Source: a virus
Virus record (IMG/VR): IMGVR_UViG_3300035701_000030
Location: 1 to 61,499 of that record
DNA: 61,499 bases
Direction: 5' to 3' (one strand)
The translations under genes were made by a program, and so were the position numbers. Shown piece after piece: positions 1 to 61,499 of the stretch. The first letter of the stretch is position 1. Each line of letters starts with the position of its first letter. The notes beneath the pieces were generated by a model. It was not told the DNA's origin. It ran no database searches and saw nothing but the letters and a program-made list of their open reading frames with translations.

Positions 1-23
1 TTAGTCCTCAAGAAAGGGAGGCT

Positions 24-1985
24 ATGTCCGCAGTTAGGCGCTATAATGCTAAACTAGAGGCTTTGCACAAAAGGATAGTTGGTAATAGCGTGCAAACAGA
101 GGCTGCAAGAAAAACCTCATTAAAAGCGATGAGGGATTATGTATATCAAGTCTCTAAATCCTTTATGATACATGGAAATATAGCAACCTCAAACGAGCTA
201 TTAAAAATTCTTGCTGGCTCTAAAGCATATACTGATGCTGCTGTTCTAGCTGCCTTTGAAAAAGGTCTAATGGAACAACTAAGGGAAGTCTCTAAGCTAG
301 AACTATATATTAATGCTTTACAGCATATACAAAGTAAAAAGGTTGCGCTTTTTATAAACGACGGTAGACTACTTGAAGCTAGTAATAACATGGCCCAAAT
401 ACTACAAGCTGTATCTTTTGAAGTAGGAAGTCAGATTACAAAACTAATATATATAACTTTGCAGGAAGCGTTTGAGGAAGCATGGAGCGGTATAAATACT
501 GATGCGTTTCCTTTACTATATAGAAATTTAATTAGGCGCCAAATTAAATATGCCCAAAAAAGAAACTTAATAAAATTAATTGGCAATAAAGTTACCTCTT
601 GGCAAATATTAGCTGACTTTGACGAAATTTTTGGGGATAAGGGTGATCTTCAAAGGGGCTACCACTATGGAGCTTTTCTTGGGGGTGAGGGGGCCGATGC
701 TGTGGAATATAAGCCACAGGTAAGGCTTCCTTTTACCAATCAACTACTTCGAAACCCTGTTAGTATCCGTTATGCCTACTGGTTAGCTATGTGGACAGAT
801 CAAAAGTTTTTCTCCCCTACATTTAATAAGTGGTCGGTTGATGAACGTTTTAGAATGGGAAGTAGAAAAGAGCACGCTTTTAGTACTCGACAAAGACTCG
901 ATAGACTAAATAAACGAAAACAGTCTCTTGAGGATAGGCTTGAAGGAGAAAGAAATAGTCAAGTAAGGACTATGATGTATTCAAGTAGGTCTAGCCCAAA
1001 AGATAGGTGGGAACGAAGACAGTATAGAGTTGTTCTTGACGATATATTAGCAGAAATGAATGACATAAATGAAAAAATTGGCCATATAGAAAGAGGAGTA
1101 GCATATTCTACTAAGTATAAAAAAACGCAACCTCGTAAAATTAAAAACGCTAAAGAACAAAAACAAAGAACCATACAAGCAAGGACTGCGTATTGGGCAC
1201 AAATAAATAAAGCACCTATTTGGATACTTCTTGAATTTGGTCAGTTACGCTACGCACCTAGAATTCCACCTAGGGGAGTTTACTATAGGTTTGTAGCTAA
1301 AATGCAAAAAAAGATACGAGAGTTAGTTAGACAGGCACAAAATAAAACCTCATCAAAAACCTATGGATATACCGTTGAACCAAACGGAAGACGAAGAGTT
1401 GCTACAGCCCAATCGGGCGAAGAAGTAATTCAATTCTGGCTTAACCCGGATGTTATAGGGCGTCCATTTAAACCCGGCGAATTACTACCAGCGGATAAAG
1501 GGCTATATAGAAAAATTACTATAGCTCGTAATACTGTTAAGAGAACAATAGCTGAAGCTTCAAAGATAGGCGCTAATACAGCAGCATCTAAAGCTTTAGT
1601 TACTTCGACAGAGGCAGCAACAAGAGGTGCAATAACAGCACTTAGTAAATCTACAGGCTCTACTATGAAGGGCTATACGCCTTATGTAGAAACTAAAAAA
1701 ATTCACCCTAGAATGGCTGGAAGTGCTATGTTTTATGGTGCCCCTCGGCCACCCACACCGTTAAGGTTGACTTCTGCGCAATTATTTGAGTCCCCATATT
1801 TAGGTTCTTCGAACTTAGTGCGCGGTAGTGGTAGCAGCGGCAGTACAGTTGTTCCGACGTATCAACCAGCACCATTATCTGCTTATATGACTAGGGACGA
1901 GTATGGAACCTATAGTAATCTTCCCAATAAAGGATTAAGAATGGCGTATTTAAAGAAAAAGATGGCTAAACGAAGGGGGGCCTAA
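24..1985 (+). CDS. Phage structural protein of unknown function, upstream of tail genes
   Basis: A 653-residue protein that I do not recognise by sequence. An AAAGGGAGG ribosome site lies just before the ATG. The N-terminal half is largely helical in character; residues about 290-390 are very basic and rich in Arg/Lys/Glu, suggesting a coiled or nucleic-acid-facing segment; the C-terminal 80 residues are Ser/Gly/Pro-rich with a basic KKKMAKRRGA end. Its place directly before a tail-completion-like gene and the major tail gene suggests a head-tail interface or minor virion role. That is inference from synteny only. The next gene starts 2 nt after its stop. Confidence 0.85.
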   Translation: MSAVRRYNAKLEALHKRIVGNSVQTEAARKTSLKAMRDYVYQVSKSFMIHGNIATSNELLKILAGSKAYTDAAVLAAFEKGLMEQLREVSKLELYINALQHIQSKKVALFINDGRLLEASNNMAQILQAVSFEVGSQITKLIYITLQEAFEEAWSGINTDAFPLLYRNLIRRQIKYAQKRNLIKLIGNKVTSWQILADFDEIFGDKGDLQRGYHYGAFLGGEGADAVEYKPQVRLPFTNQLLRNPVSIRYAYWLAMWTDQKFFSPTFNKWSVDERFRMGSRKEHAFSTRQRLDRLNKRKQSLEDRLEGERNSQVRTMMYSSRSSPKDRWERRQYRVVLDDILAEMNDINEKIGHIERGVAYSTKYKKTQPRKIKNAKEQKQRTIQARTAYWAQINKAPIWILLEFGQLRYAPRIPPRGVYYRFVAKMQKKIRELVRQAQNKTSSKTYGYTVEPNGRRRVATAQSGEEVIQFWLNPDVIGRPFKPGELLPADKGLYRKITIARNTVKRTIAEASKIGANTAASKALVTSTEAATRGAITALSKSTGSTMKGYTPYVETKKIHPRMAGSAMFYGAPRPPTPLRLTSAQLFESPYLGSSNLVRGSGSSGSTVVPTYQPAPLSAYMTRDEYGTYSNLPNKGLRMAYLKKKMAKRRGA

Positions 1986-1987
1986 CC

Positions 1988-2452
1988 TTGTCTAGTAAGT
2001 TTTTTGAGAGAAGATCCGTTAGAAACCAATTAAAGACCTACTTAGAAAGTAAGGGCTGGATAAATTTAAATTGGTCCGAAGGATTTTCATCCCTTGTATT
2101 AGAAACTATAGTTCCTCCTTATATTACTGTAACTTTAGACGATCTAGGAAAAGTAGAATTAGAGATAGGGCGTGATCCTAATATTAATAAAGCTTTTTTA
2201 AGAAAGGTTCAAATAGACATATATATGGAGGACGAAAATAGGGTTAATGCAATAACAGATGATATATCTGATTTTTTAGATATCGAACCTATATTAATTA
2301 AGGATAATAATACTACAGTGATAGGCTCTATGGTTTCAGATACCTCCTCTATTATAGCTGATACAAATGTACCATCCTTTGAAGAGGAGGAGAGTCTTAG
2401 ATGGGGCGGGGTAGTTTCTTGTACTTACGATACCTTCTATCCAAACGGATAA
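1988..2452 (+). CDS. Probable tail completion / head-tail connector protein
   Basis: A 154-residue protein starting at TTG, with the GGGGGG tract at the end of the preceding gene as its likely ribosome site. The length, the alternating beta-rich sequence (VTLDDLGKVELEIG, VQIDIYMED) and the position immediately before the major tail protein match tail terminator/tail completion proteins of siphophages. No single motif is diagnostic, so the role rests on size and synteny. Confidence 0.7.
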   Translation: MSSKFFERRSVRNQLKTYLESKGWINLNWSEGFSSLVLETIVPPYITVTLDDLGKVELEIGRDPNINKAFLRKVQIDIYMEDENRVNAITDDISDFLDIEPILIKDNNTTVIGSMVSDTSSIIADTNVPSFEEEESLRWGGVVSCTYDTFYPNG

Positions 2453-2580
2453 GCCCAAGTAATACATATACAGAGAGTTAATTAAATAAGATGCTTTCGA
2501 CACATATATTATCAGGCGGGAGCAACTAACCAAAAGGTAAAGGATTCTTTATTGAATTATTAAGGAGGATTTGATTAGAA

Positions 2581-3771
2581 ATGGCTAAAAGAGCAAGGGT
2601 ACATTCCAGAGATGTACAGCTACAGATTGCTACTCCTAAGGGTAAATTCGCTGCCGCCAGAGTTCAGAGACTAGATTTCCCTTGGTCAGCAAGTACACAG
2701 AATATTGATGAGTTAGGTAGAAAGCTACACGTAGGAACAACTACCGATATTCCAGAAGTAACAGTTACATTCGAAGCGTTTGATGTAAGCCATAATACGT
2801 TTGCGTATCTAACAGGTTATACACCAAGCACGTTCCCGGTTTCAGGGGTTTCTGTTACAGAGTTTAAAAGCATAGATGCTATTGGACAGATTAGAGATAC
2901 CTCAAGTACAAATATAGTTAACTCTCTATATGTAAAGAGAGGAATCATTACAGGAATGGACGCTTCCTTTGGTGTACGGGACAACTCAACAGTTTCCTAC
3001 ACACTAGGAGCAAATAGCAAGAAAGAGTTTAAGCAGCCAGTATTTTACGAGGCATGGACTGCTTCTGGTGGGCAAAATTCTTTCGGGTTAGCTAAGACAC
3101 CAACCTATCTAACTAGAACATCTGGTTATATAATTAACGCGTATCTAACTGATGCGTCCGTTGGAACAGGGTCATATTTGAATAATGTAACTGATTACAC
3201 AGTTGCTGGAACAAACGTAGCATTAGTTGCAGCAGCAGAGGCTGGAGATACCCTATGGGTAACTTACTGCGCCGCAAATACAACAACTACGTTTGACAGC
3301 CTTGATAATACCGCGCCAGCAGCTATTCAGGGTAAGTACGTACCAGTTACTATTTCAGTAAGTAATATTCCTAGAGCGCAGAGTGCGAGCATTCGTGCTT
3401 CCATGCAGTCTGAATCCATCCTTGAACTAGGTGGACTAGGTATTCCGGTTGGCGTAGAAGTAGGAATTCCAGATGTTACAGGGGATATATCTGTTCTTAA
3501 AACAGACAATGATCTTCTTGCAATACTTGAAGATGTATCAAACTCTACGATAGAGAACGATCTTGAGTTTGCGAAAAATACTCTTCCGTTAAAGGTTCAG
3601 CTAAAAGATCCTACAAACCCAACAAGGGTTGTATTAACTTACTATGTTCCATCTATTACAATATCCTCTGAGGGCGACGATTCCTCAGTTAATGCCTCTA
3701 TGAATGAAACATTCTCTTGGACTTCAACAACAGGCGAATTATTTATAGCCTCAGGAAATGGTCCTTGGTAA
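2581..3771 (+). CDS. Major tail (tube) protein
   Basis: A 396-residue, beta-rich, Thr/Ser/Val-rich protein preceded by an excellent AAGGAGG ribosome site and by 128 bp without a supported gene, as expected for a highly expressed structural gene. A strong hairpin follows it and then the two tail-assembly-chaperone frames, the standard order in siphophages (major tail protein, chaperones, tape measure). It is longer than many tube proteins. Residues about 150-240 (YINAYLTDASVGTGSYLN region) may be an inserted Ig-like or decoration segment. Assignment is by order and composition; no enzymatic motif is expected. Confidence 0.85.
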   Translation: MAKRARVHSRDVQLQIATPKGKFAAARVQRLDFPWSASTQNIDELGRKLHVGTTTDIPEVTVTFEAFDVSHNTFAYLTGYTPSTFPVSGVSVTEFKSIDAIGQIRDTSSTNIVNSLYVKRGIITGMDASFGVRDNSTVSYTLGANSKKEFKQPVFYEAWTASGGQNSFGLAKTPTYLTRTSGYIINAYLTDASVGTGSYLNNVTDYTVAGTNVALVAAAEAGDTLWVTYCAANTTTTFDSLDNTAPAAIQGKYVPVTISVSNIPRAQSASIRASMQSESILELGGLGIPVGVEVGIPDVTGDISVLKTDNDLLAILEDVSNSTIENDLEFAKNTLPLKVQLKDPTNPTRVVLTYYVPSITISSEGDDSSVNASMNETFSWTSTTGELFIASGNGPW

Positions 3772-3792
3772 TTAAATAGCAGCAATTGGGTA

Positions 3793-3861
3793 TCGGGCCA
3801 ACCTTATAAATATGGCCCGAAGAAAGGGAAGTAGGCTTAAAGCCTACTTCCCTTTCTTTAT
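3793..3861 (+). terminator. Two tandem hairpins after the major tail gene
   Basis: The first hairpin pairs TCGGGCCA (3793-3800) with TGGCCCGA (3813-3820). It abuts a near-perfect palindrome in which 3820-3838 pairs with 3840-3858 (19 bp, tiny loop), followed by TATTTT. It separates the major tail gene from the chaperone genes. It probably acts as a partial terminator or mRNA-stability element that sets tail-tube protein output above downstream genes. The second hairpin is symmetric, so it could act on both strands. Confidence 0.75.
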
Positions 3862-3894
3862 TTTGAGCGGTATAGACATTAGGAGGAAAAGGTA

Positions 3895-4608
3895 ATGGCA
3901 AGTTTAATCGATCTTTTATTATATAAAAAAGAGATAGAGATTATAAATCCCATAACAAATAAGCCTATTAAAAAGGTTTGGGTTAGAGTTTTAGGGGATT
4001 TTGAACTAAATAAAGCGTATAAAGCTTCAAGGGTCGCTTCGGCTATTAAAAGAGCAGCGCTTAGAGACACAGAATCTGATGAATATAAGGATGAGGTTTT
4101 AGGCGTAGTTGATCTTAACTACGAAGAACAAATTGATCTAGTTAAAACATCTAGAACAAGTAATCTTATAACGGAGGCTCAATCAGTAGTAGTGCGGCCT
4201 AATCTGCCCGAACTTCCAGAAATTACTTCTAATCCAGATGCCCCTACTTTAGAAAATTTAGAGGAGTTAGATAAACAGGAATCTAGTGATGAGGAGAAGT
4301 ATAAAAAGAATATTCAGGAATATATAGATGTTAAACTTTTAGAAATTGATGCAGAATTAAGAAGTTTACCCCAAGATAAATTAATAGAGGTTGCAAAATA
4401 TGAGGTAAGCAATGTACTTCCATTTGCTACATTTATAGAAGAACTAAATACGTATAAAGCTTTCTACGGAACTTTTCAAGATAAAGCTTGTAAATTACCT
4501 GAATTTGAGGATATTAATGAGTATAGGAATCTTCCAAAAGCGATAAAAGATAAAATAATAGAGGCTATTTCGTCCTTAGAGTTAAGTGGGGAAGAGGTAA
4601 AAAACTAG
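3895..4608 (+). CDS. Tail assembly chaperone, upstream frame (lambda gpG-like)
   Basis: A 237-residue acidic protein with AGGAGG 6-7 nt before its ATG. It sits between the major tail and tape measure genes, where siphophages encode tail assembly chaperones. It ends ...GEEVKN with the zero-frame codons GTA AAA AAC TAG. The heptamer A AAA AAC is a classic -1 slippery site placed one codon before the stop. Slippage would join it to the overlapping frame downstream, giving a fusion of about 333 residues analogous to lambda gpGT. Both forms are expected to bind the tape measure protein during tail assembly and to be absent from virions. Confidence 0.88.
   Translation: MASLIDLLLYKKEIEIINPITNKPIKKVWVRVLGDFELNKAYKASRVASAIKRAALRDTESDEYKDEVLGVVDLNYEEQIDLVKTSRTSNLITEAQSVVVRPNLPELPEITSNPDAPTLENLEELDKQESSDEEKYKKNIQEYIDVKLLEIDAELRSLPQDKLIEVAKYEVSNVLPFATFIEELNTYKAFYGTFQDKACKLPEFEDINEYRNLPKAIKDKIIEAISSLELSGEEVKN
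4599..4605 (+). other. Programmed -1 ribosomal frameshift site (A AAA AAC)
   Basis: The heptamer AAAAAAC fits X XXY YYZ in the zero frame of the chaperone gene (AAA AAC then TAG). The -1 frame stays open from CTA at 4605 to the stop at 4893-4895. A purine-rich GGGGAAGAGG lies immediately upstream and could act as a Shine-Dalgarno-like stimulator. A small stem (GCAG 4608-4611 with CTGC 4618-4621) follows, but a strong downstream structure is not evident. Confidence 0.88.
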
Positions 4609-4895
4609 CAGAGGGGGCTGCCTTTGGGGCAACGTTGGCTATTAATAAATATACAAGAATACCAATTGCCGAAGGTATTGATTCTGCTATGGATCTCCCC
4701 CACACACTAACACAAGCAATTTTATACAGATTAAAAATAAACTCTCTTAATGAGCTACCTAAAGATAAGAAACCATCAAGAAATCTTTGGGATAAGCCCT
4801 ATGAATTGGACGAGTATCTTGACGAAATATGGGATACTAAATCAGAAAAAAAAGGTAAGACTTACGTGGATATAGATTTAGAGGAAGTGGAGTAA
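4605..4895 (+). CDS. Tail assembly chaperone, -1 frame extension (lambda T-like)
   Basis: This frame is open in -1 relative to the upstream chaperone. After slippage it reads LAEGAAFGATLAINKYTR... for 96 residues. An independent TTG start at 4635 is possible (86 aa), but no good ribosome site precedes it, so expression as a frameshift fusion is favoured. The C-terminus is acidic and Lys-rich. The stop is followed one base later by the GTG of the tape measure gene, which is consistent with coupled translation. Confidence 0.85.
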   Translation, partial: LAEGAAFGATLAINKYTRIPIAEGIDSAMDLPHTLTQAILYRLKINSLNELPKDKKPSRNLWDKPYELDEYLDEIWDTKSEKKGKTYVDIDLEEVE

Positions 4896-4896
4896 G

Positions 4897-7800
4897 GTGG
4901 CAGGAGAATATAGAATTCGCTTTATGGGCGATTTGGGAAACCTATCACAATTTACCTCGGGTATAGTTGGCTCTGCGTCATCTATAAAGAGTGCCTTCAG
5001 AGCTTCGGCTGCTTCTCCAGTTACTAACTTAAAAGTTCCGGGTCTTAATATTAGTAACCTAACTACTACGGTAGACGCTGCTAATAGGGTGTTAATACAG
5101 TCAGGAACAGTATTCCACAGAACGGTGGTAGGGTGGAAAACCGATCTAGCGGCATTAGATGCCGCTACAACAAAATCGGCCCGAGCGGGTGGGGCAGCAG
5201 GGTATGGGGGTGCTTCATTTAGAACGCCTACTGGCCCTGCTGTTATGGGTTCAGGTTACGGCTCCACTAAGGGAGGAAAGCCACCAACAGCCGGGGTATA
5301 CGCTAAAGACCTAAAACCCGTATATGAAACGTTTGCAACAGGCGAATTCAGCCAAATTATGGGGGATTTTGATAAGATTAATGCCGCTACACAGGCTTTG
5401 ATCCCCGCATCCTTGGCATTAGCTGCTATAGACAAGAAAGCAGCGCTAGAATTTTATAAGTACGAGGCTGGACGTATTACTTTAATTAATATGCAAACAG
5501 CCGCTATTAGGGAGCAAACTGTTGCCAAATTAGCCCTTGAAAGAGCTTATAAAATGGGCGGCGGAACAGTCCCTAAATTTAATGCTGCTGGTGTTATGAC
5601 CGCACCCGGAAAATTAATAGCCTCAGATAAAGAAATTGCTGCGATAGCTAAACAACCTGTATATCAGGCAGTACGACAAGCAAATGCTACTATTGTTCCC
5701 CTCGCTGGTGGAGGAACAAAGAGGGTTCTACCAACCGCTGAAGCAATGAGGGGTATGGTACAAGCGGACATGGCGCTTGCTGCTGCTGGTGCTCCCACGG
5801 GGGCGAATCTTGAACTTGCAATTCGTCAAGCTAGAGGAATAGAGCTAATAGAGAAGGATATTGCTGCAAGAAATATTGTTCTTAAAGAGATTGATGCTAA
5901 ACTTACAGCAGCTAATGCTAAGCAGGAAGCCTTTAATAAAAAAGTAGCGACTCAAAGAAAAGCAATAGCTACACAGTATGCTCCAGAATATACCGCTTTA
6001 AATGAGGCTAAAACTACGCCCGGAGTACCTTATCAAATGAAAGCTCTTTTAGAGCGATCTAAATCTCTTAGAAAAGACGTAATGAAGAATCTTGATATTA
6101 CAGCACCTTTCGGAACAACAGATTTTGCAAAGCAGTTTAATGAGAAAGTTTCCTCTGTTCAAGTTTCCAAAGATTTAACAAGAGGTATAACTAACGTATC
6201 TATGGAAGCCCAGGGTGCAGACGGAATCGTTGGTAGAATGACTACTAGTTTGAATCAGCAAGGACAGACTATTGAGAAGTGGTCAGGTAGCCTTAGAAAC
6301 GCTGGAAGTACCTTAAAAATGGTTGCTGTTGATTTTAAGAAGGTTCTTGAATGGACCGTTGCTACAACCTTAGTTTTCGGAGCGTTTGGTGCAGTTATAG
6401 GTAGTATTTCTAAGGTTAATAAGGTAACTAACGACCTTCAAAGATTCCAAATTGTTTCTAAAACAACAGGAGAAGAAACTAAAGCTGCATTTGATGCGGT
6501 TGCAGAAATTGCTTATAAGACAGCAACTCCCCTCATGGAATTAACTGCTGTAATGGATGATATTGCCCTAGCTACTAGAAAGGTAGGACAAACAACTAAA
6601 GAGTGGGCCGAAGATATGAAGTACCTTACAAATGCTGTAGGTATTTTTACTAATATTGCCGGTGTGGATACAGTTAAAGCCACAGATCAGCTAAGTGCCG
6701 CATTTAAACAGCTACAGATTGATCCTGATCAGCTAACTATGATATTGAACAAGGTAACAGCCGTAGCTGGCGGAAATGCACAGGCCACTCAAGATATTAT
6801 TTCTGCTATTGGCACTGTTGCTGAAGCAGCAAAAGCTGCGGGATTTGATATAGATGAGCAGATTGCTGCTGTTCAGGTGCTGTCTCAGGTTACTAATAAA
6901 TCAGCAGCAGATATTGCTACGTCTTTCAAAAACCTATTTGGCTCTCTTAATGCTCCAGCTTCCGTAAAGGTATTAAAGTCTTTTGGAATTGAAGTTAGAG
7001 ATGCTACTGGAAATCTTAGACCCTTCTTAGATGTTTATAAAGAAATTTATGATGCAATTCAACAGGGTGTTATTCCTGAGGGTAGAGTACAGGATATTTT
7101 AAGAGCTATTTCTGGTGGTCCAAGAAGGGCACCAGATGCCGCAGCTATCTTAGGTAATCTTCCTAAAATATTTGAAACTATAGCTAAATCAGCTAATGCT
7201 ACAAATGAAGCTCTTATTGCTAATGCTAAAATATTAGATACAAATACTGCTAAGCTACAACAAATGCGGACTGCTTTTGATACGGCTATAATTAATGCAT
7301 TTACGGAGTCCGTTAATAAATTAGTTGCTGGAGTAACGGATCTAGGAAAAATATTTGCAACAGTTCTTGGTAGTAATGCTAGCTCAAGTGTAGCTAGTTC
7401 CATTATACAATTTGGAATTTTAGTAGGTTCCTTAACTTTAGTTACTAAACTTTTTGGTGGTATGCGTACTGTACTACGCGGATTGGCTACTGATTTAAAG
7501 CTTGTTGGTATACAATCTAAAGCTAACTCATACTTATTTGGAAATGCCACAGCAATAGGAAAAGGCGCGTATAAATCGCCTTTAAATTTAACAAAAACAG
7601 AACGACCGGGCTTCGCTAAGTATGTGCAACCGGGGGGACAGTTTGAGTACTGGCCCCTAGTATCGGGAACTACTCCCCCCATGCCACCCGCCTTTAAAAC
7701 TCCACCACGAGGATTACAGGGCGTAAGTGGGTTATGGCAGGGAAATAGAGCATTTAGAATGGGTTCTGCGGGATTAGGCGGAGCAGCAGCAGGATTAGCT

Positions 7801-10290
7801 TTAGGAGGAGCAGGAGCGCTTACTGGAAATGGTGCATTTTCACAAGTGGGTACAATGATAGGTGCAATGGGCTTAATGTCTATGAATCCTGTAGTAATGG
7901 GTGCAGGGGCGGCAACCCTTGCGGTATCTCAACTATTCCAAATATGGCAAGATGGAATTGAAAAAACAAAACAAAAACAAAAGACTTTACAAGCATCTAT
8001 TTATGATCAAATCAAAGCCTTACAAGAAAATCAGAGAGCCTATGAAACAATAATAGAAATTCAAGAAAATGCTAAGAAGACTATAGATGAGTTAAGTGTT
8101 AAAGCGCTTTTAAATACAGATGAAACAGAGCGTCTTACAGAAGCTCAAAATAACTACGCTACGTCTACTATTGACGCAATGGGTGCTGAAAGATCCCTTT
8201 TGGATTCTAGGGGTAAGTTGTTAGCGCAACTTCCACAGTTAGAAAAATATGCCGATTTAGCATCTAAAGCAATGTCCCTAAATCCAGCAGATTTAAAGAT
8301 GCTTGCTGAAAAATTGGCCCAAGATATATTAATATCTTCTGGAGTATACGTACCTAAACCAAGCCCTATGTATAAGCCCGCTTATGCTGAACCCCAAACC
8401 CTAGACGAAGCGTTACTTGAGCCTAGACGTAAAAAGGAAGCTCCTATTTTTGGTAGGAGTGATAAGGCTGATTTTTATAACTATGATTTAATGCCTACTA
8501 AAGAGGTTATAGAAAAATTACAGACCGGGGGAATAGAGGAAGTTATTAAATTCTTGAAGCTTCCCCACTGGACAACGGGTGGAAAGGGTGTGGAAGTTAC
8601 ACCTGAATTAGCTAATACTATTAGTACTTTATTAAGTCTAACTACAGAGGAAGAAAGAGCTAATATAGAGGGATTCGCAGATGGAGTAAAGATATTTGAA
8701 TCCAGTGTTCTTACGATGCAGGGTGTAATTGATCCCTATAATCAAATGGTTAATAACCTTGCCGGATTTAAAGCGACAACGGAGGCAAATCTGGCATTTG
8801 GTATAGGGGATACTAAAGATAATCAAAATGCGGAGCTTAGACAAAAACTAGGACAAACTTTTATAGAGTATGCTAGAAGAGTGCCAGAAACTGCGGGATA
8901 TATGAGAGGCGAGGGGCGAAGCTATGGATCTAGCGTGGGGCAAAGAGATATCAATGAACTTATGTATGGGGGCAACGGTAAGACTGGCTTCGTAAGTAAA
9001 GGAGAGGTTGCAAACACAGGAGCTATGACAGCAGACGAGGCCAAAATGCTGTTTGGGGTTATTGCGGAGTTAGATCCAGCTTTGGTAAATGCCCAAAAGA
9101 ATACGGCTGAGTATGGGGAAATGGTATATCAGTACTTTAAAAAAGCTGGCTTTGAAATAGATGGCTTACGTGACCCAGCTAGACAATTAGCTGAAGATTT
9201 TGCAACTCTGCGGGAAGAAATTGATGCAAGTGTTATATCAGGAAAACAGGCTTTGTATGATGAATTAGTAACTCTACAGGCACAAAAGCAAGGTGGAGAA
9301 TTTAAAAAGGAGCCACAATTATTTACGGGACAAAAAGAACAAGTAGAGGCCCTTATTACAGCTTATACTGAGCTAGGTGTAGCCTTTAATCAAAATGTTG
9401 CTATTCTTCCCCAACTAAGAGATAGCTTAGGAAGCGTTAAGATACTACAGGGGTTACTTCTTACAGACGTAAATAACCTATTACCCTCCTTATTAGGCTT
9501 AGCAGATAGAATGGGATTAACAGGCAAGGCTGTAGATAAGCTAAAAGACTATATAAAGGCACTTATAGGTGCAGTAACCATACTTAACGCAATGCCCGAT
9601 ACTATAATAAAAATTAGGGTTCAGATGACGACTGCCATAAAAAGCGGGAGTATGTTTGATGTTATAAATGCTGCAAGGGATGCAGCTTCAGCTATTGGTG
9701 CGGCTTCTGCCGCACAAAAGACTCAAGCTTCTGCGTTAGCGGCCATTGAAAAGCTATTTGCTAATGCGGGAGGAACTTCTTTTGGTGCGTCTACGGGAGG
9801 AGGAGGAGGAGGAGGAACAAAGGCCCCTATAGGCTCTATTGATTTACCTAAAGAATGGAAAAATCAAGCAACTCCCGTTAAAGCTTTAGTACAACAAGCT
9901 GTTGAGTGGGCTAAAAAATATCAAGCAGCTATACCGGGGGAAGACAAGGAGCATAAGAAGGACTTAGTTGCTGTAATGATGGGCAATACTAGGGTATTAT
10001 TACAAAGGGGGATTGCAGAAGAGTACCTTAAAAAAGCTATTGATGCTCTAACAGATGAAATGAAAAAAGCAAACGATACAGCAGATATGGTAGGTAGGAT
10101 AAGAATAGGAGCGGGGGACTTTGCAGCTATGGCTAATGTTCCTTTCAATAGTAAGACAGGAATAAGCGTTGGTGGGGAAGGAAATGCAATGGCTGTTAAT
10201 GTAAATATTAACGGTCAAATTCTTACCCCGGCTCAAATGGATCAACTGGCAGATCATATAGCGGCTGCTTTAAGGCCTAAATTAGTGTAA
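4897..10290 (+). CDS. Tape measure protein
   Basis: A 1797-residue protein starting at GTG, one base after the chaperone stop. Residues about 470-790 carry the TP901-type tape-measure core: a hydrophobic TLVFGAFGAVIGSI segment, then TGEETKAAFDAVAEIAYKTA, AMDDIALATRKVG-like helices, QLSAAFKQLQIDP and TNKSAADIATSFKNLFGSL. Ala/Gly-rich hydrophobic stretches near 850 and 960-1015, long helical segments and a Gly6 linker near 1640 follow. The protein sets tail length and is ejected with the DNA. At the usual rule of about 0.15 nm per residue it implies a tail of roughly 250-270 nm (inference). Its size dominates the structural module. Confidence 0.95.
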   Translation: MAGEYRIRFMGDLGNLSQFTSGIVGSASSIKSAFRASAASPVTNLKVPGLNISNLTTTVDAANRVLIQSGTVFHRTVVGWKTDLAALDAATTKSARAGGAAGYGGASFRTPTGPAVMGSGYGSTKGGKPPTAGVYAKDLKPVYETFATGEFSQIMGDFDKINAATQALIPASLALAAIDKKAALEFYKYEAGRITLINMQTAAIREQTVAKLALERAYKMGGGTVPKFNAAGVMTAPGKLIASDKEIAAIAKQPVYQAVRQANATIVPLAGGGTKRVLPTAEAMRGMVQADMALAAAGAPTGANLELAIRQARGIELIEKDIAARNIVLKEIDAKLTAANAKQEAFNKKVATQRKAIATQYAPEYTALNEAKTTPGVPYQMKALLERSKSLRKDVMKNLDITAPFGTTDFAKQFNEKVSSVQVSKDLTRGITNVSMEAQGADGIVGRMTTSLNQQGQTIEKWSGSLRNAGSTLKMVAVDFKKVLEWTVATTLVFGAFGAVIGSISKVNKVTNDLQRFQIVSKTTGEETKAAFDAVAEIAYKTATPLMELTAVMDDIALATRKVGQTTKEWAEDMKYLTNAVGIFTNIAGVDTVKATDQLSAAFKQLQIDPDQLTMILNKVTAVAGGNAQATQDIISAIGTVAEAAKAAGFDIDEQIAAVQVLSQVTNKSAADIATSFKNLFGSLNAPASVKVLKSFGIEVRDATGNLRPFLDVYKEIYDAIQQGVIPEGRVQDILRAISGGPRRAPDAAAILGNLPKIFETIAKSANATNEALIANAKILDTNTAKLQQMRTAFDTAIINAFTESVNKLVAGVTDLGKIFATVLGSNASSSVASSIIQFGILVGSLTLVTKLFGGMRTVLRGLATDLKLVGIQSKANSYLFGNATAIGKGAYKSPLNLTKTERPGFAKYVQPGGQFEYWPLVSGTTPPMPPAFKTPPRGLQGVSGLWQGNRAFRMGSAGLGGAAAGLALGGAGALTGNGAFSQVGTMIGAMGLMSMNPVVMGAGAATLAVSQLFQIWQDGIEKTKQKQKTLQASIYDQIKALQENQRAYETIIEIQENAKKTIDELSVKALLNTDETERLTEAQNNYATSTIDAMGAERSLLDSRGKLLAQLPQLEKYADLASKAMSLNPADLKMLAEKLAQDILISSGVYVPKPSPMYKPAYAEPQTLDEALLEPRRKKEAPIFGRSDKADFYNYDLMPTKEVIEKLQTGGIEEVIKFLKLPHWTTGGKGVEVTPELANTISTLLSLTTEEERANIEGFADGVKIFESSVLTMQGVIDPYNQMVNNLAGFKATTEANLAFGIGDTKDNQNAELRQKLGQTFIEYARRVPETAGYMRGEGRSYGSSVGQRDINELMYGGNGKTGFVSKGEVANTGAMTADEAKMLFGVIAELDPALVNAQKNTAEYGEMVYQYFKKAGFEIDGLRDPARQLAEDFATLREEIDASVISGKQALYDELVTLQAQKQGGEFKKEPQLFTGQKEQVEALITAYTELGVAFNQNVAILPQLRDSLGSVKILQGLLLTDVNNLLPSLLGLADRMGLTGKAVDKLKDYIKALIGAVTILNAMPDTIIKIRVQMTTAIKSGSMFDVINAARDAASAIGAASAAQKTQASALAAIEKLFANAGGTSFGASTGGGGGGGTKAPIGSIDLPKEWKNQATPVKALVQQAVEWAKKYQAAIPGEDKEHKKDLVAVMMGNTRVLLQRGIAEEYLKKAIDALTDEMKKANDTADMVGRIRIGAGDFAAMANVPFNSKTGISVGGEGNAMAVNVNINGQILTPAQMDQLADHIAAALRPKLV

Positions 10291-10305
10291 GGGAGGGAAT
10301 ATTAA

Positions 10306-11031
10306 ATGGGTTTAGGACCAACACCACAATATTTAGCTCAATATAATAACTACGTTTTACCGGGCTATGTTCAAAGCGAAGATATGGAGTCCACTATTAA
10401 TATTGCCTCCCACTATGGCGCTTATCTAGATGGGTCAGATTCAGAGTATGTAGGGCTATCTAATAAATCCCTTAACCTATCCCTTAAGGTATGGGAACAA
10501 GATTATTTATCTTGTAAACAGCAAATAGAACTAGCAGCTACTATGATTAGAAGTTCCAAGATATTTACTAACCTGTATGTTCAATACACTGATCGTCATT
10601 ATGTAGCTTTAGCTAAATCTATTAAAATGTCCAAGTCTGTTCCATCTTCGGTGCGTACATTAGATTATAGTGTAGAGTTTGAATGCAAGCCGTGGCTTGT
10701 TGGGGAGACACTTCATTCAATTAGCTCAGATACCAATGAGGTAGGTCGCACAATAGCCGATGGTGGCTGGACACCTACGGTTGTAACCCTAACAGGCAAT
10801 AGCGTAAGTGGAATTGTAGACTGGGACGGCCAATCTACGGGCAATATTGTTACCACAGGGGTTACTAACATGGTTATAGATACCGAAGCGTTTACCGCTA
10901 CAATGGACGCAGTTAATAGAAATGATCTTATTACTACAAAAGATTATAGGCTATACGTTGGCCCCGGAAGAACAATCTTTACGGTAGATGGCTCTGCCAC
11001 AATTCAATATTACGATAGATATTATATATAG
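10306..11031 (+). CDS. Distal tail protein (Dit-like)
   Basis: A 241-residue protein with a GGGAGGG ribosome site, directly after the tape measure, where Dit proteins lie. It shares clear sequence with the last 235 residues of the giant protein encoded next: YLAQYNNYVLPGY vs YLVQYNGHLVPGY, then IASHYGAYLDGS vs TASHYTAYFDSS, LKVWEQDYLSCK vs MKVWEPTYLECK and LYVGPGR vs IYVGPGK. Dit forms the hub joining tail tube and tip. The presence of two Dit-like copies suggests alternating or two-ring hub subunits. Confidence 0.8.
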   Translation: MGLGPTPQYLAQYNNYVLPGYVQSEDMESTINIASHYGAYLDGSDSEYVGLSNKSLNLSLKVWEQDYLSCKQQIELAATMIRSSKIFTNLYVQYTDRHYVALAKSIKMSKSVPSSVRTLDYSVEFECKPWLVGETLHSISSDTNEVGRTIADGGWTPTVVTLTGNSVSGIVDWDGQSTGNIVTTGVTNMVIDTEAFTATMDAVNRNDLITTKDYRLYVGPGRTIFTVDGSATIQYYDRYYI

Positions 11032-11077
11032 ACTAATAAGATAGTCACTCAAATACAATTGAGGTAGGTGGGCAGGA

Positions 11078-14000
11078 ATGGAATACCAAGAGGTAGGACA
11101 GGCAGAAGTACAGATAGTACTTACTGATATCCAAGTCTATGCCCAAGCAGATTCCCAAATATTAACCATTAATTACGCTGTAGGTAATTCTGTTACCCAA
11201 ATTCTTGCTACATATAGTGAGAGTGGACAAGCGCTTGCTATAATACAAATTCCCTCACTACCAGTTTATTTCTATGATTCATTTACTAGGACCACTACCG
11301 CTCCACCGGCTAATGTGGGTACTGCCGATACTGGACAGACTTGGTACTGGAACGACTACGATGAAAATTTAGGCTTCGCCCTATCCACCTTACATGTAGA
11401 AAGTGGAGCTTTGGTATTACCAAATGAAGGACCCGCCCATTCAAATTATGATGCTATAAATGGTGCTCCCTCAATTGAAGAGGGAGAATTTCTAATAGAT
11501 TTTTGGGTACCAGCAGCAGGAGATATTTATCTTGATTTTAGATGGTTTGACAAAAATTGGTATATAGTAGTATTTGATACTTCTGAAACAACCTTTACTC
11601 TTGCGGGAGATATAGGGGAAACAGTATCAATAACAGGTAGGGATGCGTGGTATAGGCTCCGAGTAATAGTAGAAGGCAGTATTTCAAGTACTAAGGCACA
11701 TATATGGAAAATAGGGGAAACTGAGCCTATTACTTGGACCCAAATACAATCTACATGGAAATATATAAAATCTAATTTAGATGGTATTAGCAACTATGGG
11801 GTACCTTATAGAAACTTACTTCCAATATTTGATATCTATAATACTCCTCTTAATGAAGCGGCTAAGTTTGATAATATAACAGTTTCGGGTTATGGATATA
11901 CAGTATATAATCAAGGGTTTGGTCTTGCACAGACACAAATTCTTACTACATATAATATATATTCACAGGCTGACTCATGGACAGTATATCGTCAGGAGAC
12001 AGGAGAATATATTTGGCCGCAATTTGGACAGGCATATGCTCATATACTTACTATAGATGTACAGGCATATAGTCAAGCATTGGCTATGATAGCTCTTCAA
12101 AGATATACTACAACATTTTCAGATACATTCAGCAGAGTTACCACCCCTAATCCATTTAATTTAGGTACTTCGGATAGCGGCCATACATGGAATTGGTCTA
12201 ATTGGGCAAGTTCTACTCCTCCTACTGCTATTTATACCGATGGTTCTAACCTTATCTTTACAAGTGGTGGAAATAGTGCTTATACTATTTACCCTTCTGG
12301 CCCTTCCCCATCTTCTGGAAGTAATTATGTAGATCTATTATATGATATATGGATAACTAATTCTTATGATAGTAATCACTATTTTTATTGGTTTGAAAAA
12401 GATTGGTGGTTCTATATATATGATAACAGCGGCTCTACATTTGGGATATGGAGTTACGGTGGTTCTGGTGGCTATGCAGTTATTCGTAATTCGTTCTATA
12501 GAGTCAGAGCAATATATGATCCTACTGGTCCCGGTGGAATCTATTTAAAGGCCCATATGTGGAAAGTAGGAGATGCTGAACCCGGTACTTGGACAACTCT
12601 ACAGGTTCAGAAAGTTTATAATTACAATTCACCGGGAAATACTTATTATAATCAATCCCCTATTTTATATTGGGGTAAGCCATCTAGTGAAGCAGGAAAA
12701 CTTGATAATATTGCTTATAATAGTGTTTATAATACTGTATATAATCAAGGTCAAGCACAAGCACAAACAAATATTCTAACCACTTATCAACAGTACGGAC
12801 AAGCGCATGTAACTCTTAACCAGTCTCAATATACCGGACAGGCTTTAGCAAGCATCCTTTCAGTATATCAAAATTATTCTCAAGCACAAGCAAATATTCG
12901 TAAATCTGCTGGATACGGACAAGCAAGGGCATTACTTAATCGACACTGGGCTTTTGCCATCGCCACATTCTATAGCTTTAACCCTACTCCGGGGGCTATA
13001 AATAAATGGAATAACCATGCATATGCTCAAGCCCATATAGTAAAAAGAAATATAAGGGCTTATGGCTTAACAAGTGTACTTAATGTTTATAGAAATCCTG
13101 TTTCTGGTGCATATATATGGCCAAAATTTGCACAAGCAAATACAAAAATTATCTTAACCGGCATACAAAAATATGGCCAAGCACAGGCTTGGATGAATCT
13201 TATCATACGGCCAGCGCAAGCAATTGCTCAAATTATAAACACAGATGATGGTTATAGACGCGCTGTTCTAGCAGACCTCCCAATGGTCTATTATCCACTA
13301 GATGATGGGGCACCGGCTGGAACAAATCTAGTTAGATTCCCCGTTGGAGGGTCTGCAAGTTATACGGGCTATAATCAATATAGTGCTTCGTATGCCTATG
13401 CTAAAGCGGCAGACGGTATTCGTTCAGATGGCTGGGCTGCTTCTGGATATGCCTCGGAGCCACCAGAAGTCCGTCGTTGGTGGCAAGTAGATTGGACTGT
13501 TCCACAAACTATAAAAACAGTACGATTAATTAATCGGCCCAGTTATACATTCGGTTATGGGCGAATAATATTTAGTGACGGTACCTATTATTCAGTTACA
13601 TTTCCTAATTCAGGAAACGAGTCCCAGCTTTATTTCGTAGATGTTACAAATGTAACATCTATGCGTATAATAAGTGACGGAGGAGGCAATTCTAATCCCG
13701 GTTTCTCTGAAGTAGAAGCCTATATTGATATTGAAGTAGATACGCTTCATTCTATAGTGGGCAGAAGAAACGCTAGTTGGTGGTACAGCACAGTACCGCC
13801 ATCCTTCTCCCAAACACCCGCAATTCTGTCTGGAACATCCATCTATTTTGGCAATAATAAAGCCCTAGATGCCGGACAAAATATGTGGAGTGCCGATGCT
13901 ACTACTACTTTACCCCTAGCTATTCCCGGTCAGCACGGCCAAGAAAATAATATGAATGTAATCTCCCCTACATGGTGGGGCAAAGCGGGGGATGTTGTTA

Positions 14001-17000
14001 CTATCCATATAACGACTCCACCAACGTCTGCTGATATAGGTATATATCAAGTTGGTGGGGAAAACCAATGGTGGAGTAAGAACGGGTATCAGACCACCGG
14101 TGGTTTGGTTGGAACTGCTGGAAGAGATGTTCCATTTACATTAACTTCTACAGGCCCCCACTTTGTATACCTATGGACCTATAATGCAGGATATACGGGT
14201 ACAGGTACCGTTACTATTACAGGAAGCCCGATAGCCCCTGAGTCTACTATTCCAATGGCCGCAGGATCAGCTATAACAGTTGAAACTTGGGTCAAGTGGG
14301 ATGGTACTACCGACTACCGCATGATATTAGGATTCGACAATTATAACTTTTCCATTTTTGCCGGTAAATTAGGATTTGAGGTTCCTACTAATCAGTATTG
14401 GTCAACAGCAAGTGCTGTTTTAATTGCGGGAGTTTGGTATCATGTTGCTGCTGTTATGTATACGGAGCAACCAGTTGGTACTGCTAATAAGATATATGTT
14501 AATGGGGTACTCCAAAGTTTATCCGGCCAAAATCCAACAGGTTATTTTCAAGAATACTTTAATATAGGTGGTTGGAGTGCGAGTAATAGCTATAACGTAT
14601 ACTCTACTCTAGATGAATATGCTGTATTTAATTATGAATTAACAGCAGAACAAATTCTTGCTCATTATCAAGCAAGAATAATTATGTGGCACGCTCAAGC
14701 ACAGGCTAGAATTATTGGTTTTGGATATCCTGTATATGCTCAAGCTCTAGCAATGATAAAGGGTTTGGAGTTCGCTCAAGCCCAAGCGCATATCTTTGGC
14801 TCATATCCTCGATATGGGCAAGCATTAGGTCTGATAACCAGAGATGGTGAAGGCTTAGTACGGATGATTTGGACAGGTGAGTATACCCCTTATCCTGAAA
14901 ATATTATTGCTTGGGGCATAGAAGACCAGTCGGGTCAGATATATTATGATAATGGCGGAACTCCGGTACCTGATTATCCCGGCACTAATGCTGGTGCTGC
15001 ATGGACAACCAGATTTACTGCTGATGCTACTGGTACTTGGTCATTTAGAACAGTATCGGATGATAACTCCGAAGTAACTATTGATTCTGTTGTTATAGTA
15101 GCAAACTATAGTGATCAATTTACTACGGTTGGTACGGGACACGGTGATTGGGACCGATTTGGACCTGTTGAATTAACCTTGGGCCAAGAGTATAACCTAC
15201 ACGTTAGATGGACTCAAGGTGGAGGACCGTACACAATCCATGTCTATTATAAGCGGCCAGCAGATTCGACATGGAACTTATTATTAGATAATAAGCCCCC
15301 GTGGTTGCCCGTAAGTAAGATAAGAGTTTGGGCACAAGCGCAAGCGCAGATTTTACGTCCACCTAATATTAGAGATTATGCCCAAGCACAGGCTCGTATA
15401 TTAGCGTATAAAGTTAAGGGATATGGACAGGCGCAATCTAGATTACTAGCATTTAATCAAAATGTATGGGGACAAGCGTTAGCTTTCGTAGGGCATTTCC
15501 AGTCAGGTAACGCCCAAGCCCGTATATTAGCGTTTAATATAAATAAGTACGGCCAATCCCAAGCTAATATTCTTAAATCAGCGGGATATGGCCAAGCACA
15601 AGCCAAGTTAAATGCCTTTAATGTTAACAGGTATGCTATAGCGCACGCTAAATTAAGAGCATTTAATGTTAACGGCTTTGGACAGGCGCGAGTAACTGTT
15701 CTGCGCTCTGCATCGGGATTAACACAGGCGCGAATTAAGCAGACCTATCCTCTATTCTATCTTAATAACTATGCCTTATCCTCATTAGGAGCAACGGCTA
15801 CAGCACTTCCTGCTGAGCTTACTATACCTAATCCTAACGATTCTAATTTTGGCGGGCCAATAAATACTATAGATGGTAACTCTCTATCATTATGGGAAAG
15901 TTTAGTAAACGTTGCACCCGAAAATGACGATGAAAGAGTTAAATTAATAATCGATCTAGGACAGCATAGGGTAATAACGGGCTATTATATATTACCAGAT
16001 AAATATAACTCTACAGTAAGTCTACAATGGCATGGAAGCCCCGGAAACACTATTCCCGTTACCCAGTGGGTTACTATTGTACCTAATATATATCTTCCAG
16101 TTAATATTTCTACTCCGTTAAGTGGAGATAATGCTGTTAGAGGATTTATAGCCCCTAGCAATCAAAGATGGTGGCGATTAATAGTAACCAATGGCGGGGA
16201 CGGAAATAGGATATCATTGGCTACATTTGGTTTAGGCGTAGGGCTAATACAGAGTGGAACATTTGCTCAGGCAATGGCAATGTTTGGGCACTATGCAGTA
16301 GCACAGGCAGCATATTATATCTCCCCAGCATTCGATCAGAACGTTTATGGACAGGCGCAAGCGGATATAGTTCAGACCTACCAGATATACGGACAATCGG
16401 AAGCGTGGTTAATACCTCCTACCCAATGGTCACAGGCTCTAGCACAAATCATACAGACTTACGCCCTTGATTCTAACGCTATGGCATGGATAATACCCCC
16501 TACTCAGTGGAGCCAAGCCCTTGCTACTATTAAAGCATATGATATAGAGGCTTATGGATTCGCTAAAGCACATCTTATAGGGCACTATGCTAGATTTGGA
16601 AATGCTAGAACTTATGTCTCCAAAACACAAGGTTATGCTCATGTTGCTGTAAGTGTGTTTAAGAGGGGTAACATCGCAAGGGGCGGGGCTATAGCATACA
16701 TAGGGCACTTCCAATTCGCACAGGCAGGGGCCTTTATCTTATGGCTTGCGGCATACTCTAACGCCCAAGCGCAAATTAAAACAGATTATATCAAATCTGC
16801 TCAAGCTATAGCAGTTATACAAAGATTTGATAAGTGGGGCCTAGCAAAAGTCCATATATTACAGGATTATAGGGTTTATTCTCAGTCCATTGTACTTCTA
16901 AATCGAACTTGGGGCATAGGATTAGCAAATTCTCAAATTCATAGAACATACTATAGGTGTGCTAGTACTAGAACATGGATAAAAGATATCTATCGTGGCT

Positions 17001-17941
17001 ATGCTCAGACAGAGGCGTGGATAACGCTTAGAAACCTTAAGATTTATAGTCAAGCAAGAACGTTTGTTGTAAAGACAACAATTAGGGGGGCACAGGCACA
17101 AGTACAGATAGGCGGGTTCCAATATAGCCAAGCACAAGCGCGAATACTGGCTTATAACGTCCCTAAAGTAGCTCAATCGGCTGGTTATATACTTGCTAAT
17201 ATAAATATTGTGCCCCCAATCCCTACGAGCGGGATGGCTAGATATCTTGTTCAGTATAATGGCCATCTAGTACCGGGATATGCTCAGAGTGAGTCCTATG
17301 ATTCGATAGCCAATACCGCTTCGCATTATACAGCCTATTTTGATAGTTCCTTAAGCGAATATATAGGGCTAGAAAATAAAATTATTAGTCTTACCATGAA
17401 GGTATGGGAGCCAACCTATCTTGAATGTAAACTAAAAGTGCAGGAAGCTGCAACAATATTAAGGTCAGTTAGAAAGCAATTTGCTAGATTATATATACAA
17501 CGCACAGATAGGTATTATTTAGCTATGCCAAAGAGCCTAAAGATGGCCAAGGATGTTTCTTCAAGCGGAAAGTTTATTGATTATGATATGGAATTTGAGG
17601 CTAAACCTTGGATAATAGAGGATAGAATAAACACTATTTCTGGCACAGGGATAATAGATACAGGAGCTAGATTTGGCGGCTGGACCCCAACTACTATTCT
17701 TGTTACTGGAACAGACATTACAATAAGCGGACTTACGGAGCAGGGGCAAGATACGGGAACTATCTCAATAAGTGGGTATGTAGAAAACTTTGTTGTAGAT
17801 ACAGAGGACTTTACATCAGGGAACAACGCAGTAATAACTCCAAAGAATTATGGCATATATGTAGGGCCGGGAAAGACATACTTCACTATATCAGGGGCTA
17901 CTAGTTGCATAATTACTTATCAAAATAGGTGGTATTTATAG
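11078..17941 (+). CDS. Giant tail-tip protein: AQA-repeat/carbohydrate-binding mosaic with C-terminal Dit-like domain
   Basis: 2287 residues. Roughly 50 degenerate repeats of 13-16 residues, consensus aromatic-[GSA]-Q-A-x-A-x-[IL]-x(2)-[YF], are interrupted by globular modules: two related jelly-roll-like domains (about 64-275 and 344-550, both with FxRxTT...DxGxTWxW and AHxWKxGxxEPxTW), a discoidin-like segment (about 734-886), a LamG/concanavalin-like domain (about 1060-1196, TVETWVKWDG, WYHVAAVMYT, YVNGVLQSL), a PA14-like domain (about 1257-1407, RFTADATGTWSFRTVSDDNS) and a second discoidin-like domain (about 1557-1727, LIIDLGQHRVITGYYI). Residues 2052-2287 are Dit-like. The likely role is tail-tip assembly and binding of host surface glycans. 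The next gene starts directly at the base after its stop. Confidence 0.85.
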   Translation: MEYQEVGQAEVQIVLTDIQVYAQADSQILTINYAVGNSVTQILATYSESGQALAIIQIPSLPVYFYDSFTRTTTAPPANVGTADTGQTWYWNDYDENLGFALSTLHVESGALVLPNEGPAHSNYDAINGAPSIEEGEFLIDFWVPAAGDIYLDFRWFDKNWYIVVFDTSETTFTLAGDIGETVSITGRDAWYRLRVIVEGSISSTKAHIWKIGETEPITWTQIQSTWKYIKSNLDGISNYGVPYRNLLPIFDIYNTPLNEAAKFDNITVSGYGYTVYNQGFGLAQTQILTTYNIYSQADSWTVYRQETGEYIWPQFGQAYAHILTIDVQAYSQALAMIALQRYTTTFSDTFSRVTTPNPFNLGTSDSGHTWNWSNWASSTPPTAIYTDGSNLIFTSGGNSAYTIYPSGPSPSSGSNYVDLLYDIWITNSYDSNHYFYWFEKDWWFYIYDNSGSTFGIWSYGGSGGYAVIRNSFYRVRAIYDPTGPGGIYLKAHMWKVGDAEPGTWTTLQVQKVYNYNSPGNTYYNQSPILYWGKPSSEAGKLDNIAYNSVYNTVYNQGQAQAQTNILTTYQQYGQAHVTLNQSQYTGQALASILSVYQNYSQAQANIRKSAGYGQARALLNRHWAFAIATFYSFNPTPGAINKWNNHAYAQAHIVKRNIRAYGLTSVLNVYRNPVSGAYIWPKFAQANTKIILTGIQKYGQAQAWMNLIIRPAQAIAQIINTDDGYRRAVLADLPMVYYPLDDGAPAGTNLVRFPVGGSASYTGYNQYSASYAYAKAADGIRSDGWAASGYASEPPEVRRWWQVDWTVPQTIKTVRLINRPSYTFGYGRIIFSDGTYYSVTFPNSGNESQLYFVDVTNVTSMRIISDGGGNSNPGFSEVEAYIDIEVDTLHSIVGRRNASWWYSTVPPSFSQTPAILSGTSIYFGNNKALDAGQNMWSADATTTLPLAIPGQHGQENNMNVISPTWWGKAGDVVTIHITTPPTSADIGIYQVGGENQWWSKNGYQTTGGLVGTAGRDVPFTLTSTGPHFVYLWTYNAGYTGTGTVTITGSPIAPESTIPMAAGSAITVETWVKWDGTTDYRMILGFDNYNFSIFAGKLGFEVPTNQYWSTASAVLIAGVWYHVAAVMYTEQPVGTANKIYVNGVLQSLSGQNPTGYFQEYFNIGGWSASNSYNVYSTLDEYAVFNYELTAEQILAHYQARIIMWHAQAQARIIGFGYPVYAQALAMIKGLEFAQAQAHIFGSYPRYGQALGLITRDGEGLVRMIWTGEYTPYPENIIAWGIEDQSGQIYYDNGGTPVPDYPGTNAGAAWTTRFTADATGTWSFRTVSDDNSEVTIDSVVIVANYSDQFTTVGTGHGDWDRFGPVELTLGQEYNLHVRWTQGGGPYTIHVYYKRPADSTWNLLLDNKPPWLPVSKIRVWAQAQAQILRPPNIRDYAQAQARILAYKVKGYGQAQSRLLAFNQNVWGQALAFVGHFQSGNAQARILAFNINKYGQSQANILKSAGYGQAQAKLNAFNVNRYAIAHAKLRAFNVNGFGQARVTVLRSASGLTQARIKQTYPLFYLNNYALSSLGATATALPAELTIPNPNDSNFGGPINTIDGNSLSLWESLVNVAPENDDERVKLIIDLGQHRVITGYYILPDKYNSTVSLQWHGSPGNTIPVTQWVTIVPNIYLPVNISTPLSGDNAVRGFIAPSNQRWWRLIVTNGGDGNRISLATFGLGVGLIQSGTFAQAMAMFGHYAVAQAAYYISPAFDQNVYGQAQADIVQTYQIYGQSEAWLIPPTQWSQALAQIIQTYALDSNAMAWIIPPTQWSQALATIKAYDIEAYGFAKAHLIGHYARFGNARTYVSKTQGYAHVAVSVFKRGNIARGGAIAYIGHFQFAQAGAFILWLAAYSNAQAQIKTDYIKSAQAIAVIQRFDKWGLAKVHILQDYRVYSQSIVLLNRTWGIGLANSQIHRTYYRCASTRTWIKDIYRGYAQTEAWITLRNLKIYSQARTFVVKTTIRGAQAQVQIGGFQYSQAQARILAYNVPKVAQSAGYILANINIVPPIPTSGMARYLVQYNGHLVPGYAQSESYDSIANTASHYTAYFDSSLSEYIGLENKIISLTMKVWEPTYLECKLKVQEAATILRSVRKQFARLYIQRTDRYYLAMPKSLKMAKDVSSSGKFIDYDMEFEAKPWIIEDRINTISGTGIIDTGARFGGWTPTTILVTGTDITISGLTEQGQDTGTISISGYVENFVVDTEDFTSGNNAVITPKNYGIYVGPGKTYFTISGATSCIITYQNRWYL
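11081..13250 (+). repeat. AQA-type peptide repeats, N-terminal blocks
   Basis: About 18 repeat units occur before residue 725 (for example YGQAQAWMN, YSQAQANIRK, FAQANTKII), split by the two jelly-roll-like domains. The repeat is at protein level; DNA copies have diverged at synonymous sites, so it is not a simple DNA tandem repeat. Confidence 0.75.
15325..15755 (+). repeat. AQA-type peptide repeats, central block
   Basis: About ten near-contiguous units of 13-16 residues (YAQAQARILAY, YGQAQSRLLAF, WGQALAFVGHF, YGQAQAKLNAF). They alternate small and hydrophobic residues in a way that suggests beta-strand rungs. Confidence 0.75.
16260..17215 (+). repeat. AQA-type peptide repeats, C-terminal block
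   Basis: About 23 units between the second discoidin-like domain and the Dit-like domain (YGQAQADIVQTY, WSQALAQIIQTY, YSQAQARILAY). Two neighbouring pairs (YGQSEAWLIPPTQ then WSQALAQI; SNAMAWIIPPTQ then WSQALATI) suggest local duplication. Confidence 0.75.
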
Positions 17942-20671
17942 ATGTTACAAGTGAGAATTAGCACTCCAGAATTCTCTGACGGGGTAAACTTTGTTGATCC
18001 CATAGTACTAGAAAAAGCAACTGATATATCCTTGCGCAAAACAGTTAGTTCCAGCGAGGAAGGCATTCAGTTTAAAGTTCCTATCAACGATATTAAAACT
18101 CCTTTTATAACCTATCTTAGATGGTGGGAATGTTGGGATACTGAAACAAATACTAGATTAAATTATGGGCCTATAGAAAGCATTAATAGGTCAGGGGGAG
18201 ATTCCAAATCTGTTTCGGGGCCGGGAAGATCCGCCTTGTTTAGAGATTATTATAAGAGTATTCAAACATTTTATTATCCAATTAACGTATTCTTAGATGA
18301 TCTTCGCTATGAAAACCTATCTTCCGAACCTAGAACAACTGCTCTTATTAATCAGGATACCTCTTCTGCCTATTATGGCGTAAGTAAGCGTAGCAAGGAT
18401 TATGTTATAGATGAACAAACGGGGTATGTTGCCGTGGGAAGAGATACACCCTCTAGGGGTGTTATTAAAACATCCCAATTTTGGTCGGGAATAGGCAGAG
18501 CAGATCATATTATAGTTGATCTTGGAGAAAAGTATAAAATATCAAAATCTAGGATAATTCTTCCGTGGTGGGGAGGATCTACGCAGACTTATAGTAGAAC
18601 ATATGATTGGAGTTGGCAGTATTCAAACGATAATGAGGGCTATACTTCTATATATACATCGCCAATACCTAACTACAGCAAAACTACTAATGCAGGTGGT
18701 ATAGGCCAAACTATTTATACAGGAGAGAGTGGCTTTGAGGATAGCCAGCATACAGCCACTAGCGGTGCGATAGATGCTAGGTATTGGAAATTAGATATAA
18801 GCAATACTCATGCTTGGTACGGAAATTTCTTTGTTGCAGGAACCCTTACTGATGAGTGGGCGTGGGAGTGCGGTGGTAGTAACACGTTTAAAGGTGATTC
18901 TAAGCCATCTCCCGCTACTACGAGCGGGTCCATTATACCTACTACGGATATCAACCCAAATAGCGATTGTTATGCTTCTGTTATTGAGCTAAGTCTTATG
19001 AAAAAGATAGTTGGGATGGATACTATTACTGACTTAGCCTATCACCAAATTCAAGGTGATAATAAACAAATAACTTATTGGCACATGCCAACAGAAGCGG
19101 AAATGATAGGGGGAAAAAAGTTTGAACCGGGAACGTTCTTTAGAAAGATAAAAGTATCTGGTTCCCCCGGAAAGATTAAGGATGAGTATAACACTATTAT
19201 TGCTGATGGCAACAATAGTGGTAATTGGATAAAAACCCCTGCTTATTGTAGGTTGGTTTTATTTGAGAGTGCCGCTAGGGTATTAGAAGTAGATACATGG
19301 CCCGGTAAAATGGATGCCTTTTCTTATGGTGGTAGCTATTCCTATAGTGAAATGGCTAATGACTATGCTATTTTAAATTTTAGGGGAATATCAATAAAGT
19401 GGTTTGCTACTATACCATCTGGTAAAACTCCCGGTACAGTATCAATAGAGCTTAGAAGTAAAACAGGAACAGACTCTTGGAGTGATTGGGATTTTCTAGA
19501 AGACAGTCTAACCCTGCCCTCTGATGTATCAGGGACAAAGGTTTGGGAGATAACTGTAGAATCAGAGATTTTAGTAGATGAAACCTCTTATCAACTAAGA
19601 ATAACTAATCTGGATGGTGGATTTGTATCAATAGACGCGTTTGCGGGGTATTGGTCAGCTACCATGTCGGATTATAATGAGGATCACGCTCGTATATCGT
19701 TTAGAATCCCCGCTGAGATTAATCAGATATTTGATTCTAAATTTACTAATGGTAGTGCCTATAAATTTATCGAGCCCGGAGAATATACTAAAGGCGGGTT
19801 GGGATTTATGGGAGATAGGGTTATAATATATTCCAGAAAAGGTGTTGATTATGGCCTAATTGATCTAGCTATAATAGGTAAAACTTCCGTAGGAGAAGCC
19901 GTAGTTATACACATACCGGGGGGTAATCCAAACGGGACTCTTACAGTTGATTTGGATAATCCTACGGATGTACCACAGTTTATTGTTTTTGATAGTAATG
20001 ATTATTTTGAAAATGGTCTTCCGTGGGATTGGTATAGTGCTATTGTTTATAAGCCAGAAGATCCTGATCCCATGTGGGTTGATGGTTGGTCTGTTCACGA
20101 AACCAACGGCCTTAGTGTTAAGTTTATGAATACTAATTACTTGGATATAATAAAATCTACATCTGAGGCTCTTCAAATGGAGTGGGATGTTACTGAGCTA
20201 GGTCTAAAAATTGTTCCGAGATTAGGTGAGGATACAGAAATTATATTTGCTGAGGGTCGAGGTACAACCATTGATATCGATGATACAGAAGACATTGGTG
20301 AAGTAGCTACTATGCTACTTGCTACTGGAGCCGATATAGATGGACTTCCCATGTCTACAATAGTAGAGGATAAAAAGACAAGAGCAATAATGGGTAGAAC
20401 CATTCAAAGAACTTATGACTCTCTTAGGAATACAGCAGACTATTTTACACTAATCGGAGCTTCTAGAACAGAGTTAATTAGGAGAAGAGAGCCACAGAAA
20501 AGAGTAACTGTTAAGCGTGCAACTGATATGCCTATACATGAGGGAGATAGTTTTATTGTTAAGAAGGCAGAGTTAGAATTAAGAGTTCGTGCAAATAGCA
20601 TCACTAGAACCCAATCAAATGGTGGTACAGAATGGTCTGTGGAGTGTGTAAAATGGCCAGCGATAGCTTAA
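17942..20671 (+). CDS. Tal-like tail-tip protein with discoidin-like insertion
   Basis: 909 residues, with its ATG directly abutting the preceding stop (translational coupling). Residues about 120-355 resemble an F5/8 type C (discoidin) fold: HIIVDLGEKYKISKSRIILP, YDWSWQYSNDN, ARYWKLDISNT, IELSLM. The C-terminal part (about 640-909: MNTNYLDIIKSTSEALQMEW, ILxxGADIDGLP, RRREPQKRVTVKRAT, IHEGDSFIVKKAELELRVRA) resembles the tail-associated or Gp37-like proteins found after Dit in siphophages. It probably forms the tail-tip plug/baseplate hub and binds glycans through the discoidin-like domain. No peptidase motif was seen. Confidence 0.78.
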   Translation: MLQVRISTPEFSDGVNFVDPIVLEKATDISLRKTVSSSEEGIQFKVPINDIKTPFITYLRWWECWDTETNTRLNYGPIESINRSGGDSKSVSGPGRSALFRDYYKSIQTFYYPINVFLDDLRYENLSSEPRTTALINQDTSSAYYGVSKRSKDYVIDEQTGYVAVGRDTPSRGVIKTSQFWSGIGRADHIIVDLGEKYKISKSRIILPWWGGSTQTYSRTYDWSWQYSNDNEGYTSIYTSPIPNYSKTTNAGGIGQTIYTGESGFEDSQHTATSGAIDARYWKLDISNTHAWYGNFFVAGTLTDEWAWECGGSNTFKGDSKPSPATTSGSIIPTTDINPNSDCYASVIELSLMKKIVGMDTITDLAYHQIQGDNKQITYWHMPTEAEMIGGKKFEPGTFFRKIKVSGSPGKIKDEYNTIIADGNNSGNWIKTPAYCRLVLFESAARVLEVDTWPGKMDAFSYGGSYSYSEMANDYAILNFRGISIKWFATIPSGKTPGTVSIELRSKTGTDSWSDWDFLEDSLTLPSDVSGTKVWEITVESEILVDETSYQLRITNLDGGFVSIDAFAGYWSATMSDYNEDHARISFRIPAEINQIFDSKFTNGSAYKFIEPGEYTKGGLGFMGDRVIIYSRKGVDYGLIDLAIIGKTSVGEAVVIHIPGGNPNGTLTVDLDNPTDVPQFIVFDSNDYFENGLPWDWYSAIVYKPEDPDPMWVDGWSVHETNGLSVKFMNTNYLDIIKSTSEALQMEWDVTELGLKIVPRLGEDTEIIFAEGRGTTIDIDDTEDIGEVATMLLATGADIDGLPMSTIVEDKKTRAIMGRTIQRTYDSLRNTADYFTLIGASRTELIRRREPQKRVTVKRATDMPIHEGDSFIVKKAELELRVRANSITRTQSNGGTEWSVECVKWPAIA

Positions 20672-20898
20672 AACAAGTAGGCAAAGATCTAAAGCACACA
20701 CAGGATCAAACCAACCACTCAACCCGCAGATTTGCTCAAAATTTACCTACAGTAGAAAAAAGTTTAGATAGAGTAGGTACATTATATACGTTTAGGATGG
20801 ATTTTTATACTCATACTACATCTCCTAGTGTACATATTTATATTAAAGTTTTACCCCGTTTTAGAAGTATGAGATATGTTGGTGCAGGAAATGGATAA
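20653..20898 (+). CDS. Short tail-tip protein sharing the N-terminal attachment module
   Basis: 81 residues from an internal ATG at 20653, overlapping the end of the Tal-like gene by 19 nt. An earlier ATG at 20632 is less likely. Its LKQVGKDLKHTQDQTNH-STRRFAQNLP segment aligns with the N-termini of the next two genes, and almost nothing follows the shared module. It may be a minimal adaptor, or the remnant of a longer receptor-binding gene. Confidence 0.75.
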   Translation: MASDSLKQVGKDLKHTQDQTNHSTRRFAQNLPTVEKSLDRVGTLYTFRMDFYTHTTSPSVHIYIKVLPRFRSMRYVGAGNG

Positions 20899-21583
20899 AG
20901 TAAATCAACTAGGCAAAACATTACAGAAAACTAGAAATGAAGTAAATCAAAATGCCCGACGTGGGGCAGAAAATTTTCCAACTCCTGAGATTTCGGTTAA
21001 AGATTTCAATAGATTATTTACGTATAAAAAAACGTTTGAAGCGCACTCAGATGCCTTAGTCCGTCTTAACGTCGGGTTAAAAGAAATTACCACGCCTTGT
21101 TCTGTTAATCCCCCTATAATTAATAAGTGGTGTAGGTTGAAATTTAATGATGCCGGAATACCGGGCACTATGCTTGAAAGTAACGGTGAATTTATTCTTA
21201 ATGGTGACGGTACGATAACTGTGCCGGATAGCGGCTGCTACTCAATAACACTTACCTCTGCTGCTTGGGGGCTATCTTATACTGCGGGGCTGTCTCAATT
21301 TGCTTCTTTCTATCATAACTATAAGGTAGTAAAGTCTTATACCAAGTATGCTACAGGGTTTATTTCTATTTTAGGCCCATTAATATGGGTAATTCCATCT
21401 ATTACCCACCTATATCAAGTTATAGAAGCTAAGGCAGGAGATACATTAAGTGCATCCCTATCAGAGAATATAGGTGGGTTATGTTCAGGAACTTGGTGGG
21501 GATGTTTACTACATAACGCATTCTTCGGGCTTTCTAATACTTGGATTAAAATTGATTTAATAGCTCTAGCGGAGAGTGTATAA
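20891..21583 (+). CDS. Putative receptor-binding/tail-tip protein, shared N-terminal module
   Basis: 230 residues. The ATG at 20891 (after GCAGGAA) is preferred over 20876 because MDKVNQLGKTLQKTRNEVNQN then lines up with both paralogues. Residues 1-65 are the shared module. The rest is a beta-rich, Ser/Gly/aromatic domain (FNDAGIPGTMLESNG, VPDSGCYSITLTSAAWG) reminiscent of TNF/C1q-type jelly rolls, but not diagnostic. Its start overlaps the previous stop and its end overlaps the next start, so the three genes are coupled. Confidence 0.75.
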   Translation: MDKVNQLGKTLQKTRNEVNQNARRGAENFPTPEISVKDFNRLFTYKKTFEAHSDALVRLNVGLKEITTPCSVNPPIINKWCRLKFNDAGIPGTMLESNGEFILNGDGTITVPDSGCYSITLTSAAWGLSYTAGLSQFASFYHNYKVVKSYTKYATGFISILGPLIWVIPSITHLYQVIEAKAGDTLSASLSENIGGLCSGTWWGCLLHNAFFGLSNTWIKIDLIALAESV

Positions 21584-22842
21584 TGAGAGGTTTACGTAAA
21601 ATAGGGGAATCCCTACAAAAAGATGCTACCGAAACTGCTCATAATACACGCAGAATTGCCGCTAATTTGCCTTTAATCGAGAGAAAGTTAGACATAGTAT
21701 CAGGCGATACTAATTATAAGTTAGAGTTTCCTATAACAGAAAGAAGTCACGCTGTTAGTTTAAACATACAGATAAAGCCAGATAATTGCTGTGATTGTTT
21801 ACCGGGGGCAGAGCCAGCTAGGAGATACATGACGGGATATGCCGACTACTTCTGGAATGAGCAACTTCAAATTATACATGATCCTAGTGGCCATCCTGAA
21901 TTAGACTCTTATCCGCCACACCAACAGGAAAGTGGAGTGGACTATCGAGCAAGATACCATGATCCCCTAGATACAGAGGGAAGTATTACAAACATATGGT
22001 TTGCTTGGGAAAACTATCCTTGGTTCTTCCCAACAGTTGAAAATAACTGGAACTATGGACAATTTCTACCCATGCTTGATGGGGGAATAAGGGTTCCTGT
22101 TAATGGCGTATACACCATGATATTTAGAAACAGGGCAGGAGGAGGTACAACAGATAGTAGCCAAATCGTAGCCTCTATAAAGCGCCTACCTAATGGGGAA
22201 GATACATTTGATCCTACTAAGTGGGAAACTATCTCTAGGAAAATATACTCTACTGCTAGGGAAAATATTTGCACATATATTCCTCTAAGTTGGGCATTAG
22301 GGTGGGGATGGAATCCTGATCCTATAGATATTATTACAGTAGGTGGGGGAGAGTACGCTAAATGTTGCGCCTCTTATGGGCGAAATATAAACTTTGGCCC
22401 AACAGTTATTGAGCGCATAGGGGGACTTTACATAGAAGTTTATGCCTATTGCGTACCACTTAATGAGGGCGATCTTATAGGCGGCTGGCTAAAAGCTACT
22501 GATGTAAATAGTTGGAAACCTAGTGAGTCCAACGGAGCAGAGTCTAGTACTACAATGATTGATTTAATCGGATTAGGTTTTGGAGCATTAACGGGATTAA
22601 TAACCCACGATAATACCGGGCAACCCTTAGAGGGAGTTACAGTAGTTGCTAATAATGGATCAACATCGTTTGAGACACTTACGAATGATGAGGGTAGGTA
22701 TACCTTTTATGATTTAACTCCTGATTTAACTTATACAGTTACTATATCTAAGAATGGGTACTTTACTCAGTCCAAAACTATTAAAATAGTATTTAATGTA
22801 TTAGTGGAGTTAGATTTTATAATATTACACGTACCACAGTAG
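21583..22842 (+). CDS. Putative receptor-binding protein with C-terminal carboxypeptidase-regulatory-like domain
   Basis: 419 residues starting in a TAATG overlap. Residues 1-65 are the shared module (LRKIGESLQKDATETAHNTR). The middle is a large aromatic-rich beta domain with a CCDCLPG motif. Residues about 340-419 form a classic carboxypeptidase-regulatory/CNA-B-like Ig domain (GLITHDNTGQPLEGVTVVAN, TNDEGRYTFYDL, YTVTISKNGYF). Such domains are common in surface-binding proteins. It is likely a host-adsorption protein of the tail tip. Confidence 0.75.
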   Translation: MRGLRKIGESLQKDATETAHNTRRIAANLPLIERKLDIVSGDTNYKLEFPITERSHAVSLNIQIKPDNCCDCLPGAEPARRYMTGYADYFWNEQLQIIHDPSGHPELDSYPPHQQESGVDYRARYHDPLDTEGSITNIWFAWENYPWFFPTVENNWNYGQFLPMLDGGIRVPVNGVYTMIFRNRAGGGTTDSSQIVASIKRLPNGEDTFDPTKWETISRKIYSTARENICTYIPLSWALGWGWNPDPIDIITVGGGEYAKCCASYGRNINFGPTVIERIGGLYIEVYAYCVPLNEGDLIGGWLKATDVNSWKPSESNGAESSTTMIDLIGLGFGALTGLITHDNTGQPLEGVTVVANNGSTSFETLTNDEGRYTFYDLTPDLTYTVTISKNGYFTQSKTIKIVFNVLVELDFIILHVPQ

Positions 22843-22853
22843 GAGATTAAACT

Positions 22854-23117
22854 ATGGCGTATCCAACAGGACTTAAGATTTTTGTGGACGGAATTGATGC
22901 AACATACTATATATTTGGCAAAAATACGTTTGATCCAGACGATATAACTAATACAGTTAGGGGTATTGATATAACTCCCTATTTAAGAAAGGCCAGAATA
23001 TCTAGCTCAACGGATAGAAACTATCGTAGCGATCCTTCTCAGTCTAATCTACATACGATTGAAATTACCGCTGAGGATGGAAATGGTCGTGTGGAATGCC
23101 GTGTGGAAGTGAGGTAG
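22854..23117 (+). CDS. Small tail-region protein, unknown
   Basis: 87 residues with a TAGGAG ribosome site, 11 nt after the previous gene. The sequence (GLKIFVDGIDATYYIFGKNT, GIDITPYLRKARISSS, LHTIEITAEDGNGRVECRV) is beta-rich. The phrase ITPYLRKARIS resembles small baseplate/tail proteins that attach to the tail tip, but I cannot name a family. Confidence 0.7.
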   Translation: MAYPTGLKIFVDGIDATYYIFGKNTFDPDDITNTVRGIDITPYLRKARISSSTDRNYRSDPSQSNLHTIEITAEDGNGRVECRVEVR

Positions 23118-23122
23118 AATAG

Positions 23123-23335
23123 ATGGGGAAAATATCGTGGAGTATAGCGTCCTCAATAGATAAGGACTATATATTCGAATTAGCTACTACTAAGGGCTGG
23201 CTAAACAATCCGCCTTTGGTACAAGTTAAGAAGTATAAGGGGCTAGAAGAGTGGTACGTTATTGAGCCATATGAGGAGCATTGTAATTGCCCCAATTTAG
23301 TATATCCACCAGAGGAGCTACAAAATGCCAGATAA
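23123..23335 (+). CDS. Hypothetical small protein
   Basis: 70 residues. The ribosome site GAGGT precedes the ATG by 7 nt. It contains ELATTKGWLNNPPLVQ and a CNCPNL motif near the C-terminus. It overlaps the next gene by 11 nt. Its position at the end of the tail module suggests a virion or lysis-adjacent role only by context. Confidence 0.65.
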   Translation: MGKISWSIASSIDKDYIFELATTKGWLNNPPLVQVKKYKGLEEWYVIEPYEEHCNCPNLVYPPEELQNAR

Positions 23336-23507
23336 AGAAATCTTAGAGGCTATAGAACAACGAATAAATCAAGCACATCTTGATAAGGCTGATGAAGAAT
23401 TAACTCAGGCAGAGTGGGATCGTGAATACCTATTTGGGCTTTTTATGGTCTATCTTAAGGAAGCTATAGTAGAGCTAATATCGCAGGGATTAGTGTTAGG
23501 AGATTAA
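23325..23507 (+). CDS. Hypothetical small helical protein
   Basis: 60 residues, charged and helical (EQRINQAHLDKADEELTQAE), with a hydrophobic C-terminal third. It is followed with no gap by the glycosyltransferase gene, so the two are probably co-translated. No family recognised. Confidence 0.65.
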   Translation: MPDKEILEAIEQRINQAHLDKADEELTQAEWDREYLFGLFMVYLKEAIVELISQGLVLGD

Positions 23508-24698
23508 ATGAGGATATTCTATGTTGGAGATTCGCCTACAGTTGATACAGGCTTTGGCGTGGTTTCCAAAAATTTAATAAGTCGTTTTTATAATATGGGC
23601 TATGAAATAATAGTTTTGGGTATAAACCATAGGGGAGAGCCTTACGATCCAAAGTTATTTCCATATCCCATTCATCCTACAGCCGGATCTAATTTAGACT
23701 CAATGTACGGTTATTCAAAATTTTGGGATCTATACGACCACCTTAAACCAGATATTGTGTTCTTTTTAAATGATCCGTGGGTTATAAGTCAGTACCTCGA
23801 TACAAAACCACAAGATCACCCCGGAATATCTAGGGGAACTAAAACTGTGGGATATTACCCCACGGATGCTGGACCAATAAAAAAAGAGTGGGTAGATACG
23901 CTAAATAAGCTAGATGCTCAAGTCTGTTACTCCAACTACGCAGAAGGCGTAGTAATAGAATCCAATGGGGGAAAGAGGCCATCTAACTTACATCAGATAT
24001 ATCATGGAGTAAATAGGGACGAGTTTTTTCCTGTTAACCAGAGCATTGCTAGAGCAATGCTTAAGATAGATCAAAATGAATTCGTGGTGGGGATGGTTGC
24101 GCGTAATCAGTTTAGAAAACGCTTTGATCTTCTACTGAAAGCGTTTCAAATATTTGCAAAGGGCAAACCAGAGGCTAGATTATATCTACATACAGCTATG
24201 TTCGATGTTGGGTTTGATATTAGTGAATTAATAAGGCAATTAAAATTAGATAAGAAGGTGTATGTAACAAAGGAACTTAGATCCGATAAAGGAGTTCCTG
24301 TGAAAGACCTAAATATTATTTATAATACATTCGATGTGAATGCTTTGATTAGTTTAGGAGATGGGTTCGGACTTCCAGTAGCTGAGAGTATGGCTACAGG
24401 GTGCCCACAGGTCGTAAGCGGCCACTCCTGCCTTAAAGAGTTGGTAGAGGGGCATGGAGGCTTGACTGTTAAAACCTCCGCTTGGATACTTAATACTTCG
24501 GGTATTAATACATGGGGAGGAGTATCTGATGTAGATGATATTGTTGCGCAATTAGAGGTATTATATAAGAACAGGGAGTTACGTATTAGAATGTCAGAAG
24601 AAGGCTATAAATTTATATCGCAAGAAAAGTTTACTTGGGATTTTGCGGCTAATAAATTTCAAGAAATATTTAAAAATCTATTCCATTTAATCAACTAG
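23508..24698 (+). CDS. Glycosyltransferase, GT-B fold, family 4-like
   Basis: 396 residues. The N-terminal domain has MRIFYVGDSPTVDTGFGVV. The C-terminal domain has VGMVARNQFRKRFDLLLKAF (phosphate-binding R/K region) and DGFGLPVAESMATGCPQVV, the GT4 E-x7-E nucleotide-sugar motif in which D-G-F-G-L-P replaces the usual E-G-F-G-L-P. It would transfer a sugar from a nucleotide donor. Placed between tail-tip and lysis genes, it may glycosylate virion tail proteins or modify host surface glycans; the acceptor cannot be read from sequence. Confidence 0.85.
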   Translation: MRIFYVGDSPTVDTGFGVVSKNLISRFYNMGYEIIVLGINHRGEPYDPKLFPYPIHPTAGSNLDSMYGYSKFWDLYDHLKPDIVFFLNDPWVISQYLDTKPQDHPGISRGTKTVGYYPTDAGPIKKEWVDTLNKLDAQVCYSNYAEGVVIESNGGKRPSNLHQIYHGVNRDEFFPVNQSIARAMLKIDQNEFVVGMVARNQFRKRFDLLLKAFQIFAKGKPEARLYLHTAMFDVGFDISELIRQLKLDKKVYVTKELRSDKGVPVKDLNIIYNTFDVNALISLGDGFGLPVAESMATGCPQVVSGHSCLKELVEGHGGLTVKTSAWILNTSGINTWGGVSDVDDIVAQLEVLYKNRELRIRMSEEGYKFISQEKFTWDFAANKFQEIFKNLFHLIN

Positions 24699-24714
24699 AA
24701 AGGAGGTGATAGTA

Positions 24715-25350
24715 TTGAAGTCACTAGACATATTAGATTATGCGCCTAGATTTCAATTTGGGCAAGCGGGAGTGCCTTGGTCGCTACAGAAAGTAGCATG
24801 TACTGATACTTGTGTTCAAATGATAATTCACTATTTTAAGGATAGGCTTATATCACTTAACGAAGTTAGACGAGATTCTGGACAAGTGCCGGGTAGGGGC
24901 TTAAAAGTTTCTCAGTCATTAAGAGCATTACAACTAAATGGTGTATCTAGTTATAGATGGGATGTAGGCTATAATAGAGCCAACATGATATCTAGATTAA
25001 AATTAGGGCCAGTAATAGCATCTGTAAACTATAGATATTATCCGGCATGGGCTGGACATTGTTCTAATACGACCAGCAAGGCTGAAATGGGAGGGAAAAC
25101 AGACTGTTATTTTACAGGCTCTCATGCTGTATTAGTTATTAAGGCAATTCCTATTTATAGAGGTAGTAAAGTTACTGGGTACGAGTATCTTGTACGCGAT
25201 CCAGACCACGACTCCCCCGGTAGATCAGAGAAACCTAACTACGATAGAATTTCCGAAGCACAATTAAAGAAAGCTATGGAGTACATTACTTACTTACCCG
25301 GATGGGATAAACCAACAGTCGTTTATTCAGTTAAAAAGAAAACATTATAA
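24715..25350 (+). CDS. C39-like cysteine peptidase, probable endolysin
   Basis: 211 residues. A perfect AAAGGAGGTGAT ribosome site sits 6-7 nt before TTG at 24715; a longer reading from GTG 24706 lies inside that site and is rejected. The fold is papain-like C39 type: nucleophile Cys29 in ACTDTCVQM (the position of CGPTALAM in relatives), His137 in GSHAVLVI and Asp162 in VRDPDHD. Such domains cut peptide bonds in peptidoglycan cross-bridges or stems. With the holin candidate 12 nt downstream, it forms the lysis cassette. It lacks a recognisable cell-wall-binding domain. Confidence 0.8.
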   Translation: MKSLDILDYAPRFQFGQAGVPWSLQKVACTDTCVQMIIHYFKDRLISLNEVRRDSGQVPGRGLKVSQSLRALQLNGVSSYRWDVGYNRANMISRLKLGPVIASVNYRYYPAWAGHCSNTTSKAEMGGKTDCYFTGSHAVLVIKAIPIYRGSKVTGYEYLVRDPDHDSPGRSEKPNYDRISEAQLKKAMEYITYLPGWDKPTVVYSVKKKTL

Positions 25351-25362
25351 GGAGTTGATATT

Positions 25363-25653
25363 ATGCCACAAGGTATTCTTATTCCGTATACGCTACTTGA
25401 AAAGATTCCGTTAATAGGAAATCTTACATCTAATCAGAAAGCAGTTTTATATCGGGCATTAAAGGCAGCAGTTGCTACATTTATCTCGATACTATTAGTT
25501 GCTGCTACAAGTGGAGTTCTGTTTCCTGCTGAATGGAGTCCAATAATTATTATTGCTGCTACAACTATTCTACAGGCAGTAGATAAGGCGCTTCGATCTG
25601 TTCCAGACGAGCCGCCACCAACAGATGAAATTCCTGAAGAAATTCCCGCGTAG
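25363..25653 (+). CDS. Putative holin
   Basis: 96 residues with an AAGGAG ribosome site. Two hydrophobic segments are visible (about 30-52, AAVATFISILLVAATSGVLF, and about 57-71, SPIIIIAATTILQAV), followed by a Pro/Glu-rich acidic tail (PDEPPPTDEIPEEIPA). The size, two membrane spans, charged tail and position after a wall hydrolase fit a holin. It is the last gene before a strong terminator. Confidence 0.8.
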   Translation: MPQGILIPYTLLEKIPLIGNLTSNQKAVLYRALKAAVATFISILLVAATSGVLFPAEWSPIIIIAATTILQAVDKALRSVPDEPPPTDEIPEEIPA

Positions 25654-25681
25654 TATAATAATATATGCTAATATTATACTA
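25651..25681 (+). repeat. AT-rich hairpin with flanking direct repeat
   Basis: TAGTATAATA (25651-25660, beginning at the holin stop) pairs with TATTATACTA (25672-25681). The 14-mer ATATATGCTAATAT occurs at 25661-25674 and again at 25681-25694. It is an AT-rich element of unknown role, possibly mRNA 3'-end protection or a protein-binding site. Confidence 0.55.
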
Positions 25682-25730
25682 TATATGCTAATATAGCTGT
25701 GTAACATACACAGTGTAAAGGATTTTACCA

Positions 25731-25770
25731 CAAGCCCTTCCCGAAGTCAAGTCGGGGAGGGCTTGTTTTT
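25731..25770 (+). terminator. Rho-independent terminator after the lysis cassette
   Basis: CAAGCCCTTCCCGA (25731-25744) pairs with TCGGGGAGGGCTTG (25752-25765) through one G-U, with a 7-nt loop, then TTTTT (25766-25770). It ends the late structural/lysis transcript. Confidence 0.9.
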
Positions 25771-25797
25771 AGGGTAGCCAAAGGATCATAGTTAGTG

Positions 25798-25897
25798 TGT
25801 GCGGAGAGGAAGCACGCGGTTGCAAACGTTGAGTGGTATGCGCAAGGTCTTTTTAGTTAGTAGTAGCGGCTAGAAAGATATTCGGGAACTCCGCACA
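25798..25897 (+). ncRNA. Candidate structured RNA between lysis and replication genes
   Basis: A gene-free stretch (25771-25931) contains TGTGCGGAG (25798-25806), perfectly complementary to CTCCGCACA (25889-25897), closing an 82-nt interior with GC-rich segments (GCACGCGGTTGC, ATGCGCAAGG). A weak promoter-like CATAGT at 25787-25792 would start a transcript near the first base of the stem. It does not fold as a tRNA (no T-arm or CCA) and I recognise no riboswitch core. It could be a small RNA or a 5' leader controlling the SSB-replication operon. Confidence 0.4.
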
Positions 25898-25931
25898 AAT
25901 AATTTCATCTACTTTTATTAGGAGAGTGAGT

Positions 25932-25940
25932 ATGAGTTAA
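25932..25940 (+). other. Two-codon minigene ATG AGT TAA
   Basis: AGGAG at 25920-25924 lies 7 nt before ATG AGT TAA. It has ideal ribosome-site spacing but encodes only Met-Ser. It lies 55 nt upstream of the SSB candidate, in an otherwise gene-free leader. It may be a regulatory leader peptide or the remnant of a lost gene. Confidence 0.4.
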
Positions 25941-25994
25941 AGTCCAATAGCTACAATAGCCATATGACCAAACATATCTTAGGAGAAGATTAAA

Positions 25995-26741
25995 ATGCCA
26001 TTTGCTGAAATAGCGCCAGTTAAATCCTATGTAGAGACGCGAAAGCGTACCTCAGCAGCGTATGTAAAGTTTACAGAAGATTATCGAATTACACTTCGAA
26101 TGCTCAATGTCGGTGCCCGCACCATTTGGAAGCATTGGATTCCACAGGCCAATAAGGGAATTGGTATGTCTGCCAATTGTCCTAACGTTCGTGCAGATAT
26201 GTCTGTTTGCCCGCTGGAGGCGGGAGTCAAGGGTCTTGCTAAAGATGATCCTGTTCGTAGGGATGCCGTAGCACGACGAAGGTTTGTTGTTAACGTTCTA
26301 GATCGGACCCCGTATACCACATGCAGCGCATGTAATACAGATACACCGGGTAAGGTGTGCATTAATTGTGGTAATGATTTGAAGAAGGGGCATGATTTTA
26401 AGCCCCTTAATAAAGTCAAGATTATGGAAGGGGGTGTGCAGCTTTTCAACTACTCCTTGAATCCAATTCAAGAAATGCAACAGGAGGACCATAACGCTGA
26501 TATTACGGAATACGATATCGTATTTACAACTGCTGGAACAGGCCGGGACAAAAAGATTGCAGCCATACCGCAAAAACCAGAAGCACTTGATGAGAGCGCA
26601 CTTCTAGATCCTGAAACGGGAGAAGCACAAGCGCTGTTCAATCTTGATGATCTAGCGGAACCAACACCTATCGAGGAAATCGAAATGATGCTAAAGGGTG
26701 CCACAATGCAGGAGATTAATGAGGCACGCGGGATCAAGTAA
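25995..26741 (+). CDS. Single-stranded DNA-binding protein candidate (gp32-like, zinc-containing)
   Basis: 248 residues with a strong TTAGGAG site. Features: basic/aromatic N-terminal part (ARTIWKHWIP), Cys62 and Cys72 (NCPN, VCPLE), a zinc knuckle C110-x2-C113-x8-C122-x2-C125, a KVKIMEGGVQLFNYSLNPI strand region and an acidic C-terminus (EALDESALLDPETGE, LDDLAEPTPIEEIE), as in phage SSBs of the T4 gp32 kind. It opens the operon that encodes the replicative helicase. Its codon use looks more GC-rich than its neighbours, in keeping with high expression. Confidence 0.65.
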   Translation: MPFAEIAPVKSYVETRKRTSAAYVKFTEDYRITLRMLNVGARTIWKHWIPQANKGIGMSANCPNVRADMSVCPLEAGVKGLAKDDPVRRDAVARRRFVVNVLDRTPYTTCSACNTDTPGKVCINCGNDLKKGHDFKPLNKVKIMEGGVQLFNYSLNPIQEMQQEDHNADITEYDIVFTTAGTGRDKKIAAIPQKPEALDESALLDPETGEAQALFNLDDLAEPTPIEEIEMMLKGATMQEINEARGIK

Positions 26742-26941
26742 TGAAGACAGCTTATTTTCTTGCCGAGTTGGATTTTGATAGTAGATATACTTTACAGGAG
26801 ATAAAATTTCACCTAAGGCGGGCGCTTAGCCAATATATTAACGAACTGGAAGATGACGATGAAGATGGTATTCAACTTGGTGAGGTAGCACTACTAGATG
26901 TTGACCCTAGAAAAGTACTTGGAGGAAATACGCAGGGATAA
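26741..26941 (+). CDS. Hypothetical small acidic protein
   Basis: 66 residues, starting in a TAATG overlap with the SSB candidate. It has a helical FHLRRALSQYINELEDDDEDG core. Being coupled to SSB and upstream of the helicase, it may be a replication accessory factor; no family recognised. Confidence 0.65.
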   Translation: MKTAYFLAELDFDSRYTLQEIKFHLRRALSQYINELEDDDEDGIQLGEVALLDVDPRKVLGGNTQG

Positions 26942-27278
26942 AAAAGCTGGCTGGTCAAGAGTGTTTTCGGACATTCTTGGCCAGCCTCTTTCTGATAAGG
27001 AAAGATTTTTAAAGGTCGTAGATAATTATGGCGATCTTATTGTCTTTGAATCCCTAGTTGTTACCTCTTCTAAGCGGCTAACAGCCGACCCGTTGAACTA
27101 TGTAATAGCCGTTGCTAATCAAAAGTGGAGGGATGATTTAATTAGTCAAGCAAAGGCTGATGAGGACTCCATTAAAACAAATAGAGCAATTGAGAATTCC
27201 AAGAATGCAAATCAGTTGCTCTATGAAAAAATAGAGGAAGCTAAACGGAGGATTCATGCAGCAGACGATACCGTTTAA
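26898..27278 (+). CDS. Hypothetical protein upstream of DnaB, possible helicase loader/organiser
   Basis: 126 residues, largely helical; GAGGT lies 8-9 nt upstream of the ATG, and the gene overlaps the previous one by 44 nt. The middle (TSSKRLTADPLNYVIAVANQKWRDD) recalls the region of replisome-organiser proteins in which a DPL-x-Y-I...W helix precedes a charged tail. The rest is Lys/Glu-rich. Phages often encode the helicase loader just before DnaB, so loader is the working guess, not shown. Confidence 0.6.
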   Translation: MLTLEKYLEEIRRDKKAGWSRVFSDILGQPLSDKERFLKVVDNYGDLIVFESLVVTSSKRLTADPLNYVIAVANQKWRDDLISQAKADEDSIKTNRAIENSKNANQLLYEKIEEAKRRIHAADDTV

Positions 27279-27292
27279 TATTGGTAATAGCT

Positions 27293-28606
27293 ATGAGTAA
27301 TGTGGTCCCCTTCAATGAGGAATTTGAAAAAGCAGTAATTGTAGGAGTATTAGCAGATCCTTCATTATTTCCCCGTGTTTCGCTTATTGTGCTGGAGGAT
27401 GATTTTTATAAGGACGTTCATAAGGAAATCTACCGCGCAATTTCTGAGTTAGAAACTGATCAAATAGACTCTCTTACAGTCCAAGATAAGTTAAAGGATA
27501 AAACAAAGGAGTATTTTAGCACACTTATTAAAGATAGTGATGCTCTTCTTCCAAGTTTATCTAATATTTTGTTCTATGCTGAGCAGATTCGTGGGGATAG
27601 CAAACTAAGAGCAGGAATTGCTTTAGGGCGAGATATTATTACTGCTTGCATAGAGCCAAATGCTATTGCGTCATATACTATCCAAAAATTGGAAGATATG
27701 TTCGCTAAATTTTTACAGAACCGCATTGATGTGGGGGCAAATATACCCACAGGACAAGCGTTCGATGAATTTGTTCAGACACTTGGACAAAAGGTGGACG
27801 ATAAAGAAATCATACGAACAGGATTTTTCGGGATAGATATGATCCTTCATCGAATGGAGGGTTTAATTGTATTAGCAGCTAGGCCGGGTATAGGTAAAAC
27901 TGCTTTAGCTGTAAACATTGCTAGAAATGTTGCTAATGATCGTCCTGTAGCTTTCTTTTCGCTTGAGCAGACAAGGGAGCAGATATTCGAAAGAATGCTT
28001 GCTACAGAATCGGAGGTATCTCTTGAAGAGATACGAACAGGCGCTTTTATAGCGGATGATCGCTCAGTAGAAAAAGTTAATGAGGCTAAGAATAGGTTAA
28101 TCCCTGTCTTAGATCGTATTCATATTGATGAAGAGGCAAGTGTCCCAACAAGTCATATTACGTCTGTTTCAAGACAGAAAAGGCTTGAATGGGGGGATCT
28201 AGGGTTAATCATCGTAGATTACCTACATATTCTTAGGCTAAACGATAAACATATTGTGGATGCCCTTGGGGACGCTACTAAAGAGTTACGAGCACTCGGA
28301 AAAGAGCTAAATTGTCCTGTTCTTTTGTTAAGTCAGCTATCCAGACAAAATGAAACTGTTATCACGGGCGGCGAACAAAAGAGAAGTAAGCGAAGACCAG
28401 AGTTATCTGATCTTCGCTCATCTGGTGAAATTGAACAGTCAGCAGATGTTGTTATCTTTCTCTATCGGGAATCCTATTATGACGATATGGGACAAATGCC
28501 CGAAGAGGATGTTGTTGAGGCAATTGTGCGTAAGCACCGTAATGGTAGAACTGGAGTCGCTCTTCTAAGATGGGTACCCAAATTCGTAAAGTTTAGAGAT
28601 TTGTAA
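27293..28606 (+). CDS. dnaB: Replicative DNA helicase, DnaB family
   Basis: 437 residues from ATG 27293 (an upstream TTG at 27281 is possible). The N-terminal domain (NEEFEKAVIVGVLADP) is DnaB-like. The RecA-type motor has Walker A ARPGIGKT (196-203), FFSLEQT (motif H1a), Walker B LIIVDYLHIL (about 305-310), LSQLSR and DLRSSGEIEQSADVV (motif H4), with the arginine-containing RKHRNGRTG near the end. It unwinds DNA 5'-3' at the fork. No primase domain is fused and no primase gene is visible in the window. Confidence 0.95.
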   Translation: MSNVVPFNEEFEKAVIVGVLADPSLFPRVSLIVLEDDFYKDVHKEIYRAISELETDQIDSLTVQDKLKDKTKEYFSTLIKDSDALLPSLSNILFYAEQIRGDSKLRAGIALGRDIITACIEPNAIASYTIQKLEDMFAKFLQNRIDVGANIPTGQAFDEFVQTLGQKVDDKEIIRTGFFGIDMILHRMEGLIVLAARPGIGKTALAVNIARNVANDRPVAFFSLEQTREQIFERMLATESEVSLEEIRTGAFIADDRSVEKVNEAKNRLIPVLDRIHIDEEASVPTSHITSVSRQKRLEWGDLGLIIVDYLHILRLNDKHIVDALGDATKELRALGKELNCPVLLLSQLSRQNETVITGGEQKRSKRRPELSDLRSSGEIEQSADVVIFLYRESYYDDMGQMPEEDVVEAIVRKHRNGRTGVALLRWVPKFVKFRDL

Positions 28607-28617
28607 GGTGATATAAC

Positions 28618-29244
28618 TTGGGTAGACTTGTAAGAAGTAAAAAAGAGTATGTATGCTCTAATTGTTCAACTAAATATATAAGATGGCAAGGAATATGTGA
28701 TCAATGTAAAAATGGCGGGACTTTACAAGAAGTAATACTTGTTCCCCCTAAACCTAGGGCTACGCGAAGTCAAAGGTCGATTAATGAGCGCTCCAAGCGA
28801 TCTGAGCGCTCTATAGCTAGGCGTATGCAGGATGTAGATGGGCGTGATCCAGAATTCTCCCGCATATCCTCTTCTACTGGAAGAGTGGGGCATATTACAA
28901 GCCTACAGTTTGATGCTGTGTCCCGTACCTATGTTACAGAGAATAAAAACAGGGCTATGCCTACTTGGTTGATTCAGGCGTGGATCAAGATTAATCAAAG
29001 GGCTATCGACTTTAATAAGCACGCTCTATTGCATATAGAGCCGTCCAACATGCCTAAAACATTCCCCCTTAATGGGGAGCATAAAAACTTAGATACTCTT
29101 GCAGTTATTGGGCAAACGTGGCACGAGTTATTATTAATAAGATCCAAAAAGTTGGAAAAAATAGAAAATTTAGTTCTCTATAACCTCTCTTTGTCGAGCG
29201 ATAAAGTAGTAGGTGAAGTTTCCGAAATATTGAGGGAAGAGTAA
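28618..29244 (+). CDS. RadA-type zinc-ribbon protein without ATPase
   Basis: 208 residues from TTG, with AAGGTGA just upstream. The first 45 residues copy the RadA/Sms zinc finger: YVCSNCSTKYIRWQGICDQC...GTLQE (C-x2-C...W-x-G-x-C-x2-C). Instead of a RecA core, the rest is a basic, Ser/Arg-rich linker (RATRSQRSINERSKRSERS) and a helical C-terminal domain. Placed after DnaB, it may bind single-stranded DNA or the helicase. The function of this architecture is unknown to me. Confidence 0.7.
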   Translation: MGRLVRSKKEYVCSNCSTKYIRWQGICDQCKNGGTLQEVILVPPKPRATRSQRSINERSKRSERSIARRMQDVDGRDPEFSRISSSTGRVGHITSLQFDAVSRTYVTENKNRAMPTWLIQAWIKINQRAIDFNKHALLHIEPSNMPKTFPLNGEHKNLDTLAVIGQTWHELLLIRSKKLEKIENLVLYNLSLSSDKVVGEVSEILREE

Positions 29245-29245
29245 G

Positions 29246-29599
29246 TTGTCCCAAAAAGTGACAAAGAGACATAACAATCGGTTTTCTACGCTTGAAGTTG
29301 AGTCCCCGGTTGATCTATACTGGATCAATCGCTCTTTAAATAAAGAGAACGACGAAACCATTACGAAGAAAGGGGAGTCTACCATTATTTGTGATGCCTT
29401 TTGGGATGAATTTCTTATCGCCGCCAAAGCCGTATATAAACTTAACCGCGAAGCTGATTTGTTCGATGCCTTCAACTTTGTTAGGGAGCGGTTTCTAGGT
29501 GGCTGGACGATGCTTGAGGACTCAACTTTTATAACAAACATTGATACTCTTATTGAGCGGGAGTATAAAAAAGAAGTGAGGGCCGGAAAGTGGCAGTAA
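29246..29599 (+). CDS. Hypothetical protein
   Basis: 117 residues from TTG, one base after the preceding stop. Contains WINRSLNKENDETITKK and an aromatic-helical DAFWDEFLIAAKAVYKLN segment. It overlaps the next gene by 10 nt, so it sits inside the replication operon. No family recognised. Confidence 0.7.
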   Translation: MSQKVTKRHNNRFSTLEVESPVDLYWINRSLNKENDETITKKGESTIICDAFWDEFLIAAKAVYKLNREADLFDAFNFVRERFLGGWTMLEDSTFITNIDTLIEREYKKEVRAGKWQ

Positions 29600-29778
29600 A
29601 AGAACCCGTTAGAAAGATAAGGGTCAGATTGTCTGTTGATACAACCACAGATGAGTTTACAGCTATTTTAAAATCCGTCTATAAAATTACAAGGAATGTT
29701 CTTGTAGTGGAGCAAGTTATATATTTGGACAAAGAAGAATATCCTGATTTTGGAATTCAGGAGTCTGCGAGTGTTTAA
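29590..29778 (+). CDS. Hypothetical small protein
   Basis: 62 residues from GTG, with GAGGG 7 nt upstream. A beta-strand-rich basic N-terminus (KIRVRLSVDTTTDEF) is followed by VLVVEQVIYL. It overlaps the next gene by one base (TAATG). Unknown function. Confidence 0.65.
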   Translation: MAVKEPVRKIRVRLSVDTTTDEFTAILKSVYKITRNVLVVEQVIYLDKEEYPDFGIQESASV

Positions 29779-30077
29779 TGGATGTAGATATTGATGCCCT
29801 CTATTTGGAAATATCCAAATACCTTTCTGAATTAGATGTTAGAGTTGACGGAGAGCATTTATGGACCAACTATGAAAGTGCTACGGGTATTTTAATCCGC
29901 CTACAAGAGATACACAATGAATTGTCTTATCTGGAGGTCATAGGAAAGGCAAGTCCCGATGTAAAGAAATTTAGAACGGCTATTGTTGACCCAACAATTG
30001 AGCGTTTTGAGCGAATTGCAATGTACGAGTCAAGAAAAATTACAGCAAAAAGTATTGAAGCACAGCTAGATAGGTAA
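29778..30077 (+). CDS. Hypothetical helical protein
   Basis: 99 residues starting in a TAATG overlap. Mostly helical (IDALYLEISKYLSELDVRV, RLQEIHNELSYLEVIG). Its RFERIAMYESRKITAKSIEAQL end looks like a coiled coil. Part of the replication operon; unknown function. Confidence 0.65.
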   Translation: MDVDIDALYLEISKYLSELDVRVDGEHLWTNYESATGILIRLQEIHNELSYLEVIGKASPDVKKFRTAIVDPTIERFERIAMYESRKITAKSIEAQLDR

Positions 30078-30083
30078 GGAAAG

Positions 30084-30341
30084 ATGGAAGAAGCGTTCAA
30101 AGTCAAAACAACTGCGTGGAAGAATCATAGTCTCGATGATTCTTATGATATTGAGTACTCTGGCGGTTGGATGGTTAGTAACTGGAAGGATGATGAATCA
30201 GGCGGCAAGGGACTTTGCCTGTTAACCAACTATGCAACAGCCAAAGGTAATGTAGTATCTGTTCAAACCGTTATTTCAAAGGATAATCTTATCAAAGCGC
30301 TAGCACTTCTAGTGGATGAGGAAAAAGATGAAGCAGAATAA
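30084..30341 (+). CDS. Hypothetical protein
   Basis: 85 residues, ribosome site TAAGGAA. Contains a WMVSNWKDDESGGKGLC region, with a short acidic helix at the end (ALALLVDEEKDEAE). It overlaps the next gene by 14 nt. Unknown. Confidence 0.65.
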   Translation: MEEAFKVKTTAWKNHSLDDSYDIEYSGGWMVSNWKDDESGGKGLCLLTNYATAKGNVVSVQTVISKDNLIKALALLVDEEKDEAE

Positions 30342-30558
30342 ATACGTCAGAGAAAACCATGACATTATTGTTACTTTTAGTGATGATATTACTACTGCCG
30401 AAATTTGGGATAGGCAGGGAAATTATGCACGCGGTAACTCTAAGCATCATCCCGACGATTCCTATGTCGAAAGGTTTGGTCAAAGATTGGCATTAGCCCG
30501 TGCATATTCTCGCTACTATCGCAAGATCGAAAAACAATTAGTAAGGAGTACCAAATGA
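30328..30558 (+). CDS. Hypothetical protein
   Basis: 76 residues. ATG 30328 is chosen because GATGAGGA sits 6-7 nt upstream; an in-frame ATG at 30316 would increase the overlap. Basic C-terminus (SRYYRKIEKQLVRSTK). Unknown. Confidence 0.6.
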   Translation: MKQNKYVRENHDIIVTFSDDITTAEIWDRQGNYARGNSKHHPDDSYVERFGQRLALARAYSRYYRKIEKQLVRSTK

Positions 30559-30770
30559 TGGAAGAACTTATTGTTGATCTAGAATATATTAAAGAGCGAG
30601 TAGCCCTAGTTGAACTAGCAAAGGATGATCCCGAATCGGCACATATCGTACAAGACGACCTCTGGTATAGCGTTCTTGTGGCTATTGCAGAAGGAACTGA
30701 AAATGCTTCTGAGTTAGCAAGGGCTGCGCTTCAAGTTATTGATATTGACTATCCTAGGTGGCACGCATAA
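30555..30770 (+). CDS. Hypothetical small acidic protein
   Basis: 71 residues. AAGGAG lies 6 nt before an ATGATG start. Acidic helices (LIVDLEYIKERVALVELA, EGTENASELARAALQV). Overlaps the previous gene by 4 nt and the next by 1 nt. Unknown. Confidence 0.65.
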   Translation: MMEELIVDLEYIKERVALVELAKDDPESAHIVQDDLWYSVLVAIAEGTENASELARAALQVIDIDYPRWHA

Positions 30771-31036
30771 TGACTAAGTTTGATTCGTTTCTAAGGACCA
30801 ACGATCTTGAAGGTACGGCAACTAATAAATATGGAGAAGCTGTTTATTTGGGCAAGGCCAATACTGTAAAGCATACCAAATACGCCTATAATATTATTTG
30901 GGATATTCCCGAGGTTACTAGCACTTCCTCTCTTGATAAAATTATTCTCCACAATGGTTCTAAAGTGTTCGGTGTTATAAATATGCCGTTTTTTAGACTG
31001 GATGGACACACGAAGGTACAGGTTACAGTTAAGTGA
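30770..31036 (+). CDS. Hypothetical protein
   Basis: 88 residues. The ATG at 30770 forms a TAATG overlap and has AGGTGG about 8 nt upstream, so it is preferred to GTG 30758. Mixed beta sequence (KIILHNGSKVFGVINMPFF). It overlaps the nuclease gene by 4 nt. Unknown. Confidence 0.65.
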   Translation: MTKFDSFLRTNDLEGTATNKYGEAVYLGKANTVKHTKYAYNIIWDIPEVTSTSSLDKIILHNGSKVFGVINMPFFRLDGHTKVQVTVK

Positions 31037-31812
31037 GCATGGATCATATTAGTTATTCGTTTCTACATCTTTTGGCTTGTCCGTATGCGGCATTTCTACG
31101 GTACGAGGCTGCTCTGCGCGGTCCCACGACGATCTGGCTTGCGCTTGGTAGCGCCGTTCACTTTGCCTTAGAGGTAGGCCATACTGAGAATAATTTAGAT
31201 ATTACGCACCTAATCAATGTCTTTAAGGCTGAGTATAACCGAATTGTTACTGAAGATGAGGTTTTTGTATCGTATCCTCAACTTATAAAGCAAGAGGGTG
31301 AGGGTATGACCATGTTGGAGGTATACCATGCACAAATTAAATCTGGTCAGATCGCGGAACATCCATTGGATGTGGAGAAGGAATTTCGGATTCCAATCGC
31401 AGGAACCCATCTTGTCGGACGAATCGATAAGATCGAACAAGATGATGCAGGAGAATACAGCATTATTGACTATAAAACAGGAAAGGCAAAGCCCGATGGC
31501 TGGTTCCTAAGGCATAATGTTCAATTAACAGCCTATTACTGGGCTTGCTATGAGATATACGGGAAATACCCTAAAAAGCTAATATGGCACCATCTTAGGA
31601 CCGGGGAATTGATCGAAACTGAAAGAACTCCTGCGGATGTAGAGCAATTAAAGCTAATGATCAATAATGCTGTTAAAATGAAGTCCCTTGATATGAGGCA
31701 CAGGATATTTCACGAAAAAGTTTGTGAGTGGTGCGATTATCGCGGAGCTATCTGCGATGACCTAGAACTAGAACAAAGGGTGGTAGATAACCTTGGAAAC
31801 TCTAACAAGTGA
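31033..31812 (+). CDS. PD-(D/E)XK exonuclease with probable Fe-S cluster (Cas4/RecB-like)
   Basis: 259 residues from GTG (ATG 31039 also possible). It has the RecB-nuclease signature: GSAVHFALE (motif I His, about residue 43), VGRIDKI and IIDYKTGKA (D146-x-K core), then QLTAYYWACYEIYG (motif QxxxY). Cys16 (LLACPYAAF) with C231-x2-C234-x6-C241 gives the four cysteines that bind a 4Fe-4S cluster in Cas4/AddB-type nucleases. A role in end resection for phage recombination or host DNA turnover is likely. No cas genes or CRISPR repeats are nearby. Confidence 0.85.
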   Translation: MSMDHISYSFLHLLACPYAAFLRYEAALRGPTTIWLALGSAVHFALEVGHTENNLDITHLINVFKAEYNRIVTEDEVFVSYPQLIKQEGEGMTMLEVYHAQIKSGQIAEHPLDVEKEFRIPIAGTHLVGRIDKIEQDDAGEYSIIDYKTGKAKPDGWFLRHNVQLTAYYWACYEIYGKYPKKLIWHHLRTGELIETERTPADVEQLKLMINNAVKMKSLDMRHRIFHEKVCEWCDYRGAICDDLELEQRVVDNLGNSNK

Positions 31813-32272
31813 TCACGTAACTATCGCAAGAGAGATTGCGGCGCAATCTCAATGCGTTAGAAGGCGTTATGGCTGTCTTATTACTAACGGAGTAGAAACT
31901 ACTGTTACATTCAACCTTAGAATTAGCAGATGCTGCAATAATTTCTGTGTTAGAGATTCTGTTCAACTAAAGCACGGTCAAGCCGTTGATCTTGGTGCAG
32001 AAATACATGCTGAACAGGCAGCGCTGATAAAATGGCGCTTTCCTGTCGATAAGCATACTAAAATCTTGATTCAGGCTTATAATAGCTCTACAAACGATCT
32101 TTTTTACGAGGAAAACCTTTTCCCGTGCCACGTATGCGCCTTGATGATTAAATACGCGGGATTTAAATCCGTTAACATTACTAATAGGTTGGGGGATCTA
32201 TATCCCGTTAATATTGATGAAATTATCAGTTATAGGGAAGCTGCTTGGGAGTCTTACTTGATAAATGCCTAA
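31793..32272 (+). CDS. dCMP/cytidine deaminase-like protein
   Basis: 159 residues from TTG, overlapping the nuclease gene by 20 nt. Zinc-site motifs HAE (H72, AEIHAEQAAL) and PCHVC (C112, C115, FPCHVCALMIKYAGFKSV) define the cytidine/dCMP deaminase fold. It is followed by two kinase-like genes, so it probably feeds dUMP/dTMP synthesis. The CCNNFC insertion (about 43-48) adds further cysteines, as in some phage dCMP deaminases with a second zinc. Confidence 0.85.
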   Translation: METLTSDHVTIAREIAAQSQCVRRRYGCLITNGVETTVTFNLRISRCCNNFCVRDSVQLKHGQAVDLGAEIHAEQAALIKWRFPVDKHTKILIQAYNSSTNDLFYEENLFPCHVCALMIKYAGFKSVNITNRLGDLYPVNIDEIISYREAAWESYLINA

Positions 32273-32486
32273 TATTCTATCAGTACCAGACGCAATTGGG
32301 ATTTTAGCTAGCTATGGGTACGGTGATTTAGAAAAAATTCCAAATTTATTAATTAAGGTCTATGAAAACTATTTAGACTTAAAATATCCCGAAGCAACTA
32401 AATGGTTGGAGGATTATTACGATAAAATGAAGATTAATATACGAAAGGAGTTTGAAGATGGCCCTGCCGCAACCAAAACTCCCTAA
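32265..32486 (+). CDS. Hypothetical small protein
   Basis: 73 residues, overlapping the deaminase by 8 nt. A helical N-terminal part (DAIGILASYGYGDLEKIPNLLIKVY) and a charged tail. Lies between deaminase and kinase genes; unknown. Confidence 0.65.
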   Translation: MPNILSVPDAIGILASYGYGDLEKIPNLLIKVYENYLDLKYPEATKWLEDYYDKMKINIRKEFEDGPAATKTP

Positions 32487-33021
32487 AGTTGAAAATTCTA
32501 TGGATAGAATTGCTTTTTCTGGCCCAATGTGCGTTGGAAAAACTTATTTAGCTAAAGGACTTGAAACTCAAGGTTATATTAAGCTATCTTTTGCAAACTT
32601 GCTAAAATCTTTAGCCTATAGCCTTTACGGAGTACAAAGAAAGGATAACCTTAGCCGAAAACTTTTGCAAGAGTTTTCGGATGATCTTAAAAAATGGGAT
32701 AAGAACCTTTTTGTAACGTACTTGTTATCCCAAGCTAAAAAAGAAATAGATAGCGGGTATCCTAAGCTAGTAGTGGATGATCTTAGGTACAAGATTGAAG
32801 AAAAAGCTTTAAGAGAAAATGGATTTACCATTATAAACGTTATTTGTGACGAAGCTATACGTTTTAACCGCATAAAAAGACTCTATCCCGATATGGAAAT
32901 GTCACGCATGGTACATCCTTCTGAACAAGAGTGGAAAATAATGAGAAATGATTATACCGTAGCTAGTAATGATCCTATAGCTAATTATGATCTACATACC
33001 CTGATTGAAAATGGCAATTAG
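32458..33021 (+). CDS. Deoxynucleoside monophosphate kinase-like P-loop protein
   Basis: 187 residues; ATG 32458 has AAAGGAG 7-8 nt upstream. P-loop FSGPMCVGKTYLAKGL (G-x4-G-K-T), then SFANLLKSLAYSLYGVQ and LVVDDLRYKIEEKALRENGF, the arrangement of phage dNMP kinases (T4 gp1 class) and adenylate-kinase-like folds. It would phosphorylate a dNMP for the phage dNTP pool. The substrate is unknown. The next gene appears to be a diverged paralogue. Confidence 0.75.
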   Translation: MALPQPKLPKVENSMDRIAFSGPMCVGKTYLAKGLETQGYIKLSFANLLKSLAYSLYGVQRKDNLSRKLLQEFSDDLKKWDKNLFVTYLLSQAKKEIDSGYPKLVVDDLRYKIEEKALRENGFTIINVICDEAIRFNRIKRLYPDMEMSRMVHPSEQEWKIMRNDYTVASNDPIANYDLHTLIENGN

Positions 33022-33553
33022 AATAGCTTTTATAGGTAAAAACAAATCGGGAAGGACTTGGGCAGCAGATTATCTACGCTCTACGCATAACTTTAAAAAA
33101 GAATCGTTAGGCGAGGGTGTAGATCGTATTATGAGGATAATGTATTACTATGGAACACATAAAAGAATCCCGTGGGAACAAAAACTCCTTGTTTATGATG
33201 CTCTTTATAAAATTGACCCAAATATTTGGATCGGGTATATGGAGCGAAAGCTTCGAACTACAACTAGGGATGTTGTTGTTGACGATACTCGTTATATTAA
33301 CGAAATAAATATACTAAAAGATTTAGACTTCACCGTTATCCGGCTGACGGCACCGGAAGTGCGCCGCAGGGCACGCCTCAAGGGCGTCAAGAGCGCATCA
33401 CAGGGCGCTCTTGCGGTCCATGAGCTATTCAACCGTAACTTCCTAGAAGTAGCCGGTGTTGATTACTCAATTTATAACGAAACAAAGGATGGAACACGAA
33501 AAGCAATAGATGAAATTTTAAAAACCCTCCGATTACTTGACACTACCCCCTAA
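33011..33553 (+). CDS. dNMP kinase-like paralogue with altered P-loop
   Basis: 180 residues, overlapping the previous gene by 11 nt. It shares VVDDTRYINEINIL with the neighbour's VVDDLRYKIEEKAL. Its nucleotide loop reads IGKNKSGRTWAADYL, like T4 gp1 (K-x-S-G-K-D-T-x-A) but with Arg in place of the catalytic Lys, so activity is uncertain. Bases 33341-33420 are about 70% GC by count, far above the flanks, and encode LTAPEVRRRARLKGVKSASQ. Confidence 0.7.
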   Translation: MAIRIAFIGKNKSGRTWAADYLRSTHNFKKESLGEGVDRIMRIMYYYGTHKRIPWEQKLLVYDALYKIDPNIWIGYMERKLRTTTRDVVVDDTRYINEINILKDLDFTVIRLTAPEVRRRARLKGVKSASQGALAVHELFNRNFLEVAGVDYSIYNETKDGTRKAIDEILKTLRLLDTTP

Positions 33554-33566
33554 AATAATGTAAATT
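33537..33566 (+). promoter_or_regulatory. Predicted sigma70-type promoter
   Basis: TTGACA (33537-33542), an 18-bp spacer, and TAAATT (33561-33566) preceded by TG. It lies at the end of the kinase-like gene, about 40 bp before the next ribosome site, so it could give the regulator at 33612 and later genes their own transcript. Confidence 0.5.
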
Positions 33567-33611
33567 AAGTTTTGGGGAACGTCCTGTTACCTAGACGGAG
33601 GGATTAAATAT

Positions 33612-34082
33612 ATGCGTAAACGATCAGCCCACCTATGTAGAATGTTGATAGAGGGTATTAGTAGTTACTCCCCCTATAAGGGGGGTCGTCTGTCTTATGT
33701 AAGGGACTACGATCCATCTCCGCAAATTATGGTAGATTTGACAACGAAGATGGACATAGAGTGGGCAATAAGAACGTTATCTGAGCGGGGCGAGTTGTCA
33801 AAACAAGAAATACAAATGTTGAATTATGTTATGTCAGATGGAAGATTATCAAGAAGAGATATATCCGCGATGATAAAAGAAGAGTTAGGATATTCAGTAG
33901 ATCAGCGAACAATTTCAAGAAGGTTAGAGTCTGCTTATTGGAAAATTTCCAGATTTCTTGGATTTGAGTACGGAGATGGTCGGGTATTTAAAATGGTGGC
34001 TAGACAAAAAGGCTATCCGCCCCCCTATATTCTATCTGATGATGAGATAGATAAATGTCAAGTAATCATGGAGCGGGTGTAA
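33612..34082 (+). CDS. HTH transcription regulator / sigma region 4-like protein
   Basis: 156 residues after a clear GACGGAGGG site and a predicted promoter. Residues about 60-120 (LSERGELSKQEIQMLNYVMSD, RLSRRDISAMIKEELGYSVD, RTISRRLESAYWKISRFLG) have the spacing of a sigma-70 region-4/HTH domain with a recognition helix QRTISRRLESAY. It probably controls phage transcription, but specificity is unknown. Confidence 0.7.
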   Translation: MRKRSAHLCRMLIEGISSYSPYKGGRLSYVRDYDPSPQIMVDLTTKMDIEWAIRTLSERGELSKQEIQMLNYVMSDGRLSRRDISAMIKEELGYSVDQRTISRRLESAYWKISRFLGFEYGDGRVFKMVARQKGYPPPYILSDDEIDKCQVIMERV

Positions 34083-34316
34083 ATGGTATCGCAAGAAGAA
34101 ATAGGCAATAAGATATTCTCAGAGCTTATGGGTGTTCAAGAGGAATTTGGGGATGAGATTGCGTTTGCATTCTTAGCCGGTATTAAGTTTGCTGTTAGTT
34201 TACAATCAGAATTGTTTGCTAGTGTAAATGCACAGGAAGAAGAGCAAGATTTTTCTGAAATTGCGCTTAATTTAGGGGAGTTTTATTCAAACATATCAAA
34301 GGGTGAGATTAGTTAA
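34083..34316 (+). CDS. Hypothetical small acidic protein
   Basis: 77 residues beginning directly after the regulator stop. Acidic, helical (EEIGNKIFSELMGVQEEFG, NAQEEEQDFSEIALNLGEF). One-base overlap with the next gene. Unknown. Confidence 0.65.
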   Translation: MVSQEEIGNKIFSELMGVQEEFGDEIAFAFLAGIKFAVSLQSELFASVNAQEEEQDFSEIALNLGEFYSNISKGEIS

Positions 34317-34537
34317 TGTCTGTTTGTTTAGTCTGTGAACGTAGAACTTCTGGATCGTTAGAGTTTTGCAAGGTTCACTATAATGAATATAAAAATGATA
34401 TTATGGAAAAAAAACCGTGGGTTCGGGCGATTAAGAATGAAGCACAAAGAGAGCGTAGAAGAAAAGAACGTGAGTTTGATAACGTATCTCTTGATCAAAT
34501 TATGGACAGGTCGTATGACCGCGATAATAGGTGGTAA
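34316..34537 (+). CDS. Small zinc-site protein
   Basis: 73 residues, TAATG start. CLVCERRTSGSLEFCKVHY gives C-x2-C...C-x2-H, a single zinc knuckle; the rest is a highly charged Arg/Lys/Glu helix. It may be a nucleic-acid-binding accessory; unknown. Confidence 0.65.
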   Translation: MSVCLVCERRTSGSLEFCKVHYNEYKNDIMEKKPWVRAIKNEAQRERRRKEREFDNVSLDQIMDRSYDRDNRW

Positions 34538-34544
34538 ATAGCTT

Positions 34545-35297
34545 ATGAAGTGGACAGAAACAGAGCTTGCAGCTTTGGATGAGTGCGTAGATACTAGTTT
34601 ATCCGAGTACCATAGATTCGGGGCATTAACTAATTACAGTAGGTCATTTAATTCTTATGAGGTTAAAAAGCGGCGTGTTAGCACAGAATCCCCCGCGACA
34701 AGAAGCTACGCTAAGATGGGGATGCTTATGCCCCCACGGGAGCGTGTTACTGCCAAAGAAGTAGCAGATTTCGTAGGGTTTAATGTAGGCTTCTTTGATA
34801 TTGAAACTACCTTTTCCACCCAGCCAATTGTTCTATACGCAGCAATAGCTGATCAGTTTGGACGAGTAGAGGAATTTCGTAAGGGGCCTTCGATTATAGA
34901 TGATCAACAACTTGTAACTGATTATTGTAAAAGGCTAGAGGAGTATGATATTCTTGTAGGTTGGAATTCGGCCCTCTTTGACATTGCTGTTCTTCGTGGG
35001 CGCAATATGTATTATGGACTTCCTCCGCTTGATCCCCACATGTCAATCGATCTTATGTACAAGGCTTCTGGTGGCGCCGCGCGTATTGGTAGGCGCTCGT
35101 TGCAGAGTGTTTCTGAGTACTACGATGTGGCAAACAAAAAAACTCCCTTATCTGTTAAGATATGGGATCGCGCTATGTCCGGGGATGAGGATGCTTACAA
35201 CCTTATAGCGGAGCATTGCATTGCTGATTGTAAAGTACTGCGAGATGTGTTTCATGTTCTTAAGCGGGGTATTCGAAACATTCACCGAGCGTCCTAA
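34545..35297 (+). CDS. Stand-alone 3'-5' exonuclease, PolB/RNase H-like (DEDD) fold
   Basis: 250 residues. Motifs of the DnaQ/PolB exonuclease superfamily: Exo I FFDIETT (D85, E87), Exo II ILVGWNSALFDIAVL (N141, D146), Exo III EHCIADCKVL (D228). The middle RIGRRSLQSVSEYY matches the PolB-type KLSLD/L-loop region. No polymerase domain is attached. It could proofread in trans, process recombination ends or degrade nucleic acid. The first 75 residues are not conserved with the fold and may be an interaction region. Confidence 0.85.
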   Translation: MKWTETELAALDECVDTSLSEYHRFGALTNYSRSFNSYEVKKRRVSTESPATRSYAKMGMLMPPRERVTAKEVADFVGFNVGFFDIETTFSTQPIVLYAAIADQFGRVEEFRKGPSIIDDQQLVTDYCKRLEEYDILVGWNSALFDIAVLRGRNMYYGLPPLDPHMSIDLMYKASGGAARIGRRSLQSVSEYYDVANKKTPLSVKIWDRAMSGDEDAYNLIAEHCIADCKVLRDVFHVLKRGIRNIHRAS

Positions 35298-35326
35298 ACT
35301 TTACAGTATAAAGTAGGAGTGATTAT

Positions 35327-35644
35327 ATGGAAATAGTGTTAGGATTACTAATGCTGGTTCTCATAGGCGTTATTGCTTATGAGACTAGCGAGTATAAGAA
35401 AGTACAGCAGTTAACGGGCCACTTGGAGGCTTTAGTAGCTAGTTATACTGGGGCATTTACTGCTGTATCTAATGCTATTAGCTCCCTAGAAAATAAATAT
35501 GCTATGACAGCTAAAGAGCATGAAACTATAGAGGAAGAGTTAAGAACTTTAAGAGTTATCGTTGATATACATAACAGGGCACTCAATTTGAATTTGGATT
35601 TACTAAAAATTGGTAAAAATGGAAATGGTGAGCTATATTCCTAA
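35327..35644 (+). CDS. Small membrane-anchored coiled-coil protein
   Basis: 105 residues with a TAGGAG site. An N-terminal membrane segment (about 3-20, IVLGLLMLVLIGVIAYET) is followed by a helical/coiled-coil region (EALVASYTGAFTAVSNAISSLE, EHETIEEELRTLRVIVDIHN). The layout resembles phage spanin or superinfection-type membrane proteins, but location away from the lysis genes leaves the role open. A small palindrome (ACTTTA 35298-35303 / TAAAGT 35309-35314) precedes it. Confidence 0.65.
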   Translation: MEIVLGLLMLVLIGVIAYETSEYKKVQQLTGHLEALVASYTGAFTAVSNAISSLENKYAMTAKEHETIEEELRTLRVIVDIHNRALNLNLDLLKIGKNGNGELYS

Positions 35645-35691
35645 ATTTTTGGGGGGCAACATTTTCAAAACTTTTGTAGGAGTCTTTCGAC

Positions 35692-36222
35692 TTGGCTAAA
35701 TACGAAAATTCTATTATTAGAACTGGAACTGGAAGCTGGGAAAAGATGCATCAAAATATAATTGATTGGACACAAAAAAAGGCCAATGATTTTGGCCTTG
35801 CGAATTTATCTGTTCTTGAAATCGGAAGCCGCGACATTAATGGAACAATTAGGGGATGTTTTAAAGGGCCGTATGTTGGTATAGACTTTATAGATGGTCC
35901 CCTAGTTGATGTTGTTATGGATGCCCACGATTTAAAGTTTCCAGAGGGCCACTTTGACGTGGTAGCTTGTATGGAAATGCTAGAGCATGATTCCGCTTTT
36001 TGGGTTACTTTAGCCGAAGTTGCTAGGGTTTTAAAGAGCGGTGGTCATTTCTTAATGACAACACGGGGAAACGGCTTTGCCGAACACGGCTGGCCTGATG
36101 ATTACTGGAGATTTATGCGAAGTTCAGGAAAGTTAATTGCTGATTTAGCTTCTTGTGCTTTAGTATCCTCTGAAGAAGATCCCTATGCACCCGGTATTTT
36201 TGTACATGGCATGAGATATTAA
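35692..36222 (+). CDS. Class I SAM-dependent methyltransferase
   Basis: 176 residues from TTG with GTAGGAG upstream. Motif I VLEIGSRDINGT, acidic ribose-binding strand YVGIDFIDG, PEGHFDVVACMEMLEH (motif IV region) and EVARVLKSGGHFLMTT match the Methyltransf_11/UbiE-like fold. Acceptor unknown: small molecules, nucleotides or sugars are all possible. It is not a recognised DNA methylase, since no DPPY-type or PC motif is present. Confidence 0.8.
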   Translation: MAKYENSIIRTGTGSWEKMHQNIIDWTQKKANDFGLANLSVLEIGSRDINGTIRGCFKGPYVGIDFIDGPLVDVVMDAHDLKFPEGHFDVVACMEMLEHDSAFWVTLAEVARVLKSGGHFLMTTRGNGFAEHGWPDDYWRFMRSSGKLIADLASCALVSSEEDPYAPGIFVHGMRY

Positions 36223-36244
36223 GAAGGCAATTGGAGGGACAATC

Positions 36245-36430
36245 GTGGATAGAAATATCGATGTGGATAAGTTACTTCCATTGATTATAGAGCAACTAAA
36301 TGCCCATAATACAAACACTAATAAAAGAGTTCCATTAGTGGATCTAGTGGGAGATATATATATAGCTGTAGAGCTTATTGTTCATGCGTTAGAACAAATG
36401 CGTTGGGATGGAGCAGAGCATGGCCGTTAG
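36245..36430 (+). CDS. Hypothetical small protein
   Basis: 61 residues from GTG, with TTGGAGGG 8 nt upstream. Helical (DKLLPLIIEQLNAHNTN). It overlaps the next gene by 11 nt. Unknown. Confidence 0.65.
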   Translation: MDRNIDVDKLLPLIIEQLNAHNTNTNKRVPLVDLVGDIYIAVELIVHALEQMRWDGAEHGR

Positions 36431-36626
36431 ATACTTTTGTGATATTTGCAAAAAAGAACTTACAACACCTGAAAGATATTTTATATCTTTTACTTCGGAG
36501 GATAAGAGGGGATGTAAAGAAACACTCGATATTTTAATGTCCGATCATAATTGTTACTGGAAGGTAAGGGGCTTTATTGCTAGTCTTGATCCTGAACACC
36601 AAAAGAGGTTTGTAGATGCGCTTTAA
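36420..36626 (+). CDS. Small zinc-site protein
   Basis: 68 residues; ATG 36420 is preferred because TGGAG lies 8 nt upstream. It contains YFCDICKKELTTPERYF, a treble-clef-like C-x2-C, and later C43/C50-type cysteines. Overlaps both neighbours by about 11 nt. Unknown. Confidence 0.65.
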   Translation: MAVRYFCDICKKELTTPERYFISFTSEDKRGCKETLDILMSDHNCYWKVRGFIASLDPEHQKRFVDAL

Positions 36627-36864
36627 AACTGAAGAAACGATGGAGGCGTGGGAAAAAGCCACAATAACCGTGCCTCCTAAAGCAGCAGACTACGGGCAGA
36701 TCGGTCGGGCCAAAGAAGTAGGTTTTAATCTCGCTGATTTAAGCACAGAAAATCTAATGAATTTACTTAGAGAGATTACTGTTAATTTTAATTGGGAAGC
36801 AAAGATAAAGGCTAGGTCATTAGTTGAAAACTATGACAGATACAAAAAAGAAAACAAGCTCTAA
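36616..36864 (+). CDS. Hypothetical protein
   Basis: 82 residues, starting inside the previous gene. Contains KAADYGQIGRAKEVGFNLADL and a helical basic end. It overlaps a short cysteine-containing gene at 36833. Unknown. Confidence 0.65.
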   Translation: MRFKTEETMEAWEKATITVPPKAADYGQIGRAKEVGFNLADLSTENLMNLLREITVNFNWEAKIKARSLVENYDRYKKENKL

Positions 36865-37003
36865 GTACTGGTATTTTATAGATATCAGTTATTGCCCAGC
36901 GTGTAATTCCACAGAAACTATACGTACCAGAATGTATACGGAGAAGCCTAAGAATTGGGATGATAGGCACGATTATAGCGAATCGTATGATTATTGTGGA
37001 TGA
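36833..37003 (+). CDS. Short zinc-site protein (56 aa)
   Basis: A 56-residue frame, ATG 36833 to TGA 37003, filling the apparent gap before the HNH gene and overlapping the previous gene by 32 nt. It has a basic N-terminus (MTDTKKKTSSKYWYF), YCPACNSTETIRTRMY and a C-terminal DYCG, so three cysteines could hold a metal. The ribosome site is weak, but its fit between neighbours argues that it is real. Confidence 0.6.
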   Translation: MTDTKKKTSSKYWYFIDISYCPACNSTETIRTRMYTEKPKNWDDRHDYSESYDYCG

Positions 37004-37006
37004 CCT

Positions 37007-37357
37007 ATGAGTGTGGAGTCGCGTAGAAGCTACATAGCAAGGTATAACTTGGCTAGATATAACAAAAGAAAGGCCGAGGCAATCGAAATCCTCGGCGGTG
37101 TTTGTGTGGTATGCGGTTCTACAGAAGATTTACAGTTTGATCATCTCAATCCAAGTACAAAGAAATTCTCTTTAGGAAAGCTCTGGTCCTCGTCGCAGGA
37201 AGTATTCCTAGAGGAACTTTCAAAGTGCCAATTGCTATGCTTTACAGACCATCAAATCAAAACGATTGTGTTTGATAAGAAACAGGAAGTTCACATGGGA
37301 AAAGAACCGCCTAGAAGAAAACCTAGGCCAAGATCGGGCATATTAGATCAAAAATAA
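37007..37357 (+). CDS. HNH endonuclease-like protein
   Basis: 116 residues, 3 nt after the preceding short gene. HNH elements: CVVCGSTEDLQFDHLNPSTK (zinc C-x2-C plus the D-H catalytic pair), then KCQLLCFTDHQIKT in place of the usual C-x2-C-H, giving Cys/His ligands and the final His. The basic Pro-rich tail (PPRRKPRPRSG) may bind DNA. It is the last gene of the rightward block, before a bidirectional terminator. It could be a homing nuclease or a DNA-processing nuclease. Confidence 0.78.
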   Translation: MSVESRRSYIARYNLARYNKRKAEAIEILGGVCVVCGSTEDLQFDHLNPSTKKFSLGKLWSSSQEVFLEELSKCQLLCFTDHQIKTIVFDKKQEVHMGKEPPRRKPRPRSGILDQK

Positions 37358-37358
37358 A

Positions 37359-37388
37359 GCCGGGAGCATTTCGCTCCCGGCTCTTTTT
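37359..37388. terminator. Bidirectional terminator at the convergence point
   Basis: GCCGGGAGC (37359-37367), loop ATTTC, GCTCCCGGC (37373-37381), then TCTTTTTATT on the + strand. In the other direction the stem is followed by TTTATTTTT. It thus ends both the rightward operon (HNH gene) and the leftward one (stop at 37387). Confidence 0.92.
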
Positions 37389-37566
37389 ATTTATTTGGGT
37401 GATGGGTAATATAGGCCCAGCGATCAGTCCACTCTCCTGCTTTATTATCGTAGACTTGTGACTTTACCCCAACGGACCAGAATCCCCACCTGTTTCGTAT
37501 GTATATTCTAAATGGGTGGCCGTATTTCTTGCTACACTCAGACCACGGATGGTCAATATGTATCAT
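37387..37566 (-). CDS. Small hypothetical protein (59 aa)
   Basis: A 59-residue minus-strand frame, rich in Trp/His/aromatics (HPWSECSKKYGHPFRIYI, NRWGFWSVGVKSQVYD, TDRWAYITHHP). Its ATG overlaps the upstream gene's TGA in an ATGA junction, and its stop lies 6 nt before the terminator stem, so it is the true last gene of the leftward block. Family unknown. Confidence 0.8.
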   Translation of the reverse strand: MIHIDHPWSECSKKYGHPFRIYIRNRWGFWSVGVKSQVYDNKAGEWTDRWAYITHHPNK

Positions 37567-37811
37567 AATACATTTTTGTCAAGCCTAGAAAAGTACTCCT
37601 CGTCGAGAATTTCTAGCAAATGTTTTTGGTAAGCGTTTGGCTCTTTCCACTCTTTAGGAAGCGGGTGAATAAAGGGGTCACAAGAACAGATTATAATATT
37701 CCAAGGTTCCCGTTGATCCCCTATGTCTCTTATGTGCGGGCTATGTAGTTTGAATAAGTATGTTAACCAAGCATCTCGGGGAACATTAATCATTCTTCTT
37801 CTTCTTCTCAA
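37563..37811 (-). CDS. Hypothetical protein
   Basis: 82 residues with an Arg-rich N-terminus (MRRRRRMINVPRDAW). Contains IIICSCDPFIHPLPKEW and an acidic end. ATGA-type junctions with both neighbours (4 nt overlaps). Unknown. Confidence 0.7.
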   Translation of the reverse strand: MRRRRRMINVPRDAWLTYLFKLHSPHIRDIGDQREPWNIIICSCDPFIHPLPKEWKEPNAYQKHLLEILDEEYFSRLDKNVL

Positions 37812-38014
37812 CGTGGATCATACCGTCCGTCACAATCCCCGACAATATGCATATTTATGTTACAAAATACGCATAATGTTTTGCTTTGATGCGTAGGATC
37901 ATTACATGGAACATACCAATCTTTGCAACAAAGACAACTCTTTTCGTTAAATAACTCATTCATGTCTCTTTCATAAGAATCACTAAGTTCTTCTTTTTCA
38001 AGCAAAGCTACCAT
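37808..38014 (-). CDS. Small zinc-site protein
   Basis: 68 residues. SCLCCKDWYVPCNDPTHQSK and TLCVFCNINMHIVGDC give up to seven Cys and two His, suggesting two metal knuckles. It starts 2 nt after the preceding stop. Unknown. Confidence 0.7.
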   Translation of the reverse strand: MVALLEKEELSDSYERDMNELFNEKSCLCCKDWYVPCNDPTHQSKTLCVFCNINMHIVGDCDGRYDPR

Positions 38015-38015
38015 T

Positions 38016-38315
38016 TTATTTAGCCCCTCTTAGATATATCATCTTATTAACCTTAGTAAGTAACTCTTCTGATGAGAGTCCTGTTCTTTCAGCCTCTACA
38101 ACACAAGTCTCTTCTGTAAATGTATCTGGTCTACCTTCTTGCGTCCATTTAACATGGATAGGAGTATGGTCTACGCCATACAGAAAGGAGATAGGGCACA
38201 GATTACAGGAGATATACCCGGTGAAGTGCGGGGGTGCATCCCATCCCTTATTAAAGGCTTCCTCTGCATCTACAAACTCCGTAGTAACGCTACAGCATTG
38301 ACAAGTAAGTAACAT
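38016..38315 (-). CDS. Small zinc-site protein
   Basis: 99 residues. N-terminal CQCCSVTTEF and YISCNLCPISFLYG knuckle, HVKWTQEGRPDTF, then an acidic helical end (SSEELLTKVNKMIYL). Overlaps the upstream gene by 26 nt. The pattern matches small phage proteins with a rubredoxin-like metal site; function unknown. Confidence 0.7.
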   Translation of the reverse strand: MLLTCQCCSVTTEFVDAEEAFNKGWDAPPHFTGYISCNLCPISFLYGVDHTPIHVKWTQEGRPDTFTEETCVVEAERTGLSSEELLTKVNKMIYLRGAK

Positions 38316-38556
38316 ATTTTTCCCATTTAGTTATAAAGTTTTGAAGAGCCTCTTCGGGCGTAGATCCAAATGCTTCTATATAGCCGGGATAAGGTAATTT
38401 TTCATATATCCTTGGTTGAAAAATACCCGTTTTGCTAAAGGCTACCCTATATAAGTGTGTCTTATCCTTTATCCAAGGTCTATACTCTATAAAGAACTGA
38501 CCTACTGAGCTTTTCTTAGGAAGTAAAGCAATAGCTTGCTCCCAAAGTTTTTTCAT
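38290..38556 (-). CDS. Hypothetical protein
   Basis: 88 residues. Aromatic-rich beta segment (FFIEYRPWIKDKTHLYRVAF) followed by GYIEAFGSTPEEALQNFITKW, the kind of 'G.G.TPEEAL..' element seen in small HicB/DUF-type folds. ATGA junction with the upstream gene. Function unknown. Confidence 0.7.
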   Translation of the reverse strand: MKKLWEQAIALLPKKSSVGQFFIEYRPWIKDKTHLYRVAFSKTGIFQPRIYEKLPYPGYIEAFGSTPEEALQNFITKWEKYVTYLSML

Positions 38557-38849
38557 TCCTTGGCTCTATATCCAATAGACTCTAGATATTTGATAATAGA
38601 GTCAGCAGTAAATTCTGCTGCCCTTGTATCTGCGCCCGTGAATACCCTAATATCATTAATAATGGTATCACGGATCATGGTTTCAACTTCTGCCTTTTCA
38701 TAAGCGCTCACCGGCCGTCTGCGAATCGTTCGCCCATCCATGAACATGCGGGCAAAGTTGATATTTTTTGGGCAAGTCTTTGGATTATGCCACCCAAAAT
38801 GACAAGTGCCCATATGATCTGTATTGCCCCCACATGCGCAATCAATCAT
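38553..38849 (-). CDS. Small Cys/His protein
   Basis: 98 residues from ATG 38849, which makes an ATGA junction with the upstream gene. CACGGNTDHMGTCHFGWHNP and KTCPKN provide Cys/His ligands; the C-terminal half is helical with a VFTGADTRAAEFTADSIIK segment. Unknown. Confidence 0.7.
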   Translation of the reverse strand: MIDCACGGNTDHMGTCHFGWHNPKTCPKNINFARMFMDGRTIRRRPVSAYEKAEVETMIRDTIINDIRVFTGADTRAAEFTADSIIKYLESIGYRAKE

Positions 38850-39160
38850 GGCACGTTCGGTTCCGCGCAACACAACCTACCACTCTCATCTAAATGGCAT
38901 CCGTGCATCCCCCAAGTACCCTTTGCTCCCGGCTTAGATATTGATTCAAGGAAAGCTACACTATCGGGATCAGGATGGCCTACGCCATGTTCGCATATTC
39001 TTTCAATAAGAGGAAATGCCCATGCATCCGTTCTTAGGTTCATAGGCCAGCTACGCATCTTATGTTCCGAGGGATTATGGAAAGTGCAATGCCTTCCTTT
39101 ACAATCCTTCTTATAGTGATATTTCATGCCATCTTTCTTGGCATCACCTGTAATAATCAT
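38846..39160 (-). CDS. Hypothetical phage Cys/His-rich protein
   Basis: 104 residues from ATG 39160 (AGAGGT about 6 nt upstream), overlapping the previous gene by 17 nt; a longer reading to 39274 is rejected. Contains MKYHYKKDCKGRHC, RTDAWAFPLIERICEHGVGH, PDPDSVAFLE and GTWGMHGCHLDESGRLCC. The ICEHGVGHPDPDS...HGC..CC pattern recurs in small phage proteins of unknown function. It may bind zinc. Confidence 0.75.
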   Translation of the reverse strand: MIITGDAKKDGMKYHYKKDCKGRHCTFHNPSEHKMRSWPMNLRTDAWAFPLIERICEHGVGHPDPDSVAFLESISKPGAKGTWGMHGCHLDESGRLCCAEPNVP

Positions 39161-39506
39161 CCTTACCTCTTTCGAAGGGCCACGAGGGGGAAATGTTGTG
39201 GATCTTAGCCATATGGCTTTCATACTCGTTATAGTCGTGATATGCTCCATCCCTGCCCCAGTTGCACATACCACAAGTATAGGGGTGCCTAGTCATAATG
39301 GGGGTATCATCATTCTCAAAGAAGTCTAAATAGATTGTTGCCCCACCATCAATATTTTCTACGTATTGATATGGAAAGCCTACTTCCGCCTCTCCTTGGG
39401 CATCCCAGCCCTCATGAGTATCTTTACACAAATAACAAAGAGCGGGACTTACAGTATGATGGCACAAGCAATCGCAGGGCCACCTAATTTTAATTTTGTA
39501 CTTCAT
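39144..39506 (-). CDS. Zinc-finger protein, unknown
   Basis: 120 residues. N-terminal CDCLCHHTVSPALCYLC cluster and a C-terminal C2H2-like finger CGMCNWGRDG...YESHMAKIH. Between them lies an acidic VENIDGGATIYLDFFENDD strand region. ATGA-type 4-nt overlap upstream. Possibly nucleic-acid or protein binding; unknown. Confidence 0.7.
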   Translation of the reverse strand: MKYKIKIRWPCDCLCHHTVSPALCYLCKDTHEGWDAQGEAEVGFPYQYVENIDGGATIYLDFFENDDTPIMTRHPYTCGMCNWGRDGAYHDYNEYESHMAKIHNISPSWPFERGKDDYYR

Positions 39507-39820
39507 TTATAGTTATCCGTACAGTGTATCTTACAATTACCACAATGGGTACAATGATCCTCATTGCTGTAGGTTAAGTAGGATTTGTCGCAATCATCGC
39601 AGAATCCTACGTTTTCCATATCAATAGTTACAGCCTTAGAATCAATAGAGTTAAAGAGAGCGAGGTTACTGTAACCATCAGACTCATCAGTAACGAAAAG
39701 AATTGATGCCCCGGAGTTATACTTTGTAGCATCATCTAGTGCTGCCCACGCTTGCCGAGCAGCATCCATATGATCTTCTGCCTCATACTCCATTGCCCAC
39801 TCAACTTTGTATAGTGCCAT
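39503..39820 (-). CDS. Small protein with C-terminal zinc ribbon
   Basis: 105 residues from ATG 39820 (39835 also possible). The N-terminal part (MALYKVEWAMEYEAEDHMDA) resembles the alpha-beta 'm.l..V.W.me.eA.d..dAA' domains of small phage proteins. The C-terminus holds FCDDCDKS...DHCTHCGNCKIHC (four C-x2-C-like pairs). Unknown. Confidence 0.7.
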   Translation of the reverse strand: MALYKVEWAMEYEAEDHMDAARQAWAALDDATKYNSGASILFVTDESDGYSNLALFNSIDSKAVTIDMENVGFCDDCDKSYLTYSNEDHCTHCGNCKIHCTDNYK

Positions 39821-40058
39821 CAGCATTAATCCCATATTTAATATCTACGGGCCACTCATTAAGTTGGGATAAGCGATTGTCAAAAAAATCACGGAATCCT
39901 TCGTCCTGCCCGCACGGGGAACAAATCTCTGTTTTGTTATCTACGCGAGATAGAGCACCGGGATATCCTATCGGGAGAGTGTTCCCATTGCAGCGGGGAC
40001 AGGTTACTCTTTCCTCGTAAGGGGGGTTTCGGAATTTTCCGATTCTAACGATTTGCAT
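39801..40058 (-). CDS. Zinc-ribbon protein
   Basis: 85 residues. TCPRCNGNTLPIGYPGALS then EICSPCGQDEGFRDFF form a two-knuckle ribbon; the C.PCG.DEg.RD phrase is typical of tiny phage proteins that bind one zinc. It overlaps the upstream short gene by 14 nt. Unknown. Confidence 0.75.
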   Translation of the reverse strand: MQIVRIGKFRNPPYEERVTCPRCNGNTLPIGYPGALSRVDNKTEICSPCGQDEGFRDFFDNRLSQLNEWPVDIKYGINADGTIQS

Positions 40059-40188
40059 CTTCCTTAGCCTTTACATCATAGTGCTTTTTACAACGCCAGC
40101 AAATTTCCAAGCTTCCTCGGGAGGTTCCCGGTTTACTTGGATAGGAACAGCGACAATAGGGACATTGACAATCTTTAACCCAGCCCAT
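40045..40188 (-). CDS. Short zinc-ribbon protein (47 aa)
   Basis: A 47-residue frame filling an apparent 130-bp gap, with a TAATG junction upstream and a 14-nt overlap downstream. It contains DCQCPYCRCSYPSK and ICWRCKKHYDV, i.e. C-x-C-x2-C-x-C and C-x2-C knuckles. Very likely real given position and cysteine pattern. Function unknown. Confidence 0.78.
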   Translation of the reverse strand: MGWVKDCQCPYCRCSYPSKPGTSRGSLEICWRCKKHYDVKAKEDANR

Positions 40189-40514
40189 TAAGATAACTCC
40201 TCATTATTAGTGTCTAGTGCGCGCATATCCCCGTGATACCCCTTATGGTTAAATGGGCGGGAACAATAGGCAACCCATCCACAAATCTTGGGGCCATTAT
40301 TACTTGGAGTATTAACCCAGCCTAGATGTGTCGCTGCTTCCATTGCCCCGTTAACGTCTAGTCTTGCGTACAAATCCCCTAAATGGTTCTTAATCGTCTG
40401 ATAAGCACAACCAATATATGTGGCTGCATCTTTCTGCGATCCGGTTATGATAAATGCCTCTAATGCTCTTAGTTGAGCGCGGGTTGGCTGATGTATCTTA
40501 TTGTTAACTACCAC
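40188..40514 (-). CDS. LuxR-type HTH protein
   Basis: 108 residues. TRAQLRALEAFIITGSQKDA, YIGCAYQTIKNHLGDLYARLDV and AATHLGW follow the LuxR/GerE DNA-binding domain (recognition helix YQTIKNHLGDLYARL). The C-terminal half holds C-x7-C-like residues (ICGWVAYCSRPF, HKGYHGD). It resembles the HTH of the next gene downstream, so this is a paired regulator set. Confidence 0.75.
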   Translation of the reverse strand: MVVNNKIHQPTRAQLRALEAFIITGSQKDAATYIGCAYQTIKNHLGDLYARLDVNGAMEAATHLGWVNTPSNNGPKICGWVAYCSRPFNHKGYHGDMRALDTNNEELS

Positions 40515-40532
40515 TTTACTATACTCTTTCTA

Positions 40533-40763
40533 CTAATCTGGAATTTTAAGATAGCCTAATTTAATACAAGCCTCAATATTACTGCTAACTCCTAATCTAT
40601 AGTATAGGTCTGTCATTTGATTTTTTACAGTTTTTATACTTATACCTAGTTCATAAGCAGCCTCTTTCTGAGAGCCACCTGATTTAATCCACGTATTAAA
40701 TATTTCATGTTGTCGTGCGGTTGGAGGTAGGTTTGTATTTCGATATGTTGATCTTTTAGGCAT
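40533..40763 (-). CDS. LuxR-type HTH protein, paralogue
   Basis: 76 residues from ATG 40763 (TAGGATTT upstream). PPTARQHEIFNTWIKSGGSQ, KEAAYELGISIKTVKNQMTD and LYYRLGVSSNIEACIKLGYL form a whole GerE-type HTH with little else. It aligns with the neighbour at 40188 (SQKDAATYIGCAYQTIKNHL vs SQKEAAYELGISIKTVKNQM). Such a minimal HTH may compete for operators or act as a dimer. Confidence 0.75.
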   Translation of the reverse strand: MPKRSTYRNTNLPPTARQHEIFNTWIKSGGSQKEAAYELGISIKTVKNQMTDLYYRLGVSSNIEACIKLGYLKIPD

Positions 40764-40764
40764 C

Positions 40765-41205
40765 CTAAATCCTATTAAACAGCCCCGTATTAAACCACGG
40801 AAGTTTAGCAACTTCCTCTGGAATCCAGCGCAAGCCTTTCGACTGGTTAAATTCTTCTTCTGTTATTGGAATCATGTCACAGACATGCGTATCGCCTAGT
40901 TCGCCATCCGGCTCAACTACAGAGTATGCCCTGCCAAATCTAAAACCGTTATCATAATTTGCTTTCATGGAAGCCATCTCCCACTCTAGCTCTTCCTCTG
41001 ATGCCCCTAATTCGGCCTCTGTCGCCCATAATTCTGCTTCAGGGGTAATGTGGCCGAGGATAAGAAAATCTTCGAAGGCGCGCAGCCAGTAGTCGCCGTA
41101 GGTAATGCTATTCTGCCTTGGTGTGGCACGGTTTTTAGCTGCTTCTACACCTCTGCCAATAGCAGCAAACATCTCATCAACATCGTCAAACATTTGTATG
41201 GACAT
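40765..41205 (-). CDS. Hypothetical acidic protein
   Basis: 146 residues from ATG 41205; a longer reading to 41319 would overlap the upstream gene heavily. Helical and acidic (LWATEAELGASEEELEWEMA), with TYGDYWLRAFEDFLI and FGRAYSVVEPDGELGDTHV. It ends 1 nt before the HTH gene start region. Unknown. Confidence 0.7.
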   Translation of the reverse strand: MSIQMFDDVDEMFAAIGRGVEAAKNRATPRQNSITYGDYWLRAFEDFLILGHITPEAELWATEAELGASEEELEWEMASMKANYDNGFRFGRAYSVVEPDGELGDTHVCDMIPITEEEFNQSKGLRWIPEEVAKLPWFNTGLFNRI

Positions 41206-41206
41206 T

Positions 41207-41488
41207 TTATGTTGTTTCCTCTTCACGATAGAACTTAATATCTTCCTTTTGTGCTTCGTATAGTGCTTTAATACTAAGCACTTCGTCAACAGTAATGGCC
41301 TGAATTTCCCCGTCTTCAATTTCTGTACCGCAGACGGTACAAACTAGATAGCGCTCATGTAAGGTACAGCACGGGTAGGCTACTCTACAGTAGTCAAAGG
41401 CGGGCTGCCACTCCTCGCAAAAAGAACAAAGTAATTCGTGGGGATAGTTATGCTTTTTGGAAGCATATACTGACCTATATTCGTCCAT
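41207..41488 (-). CDS. Zinc-site protein
   Basis: 93 residues from ATG 41488 (TAATG junction). LLCSFCEEWQPAFDYC, YPCCTLHERYLVCTVCGTE and an acidic helix (KALYEAQKEDIKFY). Four C-x2-C-type pairs suggest a two-zinc fold. Unknown. Confidence 0.7.
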   Translation of the reverse strand: MDEYRSVYASKKHNYPHELLCSFCEEWQPAFDYCRVAYPCCTLHERYLVCTVCGTEIEDGEIQAITVDEVLSIKALYEAQKEDIKFYREEETT

Positions 41489-41748
41489 TATTCCCAGCAC
41501 AAGGGTAACTCTTTGTTCTTAAATTTATAAGCGAGGTTATCTATTTCTCTGTCTGTTCTCTCTTGGATAAAATCTTTGCCGCCATACGCTACTGTGCGAT
41601 ATCTATGACGAGGGCAACAGTAGATATTTCTGATGATAAGCCCATTATCAATCATAATATGGAGCCTATCGGGCGGAATATCGTTGCCACAAACGTCACA
41701 TTTTGTGTAATCTTTCAATTGGTATTCCTTAACCATTTGTGCTGTCAT
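41488..41748 (-). CDS. Zinc-site protein
   Basis: 86 residues from ATG 41748; upstream in-frame ATGs (to 41793) would overlap the previous gene by up to 65 nt and lack a better ribosome site, so the start is uncertain. KCDVCGNDIPPDRLHIM and YCCPRHRYRTVAYGG give Cys/His ligands. Unknown. Confidence 0.65.
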   Translation of the reverse strand: MTAQMVKEYQLKDYTKCDVCGNDIPPDRLHIMIDNGLIIRNIYCCPRHRYRTVAYGGKDFIQERTDREIDNLAYKFKNKELPLCWE

Positions 41749-41995
41749 TGCTTTCTGATTTGTCCTCATAAGTATGTCGGAAGGCATCTTCAAGTGCCCT
41801 AGCTATATCTTTCGCAATGATTATCGCATCCAATCTCTTGTCTAGCAACCTAGTATAGACATGGCCGAAAACATTTACCATAATAGCATAGGTTCCAAGG
41901 TCTGTTTCCTTGTAAACCTCTACGCTAAAAGGGACTGTACAACTTGGATTATCAATCAGATATTCTAGTTTCACGTTGCGTATACCACCGTTCAT
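41729..41995 (-). CDS. Hypothetical protein
   Basis: 88 residues with beta-rich VKLEYLIDNPSCTVPFSVEV and a helical RLDAIIIAKDIARALEDAFR region; a Ser/Asn-rich polar end. Overlaps the upstream gene by 44 nt. Unknown. Confidence 0.65.
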   Translation of the reverse strand: MNGGIRNVKLEYLIDNPSCTVPFSVEVYKETDLGTYAIMVNVFGHVYTRLLDKRLDAIIIAKDIARALEDAFRHTYEDKSESNDSTNG

Positions 41996-42239
41996 ATTTT
42001 GTGCATATATGGCCCCATGCCATACCCGCTGCGTTTCGACTTATGTATCCCTTGTAAAAAAAGTGTCCTTTTATTACTGTAATAATGTAAGGAATCCTTT
42101 CGTAAACTGTCAGCCCATACCATCCGAATCCCTCTCCTCCAACCTCGTCGTAGAGTTTGACAAGAGATTGCTCGTAAATCTTTTGGGCTAATTCCGGTAC
42201 TTCGCAGCCCTCAAAAGATTTAACTTTTGGGCGCTCCAT
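41952..42239 (-). CDS. Hypothetical protein
   Basis: 95 residues. LYDEVGGEGFGWYGLTVYER and IITVIKGHFFYKGYISRN are Gly/aromatic-rich beta segments. Its start directly abuts the stop of the upstream gene. Unknown. Confidence 0.7.
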   Translation of the reverse strand: MERPKVKSFEGCEVPELAQKIYEQSLVKLYDEVGGEGFGWYGLTVYERIPYIITVIKGHFFYKGYISRNAAGMAWGHICTKYERWYTQRETRISD

Positions 42240-42512
42240 TTATTCAGGGTTGGGGCCGTCTATTGAAACTCTTTCTTCGAACCATACTATTATCATACCC
42301 TCTTTAGTCTTATGTTTACGAAGCACATACCCATTAATTCTAGCAAATCTATATAGTTTATCTGTGGCTGTATCGATAGGGACCGAAACAGTTTTTCCCT
42401 CCATTAGAGCTATTACTACCGGCAATTTGCCATAATCAGCGGTTCTAAGCCTAGTATTGTCCGGTACTATCTCAAAAGTTACAGATTGTAGGTCTATTTT
42501 ATCAGGGGGCAT
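42240..42512 (-). CDS. Hypothetical protein
   Basis: 90 residues. AAGGAG lies 8 nt before the ATG, downstream of the AUU-start gene. Sequence DYGKLPVVIALMEGKTVSVP and INGYVLRKHKTKEGMIIVWF suggest a small alpha-beta fold. Unknown. Confidence 0.7.
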   Translation of the reverse strand: MPPDKIDLQSVTFEIVPDNTRLRTADYGKLPVVIALMEGKTVSVPIDTATDKLYRFARINGYVLRKHKTKEGMIIVWFEERVSIDGPNPE

Positions 42513-42524
42513 TTATAATTCTCC

Positions 42525-42752
42525 TTAATTATTGATTAGCTTAGTGGGTGAAAGTTGCACAATAACTTTCATTCCCAAGCCTACAAATTGCTCAAAACAG
42601 TCGTAATCTATAATCAGCGTTCTAGTACTGCGGGGGCTTTTATAAAAGACCTCTGCTTTTTCTATTGTTATGGCTTCCTCGCAAAAGAAACAAAACTCTT
42701 CGGGGGAAGGCTCTGAAAAATTAACGGCAAATGCATATCTAGGGGATGAAAT
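42525..42752 (-). CDS. Small protein translated from a predicted AUU start (75 aa)
   Basis: An open frame of 75 codons fills a 226-bp gap in this tightly packed operon. It has no ATG, GTG or TTG near its beginning; an in-frame TAG lies six codons upstream. The strong ribosome site AGAGGAGG lies 6 nt before an ATT codon at 42750-42752, inside the end of the RuvB-like gene (14-nt overlap). The product has a CFFC pair (EEFCFFCEEAITIE), RSTRTLIIDYDCF and KVIVQLSPTKL. AUU initiation is rare in bacteria (infC is the known example). Confidence 0.6.
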   Translation of the reverse strand: MSSPRYAFAVNFSEPSPEEFCFFCEEAITIEKAEVFYKSPRSTRTLIIDYDCFEQFVGLGMKVIVQLSPTKLINN

Positions 42753-43752
42753 TTTTAGCCTCCTCTAGTATTCGGGCTTTAAAGGCTTCAATTGATCCAC
42801 CTAATAGCCTACCTTTAGCAGTTCGTTCTACTAATCCCGCTTGAATTAAATACGGTTCAATTTCTTCTTGAACTGTAGTAACATCTGTGGATAGGACTGC
42901 TGCTATATACTGCAATCCTACGGGCCTATCATAGTGAAGTAGTTTTAGGTATTTTCTATCTAGCTCTGTTAAGCCCGATGGATCAATACCAAGTATAGCT
43001 AAGCCGCGCATAACATCCTTCTCATTGATGGGACTTTCTAAAGTAGACTCTACCACAGAGATTTCTCTAATAAAGTCCAGCAAGGATAGGGCATATCTTG
43101 GGTTTAATTTGGCTCTTTCTGCTATGGACTGGGCAGCACTTCCTGTTATATTTATTTTAGACCTTCGTGCTGCTCGTTGAACGATAATTTTTATATTATC
43201 GCTGGTATAGCTACCAAGGTATATGTTTCTAAACCTACTTCTAAAAGCCGCTGGTAGGGCACCGGGATTAGTTGTACAAGCAACTATACGCAAGTTATCT
43301 GAATCAATAAGTAAGTTATAGGTATCTGCCAATTGAGGGGGAATGTTATGGGCCTCATCTACAATATATACAATTTCCTTGGAGGGAACAATAGCTGTAG
43401 CTGCTATACTCCCATCTATGATCTTAATTTTTTTCTTGTGCCTTCTTATAACTAGCTTAGCGAGCGTAGTTTTACCATGCCCGTAAGCGCCTGTTAGGAG
43501 TATATTTGGGATTAGGCGGTTCTCTTTATTAGCTGAATCTACAATAATTTGTAGAACTTCTTTGGCTGATTGTTGCCCCACGAAATCCTTGAAAGTTCTA
43601 GGCTCAAAGGGGTTAGGTTTAAGGTGCGTTTTTTCTACATAGTTAATCTGCTCAATAGGTTTCCAGTTTGATTTATAGGGAGGAATTTCAAAAATGAAGT
43701 TACTCCCTTTGGCAAATTCAAGAATCTCCTCTTGTTGTGTTTTCTTCGCCAC
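42739..43752 (-). CDS. ruvB: RuvB-like Holliday-junction branch-migration ATPase
   Basis: 337 residues. An AAA+ core with FKDFVGQQSAKEVLQIIVDS, Walker A GAYGHGKT (88-95), Walker B YIVDEAH (129-135) and sensor region ACTTNPGALPAAFRSRFRNI. The C-terminal winged helix LGIDPSGLTELDRKYLKLL, PVGLQYIAAVLS and EPYLIQAGLVERTAKGR is distinctive of RuvB. It drives branch migration in recombination/replication-fork processing. No ruvA or ruvC is visible, so it either uses host RuvA or works alone. Confidence 0.9.
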   Translation of the reverse strand: MAKKTQQEEILEFAKGSNFIFEIPPYKSNWKPIEQINYVEKTHLKPNPFEPRTFKDFVGQQSAKEVLQIIVDSANKENRLIPNILLTGAYGHGKTTLAKLVIRRHKKKIKIIDGSIAATAIVPSKEIVYIVDEAHNIPPQLADTYNLLIDSDNLRIVACTTNPGALPAAFRSRFRNIYLGSYTSDNIKIIVQRAARRSKINITGSAAQSIAERAKLNPRYALSLLDFIREISVVESTLESPINEKDVMRGLAILGIDPSGLTELDRKYLKLLHYDRPVGLQYIAAVLSTDVTTVQEEIEPYLIQAGLVERTAKGRLLGGSIEAFKARILEEAKNFIP

Positions 43753-44041
43753 GGGAGCTATTTAACCTCACAATTTTGTCTCCTAGCTCCGGTTTTATGC
43801 AGACGTATTTTGCTACGTCACCATCATCGCTAAGACGGATGATTAAACCGCCGTCGTACTTACAAAGGTCAGAAACATAGCCTAACCTCGCTCTCTTTAA
43901 CTCTACTGATTCTACTTTGACAAGTGTTCCCGGTGATAGTCCTTCGGGAAATACTTTCGGCTCACGCTTTTTACGGGGACGCTTAGGTACTTCTTTTATC
44001 TCGTCAACAAAGTTTGAAACTACCTTGCTGCGTCTACCCAT
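43718..44041 (-). CDS. Hypothetical basic protein, SH3-like region
   Basis: 107 residues. A basic N-terminal linker (KEVPKRPRKKREPKVFPEGL) is followed by LSPGTLVKVESVELKRARLG and GGLIIRLSDDGDVAKYVCIK, which look like a small beta-barrel (KOW/SH3-like). It overlaps the RuvB-like gene by 35 nt, suggesting coupled expression and perhaps partnership. Unverified. Confidence 0.7.
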   Translation of the reverse strand: MGRRSKVVSNFVDEIKEVPKRPRKKREPKVFPEGLSPGTLVKVESVELKRARLGYVSDLCKYDGGLIIRLSDDGDVAKYVCIKPELGDKIVRLNSSRGEENTTRGDS

Positions 44042-44291
44042 CTAGTTTATATTCTTCAATGAAAGCATCTAGTTTAACTAGTGTTTCGTCTGTTACGAAC
44101 ACAGGTAGAGGTATTTCATACCCATTTAAGAAAGCCTCCTCAAAGAATTCCTGCATCATTTCTGGTGTAGACTTAACTCTACAGCCGCAATCATCGTTAA
44201 AAGTATGATCTGATCCATCACTAGGATCACACCATACAGATGCTATCATAATTGGAAAGGAGATAGCAAATAAGGCGTGGATATCAGACAT
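44034..44291 (-). CDS. Hypothetical protein
   Basis: 85 residues from ATG 44291 (8-nt overlap with the upstream gene). Contains a WCDPSDGSDHTFNDDCGCRV segment that may bind metal and a helical MMQEFFEEAFLNGYE region. Unknown. Confidence 0.65.
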   Translation of the reverse strand: MSDIHALFAISFPIMIASVWCDPSDGSDHTFNDDCGCRVKSTPEMMQEFFEEAFLNGYEIPLPVFVTDETLVKLDAFIEEYKLDG

Positions 44292-44616
44292 AGGTTGTTC
44301 CAAATTCCTCATCTATCTGCAACTGTGCCCCTCCCCATCGTTCCGCAGCCTTTCTCCATTCACAGTCCTTTTCGTGGAAGTCTAAACGCTGGCCCGGTTT
44401 ACCGGCGCAGTAAGGGCAGACCAAACCATCCCCTTGTTTTACCACAGGCAACATTAGAGGCGGAAGTAGCTTTGTGTCTAAACAAAAGTTACTCCACGCT
44501 GTTAGGCGTGCCACAAACTCATTAGGAGCGCTATCAGGAACAAGGATAACCATTATGCGCTGATTTTTAGCCAAAAGCGCTAAGGCTGCTACTTCTTCAT
44601 CAGTCATAATATCCAT
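44284..44616 (-). CDS. Zinc-site protein
   Basis: 110 residues. LVCPYCAGKPGQRLDFHEKDC is a C2HC-type finger, followed by an amphipathic tail (RKAAERWGGAQLQID). The N-terminal half is helical. Overlaps the upstream gene by 17 nt. Unknown. Confidence 0.7.
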   Translation of the reverse strand: MDIMTDEEVAALALLAKNQRIMVILVPDSAPNEFVARLTAWSNFCLDTKLLPPLMLPVVKQGDGLVCPYCAGKPGQRLDFHEKDCEWRKAAERWGGAQLQIDEEFGTTYV

Positions 44617-44821
44617 TAGTAAACTCCCAAAGATGTAAATCCTCGCATATATCCTCCGCAGATTTAATCAAGCCATTAGGTAGAAGTATCTCTAGGGCAG
44701 GATCATTACTATCAATAGCGGCTATTGCTTCATAGGCTGTATCTACGAATACTAGATCAATGGGAGGGTAGTGATTGTACTGTAAATGGTACTCCATTGC
44801 AATCCGATTGTCAATAGCCAT
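44600..44821 (-). CDS. Hypothetical small acidic protein
   Basis: 73 residues (MEYHLQYNHYPPIDLVFVD, AYEAIAAIDSNDPALEILLP). It starts 2 nt after the DUF2786-like gene stop, with GAGGATAAAG upstream. Unknown. Confidence 0.7.
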   Translation of the reverse strand: MAIDNRIAMEYHLQYNHYPPIDLVFVDTAYEAIAAIDSNDPALEILLPNGLIKSAEDICEDLHLWEFTNGYYD

Positions 44822-44823
44822 CT

Positions 44824-45612
44824 TTATCCTCCGATCTGTTTTGGTCCAACGCTACCACCGTAGCCAGATATGCCCTTCCTGAATTGAAGGCTTTTACCCT
44901 TTTCCATACCCGTACGGTAGGCAGAGTTATTAAACTGTCCACCTGTTCCCCAATGTCCCCTGCTTAATCTACCAAACTCTCCAGAAATATACTCTTTAAT
45001 GGCTGTTGAGTTGGATAGTACAAGGGCATTAATATTGGCTACGTTTCTTAGATCGTTTAGGTTCTTGGTTAGTCTATCTGTTAATGACCTAACCATACCT
45101 AGATAGAAAGATTTCTTCCATACGCGCCCATGCACGGTGCGTAGGCTAGGGTCAGTAAAGAACTCCATGCCGCTTTTATCTTCAACTTCACGGATAGCTA
45201 GGATATCGTTCCATAGCTTTTCTGCTAGGAATTCAATATCGTTAACCAACATCTCGTAGAGGTACTTGGAGATTTCGATGTTAGGCTCTGTGCCAATCCA
45301 ACTGATCTTTTTCCGATAAGGATGATGAATCATCTTACAGAGATTGTTACGCGCAACAGCATCGGCTAACTGGATCTTCCAGCGTACTTCCTGTAGCCCG
45401 TTAGGGCTTTGATGGCCGGTATAATACTGGCGCGTAATCTTTTCTGCCTTTGATCTAAAGGCATCTAGTTCCGACTCTGATAGGTTATAGTGCAAAAGCA
45501 GCTCCTGCGCTTTGGCAGCAGCCGCTTCTGATTCATGTGGGTTCGGGTTCTTTCGTGCTAGAGCAAATAGCTTTTTGATCTTTAAGATGATCGCTTCTTT
45601 GTCATCAGTCAT
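44824..45612 (-). CDS. DUF2786-family protein
   Basis: 262 residues. The N-terminus ILKIKKLFALARKNPNPHES, EAAAAKAQELLLHYNLSESE is the DUF2786 signature found in many phage and bacterial proteins. The middle contains RWKIQLADAVARNNLCKMI and the second half a helical dimer-like region (SFYLGMVRSLTDRLTKNLND) with a Gly-rich tail. Function is not established; phage homologues often sit among recombination genes. Confidence 0.8.
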   Translation of the reverse strand: MTDDKEAIILKIKKLFALARKNPNPHESEAAAAKAQELLLHYNLSESELDAFRSKAEKITRQYYTGHQSPNGLQEVRWKIQLADAVARNNLCKMIHHPYRKKISWIGTEPNIEISKYLYEMLVNDIEFLAEKLWNDILAIREVEDKSGMEFFTDPSLRTVHGRVWKKSFYLGMVRSLTDRLTKNLNDLRNVANINALVLSNSTAIKEYISGEFGRLSRGHWGTGGQFNNSAYRTGMEKGKSLQFRKGISGYGGSVGPKQIGG

Positions 45613-45826
45613 TAAACTGACTTTCTACAAATTCCGCTACTACTACATCCATACTAAAAGGGTTTTGCAAATCGGTTACATCTTCAATCATGTATTCTCT
45701 ACATCGCTTAAAGACTTCCTCATCACTAGGAGGATTATCTTCGTCCTCTTCCCCCCACCAAAAGGTGTCTTTATTATAATAGAGGGTAATACTACACTTA
45801 ACTAGGTGTTTACTCTTTATAACCAT
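45605..45826 (-). CDS. Hypothetical small acidic protein
   Basis: 73 residues (CSITLYYNKDTFWWGEEDED, EEVFKRCREYMIEDVTDLQ). It overlaps neighbours by 8 and 17 nt. Unknown. Confidence 0.7.
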   Translation of the reverse strand: MVIKSKHLVKCSITLYYNKDTFWWGEEDEDNPPSDEEVFKRCREYMIEDVTDLQNPFSMDVVVAEFVESQFND

Positions 45827-46073
45827 TTGAAGTATCTTCCCTTGGTCGATAAAGGCCAGTACTACCTTGTAGGTAGTAACTAGAACGGGCCTTTTCCATA
45901 TCCTTTAGAAAGTCAAGTGTTCCTAATGCGCTATGATTCTTACGTCCCGAAGTAGAAAAGCGGTGGGGGTGAAATTCCTCCGCTGTTCCTGTAAAGTTTC
46001 CACAGGTACAGACTACAATGTTGTCTGTAGCATTGTATTCTGCAACTCTATGGCCTGTCTTTTTTAGGGTCAT
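45810..46073 (-). CDS. Zinc-site protein
   Basis: 87 residues with VVCTCGNFTGTAEEFHPHRF (C-x-C...H-x-H), a metal-site pattern of small phage proteins, then a helical basic region. ATGA-type 4-nt overlap with the RNA ligase gene upstream. Unknown. Confidence 0.7.
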   Translation of the reverse strand: MTLKKTGHRVAEYNATDNIVVCTCGNFTGTAEEFHPHRFSTSGRKNHSALGTLDFLKDMEKARSSYYLQGSTGLYRPREDTSNGYKE

Positions 46074-46684
46074 CTAAAATCCTTAGTTTTGACCTTAACA
46101 ATAATGCGCTGGCCTGACCTATCTAGCAGGGGAATCTCTGGCTGACCAACCATACCCTCTGCCTTAAAATCGCCCCAAGAGGATTTAAATCCGTCTGCTA
46201 CTACGGCAATAGCGTCATCTATTGTACCAACAAAGACGATAGGAACAATCTGTAGGTCAAGTTTAGCAGCAATCTCTTCCATGTTATCTCGCTTAAGCCA
46301 CCAGCGGCCTATGCGGATATCAAAGAGAACAAACCGCTGATCTAGCGAATAGTTTTCTCCACCTTTCTGAATACCCTTTCCATGTCCCTCTCCGTAGAGA
46401 CAGGCTGGACCAACATCAAAAACTTCTGCAAGCCGTTCGGTTAGATCGTGGGCATCTAGATTGTTTAGAAGTTTAGTGGGGATTTGTGCCTTTTCAGTTT
46501 TGCCACCAAAACGCAAACCTTGCTCATCCCACATTAAGCGAATATTCGTACCATCGACTTTCTCTGTCCAAATCCAGATCAAGTCTTTCAAGTATTCAAA
46601 TTCAGGCTTAGCATAATCGCCTATGATAAAATTACCGCGCTCATCGCGCTTATAGATAGAATCAATGTGGGGATATTCGTTCAT
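46070..46684 (-). CDS. RNA ligase (nucleotidyltransferase superfamily)
   Basis: 204 residues. Motif I TEKVDGTNIR with nucleophilic Lys42 (K-x-D-G), motif Ia/III ACLYGEGHGKGIQKGGE, motif IIIa RFVLFDIRIG, motif IV AEGMVGQPEIP and motif V IIVKVKTKDF are all present. The short length without an added C-terminal domain matches the RNA_ligase/Rnl2-like group rather than DNA ligases. It would seal nicked or cleaved RNA (such as tRNA cut by host defence nucleases) using ATP. Confidence 0.9.
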   Translation of the reverse strand: MNEYPHIDSIYKRDERGNFIIGDYAKPEFEYLKDLIWIWTEKVDGTNIRLMWDEQGLRFGGKTEKAQIPTKLLNNLDAHDLTERLAEVFDVGPACLYGEGHGKGIQKGGENYSLDQRFVLFDIRIGRWWLKRDNMEEIAAKLDLQIVPIVFVGTIDDAIAVVADGFKSSWGDFKAEGMVGQPEIPLLDRSGQRIIVKVKTKDFR

Positions 46685-46914
46685 CGCAATATGCAGCCTT
46701 TATGGGGATTAGAGTGATATCTAATTTGCTGATCGCACCGGGAAAGATCCAAGAGATATAAATTTTGGGATCTTAAATAATCAAGAAACTCTTCTGCCAC
46801 ATAATCGTCGGGGGCAGAGGAGTCTGGTAGATCGTATTCTTCTCGCATATGCCTAAAAGTTTCTGCAAATTCAGCAACTACTAGAGGATCAATCTCTAGT
46901 ATTCTCTCGTTCAT
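46681..46914 (-). CDS. Hypothetical protein
   Basis: 77 residues, acidic (LVVAEFAETFRHMREEYDLP, YVAEEFLDYLRSQNLYLLDL) with a basic His/Cys end (RYHSNPHKGCI). 4-nt overlaps on both sides, including with the RNA ligase gene. Unknown. Confidence 0.7.
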   Translation of the reverse strand: MNERILEIDPLVVAEFAETFRHMREEYDLPDSSAPDDYVAEEFLDYLRSQNLYLLDLSRCDQQIRYHSNPHKGCILR

Positions 46915-47366
46915 ACGAAAAGATACTCCTTATCTTCCAACTCTTTTTCCCACCTAGTTTCCCACTCATCTGCTTGTTTTTTACTCTTAGGGGCGCCATT
47001 TGGGTAAATACCTGAATACTTACTCATGTGATTACGCGTTAGTTGTATATAGGTATGCCAAAGAGTTGGCTTTATGCCATCATTTAGCCAGCCAAAAGTA
47101 ACAGCGCCCCACCTAGGCTTACAAGTAGACTTAATACCGTCCTCAAAGATACCCTCCCAAAACGCATAGATATATTGTAGGACGGGCCATCGCATCCAAG
47201 GAATAGTTCTGTACATTTTAAATGTAATGTCTAGGACTTTTCTGCGCCTTTTAATGTTTCTCTGTTCTCGGGGCGAAAGGCTGTTAAACCATTTATCAGA
47301 GTCCCAACGATAGCGGGTAGGCTTACCGTCAGCATCAAACTCTACTGGCTCAGTAAAATCGTTCAT
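46911..47366 (-). CDS. Hypothetical Trp-rich protein
   Basis: 151 residues with many Trp/Arg (KWFNSLSPREQRNIKRRRK, IPWMRWPVLQYIYAFWEG, KPRWGAVTFGWLNDG). ATGA junction with the short gene upstream. No family recognised; may bind nucleic acid. Confidence 0.7.
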   Translation of the reverse strand: MNDFTEPVEFDADGKPTRYRWDSDKWFNSLSPREQRNIKRRRKVLDITFKMYRTIPWMRWPVLQYIYAFWEGIFEDGIKSTCKPRWGAVTFGWLNDGIKPTLWHTYIQLTRNHMSKYSGIYPNGAPKSKKQADEWETRWEKELEDKEYLFV

Positions 47367-47512
47367 GGTCTGTCCGTATTCTCTAGCATATAGAGAATAT
47401 CCAGCAAAATAGCTATAGTTGCTGAATCAATATCGCCATCTAGCCCACGAACAGCATCCCACAGAAAATCCTCTAGCGTAGATTTCTGTTGCTCATTCAA
47501 CTCTAAATTCAT
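47363..47512 (-). CDS. Short hypothetical protein (49 aa)
   Basis: A 49-residue frame that fills an apparent gap: ATGA junction with the gene downstream, 20-nt overlap with the gene upstream. Acidic helix (MNLELNEQQKSTLEDFLWDA, IAILLDILYMLENTDRP). Likely real from position; unknown. Confidence 0.72.
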   Translation of the reverse strand: MNLELNEQQKSTLEDFLWDAVRGLDGDIDSATIAILLDILYMLENTDRP

Positions 47513-47867
47513 TTCTATCCCCTATCTGGTGAAGTTCCTTTAGTTTCCCCCCTACAAAGTAGGCTGAAAATTCAAACCATTCTTCGGGATTTTCCTTTGC
47601 GGTGGCGTAAAATATAACCTCTCCCGTCATAAGCACGGGCATCCAGCGTTTGTTAACCCGCGTTATTGTCCCCCAAAATTTACGTAAACCCTCCGCATTT
47701 GGATCACTACGATCTTCGGTATCATAATCTTCGTGCCAAAGCGTGCCATCTTCCCGAATCTCGTAGTTATCAAGATAGCATACTAATGATTTAGTCTGAA
47801 AATTTAAATCATTAGCTCCCTCTATAGGCAGGGGATATAGGCATTTAAGATCGTCAAACAGTCCCAT
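47493..47867 (-). CDS. Phage hypothetical protein of the 'MG-x-FD...LP...FQTKS' type
   Basis: 124 residues. MGLFDDLKCLYPLPIEGAND and LNFQTKSLVCYLDNYEIRED, then GTLWHEDYDTED match a recurrent small phage family whose members begin MGMFDxVxCxxPLP and have FQTKSL followed by a beta meander. Function unknown. Confidence 0.75.
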   Translation of the reverse strand: MGLFDDLKCLYPLPIEGANDLNFQTKSLVCYLDNYEIREDGTLWHEDYDTEDRSDPNAEGLRKFWGTITRVNKRWMPVLMTGEVIFYATAKENPEEWFEFSAYFVGGKLKELHQIGDRNEFRVE

Positions 47868-48054
47868 CTTGATTATCCTTTATTATTCTTGCGATTATAC
47901 GCAGTAACTCCCCAAGGGGTATGGTATCAAGACCATCCTTTTGGAGTTGAGATAACTCCATACGCAGCGGAGTTATAGGAACTATTCGGTTATTATAGTC
48001 GTTGAACGAAGAGGCTTCCCCCTTTTCTGGAGGAAGCCTCTTTTTTGTTGTCAT
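47854..48054 (-). CDS. Hypothetical small protein with a terminator-like hairpin in its start region
   Basis: 66 residues. AAGGA lies 6 nt before the ATG. The first codons (MTTKKRLPPEKGEASSF) cover a 9-bp hairpin at 48011-48040 that ends in T6 on the + strand. The remainder is helical (LRMELSQLQKDGLDTIPLGE). 14-nt overlap with the downstream gene. Unknown. Confidence 0.65.
   Translation of the reverse strand: MTTKKRLPPEKGEASSFNDYNNRIVPITPLRMELSQLQKDGLDTIPLGELLRIIARIIKDNQDGTV
48011..48046 (+). terminator. Rightward-facing terminator inside a leftward gene
   Basis: GAGGCTTCC (48011-48019) pairs with GGAAGCCTC (48032-48040), followed by TTTTTTG on the + strand. On the - strand no U tract follows, so it would stop antisense (rightward) transcription rather than the local operon. 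Confidence 0.55.
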
Positions 48055-48064
48055 TAATTTCCTT

Positions 48065-48412
48065 TTACGATTTCAACGCTTCCTCAGGGAGCGTGGTATA
48101 CCACGTTGGGCGCGCTACCGGAGTCGCCGCATGAACCAGTTCCATTTCTGCAACTGGCTCAGAGATTACTTCAAATTGGACAACAGGCTGCTTTGACCAA
48201 ACAACATAGCCATTGTCACGCTTACTGGCAGTAATCTTTTTAACTCCACGCGAAGCAAGGGCTGTTCGAATAACGCTACAATACTTGGCAGAAATAAAGA
48301 CGGTCTTATCGTTCTTGATAAGATCGGCAATATCGTCCCACCTGTTGCGCGTCTTTTGAATTGCACGATGACGCTCACTGTTGCCAACGACTTTGAAGGT
48401 AATCGAACGCAT
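48065..48412 (-). CDS. Hypothetical basic protein
   Basis: 115 residues (MRSITFKVVGNSERHRAIQK, RWDDIADLIKNDKTVFISAK, RTALASRGVKKITASKRDNG). The N-terminal half has an alpha-beta, possibly nucleic-acid-binding pattern; the C-terminal tail is Ala/Val/Pro-rich. It lies just after the hairpin following the promoter-proximal gene 48472-49053. GC-richer than its neighbours. Confidence 0.7.
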   Translation of the reverse strand: MRSITFKVVGNSERHRAIQKTRNRWDDIADLIKNDKTVFISAKYCSVIRTALASRGVKKITASKRDNGYVVWSKQPVVQFEVISEPVAEMELVHAATPVARPTWYTTLPEEALKS

Positions 48413-48432
48413 TTCTTTTCTCCAAAACTAAA

Positions 48433-48463
48433 TTAGGGGACCGGAAAAATTCCGGTCCCCTAA
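48433..48463 (-). terminator. 14-bp hairpin after the promoter-proximal gene
   Basis: 48433-48446 pairs with 48450-48463 (14 bp, AAA loop). In the leftward direction it is followed by TTTAGTTTTGG, a poor U tract. It is likely an attenuating terminator or mRNA 3'-stabiliser giving more of gene 48472-49053 than of downstream genes. Confidence 0.6.
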
Positions 48464-48471
48464 CAATGAAA

Positions 48472-49053
48472 CTAAGCTGTGACTGGGGCTGCTGCCGCGA
48501 GTGCAGCGCGCTGCTCCGTAACTCGCTTGATTGTCTCCATAAACTTTTCCAGTTCCTCGACATTGACATTAGCAAGAACGCTCTCATCAATGCTGCCAAG
48601 AGCCTCAATCTTAATCGTGCGCGGAGGACGACCGCGACGAATAGTAAGACCATGCCCCTTCTTATATCCAGCAATAGCTGACTTGAAGTATTCGGGGGAA
48701 CGGCCTTCGGTTTCACCCGCGCCTCGCCCAAACTGCGCCATAAACTGCGTCATGGCATTAGAGTCCGCAAAAAGCGGAGGAACGGCAGTACCGTCAAGGT
48801 AAAAATAGGAGGGGACTAGATCAACCCTTCGCTCAATCTTTTTGTCACCCTTTGTAGAAATATCATGGACAATCTTATCAGAGTCATATTGAGAGTCTAC
48901 ACGGAAACCAATTGCGGACACACCATCAGGTGTAACATCGAACCGATCCACGCGGGCATTGAAGAGCCAGTATAGCCCCTGCCAAGCGGCAAGAATGTTA
49001 CTGCCACCATCGAGGGGGCCATAATCCTTGGGGTCGGTCCATGTATCAGTCAT
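48472..49053 (-). CDS. Abundant early-type protein of unknown function
   Basis: 193 residues from ATG 49053 (AAGGAG 9 nt upstream). An in-frame GTG at 49104 with GAGGA upstream is an alternative that adds TTKKANDNSNSKETPS. It lies directly under the best promoter in the window and is followed by a hairpin, suggesting high expression; it is also GC-richer than its surroundings. It contains WQGLYWLFNARVDRFDVTPD, RRVDLVPSYFYLDGTAVPPL and a basic RRGRPPRTIKIE before a helical end. No family recognised. Confidence 0.75.
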   Translation of the reverse strand: MTDTWTDPKDYGPLDGGSNILAAWQGLYWLFNARVDRFDVTPDGVSAIGFRVDSQYDSDKIVHDISTKGDKKIERRVDLVPSYFYLDGTAVPPLFADSNAMTQFMAQFGRGAGETEGRSPEYFKSAIAGYKKGHGLTIRRGRPPRTIKIEALGSIDESVLANVNVEELEKFMETIKRVTEQRAALAAAAPVTA

Positions 49054-49162
49054 GCTGGGAGTCTCCTTGCTATTGCTATTGTCGTTAGCCTTTTTCGTAG
49101 TCACTTTGCTATTTCCTCTTCTATTTGCTGGTTGAGCCTTTCGACTCAGGTTGACAAATTCC

Positions 49163-49191
49163 ACTTTACCAGATCGCTCGTCAAATGTCAA
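49163..49191 (-). promoter_or_regulatory. Near-consensus sigma70 promoter with extended -10
   Basis: Read leftward: TTGACA (49186-49191), 17-bp spacer ending TGG, TAAAGT (49163-49168). The TG-n before the -10 makes it an extended -10 promoter. Transcription would start near 49156. The leader (to 49053) begins with a GAAA-capped stem, TGAGTC/GGCTCA (49133-49148). Confidence 0.85.
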
Positions 49192-49251
49192 GCGTAAACA
49201 ATAAATAGATCGAAACAATTTTTATACACTAAGAAATAGGCATTGTCCTCC

Positions 49252-49503
49252 TCAATCAATGTCGTTCAGAGGCGAGTAAGGGTATTTATTATTAAGGCGC
49301 TTTAGCGATCCTTCAAGATTTATCTTTAGTATCCTGATGGGGTCGGGACCAGCGCATCCAGCGCGCCCGCAAATATATGTTGCGGTCGCATGATAATGCG
49401 TTTCTGGATTGTTTTTGCTATAGACAATTTCTAACTCTGCTCTATGTAGGGCATCATCAACGGTGTTATCCAGTTGGTGCATTACCCACTCAATATCATT
49501 CAT
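49252..49503 (-). CDS. Hypothetical small protein
   Basis: 83 residues (WVMHQLDNTVDDALHRAELE, HYHATATYICGRAGCAGPDP). A CGRAGC pair and His residues could bind metal. ATGA junction upstream. It is the last gene before the promoter-containing gap 49054-49251. Confidence 0.68.
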   Translation of the reverse strand: MNDIEWVMHQLDNTVDDALHRAELEIVYSKNNPETHYHATATYICGRAGCAGPDPIRILKINLEGSLKRLNNKYPYSPLNDID

Positions 49504-49820
49504 ACATCTAACCAGCTTTCTATCTGATCTATGTCGGGCTCAAAGGTGGGATTATCCTTATGCAAGGCTTGCATAGTAACCTCCCCGCTTTCATTTATGT
49601 TAAGAACAAGCTCTTCCAGATAGATAAGCCGCAGAATATTTATGTTGATAGCGGCTTTAAGCTTTATCTCTCTTGCCCATTGTAACACGGTAGTAATCTC
49701 TTCCTCGGAAGCACCACCACTCAGGCGTTCGGGGTTAGCAAGAAAGGCATTAATGATCCTTCTTACCTCCCCCTCTTTTAGCACTACGTCATCCCACGGT
49801 CCTTTTATATTATCGTCCAT
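49500..49820 (-). CDS. Hypothetical helical protein
   Basis: 106 residues, acidic/helical (EGEVRRIINAFLANPERLSG, EEEITTVLQWAREIKLKAAI) with a short acidic C-terminus. Starts 2 nt after the stop of the next gene upstream. Unknown. Confidence 0.68.
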   Translation of the reverse strand: MDDNIKGPWDDVVLKEGEVRRIINAFLANPERLSGGASEEEITTVLQWAREIKLKAAININILRLIYLEELVLNINESGEVTMQALHKDNPTFEPDIDQIESWLDV

Positions 49821-49822
49821 CT

Positions 49823-50389
49823 CTAATGCACCATTCTTGAGCCAGAGTCTCCGTAATACTCTTTTAATTCTTTTTCGGCAAGTGATGTTTCTTCCTGAAG
49901 CGCTTCAAAGTCAGCAAAGGTGCTTATAAAGGCGCCTTCTTCAACAAATGCCTCTGCAAATTGCTTTACCTTCTCATCAAAGGCTTCTTCTACCTCGGTT
50001 ACAGCAACATCAATTTCTGTATCAACAACCGTTTTACCCTGCGAGGTTCTAATTATCAGACGAAAGGCATATTTATCTTGTGAAATACTGTAGCTGACAA
50101 GAAACTTTGCTTCAACAACTGTGTTTATTGGGCTTAGCCAATCACAGGAAATAGAGTATACAGGAAAAACTGCCTGATCATCTACGGTTGAGGCAAGATA
50201 GTTAAATTTAGCTGTTTCATTTGGGTGCTGAATCCAGCCCCTCAATAGGGGAGTATCAACATCTGGTGGCCTGTCTGGATAGCCGATATATCGACCACGA
50301 TCCCTAGTATCAAGCCACTCAGTAATAGCTGATGCTGGTACTCGGACTACGAAAGTCTCACCCCCAAAAAATATTTCACGATATGGCAC
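49823..50389 (-). CDS. Hypothetical protein
   Basis: 188 residues. A beta-rich N-terminal two thirds (REIFFGGETFVVRVPASAI, LVSYSISQDKYAFRLIIRTS) is followed by an acidic helical end (FEALQEETSLAEKELKEYYG). Overlaps the upstream short gene by 14 nt. Unknown. Confidence 0.7.
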   Translation of the reverse strand: MPYREIFFGGETFVVRVPASAITEWLDTRDRGRYIGYPDRPPDVDTPLLRGWIQHPNETAKFNYLASTVDDQAVFPVYSISCDWLSPINTVVEAKFLVSYSISQDKYAFRLIIRTSQGKTVVDTEIDVAVTEVEEAFDEKVKQFAEAFVEEGAFISTFADFEALQEETSLAEKELKEYYGDSGSRMVH

Positions 50390-50552
50390 TTCTTTTACTC
50401 CTCGGCATTTTCACCACGGTATAGCCATCTTGCTTTAGGGCTTTAACAAGAACTTGAGATGCAAGTGGACCAAGTTTTCTATACTCGTCATTAGACCATT
50501 GCAAAAGGTATAGCAAGGCGCGACGAATAGCCTCATCCATTTCGTCGGTCAT
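50376..50552 (-). CDS. Short hypothetical protein (58 aa)
   Basis: A 58-residue frame filling an apparent 162-bp gap: TGATG junction upstream, 14-nt overlap downstream. Helical, acidic then basic (MTDEMDEAIRRALLYLLQWS, KALKQDGYTVVKMPRSKRSA). Likely real by position; unknown. Confidence 0.75.
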   Translation of the reverse strand: MTDEMDEAIRRALLYLLQWSNDEYRKLGPLASQVLVKALKQDGYTVVKMPRSKRSAIS

Positions 50553-51037
50553 CAGTTAAATCCCTTAAAAACATCATCGGGAAGATCGAGCGAATCAAGG
50601 AGACTACGCGCCCTCCTATCCTCCCCCTTATCCTCCCTGACCTCTTTATCTTTTGGTCCGTGGTTATTAAGGATTTCCATAAACTTAGAGGTCATTGCCG
50701 TAGCCATCTTTTTAAATGCGGAGGTTTTCTGCATTTCAGCACAAAACTCATAAGTATCTATACATTTATGTACGACACAGACAGAGACATGCCCGTGGTT
50801 ATGGCCATCCAAAGGGGCGATTTTTAGAATTTCGTTTGGTACTATAATCTCTACTTTGAAGTCAATATCAGCCCCAAACGGATTATTGTGAGCCACCTTA
50901 CTTAGATCCTTAGCAACATTAGCAAAGAACTCAGCCAATGCTTCCCGATCCCTAGCTAGCCCGATTATCTGGATATCTGCACACTCAGTACAAATTGCCA
51001 CCACATGGAAATGGTTGTACTCTTCTTCATAGCTCAT
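50552..51037 (-). CDS. Hypothetical protein
   Basis: 161 residues. VAICTECADIQIIGLARDREALAEFFANV suggests a small alpha-beta domain with a C-x2-C; then DIDFKVEIIVPNEILKIAPL and HNHGHVSVCVVHKCIDTYEF. Charged C-terminal tail (DKEVREDKGEDRRARSLLDS). Unknown. Confidence 0.7.
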   Translation of the reverse strand: MSYEEEYNHFHVVAICTECADIQIIGLARDREALAEFFANVAKDLSKVAHNNPFGADIDFKVEIIVPNEILKIAPLDGHNHGHVSVCVVHKCIDTYEFCAEMQKTSAFKKMATAMTSKFMEILNNHGPKDKEVREDKGEDRRARSLLDSLDLPDDVFKGFN

Positions 51038-51067
51038 TTAATTTACCTTCACTTTCTTTTAGTAAGA

Positions 51068-51253
51068 CTAATCCTTAGAAGGCTTAGCTTTTAATTTACA
51101 GGTAGAGCACATTCCATCGATTGCAATAAAGGTACAACCACAGATACACTCGCAAGTATCTGCCCCAAACCAACGATTGGTTTGGTCAATTCTTTTGGGA
51201 TCATGCTCATGTTTAATTGGGGTAGATGCTTCGTAGTTAATCACTAATTCCAC
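51068..51253 (-). CDS. Small zinc-site protein
   Basis: 61 residues. CECICGCTFIAIDGMCSTC carries five or more cysteines of a ribbon-type knuckle; basic tail (KLKAKPSKD). Overlaps the upstream gene by 10 nt. Unknown. Confidence 0.7.
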   Translation of the reverse strand: MELVINYEASTPIKHEHDPKRIDQTNRWFGADTCECICGCTFIAIDGMCSTCKLKAKPSKD

Positions 51254-51441
51254 CTTTGCCCGATAGGTATGCCCTTCTTCTTTTCAGGCTCTACTTTTAG
51301 ACTCTTGATTAGGTTTTTGGACTGAGCAGCGTATTTGACTACATCTGTCAAGTCACGTATATTTTTAGTGCGGGCAAACTCTTGTTCTGCTGTATGAACT
51401 TTACGAGCAAGTAGGGGGGCACGATCTGATGATTGGCGCAT
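51244..51441 (-). CDS. Hypothetical small basic protein
   Basis: 65 residues, helical and Arg/Lys-rich (RAPLLARKVHTAEQEFARTK). One base separates it from the upstream gene's stop. Unknown. Confidence 0.68.
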   Translation of the reverse strand: MRQSSDRAPLLARKVHTAEQEFARTKNIRDLTDVVKYAAQSKNLIKSLKVEPEKKKGIPIGQRWN

Positions 51442-51442
51442 T

Positions 51443-51700
51443 TTAGTTTACCACCAAACTCTCAGCAATATATCTTAGCGCATGTAGGCGCATGTCTAGA
51501 TCGTATCGCTCACTAGAATCTTTAGGAACCTTATAGCCATAGTAATATTGTGTTACATTTCTGGAGTCGTGGTCCACTAAAGCCTTAAACAATGTATCAG
51601 TTGTTACTTCGGGAACGCGCAAACTATTCTTTATCTGTATCGCCCACATCCGAAGAGGGTTGTCATCTCTGGACATTTTTGTCCTCCGACCTCTAAACAA
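51443..51700 (-). CDS. Hypothetical protein
   Basis: 85 residues (WAIQIKNSLRVPEVTTDTLF, QYYYGYKVPKDSSERYDLDM). It begins immediately after the upstream stop. Unknown. Confidence 0.68.
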   Translation of the reverse strand: MFRGRRTKMSRDDNPLRMWAIQIKNSLRVPEVTTDTLFKALVDHDSRNVTQYYYGYKVPKDSSERYDLDMRLHALRYIAESLVVN

Positions 51701-51952
51701 CTATTCGATGCTAATAATGAAGTGGTCCCCGCCTCCCCGAAATACTAATTTAATAGGCTCTTTCATACCCTCTCTTCCCATCTGATCAGCAAAATCTTGT
51801 TTATTAATCCGTATGCTCCTTGTGCCCCCATCAAACATATGCTTAACTAAGGCAATGGTTAGGGCTTTGATTTGATTCTCCATCTCTGAGATTTTATCCA
51901 TAACATCTTCCTTCTCGGGAAGGAAAACGTCATCATAAGAAAGCCTAGGCAT
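51701..51952 (-). CDS. Hypothetical protein
   Basis: 83 residues (DKISEMENQIKALTIALVKH, TRSIRINKQDFADQMGREGM) with a coiled-coil-like N-terminal half and a beta end (LVFRGGGDHFIIS). Unknown. Confidence 0.68.
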   Translation of the reverse strand: MPRLSYDDVFLPEKEDVMDKISEMENQIKALTIALVKHMFDGGTRSIRINKQDFADQMGREGMKEPIKLVFRGGGDHFIISIE

Positions 51953-51979
51953 TACTATTTCCTCCTTCTTCCAGTAGTT

Positions 51980-52297
51980 TCATATTGAAACTCTTCTCTC
52001 CATCCAGATTAGATAGCCCCTAAAAATCTCATCATCTACATCATCATACCCGTAGATTCTAAGGGTACGGTTATTGTTAGCCGCAACAGTGTATAGACTT
52101 CCAAAGCTATATCTTTTTCTACCGGGTTCACTATACGCGAACAAGGTTCTGCCCGCAAGTAGGTCAATAACCATTTGATTCTGAGGAAGCCTACGCTTCC
52201 TCATATTCCTAGTAGTAAGTTCTCGTCTAAGTCTAGCCGAGACAGGCTTATATCTGATGCCTTGTATTCCCGGCTTATACTTATCTAGTTTATCCAT
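51980..52297 (-). CDS. Hypothetical protein
   Basis: 105 residues from ATG 52297, whose ATGGATAA overlaps the upstream stop; the longer reading to 52531 would run through the upstream gene and is rejected. Basic (RYKPVSARLRRELTTRNMRK), then RTLFAYSEPGRKRYSFGSLY and RTLRIYGYDDVDDEIFRGYL. Unknown. Confidence 0.7.
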   Translation of the reverse strand: MDKLDKYKPGIQGIRYKPVSARLRRELTTRNMRKRRLPQNQMVIDLLAGRTLFAYSEPGRKRYSFGSLYTVAANNNRTLRIYGYDDVDDEIFRGYLIWMERRVSI

Positions 52298-52595
52298 CCT
52301 TACAATGCTCTCTACACCAAGGGCATATAGTTTCACCCGATTTATCCATCGGGAAGTAGAAAGAGTTACGCGGTTTACCTTCAGCACACTCACATACATA
52401 ATTGCGCCCAAACTTATCGGAGGCGCAATCATGATGATAGTAGCTGCCATATCTTTTAACGTAGCAAGAATCTTTTTGACTACAGGGTTTTCGTGGTTCT
52501 CCGTATAAATATGGCCCATTTTCAACATCACAGTGTATGTCTGAATGTGGCTTAGTGTCAGATGTTATTACAACAAAGGCAGAATATTCAAACAT
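52290..52595 (-). CDS. Cys/His-rich protein (paralogue of 56071-56367)
   Basis: 101 residues. CSQKDSCYVKRYGSYYHHDC, YVCECAEGKPRNSFYFPMDK and ETICPWCREHCKDG hold at least nine cysteines. The C-terminal part (Y-x-C-E-C...CPWCREHC) matches the gene at 56071 (Y-C-E-C...CPSCRDNC). The N-terminus MFEYSAFVVITSD differs. Probably a zinc-binding fold; unknown. Confidence 0.7.
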   Translation of the reverse strand: MFEYSAFVVITSDTKPHSDIHCDVENGPYLYGEPRKPCSQKDSCYVKRYGSYYHHDCASDKFGRNYVCECAEGKPRNSFYFPMDKSGETICPWCREHCKDG

Positions 52596-52610
52596 TTTAT
52601 CCCCAAGGTA

Positions 52611-52640
52611 TTTGGGGGCCAGAAAGTTCTGGCCCCCAAA
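52611..52640 (-). terminator. 13-bp hairpin after the AAA+ ATPase gene
   Basis: TTTGGGGGCCAGA (52611-52623) pairs with TCTGGCCCCCAAA (52628-52640), loop AAGT. Leftward it is followed by TACCTTGGGG with no U tract, so it may stabilise or process the ATPase mRNA rather than stop polymerase efficiently. Confidence 0.55.
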
Positions 52641-52650
52641 TTATCAGGAA

Positions 52651-54141
52651 CTAGTTACTAGCGGAACCCATCGAAGCAACAGCTTCATTCTGCACAATCT
52701 GTGCAGCGATCTGCTGTGCTTCTGCTGCAAGTCGAGCAGACTCAACCTGAGCATCGGCAACAATGTACGCGGCCTTTTCCTGCGGGGATGCGCTGGTAAG
52801 ATCGCGCTTCGGTACCTTGTTGTTGGTTTCCACATGCTCTTTGACTACGGACACTGTAGCATCCCTAAGAGCAGAGGCATTGAGCAATGCCTTATAGTTG
52901 TGGTCAATGGGGTCGTTATTCACGCGCCGCTGATTAAGGATGTACAGCTTAGAGCGCTTAATAACTTCTTCAACTGCCGACGCTGGAATTCTTCCCGCCA
53001 TTTCCTTAGCCGCAGCAGAAATATCCTCTGTTGCAGAAAGAAGATCACCAGCGTAGAATCGCAGCAATCGCTCAGAAGCATCCTGATCAGGATAGGTAAC
53101 GGGAATAGATGCATCAAGACGACCAGCCCGCAGCATAGCACGGTTGATATCGTCAAACTCATTGGTCGTAACTACGACCATGATTTCTGCATCCTTGTTG
53201 TCGATACCATCGAGATTGTTCAGAATCTGATCCAACTCGATAGTACGACGGCCAGCAGCAACGCGGTCAATATCCTCGCAGAATACCACGCAAGGCTGGA
53301 AGTTACGAGCGAGCTTCAGAATTTCTGCAAACTCACCGGGCTTATCAACTTTGATAAAGGTCCAATTATGCTTCACCGCAAGTTGTGCAACCTTGCGAGA
53401 GGTCTGCGTTTTGCCTGTTCCGAAAGGCCCGTACAAACAAATGCCACGCTTGATACGAATACCCAGCGCACGCATTTCTGCTGTTCGTTCGATTGGCGAA
53501 TAAACAGATGCACCAATCTGAACTTCTGTCTCACGATTAAAGATAGGATCTGTGGTGTTCGAAACATCAATAAACGCGGGCATTGGCAAATCTTCGGCTT
53601 CGCCATCTGCATTAGTTAGCGTAAGTCCGAATGCCTGTCCACGATAGATAGAATTGGTACGGAGAAGTAGGCGTGTTTCCTGCACCAAACGCTGAACAAT
53701 ATTCTGATCCTTGCGCTTAATCTCAGCTTGAATACGCGCACTAACCATTGTTCCAGAACGGCGCACGGGGCCAAGGGTAATTGTTCCGTCAATGCCGGGG
53801 ATTGCGAAATCCCCATAAGGAACTTGCATACTGGTAGTAAGCGAAGTCTGTAGAGTAATCAGTTTGGGAGGATCTTTGTATTCCATCCCAAAGAAACTCA
53901 TAACCTTGCCTTGCTGAAGAGAATAACCGAAGATATTCTCCATTGCTTGCTTAAACGAAGCAGCAACATCACCAAACAAATACCCATCGATGACTTCATC
54001 GATGCGCACATCCTGCTCTTCCTGATCCGCCAACTTACCGATGTAATTCGCTGCATCCCGAAGTCGAATCTTTTCAGGAATAACAATCGCATCACCAATG
54101 CGGGTAACGGGAGCAGAAATTTCCTTGATCTTCGGTGCCAT
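52651..54141 (-). CDS. AAA+ ATPase, Cdc48/FtsH-like
   Basis: 496 residues; AAGGAG 9 nt upstream. The first 235 residues form a non-ATPase N-domain. AAA core: Walker A GPFGTGKT (238-245), Walker B VVFCED (285-290), VVVTTNEFDDINRAMLRAGR with sensor 1 and arginine fingers (R338, R341; second region of homology). The C-terminal helical domain (GRIPASAVEEVIKRSKLYIL) is followed by an Ala/Gln-rich tail (AAEAQQIAAQIVQNEAVASM). It is a protein remodelling/unfolding motor. Its role in the phage is unknown, perhaps disassembly of replication or host complexes. GC-richer than its flanks, suggesting high expression. Confidence 0.85.
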   Translation of the reverse strand: MAPKIKEISAPVTRIGDAIVIPEKIRLRDAANYIGKLADQEEQDVRIDEVIDGYLFGDVAASFKQAMENIFGYSLQQGKVMSFFGMEYKDPPKLITLQTSLTTSMQVPYGDFAIPGIDGTITLGPVRRSGTMVSARIQAEIKRKDQNIVQRLVQETRLLLRTNSIYRGQAFGLTLTNADGEAEDLPMPAFIDVSNTTDPIFNRETEVQIGASVYSPIERTAEMRALGIRIKRGICLYGPFGTGKTQTSRKVAQLAVKHNWTFIKVDKPGEFAEILKLARNFQPCVVFCEDIDRVAAGRRTIELDQILNNLDGIDNKDAEIMVVVTTNEFDDINRAMLRAGRLDASIPVTYPDQDASERLLRFYAGDLLSATEDISAAAKEMAGRIPASAVEEVIKRSKLYILNQRRVNNDPIDHNYKALLNASALRDATVSVVKEHVETNNKVPKRDLTSASPQEKAAYIVADAQVESARLAAEAQQIAAQIVQNEAVASMGSASN

Positions 54142-54324
54142 TTAATTAGTCTCCTTAGAACTAACACGGGCCACAAGGGCAAAATGATCAAACTTACGAC
54201 GAATTTGTAGTTGCTCCGTTGGATATCTAGTTTCAGCCTTCTTCGCTGCTAGTGCCGATTCATAGGTTGAGTGCCTACTGATGGGCAGTCGCTTGCGAGA
54301 ACTGACTACCTTTTCATCTGGCAT
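54142..54324 (-). CDS. Hypothetical small basic protein
   Basis: 60 residues from ATG 54324 (AGGAGAACCG upstream). Basic (SSRKRLPISRHSTYESALAA, KKAETRYPTEQLQIRRKFDH). It directly precedes the AAA+ ATPase gene, so it may be a partner or a regulator. Unknown. Confidence 0.68.
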   Translation of the reverse strand: MPDEKVVSSRKRLPISRHSTYESALAAKKAETRYPTEQLQIRRKFDHFALVARVSSKETN

Positions 54325-54408
54325 CGGTTCTCCTGCTTTCAAGTCAACATATTGGGTTCATACCGCTTCTACAATCCACGGTCCTCCATCTATGGTTGCT
54401 CTTGGCAA

Positions 54409-54458
54409 GCAACTCATTTCTGGCTAGTACTATTATTTAATAGCCAGAGATGAGTTGC
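54409..54458. repeat. Long inverted repeat at the 3' end of the HNH gene
   Basis: GCAACTCAT (54409-54417) and TCTGGCTA (54419-54426) pair with TAGCCAGA (54441-54448) and ATGAGTTGC (54450-54458), with one T-G wobble between and a 14-nt loop: about 18 bp in all. It overlaps the last codons of the HNH gene. No U tract follows on either strand, so it is not a typical terminator. Confidence 0.65.
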
Positions 54459-54873
54459 GCGCTCTATATTTCCTTTGTTTCTCATTTTGGCAGGTTCGAC
54501 AGGTTCTAAAACCAGTTTTTCTAATATAGAGGTTGCTGCCTGATAAGGGATGCCCACGCATACATGCGACTTTTCGCGCATTTATTGCAAAGGGGTTTAT
54601 TTCTGAGCGCAAACAATTTTCTCTTAGTGTTGCTATTTTTAGATGGTTTGGGTTTACACAAGAAGTAATATTGCATAGATGATCAAGTGTCAGACCTTCT
54701 GGAATCTCCCCAAAAGCCTCTTCATAGGCATATCTATGAACAAGTTGCTGCTTATTGCGCTTAATAGTAAATCTGCCATATCCGCGACTATTTTTATAAC
54801 CTAACCAAATCCAACAAGTTTTGGTCTTATTTACCCTTTTCCAAAATCTCTCAGAAACTGTTAGATATCTCAT
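54433..54873 (-). CDS. Free-standing HNH homing endonuclease
   Basis: 146 residues from ATG 54873 (AGGAG 7 nt upstream). HNH signature of the mobile phage type: CWIWLGYKNSRGYGRFTIK, HRYAYEEAFGEIPEGLTLDH (catalytic His/Asp), LCNITSCVNPNHLKIATLRE (second His, zinc Cys), then a C-terminal Cys4-like ribbon CMRGHPLSGSNLY...CRTCQNEKQRKYRAR. Such genes insert between phage genes. It lies beside a large inverted repeat. No intron was recognised. Confidence 0.85.
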   Translation of the reverse strand: MRYLTVSERFWKRVNKTKTCWIWLGYKNSRGYGRFTIKRNKQQLVHRYAYEEAFGEIPEGLTLDHLCNITSCVNPNHLKIATLRENCLRSEINPFAINARKVACMRGHPLSGSNLYIRKTGFRTCRTCQNEKQRKYRARNSSLAIK

Positions 54874-54904
54874 TTTTATTCTCCTGATGTGCGCGCCGAG
54901 TCTT

Positions 54905-55189
54905 TCAACCTTCAATGCAATTATCAATGCAATTATCAGTAGGGTGGTCATCTATCATTTTTTTCATCCAAGGATGGGCATTCAATAGCCCGTGGGCACA
55001 CCTATGACAGATGACAAGAAATTTTGGAGTAGATACCAAACTACTTATATCATCTTCAAACATGCCATAACCTTTTATGAATTGAATTCCTAAAGCATCC
55101 CAGTATTGAGCAGTAATATCTTCTCTACGGCGCATAGGAATATCAGATACAGGTTTTAATTCTATTCCGCAATTATCACAGATTTTCAT
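54905..55189 (-). CDS. Zinc-site protein
   Basis: 94 residues from ATG 55189. N-terminal KICDNCGIELKPVSDIP and LVICHRCAHGLLN knuckles, ending with a repeated DNCIDNCIEG. Overlaps the upstream gene by 14 nt. Unknown. Confidence 0.7.
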   Translation of the reverse strand: MKICDNCGIELKPVSDIPMRRREDITAQYWDALGIQFIKGYGMFEDDISSLVSTPKFLVICHRCAHGLLNAHPWMKKMIDDHPTDNCIDNCIEG

Positions 55190-55547
55190 TAGCCTTTTCC
55201 TCATCTCTTTTTGTTTTACAAGACTCACATAGAGTTAGTATCCAATGATATTTATTGTCTTGATCCCCCAACTTCCCACACCACTCGCATATCTTAGATG
55301 ACTGCGCTTCTAGGGCATAAATAAGACGGGAATACTCTTCAAATTCCTTAGTATTATAGTCCCCCGCAATATAAATGGTTAGAGTGCCAAACTTTTCCTT
55401 TACTTGAATAATTCTTACGCTAGCGGGTTTGAAATAGAATGCTGTTCTAATTAATTCGCGCCAGCCCTTACCAATAGATTTAAGTGCCTGCTTATATGTA
55501 TACCCGTTATCGTTAACCGCGCCCGGATAGTTTCTAAAGTCCAACAT
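55176..55547 (-). CDS. Zinc-site protein
   Basis: 123 residues. A beta-rich half (FYFKPASVRIIQVKEKFGTL, TIYIAGDYNTKEFEEYSRLI) and KICEWCGKLGDQDNKYHWIL, TLCESCKTKRDEE, a two-knuckle ribbon. The phrase VKEKFGTLTIYI resembles phage proteins of 'CxxCG...T.C..C' type. Overlaps the upstream gene by 14 nt. Unknown. Confidence 0.72.
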   Translation of the reverse strand: MLDFRNYPGAVNDNGYTYKQALKSIGKGWRELIRTAFYFKPASVRIIQVKEKFGTLTIYIAGDYNTKEFEEYSRLIYALEAQSSKICEWCGKLGDQDNKYHWILTLCESCKTKRDEEKANENL

Positions 55548-55797
55548 ATACGCCCCCCGTTTCAGGACCTAGAAATGCCATATGCTCGGAGCAATAAATC
55601 TCTTCTTTTACTTTAGAGTTTTTGCAGCCCAACTCTTCACAGATTTTCTCGTCGTGCCTACAGGAACCATCAGCACGGTAATGTGCAGCTACTAGAATAA
55701 ATGAGGGACATTTAGCAATAGATTCACGGTTAATATTTCTGACAGAAATTTGTTTACCTGTTCCATCTATCTCAATAAAACGAACCGTATTCGTCAT
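55534..55797 (-). CDS. Cys/His protein
   Basis: 87 residues with CRHDEKICEELGCKN and EEIYCSEHMAFLG, a possible metal site; N-terminal beta part (TVRFIEIDGTGKQISVRNIN). 4-nt overlap upstream. Unknown. Confidence 0.7.
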   Translation of the reverse strand: MTNTVRFIEIDGTGKQISVRNINRESIAKCPSFILVAAHYRADGSCRHDEKICEELGCKNSKVKEEIYCSEHMAFLGPETGGVYVGL

Positions 55798-56114
55798 TCT
55801 TGTTCCTCCCCAATTGGCGTTATACCCTTTGATAGCCTATCTTTCATGCGCTTCCAGAAATAGAAGGCATATTCCTCTTTACAGATTTTAGCTTCTGTTT
55901 CTTTTAGGTCAACAAACTTTTTGAACAAGGCCATATCCATGTTTTCAAGTTCTTTCCACGCTCCACCTAATCCCTTTTGAGAAAGATCCTCAAAGATTAT
56001 AGTTGGGGCTATTCCACTCTTCGGCTGTTCTAGTTCTTTTAGAAGTTGGGCCACAGATTTAGCAACCATGTCAATATCCGCAATTATCGCGGCAGGAGGG
56101 GCATTTAAGTTCAT
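55794..56114 (-). CDS. Hypothetical helical protein
   Basis: 106 residues (IADIDMVAKSVAQLLKELEQ, AWKELENMDMALFKKFVDLK). It overlaps the Cys-rich gene upstream by 44 nt. Unknown. Confidence 0.68.
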   Translation of the reverse strand: MNLNAPPAAIIADIDMVAKSVAQLLKELEQPKSGIAPTIIFEDLSQKGLGGAWKELENMDMALFKKFVDLKETEAKICKEEYAFYFWKRMKDRLSKGITPIGEEQE

Positions 56115-56367
56115 TGCCTAGTTTATTCTCTCTGAAGTAATATTTTATTCTTTTTCCTGTTTCGTCATTGTCCATATTTTGTTTACATTCACAATACATA
56201 TGCATACTCGTTCCTACTTTTTCCTGACGATCAGCACATACATGGTGGGATGCTCCATGCGCCATGCATATAGTAGCATTACACCTTCTTCCGTTTGCAC
56301 CCGCTATAACCGGATCTTTGCAATGAGTCGGGGGAGTAGTATCCTCAAAGATAAATTCATACATCAT
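56071..56367 (-). CDS. Cys/His-rich protein (paralogue of 52290-52595)
   Basis: 98 residues from ATG 56367 in a TAATG junction (GGAGGA upstream). Cys pairs in PPTHCKDPVIAGANGRRC, NATICMAHGASHHVCADRQE, YCECKQNMDND and LKCPSCRDNCGY. The C-terminal YCEC...CPSCRDNC copies the 52290 gene. Unknown, probably zinc-binding. Confidence 0.7.
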   Translation of the reverse strand: MMYEFIFEDTTPPTHCKDPVIAGANGRRCNATICMAHGASHHVCADRQEKVGTSMHMYCECKQNMDNDETGKRIKYYFRENKLGNELKCPSCRDNCGY

Positions 56368-56807
56368 TAAAACTTTTCCTCCACCCATAAGGGCTTCATC
56401 AGATTACTTCTTGTTGTATAAAAAACTTTTTTGAAACCAAGTTTACGCAGAATAGACCAACAGTTAGGGCAGGGGCGAGAAAGAATCGCAGATGTATTTG
56501 TTCTACCGTAGTTGATAATAACAGCATCATCTAGTCTACGAATGTCTACTTGGCGTAGAGCATGAGCCTCAGAATGTACTGTCTTATCGATATATACACC
56601 CTCTTCTGTTAGTACCCTGCCACCAATGAAATGATTCTTTCCTGCCCCAATAACTCTGCCCTTCCTATCAAGTATGACAGAGGCATGAAGGTAACGCGTA
56701 ACTTTCGGATCGGAGTTCTTTGCTATCTGTCTTGCCAGATCAAACGGATCACGGTACATCGGTCGCGCAGAAAGGAATGTGTTCCATCCGTGTCTCTTCG
56801 TCCACAC
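56367..56807 (-). CDS. Second cytidine/dCMP deaminase-like protein
   Basis: 146 residues if started at GTG 56807; ATG 56759 is an alternative that lessens the overlap with the upstream gene. Zinc motifs TVHSEAHALRQ (H-x-E) and SRPCPNCWSILRKLGFKKVF (P-C-x2-C) define the fold. It differs in sequence from the deaminase at 31793, so the phage carries two members. The substrate cannot be inferred (dCMP, guanine or a modified base). Confidence 0.8.
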   Translation of the reverse strand: MWTKRHGWNTFLSARPMYRDPFDLARQIAKNSDPKVTRYLHASVILDRKGRVIGAGKNHFIGGRVLTEEGVYIDKTVHSEAHALRQVDIRRLDDAVIINYGRTNTSAILSRPCPNCWSILRKLGFKKVFYTTRSNLMKPLWVEEKF

Positions 56808-56976
56808 GAAAGACTTTGATAACCTTGAAACGATAGTCCCACCGCTTTGCTGTTCGACTAGAAAGAATAGAATCTAGAATAAACTTGAGTGTTGAAATAG
56901 CAAACGACCAAGAAGGGGCATCATCCTCATCTTTTCTTGCGGAGACTTCCAACTCTACGATTACTTTACTCTTCAT
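56749..56976 (-). CDS. Hypothetical small protein
   Basis: 75 residues (MKSKVIVELEVSARKDEDDA, WSFAISTLKFILDSILSSRT, DYRFKVIKVFRVDEE). The last part resembles the end of the upstream gene (AVSVVKVIGNEE), suggesting distant paralogy. It overlaps the deaminase by up to 58 nt. Moderately likely real. Confidence 0.55.
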   Translation of the reverse strand: MKSKVIVELEVSARKDEDDAPSWSFAISTLKFILDSILSSRTAKRWDYRFKVIKVFRVDEETRMEHIPFCATDVP

Positions 56977-57157
56977 TACCTATTACCTTTACAACGCTAA
57001 CAGCCGCCCAATGATACTCTTTTTGAAGACTACGAGCTACATCTACTACAAACTCGTAGCTATAGCGTTCGTCGTGTGGGAAAGTGACATGAAGTTTAGG
57101 ACGGCTTTTCATAGTTACCTTGACCCAAACCTGATAACTTTTGATGTTCTCATCCAT
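56966..57157 (-). CDS. Hypothetical small protein
   Basis: 63 residues (YQVWVKVTMKSRPKLHVTFP, YEFVVDVARSLQKEYHWAAV). A beta-alpha-beta pattern that could resemble the next gene downstream. Overlaps both neighbours by about 8-11 nt. Unknown. Confidence 0.65.
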   Translation of the reverse strand: MDENIKSYQVWVKVTMKSRPKLHVTFPHDERYSYEFVVDVARSLQKEYHWAAVSVVKVIGNEE

Positions 57158-57422
57158 AACTCATCACTCCCCCACAATAATAGCAAACTCCCTCACCCTC
57201 ACAATAAACATTGGGATGATAGGGGCCAGCATACTCCATGCTGCCCTGTCCCAAGGTATGCACAGAGAGTGTTTCATGACCACAGTTGAAGGTATATTTT
57301 ACAACTGTGTTCTCTGATACAATATCGGGCATAAGTGCTTTTAGACGCTCAGAGATATCTACATTATATGTAGGCTCTACAACGTCGTCCCATTGATGGC
57401 AACGACATGCATACCTTGCCAT
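57150..57422 (-). CDS. Zinc-site protein
   Basis: 90 residues. YACRCHQWDD at the N-terminus, FNCGHETLSVH and YCEGEGVCYYCGG at the C-terminus provide three Cys pairs. Starts 2 nt after the upstream stop. Unknown. Confidence 0.7.
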   Translation of the reverse strand: MARYACRCHQWDDVVEPTYNVDISERLKALMPDIVSENTVVKYTFNCGHETLSVHTLGQGSMEYAGPYHPNVYCEGEGVCYYCGGVMSYG

Positions 57423-57424
57423 AC

Positions 57425-57775
57425 CTAACCTCCTAGTGTTTGAATAATGGCGTATGAATTAAAGGCGCAACCAACCCATCCGCTAATGGCTGCAATTGGC
57501 AGCAAGATCCACATCATAATTAGCGGAGTCTTTTGTTTGATCATGCTAAACTTTAATGCAGACTTCCAAATCCTATAACCAATCCAAAGTTTTATAGCAA
57601 CAACAAGTGTTGGCCCACCTATAATCATAAGGGTGTTTACGATAGGGTTTAGTTCCTGCGCTATAGAGTAGGGAGCAACATGGATATAGAACATCGCAAA
57701 ACTAACAGAGTCTAGAATCTGCCCCGCTAGGACTAGGAAGCAGAGAAATACTAGGGTGTTAGTTTTAGTAATCAT
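57425..57775 (-). CDS. Membrane protein, 3-4 spans
   Basis: 116 residues from ATG 57775. Hydrophobic spans near 8-24 (LVFLCFLVLAGQILDSVSF), 48-66 (TLMIIGGPTLVVAIKLWIG) and 87-105 (LIMMWILLPIAAISGWVGC); TM-like loops carry the basic K residues. A small integral membrane protein, perhaps superinfection exclusion or host-envelope modulation; no family assigned. Confidence 0.72.
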   Translation of the reverse strand: MITKTNTLVFLCFLVLAGQILDSVSFAMFYIHVAPYSIAQELNPIVNTLMIIGGPTLVVAIKLWIGYRIWKSALKFSMIKQKTPLIMMWILLPIAAISGWVGCAFNSYAIIQTLGG

Positions 57776-58049
57776 GGCCTTCAAGGCACATGCAATCCCC
57801 ACCACCATGATCGTGATTATCTAGTTTATCATCAATATGCAAAATAGACCAGCTATCTAATCCGCATTCTTGATGATAGTCAATCTCGTTATGCTCGTAG
57901 CAGAATTTGCGGGCAGGTTCTTGACACTTTCCCCCCGGAATGTTGCTAACATACCAATGCCGTGCTTCAATAAAATTCATGCGCGCATTTAGATCATCCG
58001 GGTGTTCTGGACCAATCTCTTCGGGATCGCGCTCATATAGATCAGTCAT
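57765..58049 (-). CDS. Cys/His-rich protein
   Basis: 94 residues with HWYVSNIPGGKCQEPARKFC, YEHNEIDYHQECGLDSWSIL and HDHGGGDCMCLEGHDY, rich in His/Cys/Asp. 11-nt overlap with the membrane protein gene. Unknown; metal binding is likely. Confidence 0.68.
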   Translation of the reverse strand: MTDLYERDPEEIGPEHPDDLNARMNFIEARHWYVSNIPGGKCQEPARKFCYEHNEIDYHQECGLDSWSILHIDDKLDNHDHGGGDCMCLEGHDY

Positions 58050-58231
58050 CTTACATACCTTTTATTGATATATTCTTCTACATCTTTGTGTGCATACATG
58101 CGATCCCCGCGACTTCCAAATTTCCAATAAGGCAAATCTTTTTCGGGGATACGTTTTACGGTACTCATATGTACATTAAATAGTTCAGCTACCTGATACG
58201 CCCTAAGAAATTCTGGTGGCTTGTTTATCAT
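58046..58231 (-). CDS. Excisionase/MerR-type HTH protein
   Basis: 61 residues. FLRAYQVAELFNVHMSTVKR then IPEKDLPYWKFGSRGDRMYA and HKDVEEYINKR is the compact winged-helix 'HTH_17' of DNA-binding excisionase-type proteins. Probable small DNA-binding regulator. No integrase is visible in the window. Confidence 0.8.
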   Translation of the reverse strand: MINKPPEFLRAYQVAELFNVHMSTVKRIPEKDLPYWKFGSRGDRMYAHKDVEEYINKRYVR

Positions 58232-58232
58232 T

Positions 58233-58529
58233 TTACTGGAAGACTACTATAACATTTTCAATTATTAGCCACCAGCCCATTTTCTTACAGAGATTAGCGA
58301 CCTTAGTTCTTGCTTCTTCTTTAGTATAGGCTTGTGTTCCAAAGTCCCTGCTATGCCAAACACGGGCATTCATGGGTGCCATTGGATCATAACAGACTTG
58401 GGCAAAGATTGTGTATCCCATCTTCTGTGGGCCACTATCTTCGCCATACTCACATTGAGCACACCCTGCTCCAAATGTGGGCATTACTGCCGGTTTATCC
58501 AGATGGTAAGGACACATCAACACAGGCAT
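58233..58529 (-). CDS. Zinc-site protein
   Basis: 98 residues from ATG 58529 (TTG 58541 possible). VLMCPYHLDKPAVMPTFGAG, CAQCEYG provide Cys/His ligands; MGYTIFAQVCYDPMAPMNAR and a helical end (KVANLCKKMGWWLIIENVIV). Overlaps the upstream gene by about 35 nt. Unknown. Confidence 0.68.
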   Translation of the reverse strand: MPVLMCPYHLDKPAVMPTFGAGCAQCEYGEDSGPQKMGYTIFAQVCYDPMAPMNARVWHSRDFGTQAYTKEEARTKVANLCKKMGWWLIIENVIVVFQ

Positions 58530-58680
58530 TTCGGCGCTCAAGTCTTTCTACTGCGTTAGCGATACGTTCTAGCAATTCTAATTCGTATTCTCGCTCACGC
58601 TGAATACGTTCCGCAGCCTCTCTTCGTTCACGGGCAAACTCTTCGATTGCCTCGATATCAATTTGCTGAACGCGAGGCAT
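58495..58680 (-). CDS. Hypothetical coiled-coil protein
   Basis: 61 residues, a nearly continuous Arg/Glu-rich helix (EEFARERREAAERIQREREY, ELELLERIANAVERLERRNA). Likely a coiled-coil dimer; unknown. Confidence 0.68.
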   Translation of the reverse strand: MPRVQQIDIEAIEEFARERREAAERIQREREYELELLERIANAVERLERRNACVDVSLPSG

Positions 58681-58684
58681 TTTA

Positions 58685-58822
58685 TCATGCCTTGGTTAGA
58701 TCAGGTTGATTATATGCCATATGCTGACATACGCCCTTCAAATCACCTGACCAGCCGCACTTACACTCATACCTACCAGTAGCACGCTTGAGAACAATAA
58801 GATGATCCTTAACACTAGCCAT
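58685..58822 (-). CDS. Short zinc-site protein (45 aa)
   Basis: A 45-residue frame closing an apparent gap. LIVLKRATGRYECKCGWSGD and LKGVCQHMAYNQPDLTK give C-x-C...C-x-H, a minimal knuckle. It lies 4 nt before the next gene and its start overlaps the upstream short gene by 8 nt. Probably real. Confidence 0.75.
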   Translation of the reverse strand: MASVKDHLIVLKRATGRYECKCGWSGDLKGVCQHMAYNQPDLTKA

Positions 58823-58976
58823 TATTTTTGTCCTTATCAAAATATTTCTTTTTGGGCCTGTCATACCTGACTCTATCGACCCAAATAACTGCTGGATTAA
58901 ACTTAGCAGCTAACTCTAGAATATTATTCTTTCCAAATCTTTCATGAGAGTCTATAATAATATATTTCCAAGGCAT
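58815..58976 (-). CDS. Short basic protein (53 aa)
   Basis: A 53-residue frame starting under the promoter at 59016-59045, AGGAGG about 10 nt upstream. MPWKYIIIDSHERFGKNNIL, ELAAKFNPAVIWVDRVRYDR and PKKKYFDKDK; the last third is basic. Probably the first gene of the transcript. Unknown. Confidence 0.72.
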   Translation of the reverse strand: MPWKYIIIDSHERFGKNNILELAAKFNPAVIWVDRVRYDRPKKKYFDKDKNNG

Positions 58977-59015
58977 CCTCTTGTATCCTCCTGTACGTTC
59001 TATAGCTTATGTACT

Positions 59016-59045
59016 ATTATGATCCGTCTGCCTTCACTATGTCAA
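59016..59045 (-). promoter_or_regulatory. Near-consensus sigma70 promoter
   Basis: Read leftward: TTGACA (59040-59045), 18-bp spacer, CATAAT (59016-59021), overlapping the last codons of gene 59017-59832. It would start transcription near 59009, about 30 bp upstream of the first short gene. Confidence 0.8.
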
Positions 59046-59832
59046 GCCCGTTGTCTTTTCCGGCCAGAATTTGCTGAATGTAAAGGACTAGTTCCCACCT
59101 ATCAAAGCGGTTAAGCTTTGCGGCGAGGGCATTACGGTCTTCCCAGCCATCATGCAGGAATTCGTTTAGCCCACAATCCCCGCATCGCCCTAGTTTTTCT
59201 GGATTTTCCCTAAATAAATGGTAGGCAGGAACGACAGGGTAGTACCCTGCTACTAGTTTGTTCTTGGTTAGATCAACTGTAGATACCCCTACGCGAAGTC
59301 CCCGTGCTTCCTCAACAATAGCGAGAGCAGAAGTTTCCCTAGATACAAACTCTTCCCAAGGTTCTTGTGGTTGTTCAAAGATTTCTTTTACTAATCTAGC
59401 TCTAGTACTACAAGCTTTCTCATGATCCTGAAGATACTTACCTTCAAGCTCCATCTCATATACATGAGCGCCTTCCCTAAAGGCTTTCTCTTTCTTAATC
59501 CACCCGTGAAATCCCCTTGTGCAAAGAACAGGATCGCCCTCTATTTCTAGCCACGGTCCCGGCTCGTAAGTAACTTTTTTAGCTGGTGCAGTTCCGAATC
59601 CAATCCCACCAAGTTTAATTGGTAGTGGAAATGCAAAACCTTGAAAGGTTGATTTATAGTTAGCATCCAATGATTTATATACTGTTAATCTTGACCGGGA
59701 GGCTGCTTGTAAATGAGATTGTTGGGTATGAAACTCAGCGTTAAACGTATTTCCCCCCACGCACGGAGATAGTGGAATATCTTTCGCCCCGCCACAGGTG
59801 GGGCACCACGGCTTGTTGGGATTAAGTTCCAC
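59017..59832 (-). CDS. DUF7666-like protein, unknown function
   Basis: 271 residues from GTG 59832 (AGAGGG 8 nt upstream). N-terminal WCPTCGGAKD zinc-like pair; the middle PVLCTRGFHGWIKKEKAFRE, GAHVYEMELEGKYLQDHEKA is the 'C.rGFH.c....E.....v.G' segment seen in DUF7666-type phage proteins; C-terminal CGDCGLNEFLHDG and a helical end. The tRNA gene lies just upstream and a promoter inside its 3' end serves the downstream genes. Confidence 0.7.
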   Translation of the reverse strand: MELNPNKPWCPTCGGAKDIPLSPCVGGNTFNAEFHTQQSHLQAASRSRLTVYKSLDANYKSTFQGFAFPLPIKLGGIGFGTAPAKKVTYEPGPWLEIEGDPVLCTRGFHGWIKKEKAFREGAHVYEMELEGKYLQDHEKACSTRARLVKEIFEQPQEPWEEFVSRETSALAIVEEARGLRVGVSTVDLTKNKLVAGYYPVVPAYHLFRENPEKLGRCGDCGLNEFLHDGWEDRNALAAKLNRFDRWELVLYIQQILAGKDNGLDIVKADGS

Positions 59833-59864
59833 CTTATTATCCCTCTTTCCACATCCTAAAGATT

Positions 59865-59941
59865 TGGTGCCCCCTCAGGGAGTCGAACCCTGCTATCGTA
59901 GTTTATAAGACTACTGCCTACAACCGGATGGCTCAGGGGGC
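59865..59941 (-). tRNA. tRNA-Ile (anticodon UAU, reads AUA)
   Basis: 77 nt on the minus strand with CCA encoded. Acceptor GCCCCCT/AGGGGGC (7 bp), D-arm GCC...GGC with GG in the loop, anticodon stem GTAGT/ACTAC enclosing the 7-nt loop CTTATAA (anticodon TAT), variable GATAG, T-arm CAGGG TTCGACT CCCTG, discriminator A. It reads AUA, which is common in this phage's genes. Most bacteria instead use a CAU tRNA with lysidine for AUA. Confidence 0.93.
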
Positions 59942-59974
59942 GTTTTGCGGAGTTTCTAAGGGGATGTTTGCGAA

Positions 59975-60547
59975 TCAGTAAGGCAGATCAATCTTATCTG
60001 CCTGATCATTCTCTGCTTCAACAAAATCCGCATCAGAGGGATAAACATATCCCTCAGGATAGGCAGAGGCAATAACTTTTGCATCACACTTGGGACAACC
60101 ATTCACATCGCCGCTAGCATGGCGATCCCGAGAATGGTCTAGCGCCATCTCAAACTTTACGGCTTCGATGCGCGCTTCTTTTACTGCTAGCGCGGATGCT
60201 GCTTGTGCATCAGCAACAGCAATGGGGGAACAATTCTCTTCCTCAACCTTTTCTGGTTCAGGCTGAGGGATTTGGAAACGTGTGCTTGTAATCTTATCTA
60301 GTGCGGGACGATCATAAGAAGCGTCATTATGTAGAATTGCCAGAGTAACAACTGTCTTCTGCTCGTCTTCCAGAGTATATTCTGTTCTGTTCTGCCATCC
60401 ATAAGGAGTATCGTTAGCATCACGCTCAACTAGTTTGGTGCTGCCATCACTTCTCGGTTCGATTGTGATAACACGCTTACCATCATCGCTAACGATTTCT
60501 AGCTGCTTGATTTCAGCGCGGACAATTTTGCCAGTAAGTTGCGACAT
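59975..60547 (-). CDS. Hypothetical protein
   Basis: 190 residues; GGAGAATAAA upstream. A beta-rich N-terminal half (KIVRAEIKQLEIVSDDGKRV, EYTLEDEQKTVVTLAILHND) and a second part with an Ala-rich helix (AVADAQAASALAVKEARIEA) and a HASGDVNGCPKCD knuckle. Unknown. Confidence 0.7.
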   Translation of the reverse strand: MSQLTGKIVRAEIKQLEIVSDDGKRVITIEPRSDGSTKLVERDANDTPYGWQNRTEYTLEDEQKTVVTLAILHNDASYDRPALDKITSTRFQIPQPEPEKVEEENCSPIAVADAQAASALAVKEARIEAVKFEMALDHSRDRHASGDVNGCPKCDAKVIASAYPEGYVYPSDADFVEAENDQADKIDLPY

Positions 60548-60556
60548 TTTATTCTC

Positions 60557-60862
60557 CTATCCTGTTTGGTTCTGTCGATCAAATGCGTAGATAGATTGGA
60601 TTGCTTGCATCATCCTTTCTTTTCCAACAGGATTAGCACTATGTACATTGATTGTTGGGGCAACATATTGTTCGATAGCAACCATGTATTCAATATAGAT
60701 AAGGACTTTCATCCCCGTGTCGTCCCCACCTAGATCATGGTCTAGCGAAATATATTCTACCTCTTCCCAAAAACCTTTTAGAAGGTCTATTGCTTCCTTT
60801 GAATTATATGAGCGCACCCAGCCCGGTGGGGCTTCGCGCTTATCATCAACCCACAACTTCAT
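60557..60862 (-). CDS. Cyclic-phosphate-processing receiver (cREC) domain protein
   Basis: 101 residues from ATG 60862 (TTG 60874 possible). LWVDDKREAPPGWVRSYNSK, EEVEYISLDHDLGGDDTGMK and PTINVHSANPVGKERMMQAI match the cREC family: WVDDxRxPPxGW, the LDHDLGxxxTG loop and the HSANPxG segment. These receiver-fold proteins are predicted to handle cyclic phosphate ends of RNA in repair systems. It shares the strand block with an RNA ligase and the tRNA. No ligase or kinase is adjacent. Confidence 0.85.
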   Translation of the reverse strand: MKLWVDDKREAPPGWVRSYNSKEAIDLLKGFWEEVEYISLDHDLGGDDTGMKVLIYIEYMVAIEQYVAPTINVHSANPVGKERMMQAIQSIYAFDRQNQTG

Positions 60863-60883
60863 TTTACGGCCCAAGTCTTTCGA

Positions 60884-61399
60884 CTAATACTCAAATTCTG
60901 GTGTACCAACAATATCACTAGGCCCTACGCGAAGAGTATCTGTTAGGATTGTGTTAATAAACTCTTCGCCATCTTCCTGCGCACGAATGGTAGCATGATT
61001 CTTGCAATGTTCAAGAAATGTCCGCTTATATGCAGCCTTGATTACTTTCTTTTCAGCCTCAGATGGCACGAATTCAATTTCTCCGATAATCTTATTTACA
61101 TACCTATCTGCTGCTTGACGGGCACTATCCTGAATAGTTTTTAGAACGGGGGAACCAAGGCTACCATTCCAAGTTTCAATCTCGTACTCATCCCCCCATC
61201 TTTTCGAAATGCCTAGATACTTCAGAAGAATAGTCTTGTTAAAGACTTTCTCAAGAGTATCATTTACGATGTTCTCAAGATCGGCTTCTGTTTCAGTCAG
61301 CCATTTATCACGCGCAGCAATAACTTTGTCGCGTAGTGGAACAACAGCAGATGGTTTCTTAGGAGTAGTAGACTTTGGATCATTAGACCACGGTGCCAT
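60884..61399 (-). CDS. Hypothetical protein
   Basis: 171 residues; AGGAG 6 nt upstream. Basic Pro/Ser N-terminus (MAPWSNDPKSTTPKKPSAVV), then helical segments (AARDKWLTETEADLENIVND, AAYKRTFLEHCKNHATIRAQ). Unknown. Confidence 0.7.
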   Translation of the reverse strand: MAPWSNDPKSTTPKKPSAVVPLRDKVIAARDKWLTETEADLENIVNDTLEKVFNKTILLKYLGISKRWGDEYEIETWNGSLGSPVLKTIQDSARQAADRYVNKIIGEIEFVPSEAEKKVIKAAYKRTFLEHCKNHATIRAQEDGEEFINTILTDTLRVGPSDIVGTPEFEY

Positions 61400-61441
61400 T
61401 ACATTCTCCTGTTTTTGGGCACAGTTATCCTCTTAGGGACT

Positions 61442-61499
61442 TTAATTCGTCGTGTTATTCTCCTCTGCCATGATGTTCTTCATTGTCTTACCCCAAGCG
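61442..61499 (-). CDS. C-terminal end of an unfinished gene at the window edge
   Basis: The minus-strand frame reads in from the window edge and ends WGKTMKNIMAEENNTTN then TAA at 61442-61444. Too little is present to identify it. Confidence 0.45.
   Translation of the reverse strand, partial: AWGKTMKNIMAEENNTTN

Follow-up and report, generated by a model that had tools for sequence, protein, structure and literature searches.

Results

The DNA analysed here, which we call the window, is the whole 61.5-kb stretch of a virus record. A cluster of tail genes of the siphophage type lies on its plus strand, where a tape measure protein of 1797 aa (TMP; 4897..10290; PF10145, 2.2e-18; phrog_4211 tape measure, 1.1e-20) is followed by a stand-alone Dit of 241 aa (10306..11031), by a giant protein of 2287 aa in which AQA repeats precede a C-terminal Dit domain (11078..17941), and by a Tal-like protein of 909 aa placed after Dit (17942..20671). 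The ORF of the giant starts with ATG and is open from end to end. The Tal-like protein, which is 38–60% identical between contigs, contains a weak F5_F8-like segment (PF22633, 9e-4) and gave no match in a PDB comparison. Beyond it lie two ORFs that are conserved among relatives and possibly encode more tail-tip proteins (20876-22842), the second with a CarboxypepD_reg domain (5e-13) close to its C-terminus, and a glycosyltransferase gene adjoins the tail genes (23508-24698; phrog_2170, 1.8e-45). The minus-strand half of the window encodes a RuvB-like/clamp-loader-like ATPase (42739-43752) and an AAA ATPase (52651-54141; phrog_10440, 1.6e-99). Neither the DnaB of the window nor the terminase of the relative G001, described below, gave a usable pointer to the host.

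The giant contains 47 non-overlapping AQA cores, spaced 12–16 residues apart, as scored with a PSSM trained on the family (core [aromatic]-[AG]-Q-A-x-A-x-I); shuffled sequences contain 0.75 on average and 2 at most. The simple motif [YFW]xQAxA occurs 24 times, versus 0.6 in shuffles. An earlier note, made from the letters of this DNA, had put the number at about 50 repeats of 13–16 residues, which agrees well with these counts. By the PSSM, the repeats fall into six plus-strand arrays with modules between them: array 1 at 11093..11245 (residues 6-56), array 2 at 11918..12091 (281-338), array 3 at 12752..13249 (559-724), array 4 at 14690..14836 (1205-1253), array 5, with ten repeats, at 15329..15748 (1418-1557), and array 6, the longest, at 16262..17215 (about residues 1729-2046). 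The repeats differ among themselves at the DNA level. An 'xTYP' motif is found at 13 of 108 array exits versus 2 of 641 internal junctions, a descriptive count in which orthologues are included and are not independent. The 'QANTG' fibre repeats of L018 and L030, which came up in the viral scan, are unrelated to AQA and were set aside. We found no relevant literature on AQAQA repeats in phages, and we regard the AQA repeat as an undescribed beta-strand repeat.

Six modules, all on the plus strand, lie among the arrays. Two of them, named after their D[ST]FxR motif (A, 11246..11917, residues 57-280; B, 12092..12751, residues 339-558), are 34% identical to each other and recur in relatives; neither matches a Pfam family, and their 'jelly-roll-like' fold is putative. 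A discoidin-type module (13331..13735; DUF7402/F5_F8_type_C) matches DUF7402 at 7.6e-10 (residues 767-882). A LamG module (14252..14656, about residues 1059-1193) matches Laminin_G_3 at 5e-16 when only its own segment is scanned and whatever separates the LamG pieces is omitted. A PA14 module (14837..15328) is matched at residues 1295-1394, and its isolated segment scores 8.1e-9. The second discoidin-type module (15749..16261, residues 1554-1728) is weak in the window (E 0.046), and the aligned orthologue in G001 matches F5_F8 at 4.6e-9. The LamG-like, PA14-like and two discoidin-like modules named in the earlier note are thus all recovered by profile, the second discoidin in its G001 orthologue, and by sequence most modules of the giant fall into classes known to bind carbohydrates or proteins. 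Between a LamG-like start ('VLADLPMVYYPLDD') and the body of the LamG module come the first discoidin and another, unassigned beta-rich stretch (13249-14252), and this order (LamG-like start, discoidin, stretch, LamG body) recurs in G001 and G021. It looks as if both were nested inside LamG, which is only suggestive because the Pfam match starts at profile position 13, past both stretches.

The C-terminal Dit domain of the giant (17228..17938, plus strand), comprising a ring half and a galectin-like half, is supported by alignment to the stand-alone Dit and by fold matches. The last 234 residues of the giant are 50% identical to the 241-aa stand-alone paralogue. The modelled C-terminus matches SPP1 Dit (2x8k, E 2.5e-8, TMt 0.5), the monocin tip, baseplate proteins of p2, 80alpha and Douge, and many 'Distal tail protein' entries of BFVD. 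Members of the family match phrog_202 (2.2e-6), phrog_33 (1.2e-5) and SPP1_Dit (PF22768, 8.9e-5); the stand-alone Dit of the window, scanned alone, matched none of the PHROG or Pfam Dit profiles. Because of the 50% identity together with the profile and fold matches, we conclude that two adjacent genes of the window are, or end in, Dit. Profile, fold and its place between TMP and Tal therefore all put the giant in the Dit family. The Dit-like end described in the earlier note holds up well; the upstream stand-alone Dit and the Tal-like next gene had been overlooked there.

The first relative, contig G001 (105.7 kb), was reached through the Tal-like protein and encodes a giant of 3047 aa at the equivalent locus. 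In IMG/VR, a DNA pattern of two successive repeats retrieved 47 stretches, most of them genuine AQA ORFs; the resulting prevalence of AQA giants is a lower bound set by one exact DNA pattern. A Dit profile found a stand-alone Dit followed by a giant ending in Dit in ten of the pattern contigs besides the window, and the order TMP, Dit, zero to three genes, giant AQA-Dit, Tal is present in 11 IMG/VR contigs including the window. We count these as about ten independent lineages because two of the 11 (L095 and L101) look near-identical. In L068 and L102, a Dit is accompanied by an AQA giant truncated by the contig end. The ordinary TMP-Dit-Tal triad (G013; L103) is seen as well, and in L103 the interval from Dit to Tal lacks a giant. 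The protein is thus not the lone oddity it had first appeared to be, but a gene conserved at this place in about ten lineages of phages.

All relatives are metagenomic. The giant, Tal and Dit gave no match by tblastn against 50,697 phage records, and a regular AQA array gave none against phages and plasmids, a search in which the low-complexity filter of BLAST may hide repeats. The two-repeat DNA pattern matched six times in 85,000 genomes, none real on inspection, a result that holds for that exact pattern. Nor does any single family of PHROGs, INPHARED or Pfam span the whole protein, in keeping with the earlier view that no described phage family is known to have such a layout.

Between the window, G001 and G021, the C-terminal half of the giant is about 40% identical and the N-terminal modules differ, which argues for module exchange along a conserved backbone; the repeats are the constant component between the swapped modules. 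G001 also encodes two extra AQA proteins of 1569 and 1625 aa (L012:8522-13231 and L012:13231-18108), beyond the tail-tip cluster and upstream of the terminase, with very regular repeats of 14/15 residues. The second has an end stretch with 'LSD' motifs, as at the ends of the L048 and L053 proteins.

Stand-alone and fused Dits fall on opposite sides of a single branch in trees of the full length (91/96) and of the ring half (97/96), and the ring-half split is present in 98% of bootstrap trees. Their ring halves are 35–51% identical. The tree of the galectin half, in contrast, mixes the two groups, which points to exchange between paralogues or to poor signal. In G018 (L100) and G007 (L096), the galectin halves of the stand-alone and fused Dits are 65% and 59% identical and the ring halves 43% and 40% (alignment A7), which suggests gene conversion between the paralogues. 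In G001, G006 and G019, the fused Dit is reduced to its ring half, and that half is present in all complete loci. The split of the ring half indicates that the stand-alone and fused Dits stem from one old duplication, and the mixing in the galectin half fits later exchange of the C-terminal half. The earlier note had placed a Dit-like domain at the end of the giant; what it lacked is that this domain would have arisen as the second copy when Dit was duplicated.

In AlphaFold models the repeats form ordered beta-structure, and the disorder that would have spoken against the earlier description is absent. A 578-residue model of residues 1710-2287, built with 11 sequences, has a mean pLDDT of 67, rising to 70–80 in mid-array, and one strand per repeat. 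For residues 1415-1558, which cover array 5, an in-register alignment of 35 arrays gave a model with pLDDT 83.3 and pTM 0.77, the five models ranging from 60 to 83. The modelled strands span about 9–12 residues per repeat and are joined by short turns.

The lengths of the repeats follow a rule of their own. Across 50 arrays (627 units), the fraction of same-length repeats at lags 1, 2, 3 and 4 is 0.58, 0.70, 0.58 and 0.64, reached in 0 of 500 shuffles, and the tail residues 9-12 alternate likewise with period two (0 of 500). Because lengths and tails both alternate in this way, the structural unit is two repeats, or 28–29 residues, and a single repeat is, in the models, either one strand within a sheet or no more than half of a rung. 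The proposal that the repeat forms a beta-solenoid rung thus stands as regards beta-structure and fails as regards one repeat per rung, given the period-two alternation and the single strand per repeat. The repeat model gave no significant fold match in the PDB (best E 0.11), so that assignment to the curli/Fap functional amyloids does not follow. Its weak fold neighbours are headed by FapC and CsgA, which we take to be amyloids with two strands per rung; the remaining neighbours are, we assume, mostly beta-helix or solenoid proteins.

Discussion

In the account that best fits these data, the giant serves as an adhesin at the tail tip and derives from a duplicated Dit; we consider this explanation as a whole probable. 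An ancestral Dit gene would have duplicated in this lineage, one copy remaining a plain ring protein and the other acquiring a long N-terminal extension of AQA repeats and interchangeable binding modules. The Dit domain of the giant would join the tail-tip Dit ring, either as a second ring beside that of the stand-alone Dit or in a mixed ring, from which several arms would stick outward. Each AQA repeat would contribute a single beta strand, and a pair of repeats would most likely complete a rung; the resulting beta-solenoid would be thin and two-sided, its interior lined by Ala/Ile and its surface by Tyr/Gln. Such a two-repeat solenoid could therefore act as a stiff spacer between exchangeable modules, and the LamG, PA14, discoidin and D[ST]FxR modules may bind host glycans or surface proteins. 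We infer the location in the virion, the ring stoichiometry, the solenoid topology and the binding of ligands, as well as the roles of adhesin array and spacer, from these lines of evidence taken together. Carbohydrate binding is not universal in the LamG, PA14 and discoidin classes, and this counts against the adhesin reading. So do the second Dit reduced to its ring half in G001, G006 and G019, the mixed tree of the galectin half, the spread of pLDDT among the five repeat models and the finding that no fold match to the repeat reaches significance.

The fold of the repeat is where an alternative comes closest to the data. The repeats could instead form a flat, antiparallel, up-and-down beta sheet, or meander, with the remaining model unchanged. 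One strand of about 9–12 residues per repeat, short turns and period-two turn lengths fit such a sheet as well as a two-repeat rung. In a meander, however, the Ala/Ile face would be exposed, whereas in a solenoid it packs inside, and for this reason we prefer the solenoid. Moreover, the weak fold neighbours, FapC and CsgA leading, are mostly solenoids, and some modelled strands continue through the short inter-repeat joints, which tight hairpins would break. Repeat-to-repeat mutual information, which bears on parallel versus antiparallel pairing, has a diagonal inflated by related repeats; parallel rung stacking would fit the period-two alternation and the weak solenoid neighbours, and the model of array 5 shows an ordered beta repeat array. 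On balance, we consider a meander unlikely and a two-sided beta-solenoid the likelier fold. A fuller proposal, that the repeat is a new beta-solenoid class with a two-repeat rung and that the lineage also uses a dedicated, gene-duplicated second Dit ring with N-terminal solenoid arms acting like a rail for module swapping, we advance only tentatively.

Other readings concern the ring, the function of the protein and the DNA itself. The giant and the stand-alone Dit might share one hexameric ring rather than form two, and the identity of their ring halves makes mixed contacts conceivable. We find this rather doubtful, as two stacked Dit rings exist in phage p2 (PMC7472080) and the separate clades suggest distinct, non-interchangeable roles. 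It is also conceivable that the giant is no permanent part of the virion and docks through Dit only during assembly, either as a scaffold or as a factor that is later released to act as an adhesive or a decoy. Since the second Dit lacks the galectin-like half in three contigs, full Dit function may at times be dispensable, as this would require. Against it stand the constant place between Dit and Tal, a ring half that is kept wherever the locus is complete, and modules of binding types typical of adsorption devices, and we judge it improbable. Finally, assembly can be misled by repeats, and the array might be spurious, produced when a repetitive region was assembled or translated. The repeats are unlike at the DNA level, however, the frame is fully open, and the architecture is shared by about ten separately assembled contigs of diverged sequence; these independent contigs refute the artefact, to which we assign practically no weight. 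We thus return to a tail-tip adhesin on a duplicated Dit. If this is correct, siphophages can make a tail-hub ring into a multi-module adhesin through Dit duplication. The AQA array would offer a repeat scaffold from nature that follows a clear rule in its sequence and has a testable structure and modules already swapped among relatives, and the giant AQA-Dit would serve as a marker for a phage lineage with no cultured relative among the records searched.

Several known systems resemble parts of this arrangement. Tal is held by hexameric rings of Dit, and the usual gene order is TMP-Dit-Tal; in evolved Dits, the galectin domain has one or two carbohydrate-binding modules inserted in its loops (PMC7291167), insertions that help adsorption (PMC10688798). 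Like these evolved Dits of lactococcal, streptococcal and Lactobacillus siphophages (PMC7291167, PMC10688798), the giant is a Dit with binding modules, presumably in a tail-tip ring tied to adsorption. Here, though, the modules lie not in the galectin loops but all N-terminal to the Dit domain, which needs no more than short gaps to align with the stand-alone Dit; some 2,000 residues, with repeats between six modules, precede it. An evolved Dit, moreover, is the phage's Dit, whereas here a plain paralogue (10306-11031) is kept beside the giant. Strictly defined, the evolved Dits thus do not include the giant, yet it would work like one.

We found no relevant literature on a second Dit gene. 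Phage p2 has a second Dit hexamer at its tail tip, both rings coming from one gene (PMC7472080); the ring proposed here would resemble it but draw on two genes. CsgA and FapC, the top weak fold neighbours, share with the AQA repeat its short, Gln-rich character but differ in repeat length and motif, with no significant score, and the AQA array would be a spacer between modules rather than a fibre subunit. The modular tail fibres and Tal extensions of siphophages are likewise long, modular, variable and host-facing, but siphophage fibres are anchored by Tal or by an N-terminal fibre-anchoring domain, whereas the giant would be anchored by its C-terminal Dit.
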